Shown here piece by piece: positions 1-64,000 of a stretch of DNA of 64,000 bases. Numbering within the stretch: the stretch's first letter is position 1; each line of letters starts with the position of its first letter. The DNA is taken from positions 148,650,257 through 148,714,256 of the forward strand of contig OY987298.1 of assembly GCA_963920635.1 (NCBI GenBank), given 5' to 3'. Source of the DNA: Pseudeuparius sepicola. Lineage: Eukaryota > Arthropoda > Insecta > Coleoptera > Anthribidae. The position numbers and the translations under genes are program-made. The notes below the pieces were generated by a model. That model made no database searches, was not told where the DNA came from, and worked only from the letters and a program-made list of their open reading frames with translations.

Positions 1-420
1 CACAGCTCGTGATAAATGTATACCAAATAATATAAAACTAATATACAATTACCGATTATTTTTATTAGATTTGATTCAGAGTACATATATTTATAAATCT
101 GCAACATTTAACATTAGTACCTACAGCAATTCTGCCTAATGAGAGGAGGATATATGTATATCTAAATTCTGATAACAGCTTTATTGCAACTAACAATTAT
201 AAATTGGAATTAATTCATTTATTTTATTTAGTAAAAGAACAAGAATCCAGTTAATTGGATATGAATTGTACACCCAACTTGACGCTCTGAGTTCTACTTC
301 TCAAATATGATCAAGATCTAAAATTTCTCGGGGATTATTAATTTTAGGAATGCAAGCAGTGGGAAATCCTGAAGAAAGAATTATGCTATTAAAAAATAAA
401 AATATGTGCTGAAAAAAGTC

Positions 421-800
421 AGTCTAAATAGTTAGCAATGCATCGAACATCGCCACCGTGGCCTCAGATCTTTTGAGACAAGTATTGTTCAATTTAAGAA
501 CAAAACTATAAATTACAAAGTTTTCAAGACACATTTCTGAATTAGTAAAACTGATAAATAGTGTTTTTATTACTAAAAAATTGTAATAGATCACATTTCG
601 TCATAATTTTACAACTAAAACTTATAGTATTACAAAGAAAATGTAAGAAATCCCATGATAAAAGGAACAAACGGAACTCATTCAGATTGCTTACCCTTTT
701 TTTACATAGATCATCACATTTAGTTAAATACTAGTTGACATGTATCCCAAAAATTAACGGAATAAATTGAGTGTATCACCTTCAGCCGTATACTCTGTAG
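421..800 (-). repeat. 3' flank shared by zinc-finger exons A1 and A2
   Basis: About 380 bp downstream of the A1 stop codon is clearly similar to 6391-6805, downstream of A2 (shared strings such as tcaatttaagaacaaaact and the run ending at each stop codon). It is probably 3' UTR plus flank copied together with the exon. Bases 1-420 hold no recognisable gene. Confidence 0.7.
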
Positions 801-3360
801 TTATTTGGGAGCATGAAATTTATCAACATGGACTGTTTTTAAATGACGATTTACACTGTTTTTCCACCTCGAGGTAAATGAGCACTTCGTACAGTTATAC
901 TTGGGAGCAAGTGATTCATCAGCATGGACACTTTCTAAATCAGTATGGGCAGTTTTAAAATGTTGATTTACATTCCATTTCCACCTTGAGACAAATGGAC
1001 ACTCTGTGCAGTTAAATTTGGTTGGCATATCAACATGGATGGTTTCAAAATGACGCTTTAAGTGCTGTTTGCTCCTTGACGTAAACGAGCACTTTGTACA
1101 ATTATACTTGTGAGCATGTGATTGATCAACATGGACTGTTTTTAAATGATGATTTACACTGTTTTTCCACCTCGAGGTAAATGAGCACTTTGTACAGTTA
1201 TACTTGGGAGCAAGTGATTTATCAGCATGGACACTTTCTAAATTGGTGTGGGCAGTTTTAAAATGTTGATTTAAGTTCCATTTCCACCTTGAGAAAAATG
1301 GACACTTTGTACAGTTATATTTGGTTGCCTTATCAACATGAATGGTTTCAAAATGACGCTTTAAGTGCTGTTTGCTCCTTGACGTAAACGAGCACTTTGT
1401 ACAATTATACTTGTGAGCATGTGATTGATCAACATGGACTGTTTTTAAATGATGATTTACACTGTTTTTCCACCTCGAGGTAAATGAGCACTTTGTACAG
1501 TTATACTTGGGAGCAAGTGATTTATCAGCATGGACACTTTCTAAATCGGTGTGGGCAGTTTTAAAATGTTGATTTAAGTTCCATTTCCACCTTGAGAAAA
1601 ATGGACACTTTGAACAGTTATATTTGGTTGCCTTATCAACATGAATGGTTTCAAAATGACGCTTTAAGTGCTGTTTGCTCCTTGACGTAAACGAGCACTT
1701 TGTACAATTATACTTGTGAGCATGTGATTGATCAACATGGACTGTTTTTAAATGATGATTTAGACTTTTTTTCCACCTCGAGGTAAATGAGCACTTTGTA
1801 CAGTTATACTTGGGAGCAGGTGATTCATCAGCATGGGCACTTTCTAAGTCAGTATGGGCAGTTTTAAAATGTTGATTTACATTCCATCTCCACCTTGAGA
1901 CAAATGGACACTCTGTGCAGTTAAATTTGGTTGGCATATCAACATGGATGGTTTCAAAATGACGCTTTAAGTGCTGTTTGCTCCTTGACGTAAACGAGCA
2001 CTTTGTACAATTATACTTGTGAGCATGTGAATGATCAACATGGACTGTTTTTAAATGATGATTTACACTGTTTTTCCACCTCGAGGTAAATGAGCACTTT
2101 GTACAGTTATACTTGGGAGCGAGTGATTCATCAGCATGGGCACTTTCTAAATCAGTATGGGCAGCTTTAAAATGCTGATTTACGTTCCATTTCCACCTTG
2201 AGAAAAATAGACACTTTGTACAGTTATATTTGGTGGGTTTATCAACATGGATAGTTTCAAAATGACGCTTTAAATGATGTTTTCTTCTTGAAGTATATGA
2301 GCACTTTGTACAATTATAATTGTGAGCATGTGATAGATCAACATGGACTGTTTTTAAATGATGATTTAGACTTTTTTTCCACCTCGAGGTAAATGAGCAC
2401 TTTGTACAGTTATACTTGGGAGCAAGTGATTCATCAGCATGGGCACTTTCTAAATCAGTATGGGCAGCTTTAAAATGCTGATTTACATTCCATTCCCACC
2501 TTGAGACAAATGGACACTTTGTACACTTATATTTGGTTGGCTTATCAACATGAATAGTTTCAAAATGACGCTTTAAATGATGTTTTCTTCTTGTCGTAAA
2601 CGAGCACTTTGTACAATTATGTCTGGGAGCACACATTAGACTCAGGTTTGAACCAGACATGTCCATTGTGATACTTTGCTCAGGGTCATGGCTATTTTGA
2701 TCATGTACCTTCTCATGGCTCTTCAACTTGGCCTTCCTCAATGTACTGAAAAGGCATTTTGAGCAGTTATACCCAGAACTAGGTGACCTTTCAGCATAAA
2801 GTGTTTTAAAATTCTCTCCTAAACCATCTATTGTGCTACTTTGCTTAGGGTCGGCGCTAATTGGTTCATGTTGCTTCTCACTTGGCTTCAACTTGCCCTT
2901 TTTTAATGTGCTAAATGAGCACTTCTTGTGGTCAAACTGCTCGGTGGAGTTGTTGCCCGACTTATCCACTTTCCGAAATGACCGTCTGTTTCCATGTCCG
3001 GTTATTTTGTAATGGTTCCACAAGCTCCCTTTCGATTTAGAATTAAATGAGCACTTTATGCAATTAAATTTGGGAATTGCCTTGTTCATTGGCTTACCAT
3101 TTATCTCTTTATCACTAGCGTGACTATCTGGTTCACATTTGTCCTTATAGCCTACAAACCTATCTTTATTCATTGCGGCAAATGAGTTCATGGAATAACT
3201 ATACTTGATACTGGGCTCCTGATGGCTATTCCAGTCTGTTCCGCATAGCTGCATCGACGAAATATCACTGGAGATGCCGTTTTCTAGCCGACTGTCTCTC
3301 TCCTGACATTGCAGTGATGAGCGTTGAGCAGTTTTATTGTCATTGAAATCGCAGTCGGAT
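801..3360 (-). CDS. C2H2 zinc-finger array protein, family A, terminal exon (A1)
   Basis: Large open terminal exon, about 850 codons. The exon starts at 3360, right after a polypyrimidine tract and AG acceptor (minus strand ttctttttcag), so the ATG further upstream at 3524 is probably intronic read-through and not the start. After an acidic Ser/Gln-rich leader (SDCDFNDN...) come three diverged fingers, one lacking its first Cys and first His, then 18 good fingers C-x2-C-x12-H-x4-H. These 18 form six repeats of a three-finger unit: (R/S)xKxHLKRHFETIH, RWxWNxNQHFKxAH, RWKxSxNxHLKTVH. The DNA period is about 300 bp. Linkers are VDKPTK, VDQSHAHK and a long one with DLESAHAD, not the classical TGEKP. 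The product is most likely a nuclear sequence-specific DNA-binding protein; target unknown. No KRAB, BTB or ZAD domain is visible in this exon. Upstream exons not identified. Confidence 0.85.
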
Positions 3361-3900
3361 CTGAAAAAGAAATGCAAATTAGATTTCTGCAGCACAGTGG
3401 ATAACGTAAATAATATAAAGTGTAAAATTACATGTAGGAAACTGATTGTAATGAATACAGTTATTGTTATCAATAAGTTATTAGTATCAAATCTAATTAA
3501 TAATTGCTCTTGATCATAACTCATAATTTACTAAATATTATAAAAATAATATAAAATTACCAATTATTTTTATTTGATGAAAAAATACAAAAACGGAATA
3601 AAATAAATAGAAAATTTAGGAAAATAAAACTAATAGACATACAGATTTTGTTGTTTTTGTTTTAATGGAAAGGAAAATATATATTTAAATCTTGACAACA
3701 TCGTTATCACAACTAATAATAATTATTGTTAATATAAATCACAATGGTTCTAAAATTTCAGTTAGTATTTAAACTCAATAGTGTATAACAAGTGTTATTT
3801 GAATTGGCTCTAAAACTTATGATTAAAATGGAACTAATAATATATTTTGTCAATAAAAGTGACATACAAAGTATTCTCAAGTCATTAAAAGATGACATTT
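3361..3900 (-). other. Intron-type sequence upstream of A1
   Basis: Non-coding sequence upstream of the A1 acceptor. It is repeated with high similarity upstream of A2 (7602-7800 and 8361-8660) and of the A4 exon (12891-13460), which shows that the duplicated unit included intron as well as exon. Confidence 0.65.
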
Positions 3901-3924
3901 TGCACTTGTAATTGGGAAAGGGAG

Positions 3925-4020
3925 ACTAGTCTGTATGAGTTTTTTGCATATGTTGTAGAACGTATTGTTCATACGTTGTGGTAAATGAGCAGTTTGAGCA
4001 GTAACCTGTAGTGTGGCGAT
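3925..4020 (-). pseudogene. Single C2H2 finger relic
   Basis: The minus strand reads GYCSNCSFTTTYEQYVLQHM followed by QKTHTD and a stop, a complete C-x2-C-x12-H-x4-H finger at the end of a lost array. A shortened copy with the cysteine part deleted sits at 8690-8760. Both lie in the inter-exon unit of family A, so they are probably the C-terminal remains of a further family-A gene. Confidence 0.6.
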
Positions 4021-4234
4021 GACTGCTGTCAAGCTAGTTGTTACATAATAAGTTAATTAAGTTAAAATTTTTAAAAAAATAAAAGCATGCAAATTACAAA
4101 TTAAAACGAATTTAACATCCAAAATAAAATAAAATGCTTGGTTGTAATGTTCCTTTCATTTGACAAGCTTACATGCATGGCATACATTCATTGATTTTAT
4201 TAAGAAAAGCGAGTCTAAAAAGCAAGCAAGAGTA

Positions 4235-5085
4235 TTTTGGTACCTTTAGGTTTGAAATGAAGTCCATGGCTAGTTGTAGTGGAAGTAAGTATAAAACGCA
4301 TTACATTTTTACAGTTTCTTCTCATATAGTGGACCATTGGTTCGCTTTGGGGCTATAAACAAAACTTTCTATTTACATTCTTGCATACGTTACAAAATAC
4401 TGTTCCAAAATATAATATCCAGAATTCTAGCTTCTTCAACTGGTTGAACAGATCAACACTTAATTCCAAACTAGTGTTTATGACAAATCAGGTCAGCCAT
4501 GATAATAAAACTGACAATCAAGTGGACAATTCAACGTTATACATATCTACTATTATTATAGTAGATATAAATCACTAAAAATTGTCTTTCTTGGAGTTGG
4601 TGAATAAAAATTAAGGGCAACTCTACAAAGTGTATTAAATGTAGATATTTTCTGTCATATTTTGGTACTTTTAGGTTTGAAATGAAGTCCATGGCTAGTT
4701 GTAGTGGAAGTAAGTATAAAACGCATTACATTTTTACAGTTTCTTCTCATATAGTGGACCATTGGTTCGCTTTGGGGCTATAAACAAAACTTTCTATTTA
4801 CATTCTTGCATACGTTACAAAATACTGTTCCAAAATATAATATCCAGAATTCTAGCTTCTTCAACTGGTTGAACAGATCAACACTTAATTCCAAACTAGT
4901 GTTTATGACAAATCAGGTCAGCCATGATAATAAAACTGACAATCAAGTGGACAATTCAACATTATACATATCTACTATTATTATAGTAGATATAAATCAC
5001 TAAAAATTGTCTTTCTTGGAGTTGGTGAATAAAAATTAAGGGCAACTCTACAAAGTATATTAAATGTAGATATTTTCTGTCATAT
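4235..5085. repeat. Two-copy tandem repeat, 425-bp unit
   Basis: Copies at about 4235-4659 and 4660-5084 are nearly identical (for example, the 65-codon open frames at 4381 and 4806 translate identically). The few base differences indicate a recent duplication. No recognisable coding function. Confidence 0.9.
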
Positions 5086-5089
5086 TTCC

Positions 5090-5745
5090 TGAATTAAATA
5101 CAGGTCCCATTTTAAAATTTCCCACAATTCCGCACCAAACACCCACGGAATTTCGACCGGACTTCACAACTTCACAAAATGCACGTGGATTTTCAAGAGA
5201 CCAATATATACTATTTTTTCCGGTTGTATATTTCCGCCGTTGTAAACATAGCTACATCGGAGCAAATATATTTTTTAAAAAATCCAGCTCCACCTCTTGC
5301 AAAATAAAAGTTTAACATTGTTTCACAATATTCCAGCCTTTTGCAGCATCTCCAGGTAATAGCCTTTGAACAGGTACTATTTTGATGGCTTTACATTTAT
5401 TTAATTTCATTACCCTTTGTATTGTAGACCGAGGAATTTGTAAATCCCTCATTGCATCTCTCTGTGACTTTTCATTGCCTTCTGAAATAATTTAAAATTA
5501 GTTCTCCCTCGTTCTCACTAATTCTAAACCCATTTTTTCTCTTGCTAATCACACTTTCTGTCGATCTGAATCTCCGATACAGCTTACATATTATTACAAA
5601 TGAAGCACTCGAAACATATCTATTTGGATATTTACCAGAATACTCCCTCAAAGTTTCTACGTATCTTTTATCATTTTTGACCTCTAAAATATTACAGTTT
5701 CCTCTTCTACAAACATTTTTTTAAACTGCTTCGGCGACAAAATTT
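5090..5745 (-). pseudogene. Mariner-like transposase relic (N-terminal HTH and part of catalytic core)
   Basis: The minus strand gives, across several frameshifts and stops, a helix-turn-helix like that of insect mariner-type transposases: YSGKYPNRYVSSASF, then RSTESVISKRKN, then RDLQIPRSTIQRVMK, and nearer 5100-5180 GVWCGIVGNFKMGPVF, which resembles the mariner catalytic region (VWCGI...GPYFF). Broken and non-functional. The matching C-terminal part of a similar transposase is at 61494-61790. Confidence 0.6.
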
Positions 5746-5835
5746 TAGACTAATCTGACATGCTATTGAGCCTACTGATTGTCAGCTTTATTATCACTCA
5801 GATCGAACATCAGACACTGACCATGAGACCATGTG

Positions 5836-5957
5836 CAGTCCGACAAACGAGAGAAGTCCAATGAAAAACTCAGTCTAACCGCCCATGCCCACATTAATAA
5901 CATACGAATGGCGCTTAGACTGAGTTTTTCATTGGACTTCTTTCGTTTGTCAGACTG
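5836..5957. mobile_element. Short foldback MITE
   Basis: About 122 bp, with arms of about 45 bp (CAGTCCGACAAACGAGAGAA against its inverted copy ending at 5957) around a 35-bp spacer. No clear target duplication seen. The 430 bp that follow (5966-6390) show nothing recognisable. Confidence 0.7.
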
Positions 5958-6805
5958 TATCTAGTTTGATGCAGATTCTCTGATAAATACCTCAGAAACG
6001 GTTGGAGATAAATAGGTCAAATTATATATAGGCGGATTCAGAATTAAAAAAGGAATCCTATTATGGTTAAATGAAATGTGTACATTGTAAAATAGAGAAA
6101 ATCACGTTCATTTCCGCTATAACCAGAAGTTATTTCAAAAACTAAATATTTAGGAATACAACTTAAAAGTTCTCTAATGGTTGTGTAGGTATTTTTTTTA
6201 ATTTTGCAAATAATGTTTATTCGCGACAACTTTTTACCGACCTCCGTATACAAAATTCGGGACCCCCTTCGAATTCCCCTTAATTTTTACTACAAACTGA
6301 TTTTTTGAATGACGATTTTATTCGGGTTTTTCTCGCACACCCCTCATTTTTTTGCAAAATATTGTTTCTTCGATCGAAGGCATAAAAAGATAATAGTTAG
6401 CAATGCTCTGAACATCATCACCGTGGCCCCAGATCTTTTGAAACAAATATTGTTCAATTTAAGAACAAAACTCTAAATGACAAATTTTTCAAAGTTTTGG
6501 ATTAGTAAAACTTATAAATAGGGTTTTTATTACTAAAAAATTGTAATAGATAACATTTCATCACAATTTTACATCTAGAACTTGTAGTAACACCAAAAAA
6601 GGTAAGAAATCCCATAACAAAAGGAACAAAAGCAATTTTAGATAATGGATGCTGCTAAAGCAACCTGACTGGATACCACCAACCATTCAGATTTCTTATC
6701 TTTTTTTACATAGATCATCGCATTTAGTTAAATACTAGTTTACAAGTATCCCAAAAATTACAGAATAAATCGAGTGCATCACCTTCAGCCGTATACCCTG
6801 TAGAG

Positions 6806-7601
6806 TTATTTGGGAGCATGAAATTTATCAACATGGACTGTTTTTAAATGATGATTTACACTGTTCTTCCACCTAGAGGTAAATGAGCACTCTGTACAGC
6901 TATACTTGAGACCATGTGATTTATCAGCTTGGACACTTTTTAAATCAGTATGGGCAGCTTCAAAATGTTTATTTAAATTCGATTTCCACCTTGAGACAAA
7001 TGGACACTTTGTACAGTTATATTTAGTAGGCTTATCAACATGGATTGTCTCAAAATGACGCTTTAAATGCTGTTTTATTCTCGACGTAAATGAGCATTTT
7101 GTACAATCATAGTTGGGAGCATGTGATTTATCAACGTGGACTATTTTGAAATGACGGTTTAGACTGTTTTTCCACCTCGAGGTAAATGAGCACTCTGTAC
7201 ATTTATACTTGGGAGCATGTGACTCAGCAGCATGGGCACTTTCTAAATCAGTATGGGCAGCTTTAAAATGCTGAATTACGTTCCATTTCCACCTTGAGAC
7301 AAATGGACACTCTGTGCAGTTATATTTGGTTGGCGTATCAACATGGATGGTTTCAAAATGACGCTTTAAATGCTGTTTTATTATTGACGTAAATGAGCAT
7401 TTTGTACAGTTATACTTGGGAGCATGTGATTTATCAACATGAACTGTTTTTAAATGATAATTTACACTGTTTTTCCACCTCGAGGTAAATGAGCACTTTG
7501 TACAGTTATACTTGGGAGCGCGTGATTTATCAGCATGGACTGTTTTGATACTGCCGGTCTCCTGATATTGCAATGAAGAGTATTGAACAGTTTGATGTGA
7601 T
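6806..7601 (-). CDS. C2H2 zinc-finger array protein, family A, terminal exon (A2)
   Basis: Terminal exon of about 265 codons beginning at 7601 after the acceptor ttttttcag. A short leader (SHQTVQYSSLQYQE) like that of A1 and A4 is joined almost directly to the end of a finger (KTVHADKSRAPK), so the first finger has been deleted. Seven complete C-x2-C-x12-H-x4-H fingers follow in the A1 order of types (SVNYHLKTVH, QHLKRHFETIH, WNVIQHFKAAH, SLNRHFKIVH, QHLKRHFETIH, SNLNKHFEAAH, SVNHHLKTVH). It is thus a short version of A1 that lost fingers by unequal exchange. Probably a DNA-binding protein if expressed; upstream exon not seen. Confidence 0.75.
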
Positions 7602-7805
7602 CTGAAAAAAAAATGCATATTAGATTTCTGCAGCACAGTGGATAACGTAAAAAAATATCAAGTGTAAAATGACATGTAGGAAACTGATTGTAATGAATAC
7701 AATTATTGTGACTTATTAGTATCAAATCTAATTAATTTCCTCTTAACCATAACTCATAATAAATTTACTAAATATGATAAAAATATAAAATTATTAATTA
7801 TTTTT

Positions 7806-8360
7806 TCTTGAAATCGGCAGTGAAGTGTCTCAAAATCATCATTAAAAGCGACCAAATATTCAAAACCCGGCCAATAAATCCCATTTAACTTTTTGCACAT
7901 TGCGAAATTGTTACCTATAACAGCGCAATATTTCAGTATAAATATTTTAGTAGGTTTGAATATCAATAGATTTATTATGGAGGCTGCACAACAAGCAGCA
8001 GTTTGGTTTTTCTGTTCGAAGGCGCCGTGTCTTGTCATACTTGACCTAGGTAGAGCGATTGTCAAAGTCAACCAACGCTGCGCGCAGTTGGTTCATGGAC
8101 GGGTGATCCCGTATGATTATTTTCTTGCCTAATAGAACTTTTTTTTTCCGATTTCAAAAAATATATAATATGTACATACCTCGGCACTGAAGTTCCTTTA
8201 CATGTTGAATCCTATAGATTTAATTACAGCATTATTTAGTTCAACGCTCAATTTAGAAATGTATTGTATTTTTGTGGTTTATTTGCCTCGGCCAGAGGCC
8301 TCGGCAACTAAATTCCACATGAGTCATAAAAAGTTGAACTTCAGTGCCTTGGTACATAAA
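7806..8360 (+). mobile_element. Insertion in the A2 intron with a short conserved open frame
   Basis: A1 and A4 lack this block at the homologous intron position, so it is an insertion of about 550 bp. It contains a 33-residue frame (starts MEAAQQAAVWFF, position 7975 onward) that recurs inverted at 25519-25760 as MASAQHATVWIF. Its right part (about 8172-8350) is an inverted repeat (tacctcggcactgaagttc and its reverse). Class unknown. Confidence 0.55.
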
Positions 8361-8689
8361 TAACTATTATTTGATGAAAAAGTACAAGAAAAGTAATAAA
8401 ATAAATAGAAAATTTAGGAAAATAAAACTAATAGACATACAGATTTTGTTGTTGTTTTTGTTTTAATGTTATGACAATAAATAAATAAATAAATATAAAT
8501 CACAATGGTTCTGAAAATACATTTAGTATTTAAACGCGATAATGTATAACTAGGATTATTTTAAATTGGCTCTAAAACTTATGATCAAAAGGGAATTAAT
8601 AAAATATTTTGACAATAAAAGTAGCATACAAAGTATTCTCAACCCATTAAAAGATAATGACATTTTGCTCTTGTATTTGGGAATAGGAG

Positions 8690-9480
8690 ACTAGTCTGCA
8701 TAAGTTGTTTCAATATGTTGTAGAACGTTTTGTTCATATGTTTTGGTAAATGAGGCAATCACTGCTGTCAAGCCAGTTGTTACATAACAAGTTTATTAAT
8801 TATTATAAAAACTAATTTAGAAACAAGGCACATTGCTCTAATATGTATCATTTTAATATACATCTGTAACATTTGATAGAGAAGATAGATTTAAAAACCA
8901 CTTGTAGTAATAATACCTACTGATAATACATTTATTTGAGATGATATTGGATATAAATGAAATTTTCTGTTTTATTTTTTATATAAACTAGCTTAACCCC
9001 AAAAGTTCTGGGCAAACTCCCCCCCCCCCCCCCAACCCTGCTATCCTTAGATTGGCCGTGATAAGGGCTAACCAAAAATAATAAAATATTGGGAATTTTC
9101 CATTTAAACAAGTAATTGCCTGTATCAAATTATCGCTGGAAATCACTGTTTTTAAATTACAAATTAATTAAATTAAACCAATTATAATAAAAACTAATTC
9201 AGAAATAAGTCACACTGCTGCAATATTCCATTAATACACATAGGGATACACAGTTGCCATTATTTATTATTTTTAGACAAACTAAAGAATAGTTCAGGAT
9301 GAAGTACAAAAAATTAGGGAAGTTAAATTAAGAGTCAAACAGGTTTTATTGTTTTTTTTTATTAATTATTTTATTTTTTATTAGTTATGAGTAAATGGCA
9401 TATCAGAATTGTCAGTTGTAACAGAATGTTTGACGTATTTTTTATTTTTTGTTCTAAAGTTATATCGCGAGTTATTTCAT
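8690..9480. other. Degenerate family-A spacer
   Basis: Contains the damaged finger copy at 8690-8760, a C homopolymer of about 16 at 9028-9043, and AT-rich sequence with no open frame of note. 9490-9655 holds a heavily decayed finger (minus strand NCTSASRWEDNLLCYF). Confidence 0.5.
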
Positions 9481-9659
9481 AATGATGTTTATGGCTGGAT
9501 TTCCAAATTCTGGCATAAGCTGGTGTAAAATAGCAAAGTAGATTATCTTCCCATCTTGAAGCAGATGTGCAATTTGTGCGTTTCTGTCTGAATGTTTCAT
9601 ACGTATCTATCTATCTATGCTTGGGAGCATGTGACTTGAGGTAAACAATTACTTTCTTA

Positions 9660-10040
9660 AGTTATTTGGGAACAATCATATATCAGCATGGACTCTTTTC
9701 GCATGACGATATACACTCTCTTTCCAACTTGAAGTAAACAAGCATTTTGTACATTTATACTTGGGAGCAAGTGGCTTATCAGCGTGGACTGCATTAAAAG
9801 TGTTTCTTTAAATACCCTTTCCACCTTGAGGTAAATGAGCATTTTGTACATTTATACTTGGGAGCACATGATTTATCAGCATGCATTGCATCAAAGTGTT
9901 TCTTTAAACACCCTTTCCACTTTGAGGTAAATGGGCATTTTGTACATTTATTCTTGGGAGCATGTGACTTATCAGCATGGACTGCATCAATGTGTTTCTT
10001 TAAATTTCCTTGCCATCTTCAGGTAAGTGAGCATTTTGTA
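9660..10040 (-). pseudogene. Family-A zinc-finger array fragment (broken)
   Basis: The minus strand encodes pieces of four to five fingers (RWQGNLKKHIDAVH, KWKGCLKKHFDAMH, RWKGYLKKHF, SSWKESVYRHAKRVH), interrupted by a frameshift: one extra T in the codons for HFNAVH makes an immediate stop, with a stop after HADI. It is joined on the right to a TA-flanked foldback element that split a finger at its second cysteine pair (Cys-Thr). Confidence 0.7.
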
Positions 10041-10978
10041 CAGGGTCATTTTTTTTAAATTCCGAATTTTGAATTTATTTTAAAATTATATGCAAAAACA
10101 TATTAAAATGTTTAAAATATGCGCCTTATGTGAAATTTTCCCAAGTTTTTTATGGTGCTATCAGAATCTGCGTATCTGGTCGCGTATACAGGGTGTACTA
10201 CAAACTTGCATTTTTTTAAATGGAACACCCTATATTTTATTGCACTATGTAATAGCACTTAAAAAGAGATTCTCAAATATGTACACATGTCTATATTTAT
10301 GTTTTACAGTTTTAATAATATTCACATTTTTATTGCGATTTTAGGATATTATTTATTAAATTTCAAAAATCGAGCAGTGTGCCATGGAAAATAAAAACAA
10401 AGAATAAGTCTGCCTGTCATTTTCGTAAATTAATATTGTAATGATCACATTAGTGTCACAAAATGTAGTTTGCTACTGGTTTTACATTATTTTGACTTTG
10501 ACTCATTGTTTGTTGTAGTAGTTTAAGTTTTTTTTAAGACAGAGATGACAATTCAGAAGTTGTAGGTATGTTTACGAGTTCTTAATAAAAACAAAAATTC
10601 GGCTATACTTATATATCATTTACATGGCACACTGCTCGATTTTTGAAATTTAATAAATATATCCTAAAATCACAATAAAAATGTGAATATTATTAAAACC
10701 GTAAAACATAAATATAGACATGTATGTATATTTAAGAATATCTTTTTAAGTGCTATTACGTAGTGCAATAAAATACAGGGTGTTCTATTTAAAAAAATGC
10801 GCAAGTTTGTAGTACACCCTGTATACGAGACCAGGTACGCAGATTCTGATAGCACCATAAAAAACTTGAGGAAATTTCACATAAGACACATATTTTAAAC
10901 ATTTCAGTATGTTTTTGCATATATTTTCAAAATAAATTCAAAATTCCGAATTTTAAAAAATGACCCTGTACATTTATA
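10041..10978. mobile_element. Foldback element, TA target site, copy 1
   Basis: 938 bp with inverted arms of about 350 bp; ends CAGGGTCATTTTTTTTAAAT and its inverse ...AATGACCCTG, each next to TA. It interrupts a zinc-finger codon pair (Cys-Thr). Inside each arm is a second end-like string (CAGGGTGTACTACAAACTTG), suggesting a composite. Non-coding; Tc1/mariner-type target preference. Confidence 0.85.
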
Positions 10979-11355
10979 CTTGGGAGCGTGCAACTTATCA
11001 GCATGGATTGCATCAAAGTGACGATTTAAACTTGTTTTGAACCTTGAGGTAAACGAGCATTTTGAACATTCATACTTAGAACCATGTGACTTATCAACAT
11101 GGACTACATCAAGGTGTCTCTTTAAATACCCTTGCCAACTTGAGGTAAATGAGCATTTTGTACATTTATACATGGGAGCAAGTGGCTTATCAGCGTGGAC
11201 TGCATTAAAAGTGTTTCTTTAAATACCCTTTCCACCTTGTGGTAAATGGGCATTTTGTACATTTATTCTTGGGAGCATGTGACTTATCAGCATGGACTGC
11301 ATCAATGTGTTTCTTTAAATTTCCTTGCCATCTTCAGGTAAGTGAGCATTTTGTA
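10979..11355 (-). pseudogene. Family-A zinc-finger fragment between two foldback copies
   Basis: Minus strand: SSWQGYLKRHLDVVH, SRFKTSLNRHFDAIH and then KYKCT joined to element sequence. It also carries the frameshift in HFNAVH at about 11205. Same fragment as 12276-12511. Confidence 0.75.
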
Positions 11356-12275
11356 CAGGGTCATTTTTTTAAAATTCCGAATTTTGAATTTATTTTAAAA
11401 ATATATGCAAAAACATATTAAAATGTTTAAAATATGCGCCTTATGTGAAATTTTCCCAAGTTTTTTATGGTGCTATCAGAATCTGCGTATCTGGTCGCGT
11501 ATACAGGGTGTACTACAAACTTGCATTTTTTTAAATGGAACACCCTATATTTTATTGCACTATGTAATAGCACTTAAAAAGAGATTCTCAAATATATATA
11601 CATGTCTATATTTATGTTTTACAGTTTTAATAATATTCACATTTTTATTGTGATTTTAGGATATTATTTATTAAATTTCAAAAATCGAGCAGTGTGCCAT
11701 GGAAAATAAAAACAAAGAATAAGTCTGCCTGTCATTTTCGTAAATTAATATTGTAATGATCACATTAGTGTTAGAAAATTTAGTTTGCTACTGGTTTTAC
11801 ATTATTTTGACCCATTGTTACTTAAGTAGTTTAAGTTTTTTTTTAAGACAGAGATGACAATTCAGAAGTTGTAGGTATGTTTATGAGTTCTTAATAAAAA
11901 CAAAAATTCGGCTATACTTATATATCATTTACATGGCACACTGCTCGATTTTTGAAATTTAATAAATATATCCTAAAATCACAATAAAAATGTGAATATT
12001 ATTGAAACCGTAAAACATAAATATAGACATGTATGTATATTTAAGAATCTCTTTTTAAGTGCTATTACGTAGTGCAATAAAATACAGGGTGTTCTATTTA
12101 AAAAAATGCAAGTTTGTAGTACACCCTGTATACGAGACCAGGTACGCAGATTCTGATAGCACCATAAAAAACTTGAGGAAATTTCACATAAGACACATAT
12201 TTTAAACATTTCAGTATGTTTTTGCATATATTTTCAAAATAAATTCAAAATTCCGAATTTTAAAAAATGACCCTG
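11356..12275. mobile_element. Foldback element, TA target site, copy 2
   Basis: 920 bp, tandem-duplicated copy of 10041-10978, with the same arms, ends and TA flanks and a few small indels. Confidence 0.85.
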
Positions 12276-12890
12276 TACATTTATACTTGGGAGCGTGCAA
12301 CTTATCAGCATGGATTGCATCAAAGTGACGATTTAAACTTGTTTTGAACCTTGAGGTAAACGAGCATTTTGAACATTCATACTTAGAACCATGTGACTTA
12401 TCAACATGGACTACATCAAGGTGTCTCTTTAAATACCCTTGCCAACTTGAGGTAAATGAGCATTTTGTACATTTATACATGGGAGCAAGTGGCTTATCAG
12501 CGTGGACTGCATTAAAAGTGTTTCTTTAAATACCCTTTCCACCTTGTGGTAAATGGGCATTTTGTACATTTATACTTGGGAGCATGTGACTTATCAGCAT
12601 GGACCGTTTGCAAATGTCGATTTACACTTTCTTTCCACGTCGAGGTAAATGAGCACTTTATACATTTATACTTGGGAGTATGCGACTTATCAGTATGGAC
12701 TGCTTTCAAATGATGATTTATATTCCATTTCTTCCTTGACACAATCAATGAAGCATCACTAGAGATGTCGCTTAAGGATGCAGCATTCGTATCTTGGCAA
12801 TACTGGTTAATTTCCAGCTGACTGTCAGCCTCCTGATATTGCTGGGATGAGTGTTGAACAGTTGTGTTGTCGTTGAAATCGCAGTATGAT
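12276..12890 (-). pseudogene. Zinc-finger terminal exon, family A (A4), 5' part of a broken array
   Basis: The exon starts at 12890 after the acceptor attttccag, with the family leader SYCDFNDNTTVQHSSQQYQE and an acidic Ser-rich stretch. The first finger has lost its cysteines (VSRKKWNINHHLKAVH); two good ones follow (TWKESVNRHLQTVH, TRWKGYLKKHF). At 12512 one extra base gives a stop in the third finger. Past the frameshift the reading continues into two more fingers until the foldback insertion at 12275. The open part (12512-12890) could still make a short protein of about 126 residues; more likely it is a pseudogene. Confidence 0.7.
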
Positions 12891-13870
12891 CTGGAAAATA
12901 AATGCAAATTAGATTTCTGCAGCACAGTGGATAACGTAAAAAAATATCAAGTGTAAAATGACACGTAGGAAACTGGTTGTACCTAATGAATACAGTTATT
13001 GTGAGTTATTAGTATCAAATTAATTAATTTGCTCTTGATCATACCTCATAATAAATTTACTAAATATTATAAAAATAATGTAAAATTACCCATTATTTTT
13101 ATTTGATGAAAAAAATACAAAAACAAAATAAAATAAATAGAAAATTTAGGAAAATAAAACTAATAGACATACAGATTTTGTTGTTTTTGTTTTAATGATG
13201 ACACAAAAATAAATCTATACTGATTCAGAAATTCAGATTATCAATGCGTGATGAAACGAAAGGAAAATATATATTTAAATCTTGACAACATCGTTATCAC
13301 AACTAATAATAATTAATGTTATTATAAATCACAATGGTTCTAAAAATTCAGTTAGTATTGAAACTCGATAGTGTATAACAAGTGTTATTTGAATTGGCTC
13401 TAAAACTTATGATTAAAATGGAACTAATAATATATTTTGTCAATAAAAGTGACACAAAGTATTCTCAAGTCATTAAAAAATAAAAAAATTCAAATTAGAT
13501 TCTTCCAGCGCAATTTGTAACATAAAAAAATATCATGTGTGAAACAAAAAGTAGAACATTGGTTGTAATAATTATTAATAGAGTAATAGTGACTTATTAG
13601 TTATTAATTACTAATATCTAAATAATGCCCATTGCTATAGGTTGCATACCACTAGTACACATACTTTATACCTTTATTTTAAACCCAAACAAATCCATAG
13701 AATCGTTGAGTGAAAAATGCACTTAAAGAGGAATAACGGCTGTCAAATCCGACAGTTATTTTTCAGTGATAGTGATTTTAGTGACAAATTTCAACAATAT
13801 AAATGGTATTGTTGACTAATGTTTTCTGATCACTCCTGCATTTTCCAAGAAATTATTTGACATAAAATCT
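12891..13870 (-). other. Family-A intron-type spacer
   Basis: 12891-13460 repeats the A1/A2 upstream sequence. 13460-13870 contains a further partial copy of the acceptor-side region (attcttccagcgcaatttgt) and nothing else recognisable. Confidence 0.5.
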
Positions 13871-13877
13871 TTATTTT

Positions 13878-14010
13878 TGTAGTTTGAAAGGCCTTCAAAA
13901 ACCGCTTATTTTGACCTTCTTACCATTTTGAAAATTCAAATCGAGGACCGGCTTCAATTTTGTTATACCCCCATTTCTCAAAATGCTTTTCCAGGTTGTT
14001 GGGGCCCTAT
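13878..14010. repeat. Fragment of the 54.6-kb foldback family
   Basis: gtttgaaaggccttcaaaaa and what follows resemble 54731-54830 and, inverted, 55740-55840. 14011-14710 holds only a single end-like string (CAGGGTGTTCCGTAATGTTG, 14192) related to 60697, and a TAAA microsatellite at 14685-14710. Confidence 0.55.
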
Positions 14011-14971
14011 ATAAATATACATATATAATATAATAAAGCACATCATCAAATACATAAAAAAAAAGGGAAAGTAGTAGACACATCGATTTTTGTTTTTTAT
14101 TGATATGGTATACAATTTAAATCTACATTGGATCAGACTACATTATAAATATCATACATTTTGCATTACTATACTAGATTATCAATATACAGGGTGTTCC
14201 GTAATGTTGTGCAAATATTTAGAGGAAGTGTTCTACAGGCGAATTTAAGGGGGGCTTTCATGTAATTTTTTTTCTTTTTTTGCTAGAAAACTTAAATTTT
14301 CTGGTTCCTCGACTCACAGCTCATAAAGATCAAACGATCTACCCAGGGAGGCCTAGGCTGAATGTGTTGAGGTTTTCGCCAATGTACAGAATTTGCAACA
14401 ATTATGACGCACTTTCTTTTGATGTTGACATTTTTAACTGCATTATAGCATCATACTTTAAATGAAATGAGTTGAGTAATGAGAATGCCTGAACATTTGA
14501 ACTTTTCAACCGCCAGATTTCTTACTTTTCAACACCAGATTTTTTTTTGCTGTAAAAATTATAACCTGCTTTTTGTAACTCTTGTTCTATTACTATTCTC
14601 ATCATGTTTATAGTAATTATAATTATTATGTTTAATATTGCCATGCTATGCCACCCTGTAAATGGCTTGCTGTTTTGTGATGTAACCATTAAATAAATAA
14701 ATAAATAAATTTTGCAGGAACAGTCAACTTTATTTTTTCAAATGGCACCTGTGATTATTTAAGGCAGATAGGTACCTGCACATAGTTTACCCTGTATACC
14801 TATAATATTTAACAGTCTCTTTTTCATACTATAAAAATAATTTTCTAATATTATCATAGGTTAGAAAAAGTAGGTACCCTTAAACCAAATATCCTCTACC
14901 ACTATACATATATATAATATCATCAACATAATAATTATGTGAATATTAATTATCTACCCTATATCTAACAA

Positions 14972-15780
14972 TTGAATCATTTGAATAATTCTCAACCCAT
15001 CTCATTCCTGCCTGTGTTATTTTGGAGGGAGTTTGAAAGAGGTTATGAAACATTAATTTTCTTCTACGACTTAACAAAGGCCTTTGACTGTGTTTTGCAT
15101 ATTTTTTTGGGGAAATTAACATTCTATATTTTTCATAGACAGTATAAGATCGATTAAATCATACTTACATGTTAGAACACAGTTTATGTTCATTGTAACA
15201 TATAGTTCAACTTGTATATAATATTTATTACTTTTTGCATAGTATAAAAATAATTTTCTAATATTATTGTATTACCCTTGAACCAGAATATACTTTACCA
15301 CATAAAAATCCATAATATGTAGGTATACCATAACATAATTATGTGAATATAAATTAGGTATATATAACAATATCTACCAAGGGGTATATTTCCATCACCA
15401 TAGTTTTTTACTTTTATCGTAACGCACTTAAAATAGCAGAATTTATACCTATTTTTTAAAAAATGCTTTAAAGATGATTTGAATAACTATCAACCCAACT
15501 CACTCCTGCCTGTGTTATTTTGGTGGGCATTTGAAAGAGGTTATCAAACATTAATTTTCTTCTGTGACTTAACAAAGGCCTTCGGCTGTGTTTTGCATGA
15601 GATTTTTTGGGGAAATTAACATTCCATAATGAACATGATAGGACACAGTTTGTGCATTGTAATAATGAAAGGTAAATTGAGAATGAGATGTCTATTTTGT
15701 AAGGGGTACCACAAGAATCTGTTCTAGGGCCAGTGCTGTTCCTTTTATTACACTTTTATACTTATAAAAATGATATACAG
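14972..15780 (+). mobile_element. LINE reverse-transcriptase fragments (two partial copies)
   Basis: At 15050-15110 and again at 15545-15610 the plus strand reads FFYDLTKAFDCVLH / FFCDLTKAFGCVLHEI, like the RT block DLSKAFDxVxH. At 15700-15770 another frame reads GVPQESVLGPVLF, the GxPQGSxLGPxLF block. Many stops and frameshifts: dead non-LTR retrotransposon pieces. The same block lies at 26690-26990, so it was duplicated with the neighbouring zinc-finger gene. Confidence 0.75.
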
Positions 15781-16913
15781 TGAAACCTCTCCTAGCGGAC
15801 ACCTCTCTTAAATGGACATCTCTCTTGAGCGGACATTTTTTCTAGAACCAAACACAGGCATACGTTTTAGCACGTAAAGAGTTCTCCCACGAGCGGACTC
15901 TCTATTGGACGGACGCGGACAGTGTAAATTTCCCAGAAATAGATTAAAGACTCTCATATGCGGACGCGAAACTCTAATGAACGGACTTATTTAATTCAGG
16001 GAACATATTCAGAGCTGTATTTTCAGCCTGTGTGTGGAATAAAGTTGGTGTAATATACAATTCATATTAAAAGATAAAGATGGAATGATACCCCTCAATA
16101 TAGTGCAAGAAAATTTTACATGCAGAAAAAAAATTCTTATCAGGTAGATATTTTCAGGGTTGGTTGTGGGTAGCGTCCTGAGTATAACCCGGAAAAATCA
16201 CCATCGAAGTCGTGTTACGAACCCCGTAATAGCGGTGGTTTTGCAAACATATTTTTTGCAATTTTTTTTCTTATGTGTACACTATTACATTCTCTACAAC
16301 TTTCCTTTATGAAGTTTTTTTTAACTTCAATACTTCACGAGATATAGGTAAAAGATCACCACTAGCTAAAGTGCTTTATAAGGGTGAAAAAAAATTTCTC
16401 TGATTTTCTCAGGGTTAACTGGGGGTGCACTCCTAAGTACGTATACAAAAGATTACACACAAATCAGCTTGTTTTAAAGAAATTTTTTTCGCCCTTATAA
16501 AGCACTTTAGCTAGTGGTGATCTTTTACCTATATCTCATGAAGTATTGAAGTTAAAAAAAAAACTTCATAAGGGAAAGTTGTATGAATATGAGAAATATG
16601 AATGTACACATAAGAAAAAAAATTGCAAAAAAAATGTTTGCAAAACCACCGCTATTACGGGGGTTCGTAACACGACTTCGATGGTGATTTTTTGGGGTTA
16701 TACTCAGGATGCTACCCACAACCAACCCGGAAAATATCTACCTGATAAGATTTTTTTTGTTCATGTATAATTTTCTTGGACTATTCATATAAAAACATAC
16801 TTTGTCATTATTTCGGTGAATTCTTTCAGTCAGCTTTTCCCATAAGCGGGCACCTCCCACAAACGGACAATAAAGTTGGAACCATTGGTGTCCGCCTGTG
16901 GGAGGCTTCACTG
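15778..16913. mobile_element. Pogo-like foldback element, TA target site
   Basis: 1136 bp. Ends CAGTGAAACCTCTCCTAGCG and inverted ...GGGAGGCTTCACTG, flanked by TA on both sides, with the CAGTGAAxCCTC...CGGAC pattern typical of pogo/Tigger-type elements. An inner inverted repeat (about 16083-16420 against 16500-16770) makes most of it foldback. No transposase frame. The paralogous site near 26975 lacks it. Confidence 0.85.
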
Positions 16914-17008
16914 TAGTCAATCAGTTGAAAACACAAATAAAAATGAATACAGGTTCGGATTTCTAGGAGCCTGTCTGTCATTGCCATTCTTTTCTTGTGA
17001 TTTCTCCT

Positions 17009-17093
17009 TTAATCAGATAAGTCGCAATAATCATTCAGAATTAAGCATTCTTCGTCAGTATCAGCATCTTGCCTTTCAGATGCACCCACATAA
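17009..17093 (-). pseudogene. Severed C-terminal tail of zinc-finger gene B1
   Basis: The minus strand codes for an acidic tail (GASERQDADTDEECLILNDY, then CDLSD and stop) that matches the B3 tail. It is separated from the body of B1 by the LINE insertion at about 17094-18212. Confidence 0.8.
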
Positions 17094-18212
17094 GTCGATC
17101 TTTATTATTATTACAAAATCATGTTCATACAAATTCATTATGTAGTAGCATTTGTAAAACATTATCTAACATGTATAAAACAAAGTACACCTAGAAGCAA
17201 AGCCCCTGTATGTGTACCTATAACTATAACAACTATAACAACTATAACTAGATCATTTTGTTTGTTTGTTTGCTTTGTTTTTATATAAATGAATGAGTGA
17301 GCAGACTCACAATTCAATCAAACACTCAACATACCATCACCACATATTTCAAGTTACAGGAGAAGAGAGAGGGTTTCAAAATTGTCATAGATATATTCTT
17401 TACATTGCAATGAGAATGCTTTTCTGTTCTTAGATTTTCGAATAGACAGGGGTAGTTTATTAAAAATTTTTGGACCTATCACAGTGACACATCTATGATT
17501 TCTATCAAATCTACGAAAGGGTACAATAAGGTGTTTCTCATTCACCTGTCTAGTCTCATATTGATGATTTACATAATTTTTTTTCTTCAGTTTGAAACAG
17601 AACACACAACTAGCATGAAAATATAGAGCTCTAACGTGAAGAATTTTGCTACTGTACAGTAATGAAGTGGGGTATAGCCTTTCTTTTTTAAATATAATTC
17701 TAAGGATGTAATTTTGAATTGTGTTCAAAGTCTGAAGTGAGTTCCTGTAGAGACCACCCCAGGCCACTATCCCATAGCACAGTAAAGATTCAACAAGGGA
17801 TTGATATATCATTATTAAAGATTTTCTATCTAAAATATTTCTAACCAAATAAAATTTATGTATTAAGCTTTTGATTTTATTCGCTAAATTTAGAATGTGT
17901 GGGAACCATTTCAAATTTTTGTCCACAATTATCCCAAGATGTTTTGTGCTTTCAACCTCCTTTATGATAAAATTTGTTTCAATAATGGTTATTTCATTGT
18001 AATTTGGTCTATTAGCATCTGTGAGAGAAAAAGCTACATATACAGTTTTTGCAATATTTAAAGATAGTTTGTGTGTTAAGCCATACCTTTACAACAGACA
18101 TGCCATTCAATACCTTTGTTTTAACTGAATTCCACGTTGTATCCTCGAAAAGAAGGACCGTGTCATCTGCATATAGTTTATATATTTATATATATATTAT
18201 ATATAATATATT
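17094..18212 (-). mobile_element. 5'-truncated LINE inserted in the last codons of B1
   Basis: The minus strand encodes the end of a non-LTR reverse transcriptase: KLYADDTVLLFED (YADD catalytic box, about 18158-18178), one frameshift, LNIAKTVYVAFSL, KHLGIIVDKNLKW, then an open 190-codon frame at 17354-17926 with LLCYGIVAWGG and QTLNTIQNYILRIIF. The 3' part holds an ACTATAAC-type microsatellite (17219-17250). Truncated at its 5' end exactly at the YADD region. Boundaries are good to a few bases; a target duplication is not clear. Confidence 0.85.
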
Positions 18213-19538
18213 GATATTGCTTTTATGCTAACGTATAATTCACGTTCTATCACGATGTCCTTTACACTCAAAGTATTATCATGCTCCGAAACCAGATGCT
18301 TTCTCAAGTAGGACCTTTTCCTAGTTGTAAAAGAACACTTCTCGCACATAAAGACCGGCTTCTTACTTTTTTTCTTTACATGAGTCTTCTCATGTCTCTT
18401 AACATGGCCAGAGTTATATGAACTATAATCGCAGTCAGTGCACTTGAATGGCTTGCAAGATGGGTCATTGTGAACCTCGGCTCGGTGCTTTCGAAAGCTC
18501 ATGTCAGTATTAACCTTGAAATAACACAGTTTGCAACTAAACACAAAGCTTCCCTTGTGTTCCAATTTCACATGTCGTTTAAGACCTTCTTTACTGAAGG
18601 AATTAAACTGACAGTGCGGACATTTTAAAGGTTCCACATCTTTGTTATTATGCTTCTTATAGATGTGAGCTTCGAACTTAGATCGGCAGGAGGAAGAATA
18701 TTCACATAAATTACAACTAAATTCTGATTTGCGGGCATGAGTGCTATCTTCATGTCTTTTAACATGGGCCTTATTGTACGAACTATATACGCAACTGGAG
18801 CACCTGTATGGCTTGCACAAGGGATCATTGTGAACCTCAGCTTGGTGCTTTAGGAACCTCGGCTGATGATTATCTTTGAAAGAACACTTTTTGCAACTGT
18901 AGGCAAAGCCTCCTTTGTGAGCTAATTTAATATGTTGTTTCATATTTTTTTTAAAAAAAGTGCTATGCTGACAGTGCGGACATTTTATAGGTTCGACATC
19001 TCTGATTTCGTGTTTCTTATAGAGGTGTGCTGTGAATGTTGATTTGCCTTTGCAAGAATACTCACAGATTTCGCAATTAAATCTTTGTTTGGGGCCATGA
19101 ACGTCCCTTTCATGTTTTTTCGCATTGTACTTGTCAAATGAACTGTAGTCGCACTTAGGGCACTTGTGTGGTTTGCAAGTAGAGTCATTGTGAACATCGG
19201 CTTGGTGCTTTAGCAAGGCCGGTTTACTTTTAACTTTGAGTGAACACTGTTGGCAACTGAAGTTTTTCTCGTGTGTCAATCTCACGTGTTTTTTAAGGTT
19301 GCCCTTATAAATTGTACGATGTGGACAATGCTGACATTTTACTGACTGTGCGCATTTGACATCATGTTTCTTATAGAGGTGTGATTTGTACGTTTCTCGG
19401 TCGTTGCAAGAGAACTCACAAAATTTGCAGCTAAAGTTTTCTTTAAGAGCATAAACTCTTTTTTTGTATAGTTTGACTTCATACTTATCGTCTGAATTGT
19501 CATCACAACTAGAACCTCTAGCGTCAGCATTGAAGTCA
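18197..19538 (-). CDS. C2H2 zinc-finger array protein, family B, terminal exon (B1), tail lost
   Basis: The exon starts at 19538 after the acceptor cttttacag; first residues SDFNADARGSSCDDNSDDKY, an acidic leader. Thirteen fingers follow, built on a four-finger cycle: (F)SCxxCEYSC...AHLYKKH, KCPHC...KxHxKxxH, SCxxCSFK...KHxAEVH, KCxxCxYSSxxxxxVKRHExxxH, with a last finger FMCEKCSFTTRKRSYLRKHL. The body is intact, but the frame runs into LINE sequence after AISIY and stops two codons later, so the acidic tail of about 30 residues found in B3 is missing. The expected product is a nuclear DNA-binding protein. The 5' exon is not identified. Confidence 0.85.
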
Positions 19539-19787
19539 CTGTAAAAGAAGACACTATTGTAATATGTTTGTATAAATAAGTGCTGTAGAAAATACACCAG
19601 TAATAAGTTTATTATTGATGCTTTATTAAGAAAAAATATAAATTCATAACTCAATAGATAAAAAAATTACATACTAAAAAAAAACATAGGTCATGTGTAT
19701 TATCAGAGACCAGTTTCTTGGGCAAAACTGAATCCAGTTTATCAGAAAAGAAAAAAGTTACAATACCAGTCTCTATTGATGCATATA

Positions 19788-20163
19788 CAGGGTGAGTCTG
19801 AAATAACTGGCATCCTTTTTTTCGGTAAGAGAGATGGTCATTCTCAACAACTTTTACTTAATAAATTTTCCTATCGCCGAAATTTTTCTCTAATTTTTTT
19901 AAAATTTACCAACATTTATTTCATACACAGCGGATAGAATAGCCAAAACTCGGTCTAAAAATACTATACTAGTAGATGATTTACCATTTTCTACTTGGTT
20001 GTTGGCAGGGCGCCAGTGCCGTGTTTTCATGGAGGGGGGATTTTGAGGGGATGAATTATAGAAAAATCTCGGCGCCAGGAAAAAAATTATTAAGAAAAGT
20101 GGTTCAGAATGACCATCTCTATTACCCAAAAAAAAGGATGCCAGTTATTTCAGACTCACCCTG
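19788..20163. mobile_element. TA-flanked MITE with 60-bp inverted ends
   Basis: 376 bp; ends CAGGGTGAGTCTGAAATAAC and the inverse ...CAGACTCACCCTG, near-identical over about 60 bp, flanked by TA. It lies in the intron-type sequence upstream of B1. Confidence 0.9.
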
Positions 20164-20330
20164 TATACATTGAAAATAGGAATTTTTTAAATATACCTTC
20201 TACAATCCTTCAGATTTGTACGAAAGTAAGTACTCAACAATCGCAAAAGCTGTATTCAGCTTTTATGTTAAAATATAAACATACACATATGTATAAAGCA
20301 TAATGTTCAAATAATTAAAAAAAAAATTGC

Positions 20331-20808
20331 AGCTGGTATTACACTTGTCAATTTCTTCGTCAATAAATTGTACAATAAATTGTGCAAGTTGAATTGTAGG
20401 CGTAAAACAGAAATTGTCACCAATTTACCTTCAATTTCTTTGTCAATTTCTTGGCCAAGAAATTGACGCAAGTTCGAAAATATTGTGGAAAGTTTGGGTA
20501 TTTCTAGGGATTTTCTGCGTTCCGACCTCAATACCAATTTTAGTGACTTAAAAAAAATTATTGGAAATGAGATTATGCTCCAGTTCACTCAGTATTCACA
20601 TTTACTAATTTATAACTATTGTTTATTCGATTTTTGGTGTGATTTGAGAGATTCACGGATTTATTTACTTATTATCGCTTGCATATTTGTGCTTTCATGT
20701 TGGTAGTATTGAAATTGCACAATAAATTGATCAATTTATTGATGGTGTAAAACATACCACATTATCTACAATTTCTTGGCCAAGAAATTGACAAGTGTAA
20801 TACCAGCT
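20331..20808. mobile_element. Palindrome-rich MITE
   Basis: About 478 bp bounded by AGCTGGTATTACACTTGTCA and its inverse. A 22-nt perfect palindrome centred on TTGGCCAA occurs at both 20445-20466 and 20771-20792. No coding content. Confidence 0.7.
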
Positions 20809-20864
20809 TACTACTACAGAAAGTAATGGGCACATAGATTTCTGTTTTTTATTGATTTATTATA

Positions 20865-21343
20865 GATTGTAGATTTCTTAGGGGTCGTTTTTTTTGCCCT
20901 TACGGCCTTTCTTCACTGCGACCTAATTAGATCTTTTGTGAATGACCCTGCTCTAATAAATTCCAAGGTCACCTAGGCTTTTGACGAAGCTTAGTATTTT
21001 CCTTGGGGCTAAGTTGCCAATTTCATTTGGATTTATATTGATCCTTTCGAAATATTTAAGTCTGTTTCGAATTAAGAGGGGACACTCACACAGTATGTGC
21101 TCGCTAGTCTCATCCCGTTCGTTGCAGAATCTGCATAGTCCATTGTCTGTTTTGCCCATTTTTTTAAGATGATATCTTAAAGGGCAGTGTCCAGTCAGGA
21201 GACCTGTGATGAGTCTTAATTCATTCTTATTTAGAGTGAGAAGCTTTTTGGCGTTCTGAGGCGAATAGGTCAAAAATCTTTTCGCTTGTCTTTGTCCCGG
21301 AGTGTTACTCCAGTAGGCTTCCTTTTGTTCCTTTTCCCATGTT
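20865..21343 (-). mobile_element. LINE 3' fragment with 13-bp target duplication
   Basis: The minus strand reads EKEQKEAYWSNTPGQRQAKR and then an open stretch (20953-21273) with ELRLITGLLTGHCPLRYHLK, a DxGLCRFC motif and SEHILCECPL: the RNase-H/zinc-knuckle C-terminus of an R1/Jockey-type LINE. Flanked by TTGATTTATTATA at 20852-20864 and 21344-21356, a good target duplication for a short 5'-truncated copy. Confidence 0.85.
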
Positions 21344-21356
21344 TTGATTTATTATA

Positions 21357-22057
21357 AAATTCAAATCTACATTTTTGGATCAGAGTACGTTTTAAATATC
21401 ATACAACATTTTGTATCCCAACGAAAACTTGACCCTCCCAAAAATTCGAAAACCGAACAATATTTGAGAATTCGCCGAGACCCGTCGATTTTTGTGTTTG
21501 GGGGGAGCTTTTTTGACAGTCAAGCCAACCCGATATGTTCATCCCCCTAATCCCTAGCAACCCCAACTTTAAAATTTCAAATGGAACTACCCTCCTTGTG
21601 GCGCATCATTTTAAAGCCCTTTTTATTGCGAATACAGTGATGTATTGTTTTTAGAATTCTGTTGAGATGTGACAGAATTATTGGCTAAAACGGAAAGTTG
21701 ACAATCCACTGTACGCGTAGTAATTTCTACACAAATGCCCACCACTATTAAGTTTTTTATAAAGGAAGGTATATCATTATTGGTGATCTGATGAGGATAT
21801 CCAATTATAGTCTATTCAAAAAAAGACATCGGACTTATTAAAAATAAAAGAGAGAGCGGAAATACATAATATAATAAAAAATACCAGTTGAAGGACACTA
21901 TTATTGCTAACTTCTTATTTAATTAGACTTGAGATAGAGTACCACCTATCTTTTCTTGGCTTCTAACGACCCCTGCTACAAGAATTATTAAAGATGCCTA
22001 TTCCCCGTTATGACTCATTCTCTGATTGTGACATTATCTACCACTGTAGAGTGTGTG
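21357..22057. other. No recognisable feature
   Basis: AT-rich sequence; the first 80 bases resemble 14095-14190 (flank of a shared repeat). Nothing coding is supported. Confidence 0.4.
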
Positions 22058-22059
22058 TA

Positions 22060-22692
22060 CAGGGTGTCCCATTTTGGGTGTTTTTCTCAAAAATATCGGT
22101 TATTATTTGCGGTTTTCACGTCACTGTACTACTTTTTTGAGAGGAATTTGGTGGACCAATCAGATTTTAGATAAGTTTTATAGTTTGCGCGCATTGGCGC
22201 AGGACTGAAATTTTCGATTTTTTGGAAACCTCTCTCCTGGCTACAACTTATATATATCGACAAATTAAATCAACTATTTTTATAGATTTTTCGGTGTAGA
22301 ATCGAATGGAATAATTAGTTTTTTGGTAGCGTTAATAGTTTTTGAGATATGAACTATGGTTTCCATTTAAAAAAATATATAACTTTGGTTCATATCTCAA
22401 AAACTATTAACGCTACCAAAAAACTAATTATTCCATTCGATTCTACGCCAAAAAATCTATAAAAATAGTTGATTAAATTTGTCGATATATATAAGTTGTA
22501 GCCAGGAGAGAGGTCTCCAAAAAATCGAAAATTTCAGTCCTGCGCCAATACGCGGAAACTATAAAACTTATCTAAAATCTGATTGGTCCACCAAATTCCT
22601 CTCAAAAAAGTAGTACAGTGACGTGAAAACCGCAAATAATAACCGATATTTTTGAGAAAAACACCCAAAAACACCCAAAATGGGACATCCTG
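22060..22692. mobile_element. Near-perfect foldback element, TA target site
   Basis: 633 bp, arms of about 310 bp that are almost perfect inverted copies with a very short centre near 22365; ends CAGGGTGTCCCATTTTGGGT and inverse ...GGGACATCCTG, flanked by TA. The high arm identity suggests a young element. Confidence 0.9.
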
Positions 22693-22696
22693 TACT

Positions 22697-23737
22697 TGCA
22701 GGCTGAAGTGCTTATTAAACGGATATTGTTGTCTACCCCAAACAAGCAACTTGCAAGTTTATTTATAATAATCTACATTATTGTATTTGTAATTTTTATG
22801 TAAGTGGATGGTAAATATATAAATATTATTATTATATAAATAGGAATAGACATTAGATAAGCAACCTAGGAAATTTTATAAGAAAATAAAACCACTTATA
22901 ATAATAGTATTATTAATTTTACTGCTAGCTTGTTATAAGGGCTCTTCATACAAAAATTGTTCAATATAAGAAAACAATCAAAATGGCAAAATACACATTG
23001 ATTTTTAAGAAGACATAATTTAACTACACAATACTTCGACTTGTTCGTTTATGAACATAACTTATGTTTTAATTAGTAAGAAATCGCAGTGATAACATTT
23101 TACCATGATGGTATCTACTTATAATTCTACATCCAAAAACATGTAGGTACCAACAAATGATAAGAATTCTCAAGGTAAAAAGGATACCACCAAACCTTCA
23201 GATTTCTTACCATTTTTGTTATAATATAAAAAGATCTGGATACCTTTTTGGGAGATCCATTTAACAAAAAAAAGTTTGAAAATCTGCCTATAAAGATTTT
23301 ATGTAGGGTGGATAGTGGAACGCCCTGTACAGCAGTCAGAACTTTTGTTAAAGGAATTTTGCCCAATGATGTTGGAACCTATAGACATGGCGCCCCATTG
23401 CTGAAATGACCGTGTAGTCGTTGATTTTTCCCAGTGATATATGCCTCGAACCACTCTTGTATATCGTGTTTTTTCTTATTTAACGATTTTTTGTCTCCAG
23501 TGGCGATCGCATGAAACAGCGCTATGCACAGGTCTTTAATACAGACTTGATCCAGGTTGAATAATATTTCGTTTTTGTAAAGCTTAAATGTTCCCAACAA
23601 AAACTTATTTGAGCACAACCTCATTTTTCTTCAGATTTTATTTATTTTTTATCGCCTTATTAATATGTGAAAGTGCTTCCTCAAAATGATTTTCCGAAAG
23701 GTTGAATAAATGGACACCTATAGATTAAGAAGATTTT
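22697..23737. other. Mixed relic sequence
   Basis: 23175-23215 resembles the 3' flank of A2 (ggataccacca...cagatttctta). An 81-codon minus frame (23379-23624) has no recognised family. 23496-23545 (tggcgatcgcatgaaacagc and on) recurs at 60411-60450. Nothing else supported. Confidence 0.4.
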
Positions 23738-23740
23738 ATA

Positions 23741-24491
23741 CAGTGCCCGCCAAAAAGTTGGAACCATTTGGGAATTTTTCTTATTTTTGGGCTAAGATGA
23801 AACTATTCTGGGGCGATCGTGTCTGCTTACAAAAGACCGGAAATGAGATCATTAAACATAGTGACGTCAATTGATGTACCTGTCAAAAATGACATTTAAT
23901 TAAATAAATAACCAAAAGGCGCTTCATTTGTGATTTTATCGAAAAAAGTTATTTGAAAAAGTTTCTGGGAATTTTATTTTACCCCTATGTGCCAATTTTC
24001 AGACAAAAATTTTGACAATGATAAATTTTTGATTTTTTTGAAAAAATATAAAAATTGCACTTTGTTAGTTGAGTTTTTCTTGAAGCTGGCCAATTACGGC
24101 CGGAAAAGGGTCCATAACTAAATATTACGTTTGGATGATAGGCAAACAATTCTAAAGTCAAATATGGCACACCAAAAAAAAAAAGAAATTTATTAGTTTT
24201 ATATTTTTTCAAAAAATCAAAAATATATCAGTCAGAATTTTTGTCTGAAAAAAATAAAATTCCAAGCAACTTTTTCAATTAACTTTTTTAGATAATATCA
24301 TAAACAACGCGTATTTTGGCCATTTATTTAATTAAATGTCATTTTTGACAGGTATGTCAATGACGTCACGGCGTTTAATGATCTCATTTAAAATCTTTTT
24401 GGAAGCAGAGATGATCGCCCCAGAGTAGTTTCATCTTAGCTCAAAAATAAAAAAAAAATCTCATATGGTTCCAACTTTTTGGCGGGCACTG
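23741..24491. mobile_element. Foldback element, TA target site
   Basis: 751 bp, ends CAGTGCCCGCCAAAAAGTTG and inverse ...TTTTTGGCGGGCACTG, flanked by TA; arms of about 300 bp. Mariner-like ends, no transposase. Confidence 0.9.
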
Positions 24492-24663
24492 TAAAAAGTG
24501 ATCAATAATCTCAATTTAAATATCAATAATATATTTCGATTATTAATCACTTTTATTACCTAATACATTCACATTAATAAAATAACTACTTTAATTGTTA
24601 AAATTGATTATTCCACAGTATCCACTTGTATTGACATTTGCGATTTGAGTACCTTTAATCAGA

Positions 24664-24781
24664 CATGTCACAATACTCATTCCGAATTAAACGTTCTTCC
24701 TTGACGCCAATGGCTTGTGTTTCAAACACTGCTTCACACTTTGGCATCTTTATCTTTTACATGAACCGCTAATTTGTAATT
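24664..24781 (-). pseudogene. Decayed C-terminal tail of B2
   Basis: Past the B2 stop, and after a frameshift, the minus strand reads ETQAIGVKEERLIRNEYCDM followed by SD and a stop, matching the acidic tail of B3. B2 therefore lost its last fingers and tail through a nonsense change and indels. Confidence 0.65.
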
Positions 24782-25427
24782 TTACTCATGCAACATTTTA
24801 ACATGCCTATTAAATGTAGTTTTACAATACGATTGATACTGACATAACAGGCATTTGAAGGGTTTCACATCTTTGAAGTCGTGTTTTTTATAGAGATGTG
24901 CGTTGAATGCTGATAGAGATTTGCAGGAGTACTCACAGATTTCGCAACTAAATCTTGGTTTGAGGGTATGAAAACTTGTTTCATGTCGTTTGACATTGAT
25001 CTTGTCGAATGAACTGTAGTCACACTTAGGGCACTTGTGTGTCTTGCACGAAGAATCATTGTGGACCTCAGCTTGGTGCTTTAGCCAAGCTGCTTCAGTA
25101 TTTACTTTGAGTGAACACTCTTTACAAGTGAAATTCTTCTCATGTTTCGTTCTTGTGTGCTTTTCAAAGTTACGTTTATGAAATATACGAGTATATCGGC
25201 ATTGCTGACATTTCACCTCTTGCTCATCTATGACTTTATGTGTATTATAGAGATGTGCTTTGTACGACTGTTGCGCCTTGCAAGAATACACACAAAATTC
25301 ACAGATAATCAGTCCATTAGGAGCATAAGTCCTCTTTTTGTGTAGTGCGACTTCACACTTCTTGTCTGAACTATCGTTACAATTAGAATCTCCAACATCA
25401 GCGACCTGATGTCCATCATCAAAGACC
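24782..25427 (-). CDS. C2H2 zinc-finger protein, family B, terminal exon (B2), shortened
   Basis: The exon starts at 25427 after the acceptor ttttttccag, with leader VFDDGHQVADVGDSNCNDSS, then six fingers: IICEFCVYSC, VKCQQCRYTR (one residue longer before the first His), FTCKECSLKV, HKCPKCDYSS, FSCEICEYSC, FKCLLCQYQS...HVKMLH, and a stop one residue later. This is about half the length of B1 and B3; the shape suggests loss of the second half of the array. May still be expressed as a short DNA-binding protein. Confidence 0.7.
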
Positions 25428-25518
25428 CTGGAAAAAAAGTAATATTGTTAAATAAGAACATATTAAGAAGCAGAAATTTTAGTTTATTTATTGATAATGC
25501 AAACACACAGTAAAATTT

Positions 25519-25760
25519 TTGGCCTCTGGCCTTGCTTGACTTTGACGATTGCTCTATCTAGGTCAAGCATGACAAGACACGGCACTTTCTGACAGAAAAT
25601 CCAAACTGTTGCATGTTGTGCAGAGGCCATGTAAAATATATTCTACTAAAATATTTATACTGAAAGATTGCGTAACAATTTCGCAACGTGTATGAAAAGT
25701 TAAATGGGCCTTTATTGGCCGGGTTTTGAATATTTGGTCAGTTTTGACGGGCGATGGCGT
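25519..25760 (-). repeat. Inverted copy of the 7.8-8.1 kb insertion
   Basis: The minus strand holds MASAQHATVWIFCQKVPCLV, then MLDLDRAIVKVKQ, similar to the frame at 7975-8075. It lies just upstream of the B2 acceptor, again in intron-type sequence. 25870-26340 has no recognisable feature. Confidence 0.6.
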
Positions 25761-26340
25761 TTTCCATTTTTCTGTTGATGGAAAAACAACGGAATATATT
25801 GATTTATTATTTAATAAACCTTTAATATTCCATTCTTTATTTAATTTATGCAATTTTTTTATCTTCACATTCCAGTAGAAGTATTATACTTATCATATAT
25901 CGATGTAAAGGGAAAAATGTAAGGAATACAGTTAGAATGATGAATCATTATTCTGAAAACTCCCAGGTTTTTTGAAAAATCCCAGGAGTTTTTACAAAGC
26001 TCCGGGAGTATTGACAGCTAAATAAAATGGCGGAAGGGAAGTTTCAGGCTGGGAAGAAAGGGAGTTTTTAAAAATCCAGGAAGTTAACCCATCACTAATT
26101 TAAAGTAATGTCAAAATATCAAAATTTAGAACTCAACGTAAATGATATTGAGAGCATGCGCAAAAGTACTTTTTGGTGGACAAAGTAAATGTGCTTCTTT
26201 TCGATTATAGGTTCCGTGCGAGAAATGTCAAAATTTGACACATTGGAACAAAAGAATCGTTTGAATTCAATTAAAATTGGGTTACACATTAAAATTGTAA
26301 TGTTCATATACACAGTTTTTGGGTTAATTTCTTTGAATTT

Positions 26341-27198
26341 AGGGATGGCACATCTGACATAGTCATTTTGTCAGAACTGTCAACTTTATTTTTTAAATAA
26401 TACCTGTGATTTTTCATGCAGAAACATATAATTCACCTTGTAGATAATATTTATTTTTTGCATAGTATAAAAATAATTTTCTAATATTGTCAATACCTAA
26501 ATTAAAAACTACCCTTGAACCAGATATACTTTACCACTATTTAGATAACAATATAACATAACATAATTATAGGAATATTAATTACCTTTATATAACAATT
26601 TCTTCCAAGGAAACTTAAAAATATTTCCATCACCGTAGTTTTTTTAATTTTATGATATGGTTTCAAAATAACAGGATTTATACCTGTTTGTCATTTTGGA
26701 GGGTGCTTGAAAGATAATATGAAACATAATTTTATTCTACGACTTAACAAGGGCTTTTTGTATTTAATGAGATTTTGTGGGGAAATTAACATTCTATAAT
26801 TTTCACAGACAGTTTAAGGTCAATTAAATCATAATTACATGATAGAACACAGTTTGTTCATTGTAATAGTGACCATTCAGGTGATAATAAGATGGCTATT
26901 TTGTACTGGGTACTACAAGGATCTGTTCTAGGGCCAGTGCTGTTCCTTTTTTCACACTTTTATACATACAAAATTATATGGTCACTCAGTTGAAAACGCA
27001 AACCTCATTGTTTCTAAATGACACTACACTTTACTTGGTGACACATCCTGGCCTATTCCTAGCAATAAAAAATTCCATTCTCAAATAAACATAGCCTCAA
27101 TTCAATCAAAATGAGAGTCTACATTTTAGATTACGTCATGGAAATGCTGACGTAACAATGATTTGACCTTTCGAGGAGTCTGTCTTGTGATTTCTCCT
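26341..27198 (+). repeat. Duplicated 3' flank of B3 with LINE fragment
   Basis: Colinear with 14713-15780 plus 16915-17008 next to B1. 26690-26990 holds the RT pieces (acttaacaaggg..., ctagggccagtgctgttcc). It lacks the pogo-like element present in the B1 copy. Confidence 0.75.
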
Positions 27199-28621
27199 TT
27201 AATCGGATAAGTTAACATAATCATTCAGTATTAAGCGTTCTTCCTCTATATCAGTATCATCCTCCGTTTCAGATGCACCCTCATATATTGATATTGCTTT
27301 TATGCTAACGTATAATTCACGTTCTATCACGATGTCCTTTACACTCAAAGTATTATCGTGCTCCTCGACCAGATGTTTTCTCAGGTAGGACCTTTTCCTA
27401 GTTGTAAAAGAACACTTCTCGCACATAAAGACCGGCTTCTTACTTTTTTTCTTTACATGAGTCTTCTCATGTCTCTTAACATGGCCAGAGTTATATGAAC
27501 TATAATCGCAAGTAGGGCACTTGTACGGATTGCAAGATGGGTCATTGTGAACCTCAGATCGGTGCTTTCGAAAGCTCATGTCATTATTAACCTTAAAAGA
27601 ACACAGTTTGCAACTAAACGCAAAGCCTCCCTTGTGTCCCAATTTCACATGTCGTTTAATACCTTCTTTACTGAAGGTATTAAACTGACAGTGCGGACAT
27701 TTTAAAGGTTCCACATCTTTGGTATTATGCTTCTTATACATGTGAGCTTCGAACGCTGATCGGCGGCAGGAGGAATATTCACATAAGTGACAACCAAATT
27801 CCGATTTGTAAGCATGAATCTTCTCTTGGTGTCTTTTAACATGGGACCTATTGTAAGAACTATATTCACAATTGAGGCACTTGTGTGGCTTGCAAGATGG
27901 GTCGTTGTGAACCTCAGCTCGATGCTTTCGATAGCTCGTGTCATTATTAAATTTGAAAGAACACATTCTGCAACTAAAGGCAAAGCCTCCCTTGTGTTGC
28001 ACATTAATATGTTGTTTAGAAAAACTAGTAAGCTGACAGTGCGGACATTTTAAAGGATCCACATCTTTGACTTTGTGTTTATTGTAGAGGTGTGATGTCA
28101 AATATATTTGTAAGTTGGTGGAATACTCACAGAACTGGCACTTAAATTTGCCTTCGAGGATGTGATTCCTCTTTTCATGTCGTTTGACCTGCTTCTTGTT
28201 AAACGAAGTGAATTCGCATTTGGGACACTTGTATGGTTTGCACGTGGAGTCACTGTGAATCTCAGCTAGGTGTTTTAGCAAGGCAGGTTCATTATTTACT
28301 TTGAATGAACACTGTCGACAATTGAAGTTTTTCTCGTGTTTCAATCTCATGTGAGTTTTAAGGTTAAACATATAAATTGTACGATATGGACATTGCTGAC
28401 ATTTTACCGACTTCGCGCTTTTGACGTCGTGTTTCTTATAGAGATGTAATTTGTACGTGCGTCGATCCTTGCAAGAAAACTCGCAAAATTTGCAGTAAAA
28501 GTTTTTTGCTTTACGAGCATAAACTGTTTTTTTGTACAGTTTGACTTCACACTTCTTGTCTAAATTGTCGTCACAATTAGGAACTCTAGCATCAGCATCT
28601 CGAATCTCATCATGGAAGTCA
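27199..28621 (-). CDS. C2H2 zinc-finger array protein, family B, complete terminal exon (B3)
   Basis: About 474 codons in one frame from the acceptor ctttgcag at 28622 to a natural stop. The first internal Met is at 28371, but the frame is open up to the acceptor (leader SDFHDEIRDADARVPNCDDN), so the protein continues from an upstream exon. Thirteen fingers in the family-B four-finger cycle; finger 6 is shortened (LKCPHCQLTSFSKQHINVQH, three residues missing before the first His) and may not fold normally. The acidic tail ETEDDTDIEEERLILNDY, then VNLSD, is the complete form of the tail lost in B1. This is the best-preserved family-B member. Likely nuclear DNA-binding factor. Confidence 0.88.
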
Positions 28622-28778
28622 CTGCAAAGAAGATACTATTGTAATAAAAATATTTTTTTGGATAAATAAGTGCTGTAGAAAATACACAAGTAATAAGTTT
28701 ATTATTGATAAAGCCAATGCTTTATTAGGAAAAATATAAATTCATAACTCCATAGTAACAAAATTACATATAAAAAAG

Positions 28779-29339
28779 TAGAGTTGCCAAATGTCCAGAC
28801 ATTTATTTTCAGAGAAATGTCCAGCCAATGTGTCCGTAATATGTCCGGACATTTATCAGACATTTTTAAAATAAGCTAAAAACATCACCATCCTATTGGA
28901 TTTAAGTAGAGCTTTAAAACGATATATTATTTATATATGTTTTTAAAATTTTAAATAAAACTAATCAAAGAAAACACCTCATGCTACGCATGTTTAAGAT
29001 AAGTCTTCTTGCAGAATTTGCAAATTCCATATGTTTTATTGTTTTTTTGGACTTTTTGGAAGTAATTCCATATTGTACCACTTCTTTTACCCATTAATAA
29101 AAGGAAATAAGAAAAAAAACACACACAGCAGATATCTTATGGAGGAAAACCCTTCCAAAACGTGTTGTTATAAAAAAAATTAAAAAATTTGAGGTTAAGT
29201 TTCGCTTCTTCTTCTATTTAAAATATTTTGAAATTTATTGGACACATTCGAGCATTTCTGAATGTGTCATGTGTCATGTCCATAAATGTCCGTGCTCGGA
29301 CATTTATGTCTGGTGACAAATAAGTGTCCGGCAACACTA
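28779..29339. mobile_element. hAT-like MITE with 8-bp target duplication
   Basis: 561 bp; ends TAGAGTTGCC and inverse ...GGCAACACTA; flanked by TAAAAAAG (28771-28778) and TAAAACAG (29340-29347), 7 of 8 identical. Rich in ATGTCC/GGACAT repeats. The homologous site upstream of B1 (near 19670) has no such element. Confidence 0.75.
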
Positions 29340-29432
29340 TAAAACAGCATCGTCAACTATTTTTTTTGGCAAAACTGAATAAAGTTTTTAAGAAAAGAAA
29401 AAAGCGACAATACCAGTCTCTATTAATGTATA

Positions 29433-29906
29433 CAGGGTGAGTCATTAATAATGGCACATAGTGCAACCGCATATTATTTTGGGCCAAAATATTACGAATG
29501 AGGCTAATATGCCTTATAGAAATGCATTTTGGCTACATCTCCGAACACAATCAAGCTGCTGAACTGGAATTTGGCACTGCTATGTTTTTGGGGATGGAGA
29601 ATACACTGTATCTCACAGAGGGCGCCACTTGCGCTGTTTTTGAATCGTCTTTTACTCGCAACTTTTTTGAGGTTATCTTTTTGGTCCTGCAGGTCCATCA
29701 TTTTAGTGCATCTTTTCATTCTGCAACAAAGAGGTACTCTTGTTTCATAACGATCAAATCAACCGTTTGCGTTGGAATTACCAAAACGTGTCCCGAAACA
29801 CCTGTTGACTTCAATATTCGAAAAATAAAATTTTCACCTACTGCTGTCGAATGTTACAGATCAACTGTACATTGAAAATGAAGAAAAAAACACCAAATGA
29901 ACATTG
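29433..29906 (+). mobile_element. One end of a TA-flanked element with an open frame
   Basis: Starts TA then CAGGGTGAGTCATTAATAAT. A 125-codon plus frame at 29498-29875 has no recognised family. The other end was not found, because the element is split by the THAP-bearing transposon at 29915. Confidence 0.5.
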
Positions 29907-29914
29907 GTCGAAAC

Positions 29915-31837
29915 TAGAGGCCCTGTATGACACGAAAAGTGACAGTTATTCGTTTTAACAGAGGTTGGACAACAGATTTTGGCAGATCTAGTAACATTGT
30001 TTTCATTATATTCTTATCTTGGCGGGTGCCAGTTTGTCAACAAAACTGTCGACAAATTATTGAGCGTGCTCATTTTCTTTTGCAAAAAGGAATGTTAACA
30101 GTTAAAAGTGACATCTTGTGTAATAAGAAACTAAAAAAGCGCAGAAGAACGAACACGATGGTGCAAATGAAATACCCTAACATGAGAGTTGGAAATGATA
30201 CGAAAATTTGCGAGGTAAGTAAATTTAATTACATAAGTATCTCTAGTTCCTTTTTATTTTTTGTTTGATCTGTGATTTTAATCTGCAGAATAATTTTCTT
30301 AATCTGCACCAGCAACATAACATAAGATACCTAAATTAATATACGTATTAAATATTAGTACCTACCTATTTATTTTCAATAAAAGTCCATAAGGTTCTAC
30401 AAACCCCCTACTAGAATTCTTATGAAAATTTCCCAATGTTAGAGATAAAATTAAAATTTTTGCCCTTCAAGGAGGTAAAACCTGTTAGGTAGGTATATTT
30501 ACTGGACCGGGATAGGCATTTTTCGTTTTATGGAATAATAAAAATGTAAGTAAGTATATGTGTTAGAGAGAGGAAGTTTTGAAGGAGCTTTATTTTATAC
30601 CAAGACCAACAAAATCGGACAAAAAATAAGTTAACACGGGTGGGAATATAAAGAACCCTTTTTGTGTAGTCAGTTAAATGTGTGAGCTTATATTCCATTA
30701 CAAATTTCTTGCTGATAAAAAAATAGCATTTGATGGCAGCGTTTTATTATGTTTAGGTAGCTTAAATTTATAGTTCTTTAACTTTCACAGGTTCACTTCT
30801 GTGACATGGATTTTGAGTGTCAGGTTGTGCTGAAGAAAGGATCATCTCCTGCAACGTTTGATGAACGGGACTTTAGCAAGAAAGAACCATTATTAAATAT
30901 GTATAAATGTCTGAGAACTTGTACTAGTTTGATTTTTCCTATTTACTTACAATATATCTTTGAAAACAAAAATACTGTTGTCTTCTTTATTGAAATGTAG
31001 ATGATCTCTCTTGCATTAAAAAGTTATTAACTTTTATTTTACAAAAAAAAGAATGAGAGACTAATATATCGATATTAAATACCTAGGTACTCATTTTTTT
31101 ATTCAGCCTAATTCCTATTATTATTGGTTGATTCATATTACCAAAACAAACTTTCCAACTTTTTGTTCCGTACAAATTTCAGTATTAATTGTCTTAAAAT
31201 TATGATGGTAGGTATAAGAAGAGAGTTTGAAGAAACGAAACCATACAGTAAAACCATTTAAAAGAACTTATTTATTTTTAAATGAACGGAATAATAATTA
31301 TTATTGCAGCTATGATTCCTATTGAAGAAATATTCGAAAGTTTGATTAGTTGGTATGCTAGAGCCTTGTTTAATTTTATGTACATATCTATCTACATATA
31401 CCACCCTCCTACAAAAATTTAATAAATGTGTTTATCCTGATATCCTAAAATTTCTGTTTTCTTGGAACAAATTATATGTTTCTTCACTTTTCCATTCAAA
31501 CTTCAATAATTATTATTAGTGAAGCTTTGCAAATAACATACTACTACCTAACCTATTTACCTATTTATTGGTTTTATCTATATTTTTATACATTTTAAAC
31601 TGTGCCCTCATCTACCTATGCTTATGGCAGTTAACTGTCGTTAGCTTAACCTTAAAATCCAATTTTGATACATCGTGCTGCTAGGGGAATGTTAGAAAGA
31701 GCGAAAAAATATATGTCTGTTGCACAAAATGAATTTCATGGGGAAAATAAGACCCTCGCCAGAGAGAGAGATCTGATCGTTGTCCAACCTCTGTTAAAAC
31801 GAATAACTGTCACTTTTCGTGTCATACAGGGCCTCTA
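29915..31837 (+). mobile_element. THAP-bearing non-autonomous DNA transposon, copy 1
   Basis: 1923 bp. Ends TAGAGGCCCTGTATGACACG with an inverted copy of about 58 bp at the right, flanked by a perfect 8-bp duplication GTCGAAAC (29907-29914, 31838-31845). An 8-bp duplication fits the hAT or P superfamilies; TAGAG also fits the hAT end rule YARNG. Inside is part of a split THAP domain: an exon ending ...GNDTKICE at 30214 with donor gtaagt, and a second exon from 30791 after ttcacag starting VHFCDMDFECQ. A 41-bp deletion relative to copy 2 removed the first cysteines, so this copy is dead. Confidence 0.85.
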
Positions 31838-31845
31838 GTCGAAAC

Positions 31846-32380
31846 AAATTCGTTTTCTTGAAACAGAGTGTCCAAATATTGTCTAGTTTAAATCCATTCC
31901 ATTTTGAAAGTGAACTTTTTTTGGGACATTGTTCATATGGGTTTTATTCTCGCCTTAAATGGTACAGTCGTTTTGCAATATTTGAATATTTGAACCAGAT
32001 TTGGCATAAGACATGAAGTTATGGAAGAGAAAAAACTCCTACCAATATCAAGCTCCCGGCTCACCGGTAACGGAGATAGGGGTCACCTGAAATTATATAA
32101 TATATAATATATATAATATATATAAAAAATATATATATATAATATATATAAAAAAAAATGTAATTAACACCCGGTGTACAATAACACAAATTTTAGACAC
32201 ACAATTAAATGGTCAACAAAAAATTACTTGGGCATTCTAGAGAGGCCTGCAACTAACACTCTCAAGATTTTTTACAACCCTTTTTTGTAGCTTGAAAACA
32301 GTAAGCCGATGGATGAAAATCCCCCCAAAAAAAAAGTAGGTATACTATACCTCATGTGAGAGACGAATTGCACATAGTAA
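31846..32380. other. AT-rich spacer with TA microsatellite
   Basis: 32090-32160 is almost pure TA/AAT repeat. No coding signal seen. Confidence 0.4.
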
Positions 32381-32384
32381 TAAG

Positions 32385-32569
32385 ACAACAAGGTAGTTTA
32401 AATAGCAAAACAAATTATCGATGATAGTTTAGTACTCAGTTCCGCAGTTTGCACATTCCACTTCAAGCAGTTATCAATGTGTAATCCCAGCAATTTATTT
32501 ACCATTTTCCTTGCCATTTATATTTTAGATGTGTGAGGTGTGAAATTCACAAAGACTGTTTTATTCTTG
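32385..32569 (-). mobile_element. LINE fragment, left part, split by the P element
   Basis: The minus strand reads NKTVFVNFTPH, then NKLLGLHIDNCLKWNVQTAE, typical of the RT thumb region of non-LTR elements. It continues at 37183-37340 on the far side of the P element. Confidence 0.7.
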
Positions 32570-32577
32570 GTAAGAAC

Positions 32578-35500
32578 CACAGACTAAACAGACTTGCCGT
32601 ATCGGGATTTACACACGGTAACCAGCGTGCCTGAAATCGGGGACCCGGACGTGCGGGCGGTAGGAGGGCGTGGTCTCTTTGAACAGGTCCGACTGCAGTT
32701 TGATTTATTTAGTGTTACTTATGGTGGTAGTGGTAGAACTTTCCTGTGAGATGGTAGCTAAGCTTATTTATATACAAGATAATTGAAAAAGGCATTTACT
32801 TATGAAAACGTTATAAAAACAATCAATATATGTTAACAATATACATGTACTATACCTAATTAATTAGGTAATATCTATACATATAAATAAAATTGTCTGT
32901 CTGTAATTTAGAAACAAAGGATTTTTTAAGCTTTTATGGTTATTTGCAAATTTCCAAAACCAAAACACGAGTTTTTAAAATTTTAACCCATTTTGACGAG
33001 ACTTTCATTAACAGGTAGAGGACTATTCAGAGAGTAATCTAGGCTACTTTTTTTTCATTGTCAGAACCGTAGAGAGAGGCGATCAATCACGTACCTAATT
33101 GAAGAAACTTATGTTTATTTATACGTATGTCATGTGAACAAAGTCGCAGGTAATCGCTGGTTGAAAATAAAACTCAATCCAAGTTAGTATTTAAAAAAAT
33201 AGACTGTAGTAATTACTTACTGCCCTTTAAATAACACCAATTTATTAAACACTTGCCTTTTCGTGGTGTTTAAATTGTGAAAAATTCTGGTAAAGTGGTG
33301 ACCTCTAATTTTAATATAAGTTTCAGTAACGGCCCGTATAATTTCGACAATGTGATTTGCATTATTAGGAAAATTATCTAATTGATGAATTTTTAAATCT
33401 TCAAAAACATTAAAATGCTGACATTTTTTTAGTACACTATACATAATTTTAATTTTTGTTTTGGAATTTATTTGAAGGGACTTGTCAATTTTAAAATACC
33501 TTAAACATTTTTCTGTCTCTACACATATTTGGATTACACTGTCTGATGGATATATAAGGCCCCCGCGATCTTTTACAAATATCAATTCGTGAAAATGTTC
33601 CTTTTCCATTGAAAATAAGCTGTTTATGCAATCTTCACATTTTAACAATTTTAACATTGATTTAACAACAAAACCACTTATATATACTATAATATATTCG
33701 TTGTATTCTGACAACTCCAATGAGAAATTGAAATTATATTCAGTATCAAGCATCTCATTTTCTAAATTATTGTGGGCTCTGTATTTATTACAAGTTAAAT
33801 TAATTTTCTCTATCGCAGAAGTACAATTTAAAATAGAAAAGTTTTCTAAAGGGATACAGTTTCCAGTGAACGTTTCTTTAATTTCCATGTGGACTAACAT
33901 TTTTTTATATGCAGATTTAAATTGGCGACTAGTTGGATTATTATTCCAACCTCCATGCTGCCTTATATTACAAAAAAATAACTCTAAATGGTCTTGACTG
34001 ACTCTATATGTTGGCAAATATTGCATAATTTTTCTAGATTCGATAATGTTGTCGAAAAGCATTTTTAAACTTTTTATACATACACAAAAGCCAATAAAAC
34101 CCATTTTTCTGTTCGTTTCAACCAACCGTACATTATTTATTGTTTTTAAATTTAACAGCATCTCCGTGGCATTATCCAATAACTTAAAAATATCAGTTTT
34201 GTTTTCCAAATTAATCGGTTTCTTAAATCCAAAGTTATTAATATTTCTTGAATTTAGTGCATCGAATAAATCGTTAATTGACCTAATAAAAGTTGCAGTG
34301 GCCGAAACATCTTTAAAAAACTCAATTTTCAAAATATTATTAGTAAAATCTAATGCATCTGCTACACTCTTGCTGAATAGCTGAGCTGCATATTTTACTT
34401 TCATTTTATTATTCTTGAAATTTAAATGTTGATTTTTCAATTTGTTTCCTAAATGCAATGTTTCCTTCATTTGAATTTCATTCAGTTTTACCAAATATTC
34501 CCATTTAATAACTTGGTCATTTTTGTCTATAATTTCCTTTTTAAATTCAAAACAATTTCTTATTAGTTTCAACATATGGCATGGATCCAGAAAAATAACA
34601 ACCTCCTTTCCGGACACAGGATGGTTAAAATGTGTTTTAATATTTTCTGGATCAATAGAGCAACCTAAAATTTTTGCCATGGAGATATTAGCAGGACATC
34701 CGTCAAAAGTTAAAGATACAATGTCTACATTATTTTCGTTTGCAAGGTCTAAACACTGATTTACTAAAGTAGCTCGTTGTGTTCCTCGAACTCCGTCCAC
34801 CAAAAAGTAGCCTACAGGGATTTTCCAACTTTCTGTCAATGATGTTAAAAGGAACACCAGAGCTTCCTTTGCAACTGTCGCAGAGTCTTCATTTTCGCCT
34901 GCTCCAAAATCGACGTATCCATGGTATTTTTCGCCATCCCACTCAACCCTTTGTCTTATGGCCATTTCGTCAATAATAAGACCTGCAATTATTCTCTCCC
35001 CAGAGATAGATACCTTTTGTTTTAAAGCTTGAAATGCTTCTGTAGTAAAACCTGCATTCCCATTTAGTGATTGGTACCATTTTTTAATTGTTCTGTTATG
35101 TGGCAAACATGTATTAAATTTTTCTCGCACATATTCATAGGCTCTTGGGGAATAATAATGCAGCGTTAGTGCGAATGAACGTAGTGCCGGAGAATATTTT
35201 TTAGGAAATGAAGCCCCTTTAGATTTTGACATTTTCCTGGAAATTAGTTCTTTTATCGGCAAACTATCTTCGAAACTGCTTAATATTTGCCTTTCATCAC
35301 TATTGACCAAATTTCTATCTTGAAGATCATTTAATAACGACGTTATGTTTTCAATTTTTTTAACTAATCTTCTGTTTTTTTGCTGTGTATTTTTCACAAT
35401 TTTCCTCCGCTTTTCACATATATAAGTGAGACGATTTATTTCCAATTTAAGTTTTCTTTTTCGTGGAGTGTCGGTATTATTTAACTTATAAAAAATATCT

Positions 35501-37174
35501 TCTTCGTTCTCAGAAAATATCTGACTTCCACAGTCACTGAAAGACGACTGCGCAGTTGATGGGCGAGAAGATTCTTCTTGAGAATAAAAAGACTCTGATG
35601 TTGATGGTCGACTATGCGACTTTTCACTGTTTTCAGGGTCAAACGAGCTAGGTTCAGTTTGAGTGGATCTGTCGGAAAGCATCTAAAATGTGGGTGAGGT
35701 TAGAAAAAAATAAATTATGAAATAATTCTACCGACGTACCAGTTTTGATAAATTTATAGTTGGAATAGCCGTTGGACATAGACATCTGTTGCCGTGTTTA
35801 TTAAATAAAATAAATTTTTCCTCAAAATGGGCTGAACAAATACGACTGTATTTAGCAGGTATCCAATCTGACTCTCTACCAATATTCTTAACCCATTGAG
35901 CCTTATTTTGTGGATTTGTTGGAAAACTAGAATTTTATTTGAGAAATAAAAATTATTATTCAAGAAATTTATCTTAAAAATGTCAGTACAAAATATAAAA
36001 TGAATGGATTAAATTAAAAATAATTTTTTCTCTAGGCAGCAGTCTTGAAAATAATTTTAGACACTATATTGTGTGAAATGTCAAACTTCATCTGATTTTT
36101 AATTTAATTTACGCATGTTACATTTTTACTTAAGTAAATAGCAGTCAAAAATCGAAACAATAACTTTTTTTAGTTTCGGAGACATAAAGTAAAAAAAAAT
36201 CTGTTGGAGTAACACGACTTTTAAATTTCTTATAATTTTATTGCGAACACTCTGTATAAGATGGAGCAACAAAACTAGGAGAATTAATACTTTAGGTGAA
36301 TGTTAATCCAATTAACAAAAATAGATTTTTGCCATATTTATATATATCCGGTAGACACCCTGTATAAGCTAAGGTATTGAAAACCGGTATTTGATGTTTT
36401 GAGGTATGGCAAAACCCACTGCACTATTCATTTTTTCCTTAAACAAATGCCTACTATACTCCGTTTTTGGGGTCTTCTTTTTTTCAGGATAGCTTAAGGT
36501 TCAAGCCGTTAAAAAATAATTAATTGTCTCGAGTTAAAGTGATACACACTGTAGAGAGTTACAGGCAACAGGCAATATTGAAACCGTACGCAAAAAATCC
36601 GTGCATACTAACTTTCAAATTTTAATTTTGGAACGAAAACAAATTAAAACAGATAAATTGTAATGTCTGAGGTCTGGGTATTTTAATTTAGCTATTACTT
36701 TTTACATAAAATTGAATGCATAATATTCGGTGTGCCTCAACAATGGTTCACTGTGTATGTAGCTCTATATATTGCTTATGGTAATTGAATTGCATGCAAT
36801 CAACACCAAAACGTTGCTGTCATAAAATTTATGAATACAGCTCTGTAACCGGCCAGCCGCGCACTCTCCGAACAACACGATATCGCCGGGACGACTGCGG
36901 AAAACTGAAATTAAATAATTCGAAAAAACTACGTACCGAAAGAATGAAAAATTATCATTTGGCCCAGAACCTGTGTCACTTCGGTTAAGGCACACTTCAA
37001 CCACACATTTGCCCATTATTGTATTAGTTTTGATATGTAAATTACGAAAATACGGGAGCTCTTTACACGTCGACGTACCGATCTGTACTGACGACCGTCG
37101 GACTGCTAGGCTACCGCTGGGCTACCAGTCGGCTTCATACCTTGCTCCCTTGCGGCAAGTCTGTTTAGTCTGTG
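32578..37174 (-). mobile_element. Complete P-superfamily transposon
   Basis: 4597 bp. The terminal inverted repeats are 22 bp and identical: 32578-32599 (CACAGACTAAACAGACTTGC then CG) and its inverse at 37153-37174. Flanked by a perfect 8-bp target duplication GTAAGAAC at 32570-32577 and 37175-37182, as known for P elements. It contains an intact THAP-transposase gene on the minus strand. All parts needed for autonomy by sequence are present; activity is inference. Confidence 0.93.
33217..37016 (-). CDS. P-element transposase with THAP domain (THAP9-like), three exons
   Basis: Join on the minus strand: 37016-36937, 35926-35740, 35682-33217 (80 + 187 + 2466 nt), about 910 residues, close to human THAP9 and longer than Drosophila P transposase. 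Exon 1 MGKCVVEVCLNRSDTG...FSFF ends at donor CG/gtacgt; exon 2 starts after attctag with TTTTCC and completes the THAP domain: FRFPTNPQNKAQW, RICSAHF, CPTAIPTIN (C-x4-C...C-x2-H with the AVPTIF-like box). Exon 2 ends CTG/gtacg; a 57-bp intron leads into exon 3 in frame. Then come a Ser-rich stretch, a basic coiled-coil region (about residues 161-214), the conserved block SPALRSFALTLHYYSPRAYE (about 253), and candidate catalytic acids in IIDEMAIR (about 327), FLDPCHMLKLIRN (455) and DHLELFF (653/656), with GGWNNNPTSRQF after it. It binds element ends and cuts/pastes the transposon in the nucleus. No frameshift or internal stop seen. A donor-like gtaagtaa overlaps the stop codon. Confidence 0.92.
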
Positions 37175-37182
37175 GTAAGAAC

Positions 37183-37340
37183 GAATTTATGTTGACAAAA
37201 CTAAGTACTTAGTTAAACAACAAGGGCCCCAGAATGGAGCCCTGAGGTGCACCCACTGTGACCGGCAAAGTTTCAGACCTCATCGCGCCAACTCCCACAA
37301 CTTGAGTCTTGAGTCCTGGACTTAGTAGGCAAGCGTTAAT
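37183..37340 (-). mobile_element. LINE fragment, right part, split by the P element
   Basis: The minus strand reads VTVGAPQGSILGPLLF, the RT block GxPQGSxLGPxLF, upstream of the part at 32385-32569. 37341-37980 shows no recognisable feature. Confidence 0.75.
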
Positions 37341-37984
37341 GTGATTGGCTGAAAGAGATTCTAAAATTACAGTTACTAGTTTAAAACTGGTTCAGGATTG
37401 CTCGGTGAACATAGCTAATATTTTTATCTATTTGTGGTTTAAATAGGTTGTTATTTTTTGTTGTTTTTTTTCCACGATAAATTTTATAACATGCAGATAT
37501 TTTGATGCTAAAAATGAAAAACAGTTTCACGATTGTAATTATATACCATATTGGTATGGTATTATTACTTACCAGGACCATCATAAACGAAGCAATTCAT
37601 AATTATTATATTATTAAACAATCATTTGCCTGAACGGACTTTGATTATTTTCCTAGAATTAAAATAAGTAAATTAATAGTCCCTACTTAGGTATTTCCCG
37701 GATTTCTTTTTAGTTTTATTATTCTGCCAGTTTTCCACCAAACGGATGAGTGGAGTTTTTTTTTTCGGGTTTTTTTGGAACGGAAAACTGAAAACGGAAC
37801 TCGGACAAATTCAAATCAATTAACAACAAATAAATACAATTATAAAACAACACATTAACAAGAAACATACAAAACAATTAGATACAAAAATACACAAGAA
37901 AATCGAGGAAAATAAACGAATAATTAAAATCATAGACCAAAAAAGTGAGGTTAAGAAACAATGTCTAGATGAGGTAGATCTTGG

Positions 37985-38020
37985 CCTGGACTAGGGTTCC
38001 TAAGGAACCCTAGCCTGGAC
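37985..38020. repeat. Micro-palindrome insertion H1
   Basis: Palindrome CTAGGGTTCC-taa-GGAACCCTAG (37991-38013) between direct repeats CCTGGAC (37985-37991 and 38014-38020). The sequence without it (GGCCTGGACCAACACTATAT) exists as a paralogous site, reversed, at 60437-60461. Confidence 0.9.
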
Positions 38021-38065
38021 CAACACTATATTAATATACTGTCAGTGTCGGTCCAGCCAGGATTA

Positions 38066-38105
38066 GCTAATGGAACAGAGATCCTATGATCTCTGTGGCT
38101 AATGG
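38066..38105. repeat. Micro-palindrome insertion H2
   Basis: Stem ACAGAGAT/ATCTCTGT (38075-38096) in a 24-nt insert between direct repeats GCTAATGG (38066-38073, 38098-38105). Confidence 0.88.
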
Positions 38106-38123
38106 CACAGACTTAACGAGTAA

Positions 38124-38340
38124 TACAGACAATTCCTTAGCGACATGTGTCAAAAGGAGACTCGCTTTTTAGCGAAATATCTTCTAAAGACATTAATAAT
38201 GTGCATTTTATTTGATTTTACGTTAATCTACATAACAAAGAGATTGTATTAGAACCAAATTTATGCTTAAAATACTGTCTTGTCTTCCTGTAAATTGAAA
38301 TGGAGACTCGCTTAATTTTGACACATGTCCGTAAGGAGGC
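38124..38340. mobile_element. Possible short MITE
   Basis: Inverted arms around GACATGTGTCAAAA (38139 and 38308-38335) and GGAGACTCGC. Ends are not sharply defined and no target duplication is clear. Confidence 0.4.
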
Positions 38341-38665
38341 TTCTGTTGCAAAGCTATTTATTCTGGGCTAATGGCCACAAGGCCAAATTTGAGCGAATGA
38401 CCAGAAATAACCGCGGTTCGCGGTTACTTCAGGTTATGCCCTTTAATGTCACCAGTGCTATAACCATTTTAGTCGCTCAAAAGCAATCGGTTATTTGTTG
38501 GTCATATTAGGGGGTAGATGTTTTGTATGTTCGGCATCTCGTAAAGCATTAAAATATAAAACAAATAATACTATAATCACTAAAAATTAATAATATTTTG
38601 GCATTTTTTTCTCTTAAACGAAGAAGTAAATGAGTGGCCTCAATATCTTTTTCTGTACTCTTTTT

Positions 38666-39212
38666 GGTAATTATGGAACACACCGTATGCACGGCCCGAT
38701 TTTCTTGAAATTTTGGCTACCTCCCTATTTTCGAGGTCTCTGAACACGAATCTGGCCTCAGTTTGTGGCGCTCGGTCGGAGTTTCCGAGAAAATGAATTT
38801 TCAAATTTCCTTTGACACCTCACTTTTATAATTGAGGTGAATTTAGCTCAATCTGATCATGACCCTATTTTACACCCTTTGCCACATCGAAACCTCGCAA
38901 AAAACCCGCAGAAAACCAGAAATTTTGAAAGATTTTTGCCGTGTTTACGTCCGGCCCGGCCGCTGTTTTCGCCCGACAGCCACGCGCGCCGGCAGTTTGA
39001 GCTGCATACAGTAAAAATTCATAAGGATTATAACCACAAATATCACCGTGAAAAGTGAGGTGTCAAAGGAAATTTGAAAATTCATTTTCTCGGAAACTAC
39101 GTCCGAGCGCCACAAACTGAGGCCAGATTCGTGTTTAGGGACCTCGAAAATAGGGGGGTAGCCGAAATTTCAAGAAAATCGGGCCGTGCATACGGTGTGT
39201 TCCATAATTACC
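38666..39212. mobile_element. Foldback MITE with 8-bp target duplication
   Basis: 547 bp. Ends GGTAATTATGGAACACACCG and inverse, arms of about 170 bp, GC-rich centre (38935-39000). Flanked by CTCTTTTT at 38658-38665 and 39213-39220. It appears to interrupt a coding-like stretch on the minus strand. Confidence 0.85.
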
Positions 39213-39219
39213 CTCTTTT

Positions 39220-39415
39220 TTTGTCCAAATTATTTCTGAGTTGGAAGGTGTACTCAAAGTAGATGACGATGTTGATGGCCTAGGCTCACAATTGGCCAAT
39301 TTGTTGGCTTTCACAAAAGAACCAGCAGCTTCATGATCTACAGGCCTAGGTTCAGAATAACCAGATTTGGCCTTTACAAAAGCACATTCATGCAGCTTCA
39401 TGATCTAAAATAATT
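39220..39415 (-). CDS. Coding-like exon of unknown gene, cut by a MITE
   Basis: Minus frame MKLHECAFVKAKSGYSEPRP, then VDHEAAGSFVKANKLANCEP and RPSTSSSTLSTPSNSEIIWT, preceded by an acceptor-like attttag at about 39413. It contains two repeats of a 26-residue unit (FVKAxxx...EPRP). If the MITE at 38666-39212 is removed, the flank beyond reads STEKDIEATHLLLRLREK in a different frame across an A-run. No family recognised; may be a pseudogene or transposon gene piece. Confidence 0.35.
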
Positions 39416-39607
39416 TGCAAAATTTCAATGACAAAGGTATAGGTACATAAAAACTTTTGGATTTTACGGTCGATGGAAGAATCAACGTATTTATCTTCGT
39501 CCATTTCAATAATAAATTCCTAACTTTTTATAATACTGGCGAAAAATCAGTCTTTTGTTTATCTTTGTGGGGTTAGAATTCAACATTCAACACTACAAAA
39601 ATTTAAT

Positions 39608-39655
39608 GGTGATATCATAGACAAACCCAAAGAGAGGTTTGTCTATGGGTGATAT
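39608..39655. repeat. Micro-palindrome insertion H3
   Basis: Arms CATAGACAAACC/GGTTTGTCTATG (39616-39647, 8-nt loop) between direct repeats GGTGATAT (39608-39615, 39648-39655). The same 12-bp arms occur at 53689-53738. Confidence 0.92.
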
Positions 39656-39694
39656 ATAGTGATAATCCGCGTTCCTTTTGCCGCTACACTGAGA

Positions 39695-39768
39695 ACTTTA
39701 GCTCAAGGTTAGTTCCACTAACCTTGACCACAGAATATTTTAGTTATTCTGTGCCTTGACTTTAGCTC
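39695..39768. repeat. Nested micro-palindrome insertions H4a and H4b
   Basis: H4a: CAAGGTTAGT-tcc-ACTAACCTTG (39704-39726) between ACTTTAGCT repeats (39695-39703, 39759-39767). H4b: a 25-nt palindrome, arms CACAGAATA and TATTCTGTG (39729-39753), between CCTTGAC repeats (39722-39728, 39754-39760), inserted across the edge of H4a. Confidence 0.92.
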
Positions 39769-39850
39769 AGTTGTTAGCCGAACCACTCTGTTTTTTCCTG
39801 TCAAAGGCCGTCATCTTGTGAAACGGTCATTTTCCCCACCACCAAACTGA

Positions 39851-39896
39851 GCCAATATCAAAGTCTAGAGAAGTATTCTCTAGACTTTGCCAATAT
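39851..39896. repeat. Micro-palindrome insertion H5
   Basis: Stem of 14 bp, loop gta: CAAAGTCTAGAGAA / TTCTCTAGACTTTG (39859-39889), between direct repeats CCAATAT (39852-39858, 39890-39896). Homologous palindrome at 50440-50470. Confidence 0.92.
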
Positions 39897-40095
39897 GCTC
39901 GTTCTCGATAGTGAGTGTCCTCGCGAGGATGTGCTTGAAGGGTGAAGGGGGAGGTAAAAAATTTCACTTTAGCTCACATTCTCATTTGTAAAAGCAACTG
40001 CCACCAACTGAGATAAAGTAAGAATTCTTAAGAAAAGTGGCAAAAGGAACGCGGCTAATGTGATAGTGGAGAAAGATACAAACATAAATAAAACA

Positions 40096-40140
40096 GCTCC
40101 AAATATAGACTTATAAGCATAATAAGTCTATGGCTCCAAA
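40096..40140. repeat. Micro-palindrome insertion H6
   Basis: Arms ATAGACTTAT/ATAAGTCTAT (40105-40131) in a 29-nt insert between direct repeats GCTCCAAA (40096-40103, 40133-40140). Confidence 0.9.
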
Positions 40141-40412
40141 GCTCGGTATTTATCGGTTATAAGTTATAAATAAATGTCATGTTGATGACGTCACAAAGGG
40201 CTTGTTGATGACGCGAAATTCTATTACCGTTATTAACCAAAACCGCTCGAAAATCATTAGTAAATACCATTTGTTACCGGTAATTATTGGTCATTCGTTC
40301 GAATCCGGCTTTTAAACTATATATGTTAGTTCTTCTTCTTCTTATCCTTTTATAGCCTCTGCTCTTGCGAGTACTTTAGCCAATATGGGGCCTACGCCAC
40401 CTCTTTGTTGAT

Positions 40413-41036
40413 ATACCCCGATTACTGTAAGAAGTCCCGATTTTGTCAGATGACATTCTCCACAAAATCCCTAGGAATTTTTTGTTAACCATGGGTATAA
40501 CATTGGTATATGTGTCTCAACCAGTTAATGACGTCACACATTGATTTATGATGTGAAAAGTTACCCAAGTGATACGAAAAAAAGAGCATAATAAAATAAA
40601 AACCCTAATGCAATCACGATTATGCCGCTACAAATAAAAATAACTATGACTACAACTCATTTTAATAATAATTTCAAATGTCATGGAAACACTTTCGTTT
40701 TGGTATTTTGTAATAATCAGCTGCTTTTGGCAGCGTCTAGGGGCGGACTCAGGCAAATTTAGCTTCGGTGTGTCAAAGTGACAGTGAATAGGTTTTCCAG
40801 ATGGTTCAAACTGGTTCAAACATTCGGTAATGAAAATATTCGCGGGTTTTGTACGTTTCGTGAGTTTTACCGTCATCTGTGCTGTTCTTGTTCGTGTTAC
40901 TTTTCGTGTTATTAGTGCAAATGGGCTCGTTACTGACCTGAACTTATGACCCGGTTGCATTTTTTGCTGCATTGATGCCAACTTAGGATATCGAAATTAC
41001 CAATTGACAGTCCCAGTAAGGACTTCTTAAAATAAT
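40413..41036. repeat. Dispersed repeat, full copy 1
   Basis: About 620 bp, nearly colinear with 50555-51186; a third copy at 61790-61987 holds only the right third. All end in ggacttcttaaaataatttg (gac in copy 2). Left-truncation with a common right end is what retroposition produces. No long frame; class unknown. Confidence 0.8.
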
Positions 41037-41053
41037 TTGAGAAGGATATGACT

Positions 41054-41102
41054 AGCTAACCTATCGAATTGATATCTACTTGTCAATTCAATGAGCTAAC
41101 CT
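41054..41102. repeat. Micro-palindrome insertion H11
   Basis: GAATTGA...TCAATTC arms within a 31-nt insert (41063-41093) between direct repeats AGCTAACCT (41054-41062, 41094-41102). Arms less perfect than in the others. Confidence 0.7.
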
Positions 41103-41221
41103 CCTAAAGCTTTATTTAGAAGGTCCGTTGTCCAGCTATACAGGTATATAGGTTGGCTAATGGCCACCGGCTTAGACAAGGAAAGAGCCTTGTTTTAGGT
41201 TACCAGCCACCACAAAATATA

Positions 41222-41717
41222 CAGTGACCGGCAGAAAGTTAGACACAAATGGAAAACTTTTTTATTATTAATTTCTCAGAAAATTTTACTCTTGATAAAA
41301 GTTGGTGCATCATTTCAAACTAAAAACGCACATATGAAAATTTAAATATATATTTTTGGATACGAGGTAGATTCAAAAATATTAAAATAACTCAAGAGTA
41401 AAGTACCCTTATTTTTTAAAATACGGTCAAAAGTTACTTACAAAAGTTGTTTGGAATCAAAGGTGGATGTCAGATTTAAAGTCACAGCCACCGAGCCACC
41501 TAGTTAAAAAAGAAATTTAACTTTTTTTTGTATTTTTTCGACCACCCTCTGTACCTATTACAAAAAACGAAATACTGCAAGCGCAACTTATCATCGGATA
41601 ACACATGAATTTGCTACTAAACTTTAATTTTGTTCGATTAGCAGCTAGAAATTTAAATTAATCGAAATCAGTTAAAAAATATTTAAATTTTTGTGTCCAA
41701 CTTTCTGCCGGTCCCTG
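41222..41717. mobile_element. TA-flanked MITE
   Basis: 496 bp; ends CAGTGACCGGCAGAAAGTTA and inverse ...TTTCTGCCGGTCCCTG, flanked by TA. Ends resemble those of the 23.7-kb element in style (mariner-like). Confidence 0.85.
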
Positions 41718-41898
41718 TATATAGGTTAATAGGATGTGTCCAGAGCTGGGCGGATTTTAGGCGAATAAAGGCGAATAACCATTAATAACCGGTAAGTACC
41801 CTCCGACCAAAAATCCGTCGGAGTAAGTACCAAACACATTTACGCGATTCGGTTATTGTTGGTTATAGCCCTCTGACGTCACAAAGAAGCCCTTCATA

Positions 41899-41941
41899 CT
41901 TCATACAGAGAACAAGCCCTTCCTTGTTCTCTGCTTCATAC
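41899..41941. repeat. Micro-palindrome insertion H7
   Basis: CAGAGAACAAG/CTTGTTCTCTG arms (41906-41933, 6-nt loop) between CTTCATAC repeats (41899-41906, 41934-41941); a further overlapping CTTCATAC stands at 41892. Confidence 0.9.
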
Positions 41942-41947
41942 GTCATC

Positions 41948-42373
41948 GTTATAACCGACAATAACTATGCCAAGTATTATATCTTTGAAAAGCTCAAAAA
42001 TGGCAGATTTTATAAGGCCACAGCCAACTATGATTTACATTTAAAAAAACACAAGTTTATGCCATATCTCAAAAATCACAAACAACATAAAAAATTGGAT
42101 AAGCTTATCTTGTTAAGCCTAAAATTATCTACAATTTTTGTCTCTACAGTTTTTCTGTATAATCAGAAATAACGGAGCTACAGAGATCTGATGAAATAGC
42201 AAAACATCTCTCTTTTCAAAATATCTAGTGAGCCATGAACTTTTTTAAAAATCCAAAAGGGGCATTAGATTGAGCATTCAAAACTGCAATTCTTTCCCCA
42301 TTTAACCTTTGTTCTAGCTCTGCTAGTTTCCGAGATCACCATAGTGTGGGCATCGAAAAAAAAACTCACCCTG
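41948..42373. mobile_element. Single arm of the 62.4-kb foldback family
   Basis: Colinear with the right arm of 62424-63951 (tgccaagtattatatctttg ... aaactcaccctg, then TA). The opposite arm is absent. 42374-42845 has no recognisable feature. Confidence 0.75.
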
Positions 42374-42845
42374 TAGATTCCTTGACATTGTGGTATATCA
42401 TCTGTGGCTAAAGGGATTACCTCTTCTTTGAGACACCCTATATGAGAAATGATAATATTTTAACTTTTCATGAGTATACATGTGCCCTCGTTTCTCAAAA
42501 AAAAAACAGATTCATTTCAAATTTAGGTAGGAAGTAGGTATACCTATAGCCTATAGCCTCACTTAATTATTCTAAATAAAATAACTTTTTTCCGAAACCT
42601 TAAAAAGTGTATGTTACTCCTATCATTTAATTTGTTTATTTACCTTAATGCTTCGAAGACCTGAGTAGCAATGCCAACAGAGCAAGGAGAACACAATAAA
42701 ATGTTGTCAGTTGCTACCAAGAGACATTAGAGCAGTAAAAAAACAACTAATATTTTTAACAAACGTTCACTTCATATTTTCTAATTGCAATTTTTTGTTG
42801 TGTGATTTCTCCTTTATTCGCATATGTCACAATACTCGTTCAGAA

Positions 42846-44049
42846 TTAAACGTGTTCTTCCTCGGTATCAACAGATTGTGTTTCAGCCACAATTTCACAT
42901 TTTGTCATCTTATTATATGCTGCTTCTACATGCAACGATAATTTATGTTTTTCAATGATATCAGTTAAAGTCGAGTTATTATGCTCCTTATTCTGATGCT
43001 TTCTCAGGTGTGCTTTGTTCTTAGTATTGTAAGAACACTGGCTGCAAATAAAATTATCTTGCGTCCGATGTACTTTCTCTATGTGAATTCTAATATGAGT
43101 CTTATGGAAAGTGTAATAGGTGCAGTGCGGACATTTGAAAGGCTCTACATCTTTTACATTATGTATCTTATAGAGGTGTGATGTGAGTGGTAGTCGGGAC
43201 TTGCAAGAATACTCGCAGATTTGGCAACTAAATCTTGGTTTCAAGGCATGAACACTCATTTCATGTTGCTTGACATTGTTCTTCTTGAATGATTTGTAGT
43301 CACAACTAGCGCACTTGTACGGGGAATCACTGTGAACCTCAACTTGGTGCTGTTGCAAGGCTGGCTCATTATTCGCTTTGAATGAACACTTTGTGCAAGT
43401 GAAGTTTTTTTCGTGCATCCAGTTAATATGTGATTTCAAAGCCCCCTTGTGAAATGTGCGAAAATCGCAATGGGGGCATTTGAAAGGCTCCCCATTTTTG
43501 ACATTATGTTTCTTATAGAGGTGTGCTCTGATCGTTGCCTGGCACTTGCAAGAATACTCACACATTTTGCAACTAAATCTTGGTTTCGAGGCATGAACAT
43601 TCATCTCATGTCGTTCGACATTCTTCTTGTAGAATGAACTGTAGTCACACTTACGGCACTTGTGTGGTTTGCATGAGGAATCACTGTGGATCCCAGCTTG
43701 GTGCATTAGCAACTTCGGTAGAGTATTAACTTTAAATGAACACTGTTTGCAACTGAATTTTTTCTCATGTTTGATACTGATATGCTTCTTAAGGTCTCCC
43801 CTAAAAAATGTGTGATATGGACAGTGTTGGCATTTCAGTGGCTGCTCGTCTTTCACTTCATGTCTCTTGTAGAGGTGTGATTTGTATGTCTGTGGTTTCT
43901 TGCAAGAGAACTGGCAAAATTCGCAGCTAATCTCTCTTTTGGGAGCACACACTTTGTTTTTGTGTAGTTTGACTTCATGCTTTTTGTCTGAACTGTCATC
44001 GCAAATAGGACCTCCAGTATCAGCATCCTGATTTTCATTATCAAAGTCA
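42846..44049 (-). CDS. C2H2 zinc-finger array protein, family B, terminal exon (B4)
   Basis: The exon starts at 44049 after the acceptor tctcttgcag with leader SDFDNENQDADTGGPICDDS. Eleven fingers in the family-B cycle (ISCEFCQFSC, LKCQHCPYHT, FSCKQCSFKV, HKCRKCDYSS, FSCKMCEYSC, FKCPHCDFRT, FTCTKCSFKA, YKCASCDYKS, FSCQICEYSC, FKCPHCTYYT, FICSQCSYNT), then a tail ending in VDTEEEHV. About 401 codons, no breaks. The tail differs from that of B1/B3. Probable nuclear DNA-binding factor; the upstream exon is not seen. Confidence 0.87.
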
Positions 44050-44319
44050 CTGCAAGAGAAAACACTATTGTTAAATAAGAACATTTTCACGTAAATAAGT
44101 GCTGTAGGAAAAACACGCAAGAGCTTATTATTCAAAATGCAAAGGCACAGTCCAAGATCTATACAGTAAAAAAAATGTGCGAAAGAACCATAAATTCAAT
44201 AAGTTAGAAGCTTAGAAAATATAAAATATTATGTTGTATTTAAGTGACCATTTTTTGAAACCGTCAAAAAAGGTTTTATATATAATATTTTATTAATATA
44301 TGTATATTCCGAAAATGCC

Positions 44320-45530
44320 AGGGTAAATTTGACAGTTCCGTAAAAAAGTTACTTTTTTGGAGATACTTCTAAAATCATCCAAAAAAAGTCTCACCACACT
44401 TGCCAATGAATAAAAACACACTGTGCAAGTGAAGTTTTTTTCGTCCATCTGGTTAATATGTGATTTCAACTCCCCCTTGTGAAATGTGTGAAAATCGCAA
44501 TGGGGGCATTTAAAAGGCTCCCCATTTTTGACATTATGTTGTCTGGCACTTGCAAGAATATTCACACATTTTGCAACTAAATCTTGGTTTCGAGGCATGA
44601 ACATTCATCTCATGTCGTTCGACATTCTTCTTGTAGAATGAACTGTAGTCACACTTACGGCACTTGTGTGGTTTGCATGAGGAATCACTGTGGATCCCAG
44701 CTTGGTGCATTAGCAACTTCGGTAGAGTATTAACTTTAAATGAACACTGTTTGCAACTGAAGTTTTTCTCATGTTTGAAACTGATATGCTTCTTAAGGTC
44801 TCCCCTAAAAAATGTATGATATGGACAGCTTTGACATTTCAGTGGTTGCTTGTTTTTCACTTCATGTTTCTTATAGAGGTGTGATTTGCATGTATGTGGT
44901 TTCTTGCAATAGAACTGGCAAAATTCGCAGCTAATCGCTGTTTTCGGAGCACACACTTTATTTTTGTGTAATTTGACTTGATGCTTTTTGTATGAACCTT
45001 CATCGCAAATAAGACCTCCAGTATCAGCATCCTGATTTTCATCATCAAAGTCACTGCAAGAGAAAACACTATTGTTAAATAAGAACATTTTCACGTAAAT
45101 AAGTGCTGTAGGAAAAACACGCAAGAGCAAGAGCTTATTATTCAAAATGCAAAGGCACAGTCCAATAAGATCTTTACAGTAAAAAAATGTGCGAAAGAAT
45201 CATAAATTCAATAAGTTAGAAACTTATAGAAGATATAAAATATTATGTTATTTCAGTGACCATTTTTTGAAACCGTCAAAAAAAGATTTTATGTATAATA
45301 TTTTATAAATATCAAATATGCAGTGACTAAATGAACTGAGTGTACTTTGGGCCATCTAAGAAATGTTTTAAAAGGTTACTTATTTCTGATATGATGAAAT
45401 AAAAATGTTCAAATAAAATGTCACGGTAAATTTAAATTTGACAGTTCCATAAAAAGTTACTTTTTTAGAGATACTTCTAAAATCTTTCAAATTAAGTCTC
45501 AGCACACTTGCCAATGAATAAAAACACATT
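44320..45530. repeat. Tandem segmental duplication (B4/B5 exon start plus upstream spacer)
   Basis: 44320-44415 and 45425-45530 are homologous spacer (aaatttgacagttccgtaaa..., cacacttgccaatgaataaa), and 44050-44300 matches 45054-45300. The repeat unit is half an exon plus intron-type sequence, about 1.0-1.1 kb. Confidence 0.8.
44412..45053 (-). pseudogene. Zinc-finger terminal exon, family B (B5), truncated duplicate of B4
   Basis: The exon starts at 45053 after the same acceptor, leader SDFDDENQDADTGGLICDEG. Four fingers are near-identical to B4; finger 5 is broken by a 26-bp deletion (after CKCQT) that shifts the frame into an immediate stop at 44534. Past it, finger 6 (FKCPHCDFHTFHKGELKSH) and the start of finger 7 can be read in another frame until homology ends at 44412, where the B4 upstream spacer begins. 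One finger 1 residue changed (QFYCKKP). Confidence 0.8.
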
Positions 45531-45838
45531 TGAGTTGAATGGAATTAATTTTATTAGGTTGCATAATTGCAATGTTCACAGACGGTATGTACAAAAATAA
45601 CTAACCCTTATACAACAATAATTAAGAAACCACTGATCATTTCCATTTTTAAGTTATCTTTTGAATGGTGTTACAGATTTTGTTGATTTGGTTTATTAGG
45701 TAATTCTATAGACTTTTGTTATGAGAATCGAATATACAATTAGTATATAATATATATCTTGAAAGAAATTCTAAGTAGAAAATGTATTTTTCTATAAAAG
45801 AAATTTAGACACGAAAACCTTGAGAGGATATATGTATA

Positions 45839-46935
45839 CAGGGTGATTGAGTTTTATTCTGGGACAATTCACCGGTGAAAAAAAAAAATAACCACACTTT
45901 CTTGTGTAAATTATATATTTTTAAGGCCTTATAAGATAGTTGGGTGTTGCAATCGGAAAAAATATGTGGACTTTATTGAATATTTACCAAACTAGTTGAG
46001 ATATTTAAGTCATATTTGGTACACGTTATAACGACATGGGTTAGCATAAAACCTGTTAATATCAAACTCCTTGAACAACCAGTGGCTGGGATTGTTTTTA
46101 GAAAAAAAAATCACTTTGTATAGCAACAAAATGTATTTGATTTCTTATGTAAATTTTTATACAAAAACGTTTTCTTAGCATTTTTCCATGTGTGTCATCG
46201 TTTCATGGCAAATTTGATTTTTTTTATTATTTCGGGGTATTTCTGAAAAATTATCTAAAAAATGTGTTTAATACTTTAAGTAAAGTAACTTTTTTCAATA
46301 AACTTACCTATTTTAAGCTATACTTTTGAAGATACAGGGTCTAAACCATTTGAGGAAGATAAAATGAATGTTACGCTCTGTATCTTGAAAAGTAAAACCT
46401 TGAATGGATAAGTTTATTGGGAAAAGTTACTGAATTTAAAGCAAGAAACACATTTTTTCTACTTTGTCTTACTTATGGAGCAAATTTTTTAGTTAATTTT
46501 TCAGAAATACCCCGAAATAATACGAAAAAATAAAATTTGCTATGAAACCATGACACATAATAATATGATGAAATGCCAAGTGAACGTTTTTGTTTACAAT
46601 TAAAATTTTCATAAGAAATGGAATACATTTTATTGCTATACAGGGTGGTTCATTTTTTTTTAAACAATTATACTAATTGCCCACTTCTACGCTACTGGTG
46701 GTTCAAGGTGTTTGATATTAACAGGTTTTATACTAACCCATACCGTTATAACGTGCACCAAATATGATACTAGTTTGGTAAATATTCGACAAAGTCCACA
46801 TATTTTTTCCAACTTTAACACCCTGTAACTTTTTTATAAGGCCCTAAGAAGATATAGTTTACACAAGAAAATACGGTTATTTTTTGGTTTTCTATCATCT
46901 CTTGAAGTGTCCCAGAAAAAAACTGAATCACCCTG
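45839..46935. mobile_element. Large foldback element, TA target site
   Basis: 1097 bp with arms of about 500 bp; ends CAGGGTGATTGAGTTTTATT and inverse ...GAATCACCCTG, flanked by TA. Short direct copies of the surrounding spacer (tttttctataaaagaaattta) lie at 45790, 46975 and 48890. Confidence 0.88.
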
Positions 46936-47139
46936 TATATCTTGACGAAAGTAGTTCTAAGCAGAAATTGTATTTTTCTATAAAAGAAATTTACACACGA
47001 AAATTTTGCGACAAGCTTCTATATCGTATAAAATTGTATAATGTAGCAAAATTATGGGTTTGCTTTGGTTTTATTTATTTCAAAGTTTATTTTCTTCTTT
47101 TTAAAAATATTTTTTACTATTAATTAAATTAATTAAATC

Positions 47140-47285
47140 TCGGCTTTGCAATAAATTATGAGCAAAGCTTCTCTTGTGGACCACTTTAACATGTCGATTA
47201 ATATTTTGTTTAGTGAAAGTCTTAGTGGGGAGGCATTTATTGAATACTCACAGACTTTGCAACAATTTTCGTGAGTACGCCCTAT
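47140..47285 (-). pseudogene. Family-B zinc-finger relic
   Basis: The minus strand holds CKVCEYS, then after frame changes FTKQNINRHVKVVHKRSFAH, i.e. the second finger type of family B. A remnant of a sixth member upstream of B5. Confidence 0.6.
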
Positions 47286-47399
47286 AGTATCTCAGGAAAA
47301 AGTCAGATTAATTTCAAATTTAGGTGGGAAGTAGATATATTTGTGTCATTGTGACATGCATATTTTTAAGAATAGGCTGTAATTCATCTTGTTTAGGAA

Positions 47400-48250
47400 T
47401 GAAATTATATGTATAATAAATTACCTTTAGATTTTAAGGAGCTAATAAATTTTAAAAAGGGAAGAATAAATTATACCTGAATGAATATTTTGACTATTAA
47501 TACCCTTTTACACTCTTACCCCAGAAAACTTTTAAAGTTAACCTGTGCAGTATGAACATCGTTTTAAAAAATAATTTCAAAAACTAAAAAATTACATTTT
47601 TTGGTTGAAATATATGAAGTGGGCAGCTGAAAGCAGTCAAGAGGAACATACATAAATTAGTAGTTTTAAGTAGTTTTTTTGTATAAATCGGTATAAATTG
47701 ACACGATTAAAATTTTACTTCATACGTACCCCACCGAGTACCCCACCTTACCTTATATTGAAAACCAAAAGAGTAGTATTAGAGAATAATTTCAATAAGA
47801 AAGAATAGGAAGTAATTGGAATTAGATTGGAAATAAATATATTTAGCGGCGTTATGACGTCACAGGCCTTTTTAAAAAAATTACTTTTAATAGCTAAAAT
47901 TATTTCTTGTCGGGCTCTCGCACTTTCATGCGGCACCTAGCAACATTTTACTTTTTTTAAATAATAACAATATTTATTAAATAAGTTTCCATGCGAAAAT
48001 TACATTGGTAATAAATAAATATTGATTGATTAGGGCAAAAGCTAAACTAGTAATGTAACTACAAATAAGTTCAGGAGTCTCTAGTACTCGGATTGCTTAA
48101 GTTCTGTCACAGAATAACTAAAATATTCTGTGGTTCTGTGCTTGTCTGCGTATGTATAATAAATTACCTTTAGATTTTAAGGAGCTAATAAATTTTAAAA
48201 AAGGAAGAATAAATTATACCTGAATGAATATTTTAACTATTAATACCCTG
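47400..48250. repeat. Direct repeat pair of about 105 bp
   Basis: 47405-47510 and 48148-48252 (tgtataataaattaccttta ... actattaataccct). The interval between them includes micro-palindrome H8. Nothing coding. Confidence 0.75.
48101..48139. repeat. Micro-palindrome insertion H8 (same palindrome as H4b)
   Basis: The 25-nt palindrome at 48108-48132 (arms CACAGAATA/TATTCTGTG) is the exact reverse complement of H4b at 39729-39753, but here the flanking direct repeats are GTTCTGT (48101-48107, 48133-48139). Confidence 0.93.
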
Positions 48251-48915
48251 TGATTAATACTATACTGACTATTCCTTCACAATGTTATTATTGTCCTTGG
48301 AAAATAAATAATGTATTTTATTTTACTCAAAATGTGATTGAAGTAAAATAGCAAAACATAATAAAATATTCCTATGTACCTAATAAATTTGTTCAAATTT
48401 GGTATAAGAGGTTTTTTTTTATGATACTGAATAGGTACGAACAATCTAAAATCAAAATTTCTAAAAAAAATCACTAATATATTTTTTGAAGAATCAACCC
48501 CAATTTTCCACACAGGGTTATTATACACACCAATGAACAACATCAAAAGTTGATTTTTGAGTATAAAATTCCCATCTAAATTTGAAATTAATCCTGTTAA
48601 ATTTTTTCTAATACGAAGGTGCACTCATGAAAAGCGAAATACAGTGTAAAAATGTAGCAATTTTTCCTATGGGAAAATATTAAAAAATGTGCTTCTAAAA
48701 TTAATTCATATTATCTTGGATTTTTGGTGGAATCTTCTGAAAGTCGACTGTATTTTTTGTTACTTAACTGTCGCCCAACCAAATACTCTAGTATTTAATC
48801 CCTCTGAAATGAAAAATAATTAGAATATACAGAATGAAATAACATTTGCAATATCTTGAAAGTAATTCTAAGTAGAAAATGTATTTTCTATAAACGAAAT
48901 TTACACACGAAAATA

Positions 48916-49724
48916 CAAATATTCCCGAAAGTTGGTGCATGTTCGATAATCATATTAGGCGTACTTAGAATTGTCAACGACAAAAAGCATACAGGATAAG
49001 TAGGTCAAAAAATATAAAGATTGTACAAGAGTAAAGTACCCTTATTTCAGAAAATTCAGCAAAATGTTATTAAGAAAAGTTGTCTAGAATTAAAAGTTAT
49101 GCCTAAATACCAAAACACGTCCTCCTAAGAAAAAAAAATTTTTTTTGAAAAACAATAATTTCCTAAAAAAATAGTTTTAATATTCACCCTAAACAATTTC
49201 ATAAATCAATCAAAATTAAATTAGTTTCGCATAACTTTGTTCAAATTCAAGCATATTTGTAAAATTACCTTAGATTTTTAATTTTTTAGGGAATCACAAA
49301 TTGCATATGTTTGTTGCAACGATATTAAACAAAACTTTATAATTTCGCAAAAAATCTTCTGAAGAAGGTGAAACATTAGTAATGATAATGTGTATATTAA
49401 AAAACTCTAATTTAGGTGCAAAATTTTTGTTTTAATTGTTTATTAAGAAACCGTAAATTAATTGACGAATTTTTTTTTCTTAGGAGGCTATGTTTTGGTA
49501 TTTAGGCATAGCTTTTAATTCTAAACAACTTTTTTAAAAACCTTTTGCTGATTTTTTTGAAATACGGATACTTTACTCTTGTGCAATTTTTATATTTTTT
49601 TACCTACCCTGTATCAGTGTTTATTTATACTCATTCGGCTATGCCTGTATGCTGTTTAACTTGCAACCATTCTAAGTGCACCTAATATGATTATTGAACA
49701 CGCATCAACTTTTGGCAATGTCTG
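48916..49724. mobile_element. Foldback element, TA target site
   Basis: 809 bp; ends CAAATATTCCCGAAAGTTGG and inverse ...CAACTTTTGGCAATGTCTG, flanked by TA; arms of about 350 bp with more divergence than the 22-kb element. 49725-50430 shows nothing further. Confidence 0.82.
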
Positions 49725-50438
49725 TATTTTGGTTGTGCAATTAATAAAAAAAAGTCCCAATGTTGCACACTTAAATGACCACACTGTATAGTGTGTCCCC
49801 CGGATTAAGTTCACATAAAGTGTAAAAAACAAAAAAAAATCCAGTTGAAATTTGAGCCCGGCTTGATTTGAAACTAATTTGTGACAATTTTAGTTTCGAA
49901 AAATCACGTATTGTATGCTGCCTTGGAAATCTTGGAAATTATGAAGAACAAACTGATGTTCCACATGAGTAAAGTGCCTTTTTGTAGGTTTTACGACAAA
50001 AGTAGGTTTGCGAAATTTCGAAATTTTGATTTTTTGCCATTTTTGCACATTGCTCTAGGCGATTATGAATTTACCTATTGTTATTTATACCAGAAGACAA
50101 TATATTAAATTTGGTAGGTGATCTTGATCTTGCAAACTTGATTTTTAATAATTTATTGTTAGTTTGACAGTATGAGTATGATTTTTTCGATATGACCTGT
50201 TAAAAATGCTATTAGCGATTTTTTTTATAGAAAATCTGGCAGCGCACCTAGCTTTAATCAGCACTTTTTGAAACCGTTGACTGAAATATTTCCAGTCAAC
50301 GCTGAAACCCAAATATCCCAAGTTTTCTGAATTTACTTCGTCAACTTACATTTCTATGGGACCTTATAGTTGCGTTTTTTTTATTTCAAATTAAAAATCA
50401 AATGCTTTGTAAATATTTGAAAATTTTATAAAGATCGA

Positions 50439-50471
50439 CCAAAGTTTACAGAATAATTCTCTAAACTTTGG
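50439..50471. repeat. Micro-palindrome H10 (homolog of H5)
   Basis: Arms CCAAAGTTTA/TAAACTTTGG around cagaataattctc. Of 31 positions, most match H5. Flanking direct repeats are no longer clear (gatcgac, gctggac), so it is probably an older insertion. Confidence 0.7.
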
Positions 50472-50554
50472 CTGGACTGTTGTTGTTGCATTCCCCCTCC
50501 ACCAATTTTTGTCCAACCGCCAGAGGGCTCTGAAAGCTGGTTTTTGGCCGCCAT

Positions 50555-51186
50555 CATATACCCCGATTACTGTAAGAAGTCCCGATTTTGTCAGATGACA
50601 CTCTCCACAAAATCCCTAGGAATTTTCTGTTAACCATGGGTATAGCATTGGTATAATGTGTCTCAACCAGTTAATGACGTCTCTCATTGATTTATGATGT
50701 GAAAAGTTACCCAAGTGATACGAAAAAAAGAACATAATAAAATAATAACCCTATTGCAATCAGGTTTATGCCTCTACAAATAAAAATAACTACGACTACA
50801 ACTCATTTTAATAATAATTTCAAACGTCATGGAAACACTTTCAATTTGGTATTTTGGTATAATCAGCTACTCGCGGCTGCGTCTGTGGTGCGACTGGTGC
50901 GTACTCAGGCAAATTTTATTTCGGTGTTGTGAAGTGACCGTGAAGGTTTTCCGGGTCGTTCAAAAGGGTTCAAACTTTGGGCATTGAAAATATTCGCGGG
51001 TTTTGCACGTTTCGTGAGTTTTACCGTTATCTGTGTTGTTCTTGTTCGTGTTATTAGTAGTTATTCATTGTGCAAATGAGCTCGTTACTGACCTGGACTT
51101 ATGACCCGGTTGCTGCATTAATGCCAACTTAGGATGGCGAAATTACCAATTGACAGTCCCAGTAAAGACTTCTTAAAATAATTTGA
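50555..51186. repeat. Dispersed repeat, full copy 2
   Basis: Colinear with 40413-41036. Ends in taaaataatttgac. 51187-52430 contains GC-richer sequence (51190-51480) without a supported gene. Confidence 0.8.
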
Positions 51187-52434
51187 CTATATGTGCTGAT
51201 CGTGGCCAACAATGGCGGCGGTGCTGATTTCTAGGGGTACTACTGTTGGGACGACCATTTAGGTTCGAGTCTTTTTCTTCCCCTTTTTCACTTCATTTCA
51301 AATAACCCGCAAAAAAACGCAGCTTTCTTATTGGCTTTCCCTCTGCTGTCAGCACAACATGGCGGCAGCCTGTTCCGTACATTTTTATTTAGGAGGTCCG
51401 TTCACTTTGTTCACGCGACGCCCATAAGAATTGACCTTGACCTTTTCGACGACAAGGTCTTGCCGTAGAATAGTAGATCCACAGGATAAACAATATCCAG
51501 TATGAAAAGTCGACGCCATACGCCATTGCTGGTAGAATGCTTTTATCGGGCAGACCAGAATCACTAAAGAATGGAATGCGAGGAATGCATCAGGTATGTA
51601 CTCAAATATATTGGGAATTCCACCAGATTTGGGATTTCCCAGAATTCTTTACCTGTACTTTGCCATCAGTGTGTACCCTTTTCTACTGTTTACTGCTTAT
51701 TATCTGTGCACAGACGTTATAACAATATCCAAACCATTAATGTAAGAAAATAATTTAATCCCGGTCCTGTGTCCCATCGATTTTTATAGGGCGTGGTCTA
51801 CAGTAAAGAAGTAACGTGACTTCAAAGTGAGATTCTGTTGGAGAATGAGTTTGTATAAAAAACGAAAGTCACTACCGCCGAGATCAAAGGCGCCGACAGG
51901 AAGACTTACAACTGGGTATTCCCTGAACTGTGGTAGATCCTTCTGATACAATCCAAGTTTATTGGCGGTGTAATTGTTGTGCACTAGGATTTGGAGTTAA
52001 TTTTTAATCTAAAATACGAGATAAATATACATAAAATACATATTACAATATGCGGATTATCATAATTATCCATTTATTTTATAGGATATCTTTGCTCATT
52101 CCTCTGGCGTTTTCTGTGTAATAATAATTCTGCAGAACATTTTGTGGTACTGGTGTCATTTGAAATAATTGCCAGAGCTTTTACACTTCTCACCAGCCTG
52201 CAAGCTAAACGCGCTAAACCATATTATTTTCGCCATGCTAGTTATTATATTTGGTTATTTCTAATAATCGGCCAGCTGCAACTAATTCTATAAAACTAAT
52301 AATGTACAACATTTTACATTTTTCTTTTCACCTATTTTAAAATTGAAATGACAGTGTCATTGTTTTAGTGTCATATTTTCCTGCTGCTATTTTTGAAAAC
52401 TTGACCCGAAAGCGTGGCATAAACACACATGGCA

Positions 52435-52800
52435 TTAAATACTACCAACCCAAGTGAGTTTTTTGTGTTTATTTTGAAAATCGTTATGCTTTTCATAAAA
52501 CCAATGATCAACTCGAATACTGCATTATATTGCTTATATTTTGATAAAAAATCAGCCAAATCTGATGTCTCGTTTGGAAAAACAATATACCTAAAGGTTC
52601 TGGTAATTTTATTTTAGAGAAGAAGAAGAAAATACATTTCAGGTATATTGTTTTCGCAAACGAGACATCAGATTTGGCTGATTTTTTGTCCAAATATGCG
52701 CAATATATTGTTATATTTGAGTTGAGCATTGGTTTTTTGAAAAACCTAGTAATTTTAAAAACAAACACCAAAAACACACTTGGGTTGGCACTATTTGTGA
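52435..52800. repeat. Inverted repeat whose two arms encode the same peptide
   Basis: Left arm, plus strand: TNPSEFFVFILKI...KPMINSN...DKKSAKSDVSFGKTIYLK. Right arm, minus strand: NPSVFLVFVFKI...KPMLNSN...DKKSAKSDVSFAKTIYLK. The DNA arms are clearly diverged while most residues are kept. Family not recognised. Confidence 0.6.
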
Positions 52801-53640
52801 TAATGCCCCCGAAAGGTAAAATAAACACGTTCCCCTTTCTTCTCTACCCCGGATCTGTGTTCAGGCCTGCCTTTGTATCGTCGATGGAGGAAACGCTTTG
52901 TATTTAATTCAGAATGCGGCTTCTTTCTTTGGTTGTTCTTCCTCAACATAGACAAGAGATTTATATATTGTTCCTCAATCAACGGTTGTTACAGAGCATA
53001 TATTTAGGTACCTATAAAAAAAACAGTCTCACTGCCCTTGGCGGAAAAATTTCGGGCACCTGTTCGCGCAGCCGCCATTTGGGAATAGAATCTGTCAAAT
53101 TAATAGACGCAGCGTCGGGGCCGTTGGGCAGTTTGTAACCGGCTGTATTTGAGGCAATGAATAAAGAACCTTGAGGTAATGCAGTGGCGTAGAGTATGCG
53201 TTTTTGTGCAGGGTAGAATATATCTACCGTTCTAAGTCCTTAATATTGTTATTGTTATCCTGGCGAAGAATGTAAACAAATATAAACTGATTACCTATAT
53301 GTATTCCCCCAATATGGCGTCAAGGTCATTGAATTTGCCGATGTTTTCTGACGAGTAATTTAAATTGCTTGTTGATTTATATTTATATGCTCTAATTATT
53401 ACTAATGCAACGACAGCAACACAATAGTGACTTCCGTTTTTGAGGTTGGTAGTACAACGGCGTGGGAAATAAATTTTAACTTTTGATAGTTTCTCCCATA
53501 CTAAGACAAGGAACTCTTCTATATTAAAGCTAAACTGCGCATGCGTCCTAACTTTTGATGTTTTTTAAGGGCACATGCACGGAGAGGAAAAAAGAATCTA
53601 CAATCAGCAAAACAAAAAACAAAAATCTTATTTTTCCTGG
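52801..53640. other. No supported gene
   Basis: 53030-53140 is GC-richer with a short plus frame and an AATAAA at 53161, which could be a gene end, but no family is recognisable. Confidence 0.3.
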
Positions 53641-53653
53641 CTTGGGTGCGGGT

Positions 53654-53747
53654 GGTGCAGTGCGTAGAAAGAGATCTACGGTGCAGTGCATAGACAAACC
53701 ACAAAATATATAGGTAGACAAACTTGGGTTTGTCTATGGTGCAGTGC
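53654..53747. repeat. Two micro-palindrome insertions H9a and H9b in series
   Basis: GGTGCAGTGC occurs three times (53654, 53680, 53738). Between copies 1 and 2: CGTAGA-aagaga-TCTACG. Between copies 2 and 3: CATAGACAAACC...GGTTTGTCTATG, the same arms as H3, with a longer loop that contains a further TAGACAAAC. Confidence 0.9.
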
Positions 53748-53974
53748 AGATGTGCAAAAAGATAAAAAGTGAAGTGAAGAAGTTCCACAAAGGAACGGAA
53801 AAGCACCCGCTACAGCACCGCATAGTATTTTATAATCGTTAAACTAGTTAGTAAGGACTCGTTTTTAATTAGTTTTATACGCGACTGAATTGTACAAATC
53901 AAAGAGCAGGTAACAGCACAGGATAAACCAACTGTGGTAACAGGTTGTACAAAACCAGAGGATTCCTCTCAACA

Positions 53975-56900
53975 ATGGACGTGTTCGTGTGTCGGCTGTG
54001 CTTAGATTTACTTAAGACTGGGGGTGAGGCGAAGCCCTTTGTTGGAAGGGTTAGGGACATTGTGCAGATCGTGGTTCCCGGACTGGTAAGAATCTCGTAA
54101 ATTATGTCGGTTTTTGGTTTTCCAGAATATAACGATTTTTTGGAAAGACGCTGGGGGCTAGGTTTCAAGATGGCCGTTCGTCCTCGTCTTTTGTTTTGGT
54201 TATTTATGCGTCCATAGGAGGCATTGAGTACCTCAATGATAGGAGGCGATCAAAACAATCTTTGGCGTTCACGTTTTTCAATTTCTTGACTAGGGCCAAC
54301 ATGTGTTTGGTAAGAAAAGGAGTAGAGAAAATAAATGGAAACGGAACTCAACATTAAAGCTGGATTTATAGATTGACGTAACGTAACGCAACCGTAAGAA
54401 GTTGAAACATACAAAAATTGACCGGGCAATTTATAGATTTACGTAACGTATGCCGTAACGTAACGTTTCCGTAAGAAGTTCGTCAACTTTTAACTTCTTA
54501 CGTTATGTCCTTACGTTCGACCAATGAAAACATTGGATTTTATCGATAAGGTAGAATACTGATATATTTGTTTACGTTTTAACTGTTTTTTTCCCTAATG
54601 CTTCTTAGTACTTTGGATAAGTATTTTTATATAATATATTAATATACACAGTGTCCAAGTTACCAAGTTTAAAACTGTACAAATCCGTAAAATCTTCATT
54701 TTTGGAGATAATCGCCTACACATTTTTTTGTTTGAAAGGCCTTCAAAAACCGCTTCTTTTGACCTTCCTACCATTTTCAAAATGCAAATCCAGGGACGGC
54801 TGCGATTTTTTTTACCCCCGATTTTCACAAAAACCATTTAGCAATTTTTTTATTTAAAATCTGACCCCACAGCGTTAATCATAACACACAAAAACCCCCA
54901 TATACCACATTTGAACAAAAAATATACAGGGCGTTCCATTCTGTAGGGTGTCAAAGTTGAGCAAAATAGGAATTTTAAAGGTAACTGCCGAGTCAAGTGT
55001 GCCATGGAATCCCCTCAAAACAGTTGAATGGTCAATAGGACCACTCGAGGTGTTGGTGTGCAATGGTCCAATACAAAATATACAGAGTGTTTTTTATCTG
55101 TGCCATCTCAAATTACTGAATTTTTGGAACTTTATACAGGTCAAAAATCGAGTACCTACCTGTATCAAAACCGCTCCACACACTATAAATGAACTACATC
55201 TAAAAAATACATACAGAAGCCTGCCAGTTAGTAAGTCCATATCAGTTAAGGTGGCTGGTGTGCCACAACACGAAACACACAGAAAATGTATCATCTTAGA
55301 CAGTAACTGTGTTGAGAAAGGTTCAATAATTTAAATGGTTTTTATTTGTTAGTTGGCATTTTGTAAATAAATACATTACTTTTGTGTTTATCAATATTTT
55401 TTCAATGATTCCAGATTCCAGAGCACTCTTGATCCGTACAATAGTTTCATAAAATTTCAGAATTTTGAGATGGCTCAAAGAAAAATACCCTGTATATGTT
55501 TGTAGTAAATATTTTCACACCATTTTGAGTGGTCCTGTTGGCCATTCAACTGTTTTGAAGGGATTCCATGGCACGCTTGACTCGCCAGATGCCTTTAAAA
55601 TTCCTATTTTGCTCAACTTTGACACCCTGCAGAATGGAACTCCCTGTATATTTTTTACTGAAAATTGGTGTACAGGGGTTTGGGGGTGTTCTAATTAACG
55701 CTGTGGGGTCAGACTTTAAATAAAAAAATCGCTAAATGGTTTTTGTGAAAATCGGGGGTATAAAAAAATCATACCCGGCCCTGGATTTGCATTTTGAAAG
55801 TGGCAGGAAAGTGAAAAGAAGCTGTTTTTGAAGGCCTTTCAAACAAAAAAAAGTTTAGGCGATTATCTCCAAAAATGAAGATTTTACGGATTTGTACAGT
55901 TTTAAAGTTGGACACCCTGTATAATAGGAATATTATGTTTTTGTGTACCTAATAAACCAAAGAGTACCAAAGTGTTTTTTTTTTGGGCACAATATTAACT
56001 AGGCACATTATTTAACGAAAAGAAGCAAGAGTTAGCATTTTCTTACATGAAATATTAATACAAACAAGTTTAGTCCAATTCACTGCCCTTGGAACACAAA
56101 AATCTTAAAAAAATATATACAGGGTTTTTCAGAAATACCTGGCATAGATTCTGGAGCATACAGAACTTAAAAAAATAATACTCGTAATATATTGACCATG
56201 TCGTGTCGATCGTCTTTAGTTTTTTAAATACAGGGCGTCCAGGTTTACTGTTTAAAATGAATATTGAAAGCAACTTCTAGTTTATACTAGGTACATTATC
56301 GAAATTTGCAGTTGTAGTTCTGGAGATGAAAAATCAGTAAAAACAGCTTTTACCCACAGCGTAAAGTGCATGCGCCATTATCATATCGCGCATGCGTCAA
56401 ACATAACGTAATGCATCTATAAATTGAAAATCCTGCCCTTTACGTTAACACTACGTTACGGTTGCGTTACGGTTACGTAACGTCAATCTATAAATCCAGC
56501 TTAAAAGTTAGTTTCTCGATTTTCCGTTTATACGAAGATGAATCTGATGGTCAATATTAGAGGCCCTGTATGACACGGAAAGTGACAGTTATTCGTTTTA
56601 ACAGAGGTTGGACAACGATCGGATCTCTCTCTCTGGCAAGGGTCTTATTTTCCCTATGAAATTCATTTTGTGCAACAGACATATATTTTTTCGCTCTTTC
56701 TATCATTCCCCTAGCAGCAGGATGTGTCAAAATTAGATTTTAAGGTTAAGCTAACGACATTTAACTGCCATAAACGTAGGTAGATGAGGGCACAGTTTAA
56801 AATGTATAAAAATATAGATAAAACCAATAAATTGGGTAGGTAGTAAGTATGTTATTTGCAAAGCTTCACTAATAATAATTATTGAAGTTTGAATGGAAAA

Positions 56901-59355
56901 GTGAAGAAACATATAATTTGTTCCAAGCAAACAGCAATTTTAGGATATCAGGATAAAAACATTTATTAAATTTTTGTAGGAATGTGGTATACTTATGTAG
57001 ATACATAAAATTAAACAAGGCTCTAGCATACCAACTAACTAAACTTTCGAATATTTCTTCAATAGGAATCGTAGCTGCAATAATAATTATTATTCCTTTC
57101 ATTTAAAAATAAAAATCAAAAAGGTCTTTTAAATGGTTTAAACTGTATGGTTTCGTTTCTTCAAACTCTCTTCTTATACCTACCGTCAAAATTTTAAGAC
57201 AATTAATACTGAAATTTGTACGGAGTAAAAAGTTGGAAAGTTTGTTTTGGTAATATGAATCAACCACTATTGAAAAACATGGTTAATAGAATTAGGCTGA
57301 ATAAAAAAATGAGTACCTAGTTATTTAATATCGATATTAGTCTTTCTTTCATTTTTTGTAAATAAAAGTTAATAACTTTTCAATGCAAGAGAGATCATCT
57401 ATATTTCAAAAAAGAAGACAACAGTGTTTTTGTTTTCAAAGATATATTGTGAGTAAATAGGAAAAATCAAACTAGTACAAGTTCTCAGAAATTTATACAT
57501 ATTTAATGGTTCTTTCTTGCTAAAGTCACGTTCATCAAACGTTGCAGGAGAGGATCGTTTCTTCAGCACAACCTGACACTCAAAATCCATGTCGAAGAAG
57601 TGAACCTGTGAAAGTTAAAGAACTAAATTTAAGCTACCTAAACATAATAAAACGCTGCCATCAAATGCTATTTTTTTATCAGCAAGAAATTTGTAATGGA
57701 ATATTAATACAAAATAAGCTCTGACTACACAAAAAGGGTTCTTTATATAAAATTCCCACCCGTGTTAACTTCTTTTTTGTCCGATTTTGTTGGTCTTAGT
57801 CTTAGTTATAAAGCTCCTTCAAAACTGTCTCTCTCTAACAGTTATTATAAATTCTAAAATATCCTTACAAGTAAGATTTTGTAAGTATTTTATTGCTATT
57901 CGTGGCGTTTTTTCCTGTAGGAGGTTTCGAAAAAATGTATTAGAATAAGTATTTACGAATTAAATTATATTACAGTCTCATTCCAAATTTCACGATAGGA
58001 AGAATTTTCTAATTGCAAACAACTTTTTTCGTATTTTTTAGTTTTCTCCTTTCGAGAAGCAACGAAAATTTTAAAAAATTAACAAAATAGGTCAAAAAAT
58101 TATGGAGGTGGAAGTTTTGATGTGGAAGATCCTGTATAGTTTTCTGGAATATACGTCTCTTCGTTATGAGAATTTTGTCGTAGAAAAATTTCCTTTACAG
58201 TAACAAAATATTATAAACCAATCCAAAGTTATCACGCACAACTTATATAATAAATACATTTTTTATTATTCCATGAAACGAAAAATGCCTATGCTGGTCC
58301 AGTAAATACCTATACCCAACAGGTTTTACCTCCTTGAAGGCAAAAACTTTAGAATTATCTCTTTAACATTGGGAAATTTTCATAAGAATTCTAATAAGTG
58401 GTTTGTATAACCTTATGGACTTTTATTGAAAACAAATAGGTACTAATATTTAATATTAATTTAGGTACCTTATGTTATGTTGCTGATGCAGATTAAGGAA
58501 ATTATTCTGCAGATTAAAATCACAGATCAAACAAAAAATAAAAAGGAACTAGATACTTATGTAATTAAATTTACTTACCTCGCAAAGTTTCGTATCATTT
58601 CCAACTCTCATGTTAGGGTATTTCATTTGCACTTTCCATCGTGCTCGTTCTTCTGCGCTTTTTTGAAGGGTGTTAAGAAAAATCCATCCTGCTCAGAATT
58701 CTTGCAGTTTCTTATTACGCAAGATGTCATTTTTACCTTTTAACACTCCTTTTTGCAAAAGAAAATTAGCACGCTCAATAATCGTATATTTATTTCTTAT
58801 CTATGCTCAATAATTTGTTGACAGTTTGTTGACAAACTGACACCCGTCAATATAAAAATATAATAAAAACAATGTTACTAGATCTGCCAAAATCTATTGT
58901 CCAACCTCTGTTAAAACGAATAACTGTCACTTTTCGTGTCATACAGGGCCTCTAGTCAATATTTAGTGTTGGAAATTAGCCAGAACAGTCCAATACCGGC
59001 TTTCCCCTTTTCCCAGAACTTGGACGTGTCGCTGGACCCGTCCATCTGTATCAAATGCCTTCCATCGCTCGCTCGGCTGTATCAATTCAAGTCGAGAGTG
59101 TTGGACCTCGAGGGGAAGGTGCGAGAGAAGGTGGGCAACTACAAGAGCCGGCTCGTTGCGAGGGTGGTGTCGACTGACAGAGAACAACCGGGAGGGGGCG
59201 GGGCCGAAGGCGTGCCCCCCGTCGACAGCAAGGCCAAGTTCCGCATGTGCAGGACGTGCCTGATACCGACCGGAAGCGAGAGCTTCCTGACGCTGAGGCC
59301 GAGCGAGCCGGACCCGTACCTGAGCAGCATGCTGAGTATGTGCCTCGCCGAAGTG
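53975..59355 (+). CDS. ZAD zinc-finger protein, first two exons (partial gene)
   Basis: Exon 1 53975-54085 (111 nt; ATG in context caacaATGG): MDVFVCRLCLDLLKTGGEAK...VVPGL, donor gtaaga. Exon 2 59017-59355 (339 nt) after ttttcccag: NLDVSLDPSICIKCLPSLAR, LYQFKSRVLDLEGK..., donor gtgagt; both junctions are phase 0. Together they give a full ZAD (zinc-finger-associated domain): CRLC in exon 1, CIKC in exon 2, then the helix ahead of a Gly-rich linker. Exon 2 then starts what looks like a second ZAD: FRMCRTCLIPTGSESFLTLR...SSMLSMCLAEV. ZAD proteins are arthropod transcription factors that dimerise through this domain; finger exons should follow downstream but were not found before 64 kb. Exon 2 is strongly GC-rich against its surroundings, as expected of constrained coding DNA. 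Confidence 0.8.
54358..56501. mobile_element. DNA transposon with TAA duplication in the ZAD gene intron
   Basis: Ends AGCTGGATTTATAGATTGAC and inverse at 56501, flanked by TAA (54355-54357, 56502-56504), a PIF/Harbinger-like target. Subterminal runs of GTAACGTAACG. The interior is mostly the nested foldback 54647-55919. No transposase found. Confidence 0.7.
54647..55919. mobile_element. Foldback element, TA target site, nested
   Basis: 1273 bp; ends CACAGTGTCC / ...GGACACCCTG next to TA. The arms include tttgaaaggccttcaaaaa and tcaagtgtgccatggaatcc. Single-arm relatives at 61030-61440 and 13878-14010. Confidence 0.8.
56558..58954 (-). mobile_element. THAP-bearing non-autonomous DNA transposon, copy 2
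   Basis: 2397 bp, same ends as 29915-31837 (TAGAGGCCCTGTATGACACG), flanked by a perfect 8-bp duplication GTCAATAT (56550-56557, 58955-58962). The right end is only 54 bp from the acceptor of the ZAD gene exon 2. It has an additional insertion relative to copy 1 near 57850-58250. Confidence 0.87.
57399..58730 (-). pseudogene. Split THAP domain inside transposon copy 2
   Basis: Exon A starts ATG at 58730: MTSCVIRNCKNSEQDGFFLT, then a small frameshift in an A-run, RARWKVQMKYPNMRVGNDTK, LCE, donor gtaagt at 58578. Exon B from 57605 after tttcacag: VHFFDMDFECQVVLKKRSSP. This gives C-x4-C...C-x2-H of a THAP DNA-binding domain. No catalytic domain follows, so the element is non-autonomous. Confidence 0.7.
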
Positions 59356-59575
59356 GTGAGTGGACGCCTATTCGATTTTCGGATTTTTGGGTTCGGGACA
59401 TGTATTTAAAAAATAATTGGGTTTTGCATTATTTTGTGTGGAATGCAGAATACTGATCGCAAACATTGCCAGACCTGGACCGACACTATATCAAAGACCC
59501 GAGCATGACGTCATATTTCATTGTTGTTTACGGACTGGGGTGGCGCCACTCGACTCAAAAAAATGGCAACTTATT

Positions 59576-59694
59576 AGCTGAGTTCGGCGTTAGTCCTCCA
59601 TTCGCTCTTTTTGCTCCGACAACAATGGTTTCTATGGCAATTTATTGTTGTTGGAGCAAAAAGAGCGAACGGAGGACCATTTCCGAACTCAGCT
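59576..59694. mobile_element. Short MITE
   Basis: 119 bp; arms of about 55 bp starting AGCTGAGTTCGG, flanked by ATT on both sides. 59700-61020 contains only short repeat strings (60411-60461, 60697-60760). Confidence 0.75.
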
Positions 59695-61029
59695 ATTATA
59701 GGTTATAGGGGGGTAATCTGTGGTTATTGGTATGTCAGTTACTGACGTTTAAAATGTCCCAAATTTTAAATATCCAGCTTTATAACGATTTGCCTTCTTT
59801 TTATGGTAACGAATTTTTTTTCCCATTAACACAGCTTTTATAGGTAGATTTGTTTGTGATAACATGAAATTTCCATGCACATGAGGAAAATGGTATGCAC
59901 ACTGCACAAACCATTAGGTGAATTGCAGAAGAATAAACACTATTTTGGAATTATGGGATGATCTGATCAACCAACTGAAGAAGCGAAAATTCTAGATATT
60001 ATTTTGGAAGAGTATTTGGTAACGTATGCAAGAATGAAAATAGAAAATTTTGTTTATAACTCCAAAGCGAGCCAATAGTCCTCCATACAAAGAAGAAACT
60101 GAAAAATCTAATGCGTTTTATGTTTACTTACACTACAACCAGACATGGACTTCATTTCAAACCAAAAGGTACCTACCAAATACTCTTGCTTGCTTTTTAG
60201 ACTCGCTTTTCTTAAGAAAATGGAAATATGCCATGTGAACTTGTCAAATTAGAGGGACATAACAAACAAATATTTTATTTTGGATATTAAATTCGTTGTA
60301 ACAGACACATTTGCATGTTTTTAGTTTATAAAAGATTCTGCAACAATGGTGTTTTAACATTAAACCACTGTGTAAATTTGTTTCGTCGTGTGGCGCCAGT
60401 GGCGATCGCTTGAAACAGCGCTATGCACAGGTCTTTAATATAGTGTTGGTCCAGGCCAGACTAACATTTCAATTTATCTTCTGTCACACATCCAGCCTCC
60501 GTCAAGCTGACACTTATCAGTATAAGCCACCAAATACAGTATTTTTTTTATTCACAAGTTCTTCCACCAATAAACAGCACTGTAATCTTGACTAATATTA
60601 TTATTTATTATTACACTACAAACTCAAGGCTGTAATAATTATATGATACTAATGATATATATATATGTACATATATAATGGTAAATATCAAGGTATACAG
60701 GGTGTTCCATAATTATGTGCAAATATATGAAGGAAGGTTTTAAGGGGGAATCTTTCATGTTAAATTTTTTGATTTAAGGCTCCCCTGCAAAGTAATTGCA
60801 TACTTAAAAGGGACAATAAATTCGGTTTTGTTTTTTAAAATGGTTTAATCTAGAAACTTGAATTTTGAGATAAATCACCTTACATCCTATACATATACAG
60901 TGTGGTCCATTTGGAATGGGGCCACCCCTGTACATTTTTTATTTTTCATCCTATTTTAGCCGTTTTTTTTTTCTAAAAGATAAGTCATAAAAAATTCTAC
61001 TTTGGTGCAAAATTTGAGATCTCGATCTC

Positions 61030-61440
61030 AATTTTCAAATGACGAAAATCATTTAGCGATTTTTTTATTTAAAATCTGACATCACAGCGTTAATCAAGAC
61101 ACCCTTAGACCCCCATATACCAAATTTGAATAAAAAATATGCAGGTAGTTCCATTTTGCGGGTTGTCAAAGTTCAGAAAAGTAGGAATTTTAAAGGCATC
61201 TGGCAAGTCAAGTGTGCCATGGAATCCCCTCAAAAAGTTGAATGCTCAACAGGACCACTCAAAGTGTTGATGTGCAAAGATTCAATACAAAAATATACAG
61301 GGTATTTTTCTCTGGGCCATCTCAAAATGCTGAATTTTTTTGAAACTTTATACTGGCCATGAGTGCTCTGGAATTATTGAAAAAACATTAACAAACACAA
61401 AAGTAATTTATTTCTTTACAAAATGCCCACCAACAAATAA
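61030..61440. repeat. Single-arm copy of the 54.6-kb foldback family
   Basis: Colinear with 54835-55390 (atttaaaatctgac, tcaagtgtgccatggaatcc), moderately diverged. Confidence 0.75.
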
Positions 61441-61493
61441 AAAAACAATTTAAATTATCGGACTATCCTCAATAAGAAGAAAACTCTAATTCT

Positions 61494-61790
61494 AATTATT
61501 ATTATTTTAAAAGGTCACCTTTTAAAATAAAAAAGGTGTTCAAACAATCCGCCATTATTATTTATGCAAATGTTGCATCTTTTTAAAACTGAATTTGTCG
61601 CCTTTCTTACAGAGCGCTTGTCAATACTGGCAATTGCTTCTAAAACAGCTACTCTTAATTCAACAATTGTCTGATACTTTATTTTGTACCGTTCCCCACA
61701 AAAAGAAATCTAAAACAGACAAATCGGGGGATCGGGGCTGCCAGGAAATTTCTCCCTATCCAACTATTTGGATAGAGCTGACCTAGGTAC
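61494..61790 (-). pseudogene. Mariner-like transposase C-terminal fragment
   Basis: The minus strand reads PRSPDLSVLDFFLWGTVQNK, then after a frameshift QTIVELRVAVLEAIASIDKR...RCNICINNNGGLFEHL: the last catalytic-domain block (SPDLxxxDFFLWG) and C-terminus of a mariner-type transposase. A second copy is at 63040-63330. Confidence 0.75.
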
Positions 61791-61987
61791 GTTTCGTGAG
61801 TTTTACCGTTATCTGTGTTGTTCTTGTTCGTGTTATTAGTAGTTATTTATTGTGCAAATGGGCTCGATACTGACCTGGACTTACTTATGACCCGGTTGCA
61901 TTTTTTGCAGCATTGATGCCAACTTAGGATATCGAAATTACCAATTGACAGTCCAAGTAAGGACTTCTTAAAATAATTTGACTATAC
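61790..61987. repeat. Dispersed repeat, truncated copy 3
   Basis: Right third only of the repeat at 40413-41036 (acgtttcgtgagttttaccg ... aaaataatttgac). Confidence 0.8.
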
Positions 61988-62171
61988 CAGTAGTGAATAA
62001 AACTCAAGCACTATATGCAAGCAGAGATCAACTTCAAAGGTCCCAGTTCGTCGTTTAAAATTTAAAATTAAAACATTTCTCAATCTAAATAAGTTAGACA
62101 ATTGACAGCTTAATGGCGGCAAATTTAAAATTTGCGAATGTTCCCGGGAGTTTTCGAGTCAATGCTCCCAT

Positions 62172-62414
62172 TTGTTGGGAATATTCCCAATTTTTAATGC
62201 TCCCGTCATTGACTGACGTATTAATAAAGACTGCTCACGGCTGTCATGTTTGACAGTTCTCTGGCTCACCATGCGCTTCCCGGAGACAAAATACAATGCA
62301 AAATATATTATTGACCGTAAGCGCCATCTACTTTCCAGGACATGAAGCTATAGCCGTGAGAAGTCTTATTAATACGTCAGTCGACGCACCTGTCCCGGGA
62401 ATATTCCCAGCGAC
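62172..62414. mobile_element. MITE-like inverted repeat
   Basis: Arms share GGGAATATTCCC, GACTGACGTATTAATAA and CTCACGGCT in opposite orientation, spacer about 80 bp. Ends uncertain. Confidence 0.5.
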
Positions 62415-62423
62415 CCATCTCTA

Positions 62424-63951
62424 CAGGGTGAGGTTTTTTCGATGCCCACTATGGGGATCTCGGAAACTAGCAGAGCTAGAACAAAGGTTAAATGGGGAAA
62501 GAATTGCAATTTTGAATGCTCAATCTAATGCCCTTTTTGGATTTTTTAAAAAGTTCATGGCTCACTAGATATTTTGAAAATAGTGATTTTTGCTATTTCA
62601 TCAGATCTCTGTAGCTCCGTTATTTCTGATTATACAGAAAAACTGTAGAGACCAAAATTGTAGATAATTTTGGGCTTAATAAGATAATCTGATCCAATCT
62701 TTTATGTTGTTTGTGATTTTTGAGATATGACATAAACTTGTGTTTTTTTAAAACGTAAATCATAGTCGGCTGTGGCCTTATCAAATCGGCCATTTTTTGA
62801 GCTTTCCAAAGATATAATACTTTTCATAGTTATTATAAAAAATAAAAGAGCTATGGCTAATTTTCTTTTTTTTTTTTTAATTTTCAAATAGTCAGCCATG
62901 GAATATTTTCATAATTGTTACGTTCTATTTTATAATTAGACATACTTCAAACTTTCTAATATTTTGTTTTTAGCTGGTAACAAAATTAACAAAATAAAAC
63001 CAAAATTAAAAACTCAAATTCAAGTTATTATTATTTTTAGAGGTCACCTTTTAAAATAAAAAAGGTGTTCAAACAATCCACCATTATTATTTATGCAAAT
63101 ATTGCATCTCTTTAAAACTGAATTTGTCGCCTTTCTTAGAGAGCGCCTGTCAATACTGGCAATTGCTTCTAAAACAGCTACTCTTAATTCAGCAATTGTC
63201 TCATACTTTATTTTGTACTGTTCCCCACAATAAAGAAATCCAAAACAGACAAATCGGGTGATCGGGGCTGCCAGGAAATAGGTCTATTTCTTCCTATCCA
63301 ACTATTTGGATAGAGCTGATCTAGGTAATTTCTTACGGGCAAATAATTATGTTGTAGAGCTCCATCATGATAATTTGTATTTTATTTTGTTACATTTTGA
63401 TACCAGCTAAAAATAAAATATTAGAAACTTTGAAGTATGTCTAATAAAATAGAACGTAATTATGAAAATATTCCATGGCTGACTATGTGAAAATTAAAAA
63501 AAAAAACAGAAAATTAGCTATAGCTATTTTATTTTTTATAATAACTATGCCGAGTATTATATCTTTGGAAAGCTCAAGAAATGGCCGATTTGATAAGGCC
63601 ACAACCAACTATGATTTATATTTAAAAACACAAGTTTATGTCATATCTCAAAAATCACAAACAACATAGAAATTGGATTAGATTATCTTATTAAGACCAA
63701 AATTATCTACAATTTTTGTCTCCACAGTTTTTCTGTATAATCAGAAATAACGGAGCTACAGAGAGAGATCTGATGAAATAGCAAAAAATCACTCTTTTCA
63801 AAATATCTAGTGAGCCATGAACTTTTTTAAAAATCCAAAAGGGGCATTAGATTGAGCATTCAAAATTGCAATTCTTTCCCCATTTAACCTTTGTTCTAGC
63901 TCTGCTAGTTTCCGAGATCCCCATAGCGGGCATCGAAAAAAACTCACCCTG
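62424..63951. mobile_element. Large foldback element carrying a mariner fragment
   Basis: 1528 bp; ends CAGGGTGAGGTTTTTTCGAT and inverse ...AAACTCACCCTG, flanked by TA; arms of about 550 bp. The centre (63040-63330) holds the mariner-like C-terminal fragment also found at 61494-61790. Confidence 0.87.
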
Positions 63952-64000
63952 TATATCTTGATATATCATGCCAACCTTGAATTTTGGTATACCGATTTTT

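What the first reader, a model, noticed from the sequence alone, without database searches (positions are those of the whole stretch)
37985..53747. A family of ultra-short palindromic insertions flanked by 7-10 bp direct repeats
Eleven cases in about 16 kb (H1-H8, with H4 double, H9 double, H11; H10 without clear repeats): a 16-48 nt near-perfect palindrome sits exactly between two identical short direct repeats, the signature of a transposition-type insertion. They are far smaller than ordinary MITEs. None was noticed in the 0-37 kb part. I do not know a described nuclear family like this; they could be minimal mobile elements, or end-to-end remnants left when the inside of an element was deleted.
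Basis: partly seen in the sequence, partly recalled or inferred. Interest (0 to 1): 0.9.

Follow-up and report, generated by a model that had tools for sequence, protein, structure and literature searches.

The report
Scars left by departing P elements
The tiny palindromes are best read as the repair scars that P-element-type jumping genes leave when they cut themselves out of a chromosome, probably of an insect, and this stretch holds an unusually dense set of them next to an intact-looking P element.

Summary
A fixed scan finds 11 palindromic inserts of at most 34 nt between exact 7-8 bp direct repeats, all between 37,984 and 54,247; dinucleotide shuffles average 0.48, maximum 3 in 200. Looser scans and reading by eye bring the list to 18.

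They are probably not a family of ultra-short mobile elements. About 0.8 kb upstream of the first lies a 4,597-bp P element (32,578-37,174): 8-bp duplication, 22-bp identical inverted ends beginning CACAGA, and a three-exon THAP transposase frame of 910 residues without a stop. P transposase cuts 17 nt inside each end, so excision can leave up to 17 nt of each end between the two duplications. Drosophila P excisions (Rad51-deficient flies) give this picture: palindromes of about 30 nt, recurrent junctions, templated filler (PMC2895639).

The palindromes here agree in size, duplication length, recurrence and filler; 11 of 18 have a CANAG-type end like that P element. None carries its end beyond 6-7 nt, so the parents are unseen and P origin is inferred. 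A further 42-nt palindrome joins the two distinguishable ends of a 980-bp element in the window. Verdict: P-superfamily excision footprints, known in kind, unusual in density.

The parts
32570..37182 (-). P element of 4,597 bp (32,578-37,174) with 8-bp duplications GTAAGAAC and 22-bp identical inverted ends CACAGACTAAACAGACTTGCCG
33217..35682 (-). exon 3 of the transposase: HTH, RNase H N, GTP-binding insertion, RNase H C and THAP9 C-terminal domains
35740..35926 (-). predicted exon 2: second part of the THAP domain (PF05485, 5.2e-12); GT...AG intron borders
36937..37016 (-). predicted exon 1: ATG and presumed start of the THAP domain; no Pfam match on its own
   Evidence: splice sites read from the sequence
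37984..38020 (.). F1: GCCTGGAC duplication around a 21-nt palindrome TAGGGTTCCT...
38066..38105 (.). F2: GCTAATGG around a 24-nt palindrome, right end CACAGAGATC, left end with first base changed
39608..39655 (.). F3: GGTGATAT around 32 nt, ends CATAGACAAACC; left arm continues CAAAG
39695..39767 (.). F4a: outer palindrome CAAGGTTAGT...ACTAACCTTG with 9-bp flanking repeat ACTTTAGCT, split by F4b
39722..39760 (.). F4b: CCTTGAC (7 bp) around a 25-nt palindrome CACAGAATATTTTAGTTATTCTGTG, nested in F4a
39852..39896 (.). F5: CCAATAT (7 bp; 8 in another register) around 31 nt, ends CAAAGTCTAGAGAA
40096..40140 (.). F6: GCTCCAAA around 29 nt, right end CATAGACTTAT, left end with first base changed
41054..41101 (.). 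F7: AGCTAACC around 32 nt, right end CATTGAATTGA, left arm with two changes
41793..41831 (.). F8: TAAGTACC around 23 nt, ends CTCCGAC
41899..41940 (.). F9: CTTCATA (7 bp; 8 in another register) around 28 nt, ends CAGAGAACAAG
48101..48139 (.). F10: GTTCTGT (7 bp) around a 25-mer identical to F4b in reverse complement
50269..50309 (.). F11: TGAAACC (7 bp) around 27 nt holding the palindrome CGTTGACTG...; a diverged repeat at 61,053-61,127 (71%) lacks the insert
50433..50477 (.). F12: 31-nt palindrome, ends CAAAGTTTA(G/C)AGAA, related to F5 and of the same length; no exact duplication (5 of 7)
52939..52978 (.). F15: TTCCTCAA around 24 nt starting CATAGACAA (one recognisable arm)
53655..53688 (.). 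F13a: GTGCAGTG around 18 nt CGTAGAAAGAGATCTACG; shares its right duplication with F13b
53681..53746 (.). F13b: GTGCAGTG around 50 nt; F3-family ends with other bases between them, holding a copy of TAGACAAAC
53910..53943 (.). F16: GTAACAG (7 bp; 8 in another register) around 20 nt CACAGGATAAACCAACTGTG (5-bp palindromic arms)
54214..54246 (.). F14: ATAGGAGG around 17 nt CATTGAGTACCTCAATG
38015..38056 (.). 42-nt palindrome sharing 20 nt with one end and 13 nt with the other end of the 980-bp element; no duplication found
59468..60461 (.). 980-bp element with 7-bp duplications GCCAGAC; source family of the 42-nt palindrome

Best explanation
The palindromes are excision footprints of P-superfamily transposons. 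An element inserted and made a 7- or 8-bp target duplication. Its transposase later cut it out with the long P-type stagger, leaving up to 17 nt of inverted end as single-stranded tails on both chromosome ends. End joining, with short microhomology or templated filler, sealed the tails, so up to 34 nt of palindrome (more with filler) stayed between the two duplications. The region was hit repeatedly, by elements with several different ends, sometimes inside an earlier scar (F4a/F4b) or at the same target (F13a/F13b). Shown here: the duplications, the palindromes, their excess over chance, an intact-looking P element beside them, and a similarity between the outermost bases of many of them and that element. 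Shown in the literature: the 17-nt stagger and the Drosophila scars. Inferred: that each end family belongs to the P superfamily, that the 17-nt stagger holds in this lineage, and the repair route.
For: (1) Eleven short cases against 0.48 in shuffles and no clear excess above 34 nt; 17 of the 18 sites listed are at most 34 nt (2 x 17), and the exception F13b (50 nt) holds a 9-nt copy from its own end. (2) In the same window, a P element with five P-transposase domains, a THAP exon, 22-bp identical ends, 8-bp duplication and a 910-residue frame without a stop; the only solved structure matched is Drosophila P transposase, 2.6e-22; relatives at up to 51% identity among the 120 of 573 listed. (3) The P element's terminal hexamer CACAGA (one mismatch allowed) sits at the border of 12 repeat-bounded inserts, against 1.55 in shuffles (maximum 6 of 200); among the 60 permutations of the hexamer it ranks first (12; next 8; mean 2.9). 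I had already seen that several palindromes begin this way. (4) Drosophila P scars from Rad51-deficient (spn-A) flies have the same layout: 40 of 63 isolates typed in from PMC2895639 Table 1 pass my palindrome test, median 30 nt, range 16-44. One 30-nt junction recurs 14 times there, which fits the identical 25-mers F4b and F10. (5) The two members of the CATAGACAAACC family keep different amounts of each end: F3 at least 15 nt on its left and 12 on its right, F13b 12 on its left and 15 on its right. (6) Duplications of 7 or 8 bp are documented in the P superfamily for Galileo (PMC4168063). (7) The 42-nt palindrome carries the two distinguishable ends of the 980-bp element, one on each side.
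Against: No full-length parent was found in the window for any of F1-F16, and none of them follows the resident P element's end beyond 6-7 nt; only the 42-nt remnant has a parent, with no transposase shown and not known to be P-type. Seven of 18 sites (F1, F4a, F7, F8, F11, F13a, F14) have no CANAG end. All 16 palindromes compared (chosen by eye; F11 in the register that fits) have G at position 5 and 13 have A at position 2, which is also a recalled hAT rule; Drosophila P and zebrafish Pdre2 ends lack G at position 5. In Drosophila 14 of the 40 passing isolates exceed 34 nt, so 34 nt is not a strict limit, and the near-absence of longer scars here is not predicted; those flies also lacked Rad51, so the repair mix in nature may differ. 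The 42-nt remnant shares 20 nt with one parent end, more than 17. F12 and the 42-nt remnant lack a duplication, and F4a has a 9-bp one.
Confidence: 0.82

Rival explanations
1. They are extremely short internally deleted hAT elements (end to end), made by aborted gap repair of hAT insertions and still sitting in 8-bp duplications.
For: 8-bp duplications are also hAT-type (TcBuster, PMC3499496); all 16 palindromes compared have G at position 5; CAGAGAACAAG (F9) resembles recalled Hermes and hobo ends.
Against: hAT excision leaves hairpin-derived changes, small insertions and deletions, not the ends of the element (PMC3499496 passages). Five sites (F4b, F5, F9, F10, F16) have 7-bp duplications in the symmetric register, F4b and F10 only there. 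Random internal deletions should not pile up at or below 34 nt. No hAT transposase was seen in the 17 translated stretches given to Pfam, which are not the whole window.
Confidence: 0.1
2. They are ultra-short mobile elements, a new class of minimal transposon moved in trans by a P or hAT transposase.
For: The same 25-mer occurs at two sites with different 7-bp duplications (F4b, F10); F5 and F12 are related 31-mers.
Against: Junctions differ within the CATAGACAAACC family (F3, F13b). Recurrent identical scars are seen for P in Drosophila (14 isolates of one palindromic junction, PMC2895639 Table 1). P transposase uses internal binding sites beyond the ends (PMC7776569 passages), for which 17-32 nt leave no room.
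Confidence: 0.05
3. Chance palindromes, replication template switching or an assembly artefact.
For: Short palindromes are common in this AT-rich window: 40 with arms of at least 8 bp and 3 G/C.
Against: In one search all 9 palindromes with an exact repeat of at least 7 bp lie at 37.9-53.8 kb, while only 3 of the 31 others lie at 37.9-54.3 kb; 11 against 0.48; shared outer hexamer with the P element.
Confidence: 0.03

Closest known systems
Drosophila P-element excision footprints (P{wa} repair junctions in spn-A flies, PMC2895639)
   Same: 8-bp duplication, partial inverted ends from both sides, palindrome of about 30 nt, recurrent junctions, templated filler
   Different: Natural and clustered here, several end sequences, 7-bp as well as 8-bp duplications, few inserts above 34 nt; parents not seen
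P superfamily transposons of other animals (THAP9-type, zebrafish Pdre2; Galileo)
   Same: Transposase and THAP domains; 8-bp (Pdre2) or 7-8 bp (Galileo) duplications; Pdre2 end begins CATA
MITEs
   Same: Inverted ends, target duplication, no coding capacity
   Different: 17-50 nt, apart from the 25-mer pair no shared interior, junctions variable within a family
hAT transposons and their footprints
   Same: 8-bp duplication; ends with A at 2 and G at 5 (recalled rule)
   Different: hAT excision does not leave the ends behind (PMC3499496 passages)

Membership tests
P superfamily (element 32,578-37,174) | P-type transposase domains (HTH, RNase H, GTP-binding insertion) | tested here: met
   PF12017, PF21787, PF21788, PF21789, PF22824 all above cut-off
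P superfamily (element 32,578-37,174) | N-terminal THAP domain | tested here: met
   exon 2 matches PF05485 positions 23-87 of 87, 5.2e-12; exon 1 alone (26 residues) had no match
P superfamily (element 32,578-37,174) | Inverted ends and 7-8 bp duplication | tested here: met
   22-bp identical ends; GTAAGAAC on both sides
P-element excision footprint | Two copies of a 7-8 bp target duplication | tested here: met
   16 of 18 sites have an exact 7-8 bp repeat; F4a has a 9-bp repeat, F12 none (5 of 7)
P-element excision footprint | At most 17 nt of each inverted end retained, more only with filler | tested here: inconclusive
   17 of 18 at most 34 nt, but the parents are unknown, so the limit of each tail cannot be set; the 42-nt remnant shares 20 nt with one parent end
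P-element excision footprint | Ends belong to a P-type element | tested here: inconclusive
   terminal hexamer enriched and first of 60 permutations, but 7 of 18 sites have no CANAG end and no full-length parent lies in the window
P-element excision footprint | Variable junctions and templated filler | tested here: met
   seen in one family: F3 against F13b; 9-nt copy TAGACAAAC inside F13b
MITE | Multiple copies sharing ends and interior | tested here: not met
   in 64 kb only one pair of identical units (25-mer) and one related pair (F5, F12); CATAGACAAACC units differ inside; genome-wide copies not testable
hAT footprint | Ends of the element removed, only flank changes remain | tested here: not met
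   foreign palindromes remain between duplications; hAT behaviour from PMC3499496 passages

The most novel reading that the evidence does not exclude
The identical 25-mer at two sites (F4b, F10) is itself a mobile unit, so a 25-bp palindrome with no internal sequence can be moved in trans by a P-type transposase: a transposon smaller than any I know of.
Probability: 0.05. Interest if true: 0.9.

Novelty: new member of a known kind. Interest (0 to 1): 0.42.

Why it matters
If right, a plain genome sequence records past P-type excisions and how the breaks were repaired. A genome-wide census would test whether the 17-nt stagger, described for Drosophila P, holds across the superfamily, would give a ratio of excision to retention, and would show whether some regions are repeated landing sites. 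It also warns against annotating such scars as new ultra-short elements.

Tried and rejected
Rejected: ultra-short element family (variable junctions, no room for internal binding sites); hAT footprints (hAT removes its ends); chance. I first leaned to hAT because of the 8-bp duplications and the Hermes-like F9 ends, then to P when a P element turned up.

Led nowhere: tRNA and Rfam scans of the window (nothing above threshold); relatives of the transposase in viral contigs (three pattern matches, none confirmed); the CATAGACAAACC palindrome in viral contigs (none); empty sites among window repeats (one hit flagged as spanning, F11, at 71% identity; a 24-nt match at F1 to the end of the 980-bp element also crosses the junction).

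Dropped before counts: low-complexity arms (fewer than 2 G/C or fewer than 3 letters); low-complexity repeats; overlapping hits merged. The 18-site list joins scan hits and sites read by eye, so statistics are quoted only for the scans. In one search the F13a coordinates were wrong; one search has the right ones. In one search F13b was replaced by an overlapping inner hit during merging. Of the 12 hits, three (44,873; 55,732; 58,782) are not in my list and are probably chance.

Literature: I saw titles and starts of abstracts; none of those listed reports natural clusters of P footprints as far as these show. Three further searches timed out, so I do not claim that none exists. I saw passages, not whole texts, of PMC10983969, PMC7776569, PMC2895639, PMC4168063, PMC2775673 and PMC3499496; the others only as listings.
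Full report
WHAT WAS CHECKED. The window is AT-rich (27-39% GC in 2-kb steps). Six of ten large reading frames given to Pfam, all on the minus strand, match C2H2 zinc fingers. The named relatives among the 120 listed for its transposase are insects (an aphid, moths, butterflies, a firefly, a psyllid), so it is probably an insect nuclear genome; the species is not known.

MORE THAN CHANCE. With one fixed rule, 11 inserts of at most 34 nt are found, against a mean of 0.48 and a maximum of 3 in 200 shuffles made within 2-kb blocks. Longer classes (35-60 nt: 2 against 0.65; 61-150 nt: 6 against 2.6, maximum 9) are not clearly above chance. All 11 lie between 37,984 and 54,247; random placement outside the P element never gave so tight a group in 100,000 trials, a test made after seeing the data. 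A simpler count also shows excess: 41 exact repeats of 8-11 bp with up to 40 nt between them, against 15.6 (standard deviation 3.9, maximum 29 in 100 shuffles); real DNA holds tandem duplications too, so this is only supporting.

THE NEIGHBOUR. A search for inverted ends with flanking duplications up to 6 kb apart found a 4,597-bp element at 32,578-37,174, duplication GTAAGAAC, ends CACAGACTAAACAGACTTGCCG identical over 22 bp. On the minus strand it has an 821-residue frame with five P-transposase domains; the one solved structure matched is the Drosophila P transposase (2.6e-22). In that alignment the three acidic residues that I recall as catalytic in Drosophila fall on acidic residues here; I did not test this further. 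Upstream, a 62-codon stretch matches the THAP domain (5.2e-12), and a short first exon with ATG joins it through a GT...AG intron in frame; the three predicted exons give 910 residues without an inner stop. This is an intact-looking P element; whether it is active is unknown.

THE LINK. The element's terminal hexamer, CACAGA, sits (one mismatch allowed) at the border of 12 inserts bounded by exact 7-8 bp repeats, against 1.55 in shuffles (maximum 6 of 200). Of the 60 rearrangements of the hexamer it has the highest count (12; next 8; mean 2.9). The hexamer comes from the P element, but I had already noticed the likeness, so this is not a blind test. A looser pattern CANAG, chosen after seeing the ends, gives 13 against 1.5. 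Some hits (44,873; 55,732; 58,782) are probably chance. Of the 18 sites listed, 11 have a CANAG end on at least one side (F2, F3, F4b, F5, F6, F9, F10, F12, F13b, F15, F16) and 7 do not (F1, F4a, F7, F8, F11, F13a, F14). None follows the resident P element beyond 6-7 nt, so other P families must be assumed.

THE MECHANISM. P transposase makes a 17-nt staggered cut at each end (PMC7776569, PMC10983969; passages). After excision the chromosome keeps 17-nt single-stranded tails of the inverted ends. In Drosophila lacking Rad51 (spn-A) such breaks are joined to give: 8-bp duplication, up to 17 nt of left end, optional filler, up to 17 nt of right end, 8-bp duplication (PMC2895639 Table 1). One 30-nt palindromic junction was recovered 14 times among the 68 reported, and inserted bases can often be traced to flanking sequence. 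Of 63 isolates typed in, 40 pass the palindrome test used here, with inserts of 16-44 nt and median 30; 23 would be missed by it. The scars here are 17-32 nt, plus one of 50 nt which holds a second copy of TAGACAAAC from its own end.

WITHIN-FAMILY COMPARISONS. F3 and F13b share the end CATAGACAAACCCAA (15 nt); F3 keeps all of it on its left and 12 nt on its right, F13b 12 nt on its left and all of it on its right. F5 and F12 share CAAAGTYTA(G/C)AGAA and are both 31 nt, which can be split as 17 + 14. F4b and F10 are the same 25-mer in opposite orientation, each with its own 7-bp duplication; recurrent repair is the ordinary explanation, a mobile 25-mer the novel one. F4b lies inside F4a, and F13a and F13b share one target copy: repeated hits at the same place.

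A PARENT IN THE WINDOW. The 42-nt palindrome at 38,015-38,056 matches 20 nt of the right end and 13 nt of the left end of the 980-bp element at 59,475-60,454. The two ends of that element differ at position 8 (G or A), and the palindrome carries A on one side and G on the other. This supports an end-to-end remnant with its two ends told apart. The element has 7-bp duplications, and no transposase was identified in it, so its superfamily is open; 20 nt exceeds 17 unless three bases match by chance.

WHAT SPEAKS AGAINST. The numbered end families have no parent here. The ends share G at position 5 in 16 of 16 palindromes compared (list chosen by eye, F15 and F16 not included), which is also a recalled hAT feature; the P element in the window shares it. 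In Drosophila 14 of 40 passing isolates exceed 34 nt, more than here. F12 has no duplication. No whole-genome test was possible.

VERDICT. P-superfamily excision footprints, known from laboratory Drosophila, found here as a dense natural group with several different ends beside an intact-looking P element. The kind is known; the density, the diversity and the 7/8-bp mixture are the interesting parts.

Noticed in passing
29,915-31,837 and 56,558-58,954: Two copies of an element with ends TAGAGGCCCTGTATGACACG and 8-bp duplications (GTCGAAAC; GTCAATAT), 1.9 and 2.4 kb; the one reading frame inside them that was tested (29,918-30,265) had no Pfam match.
   Followed up: partly
59,475-60,454: 980-bp element with 7-bp duplications GCCAGAC and ends CTGGACC; no transposase identified.
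   Followed up: partly
38,666-39,212: 547-bp foldback-like element, arms 162 nt at 96%, with 8-bp repeat CTCTTTTT.
   Followed up: no
801-28,635 and 42,849-44,195 (minus strand): Series of C2H2 zinc-finger reading frames; by eye the 42.9-44.1 kb stretch is partly repeated at 44.4-45.2 kb.
   Followed up: no
49,615-49,643: 29-nt insert between CCTGTAT repeats, ends CAGTG and CATAG: possible further scar or chance.
   Followed up: no
8,293-8,298: CAGAGG between CCTCGGC repeats, the only CANAG-type repeat-bounded insert before 37.9 kb; may be chance.
   Followed up: no
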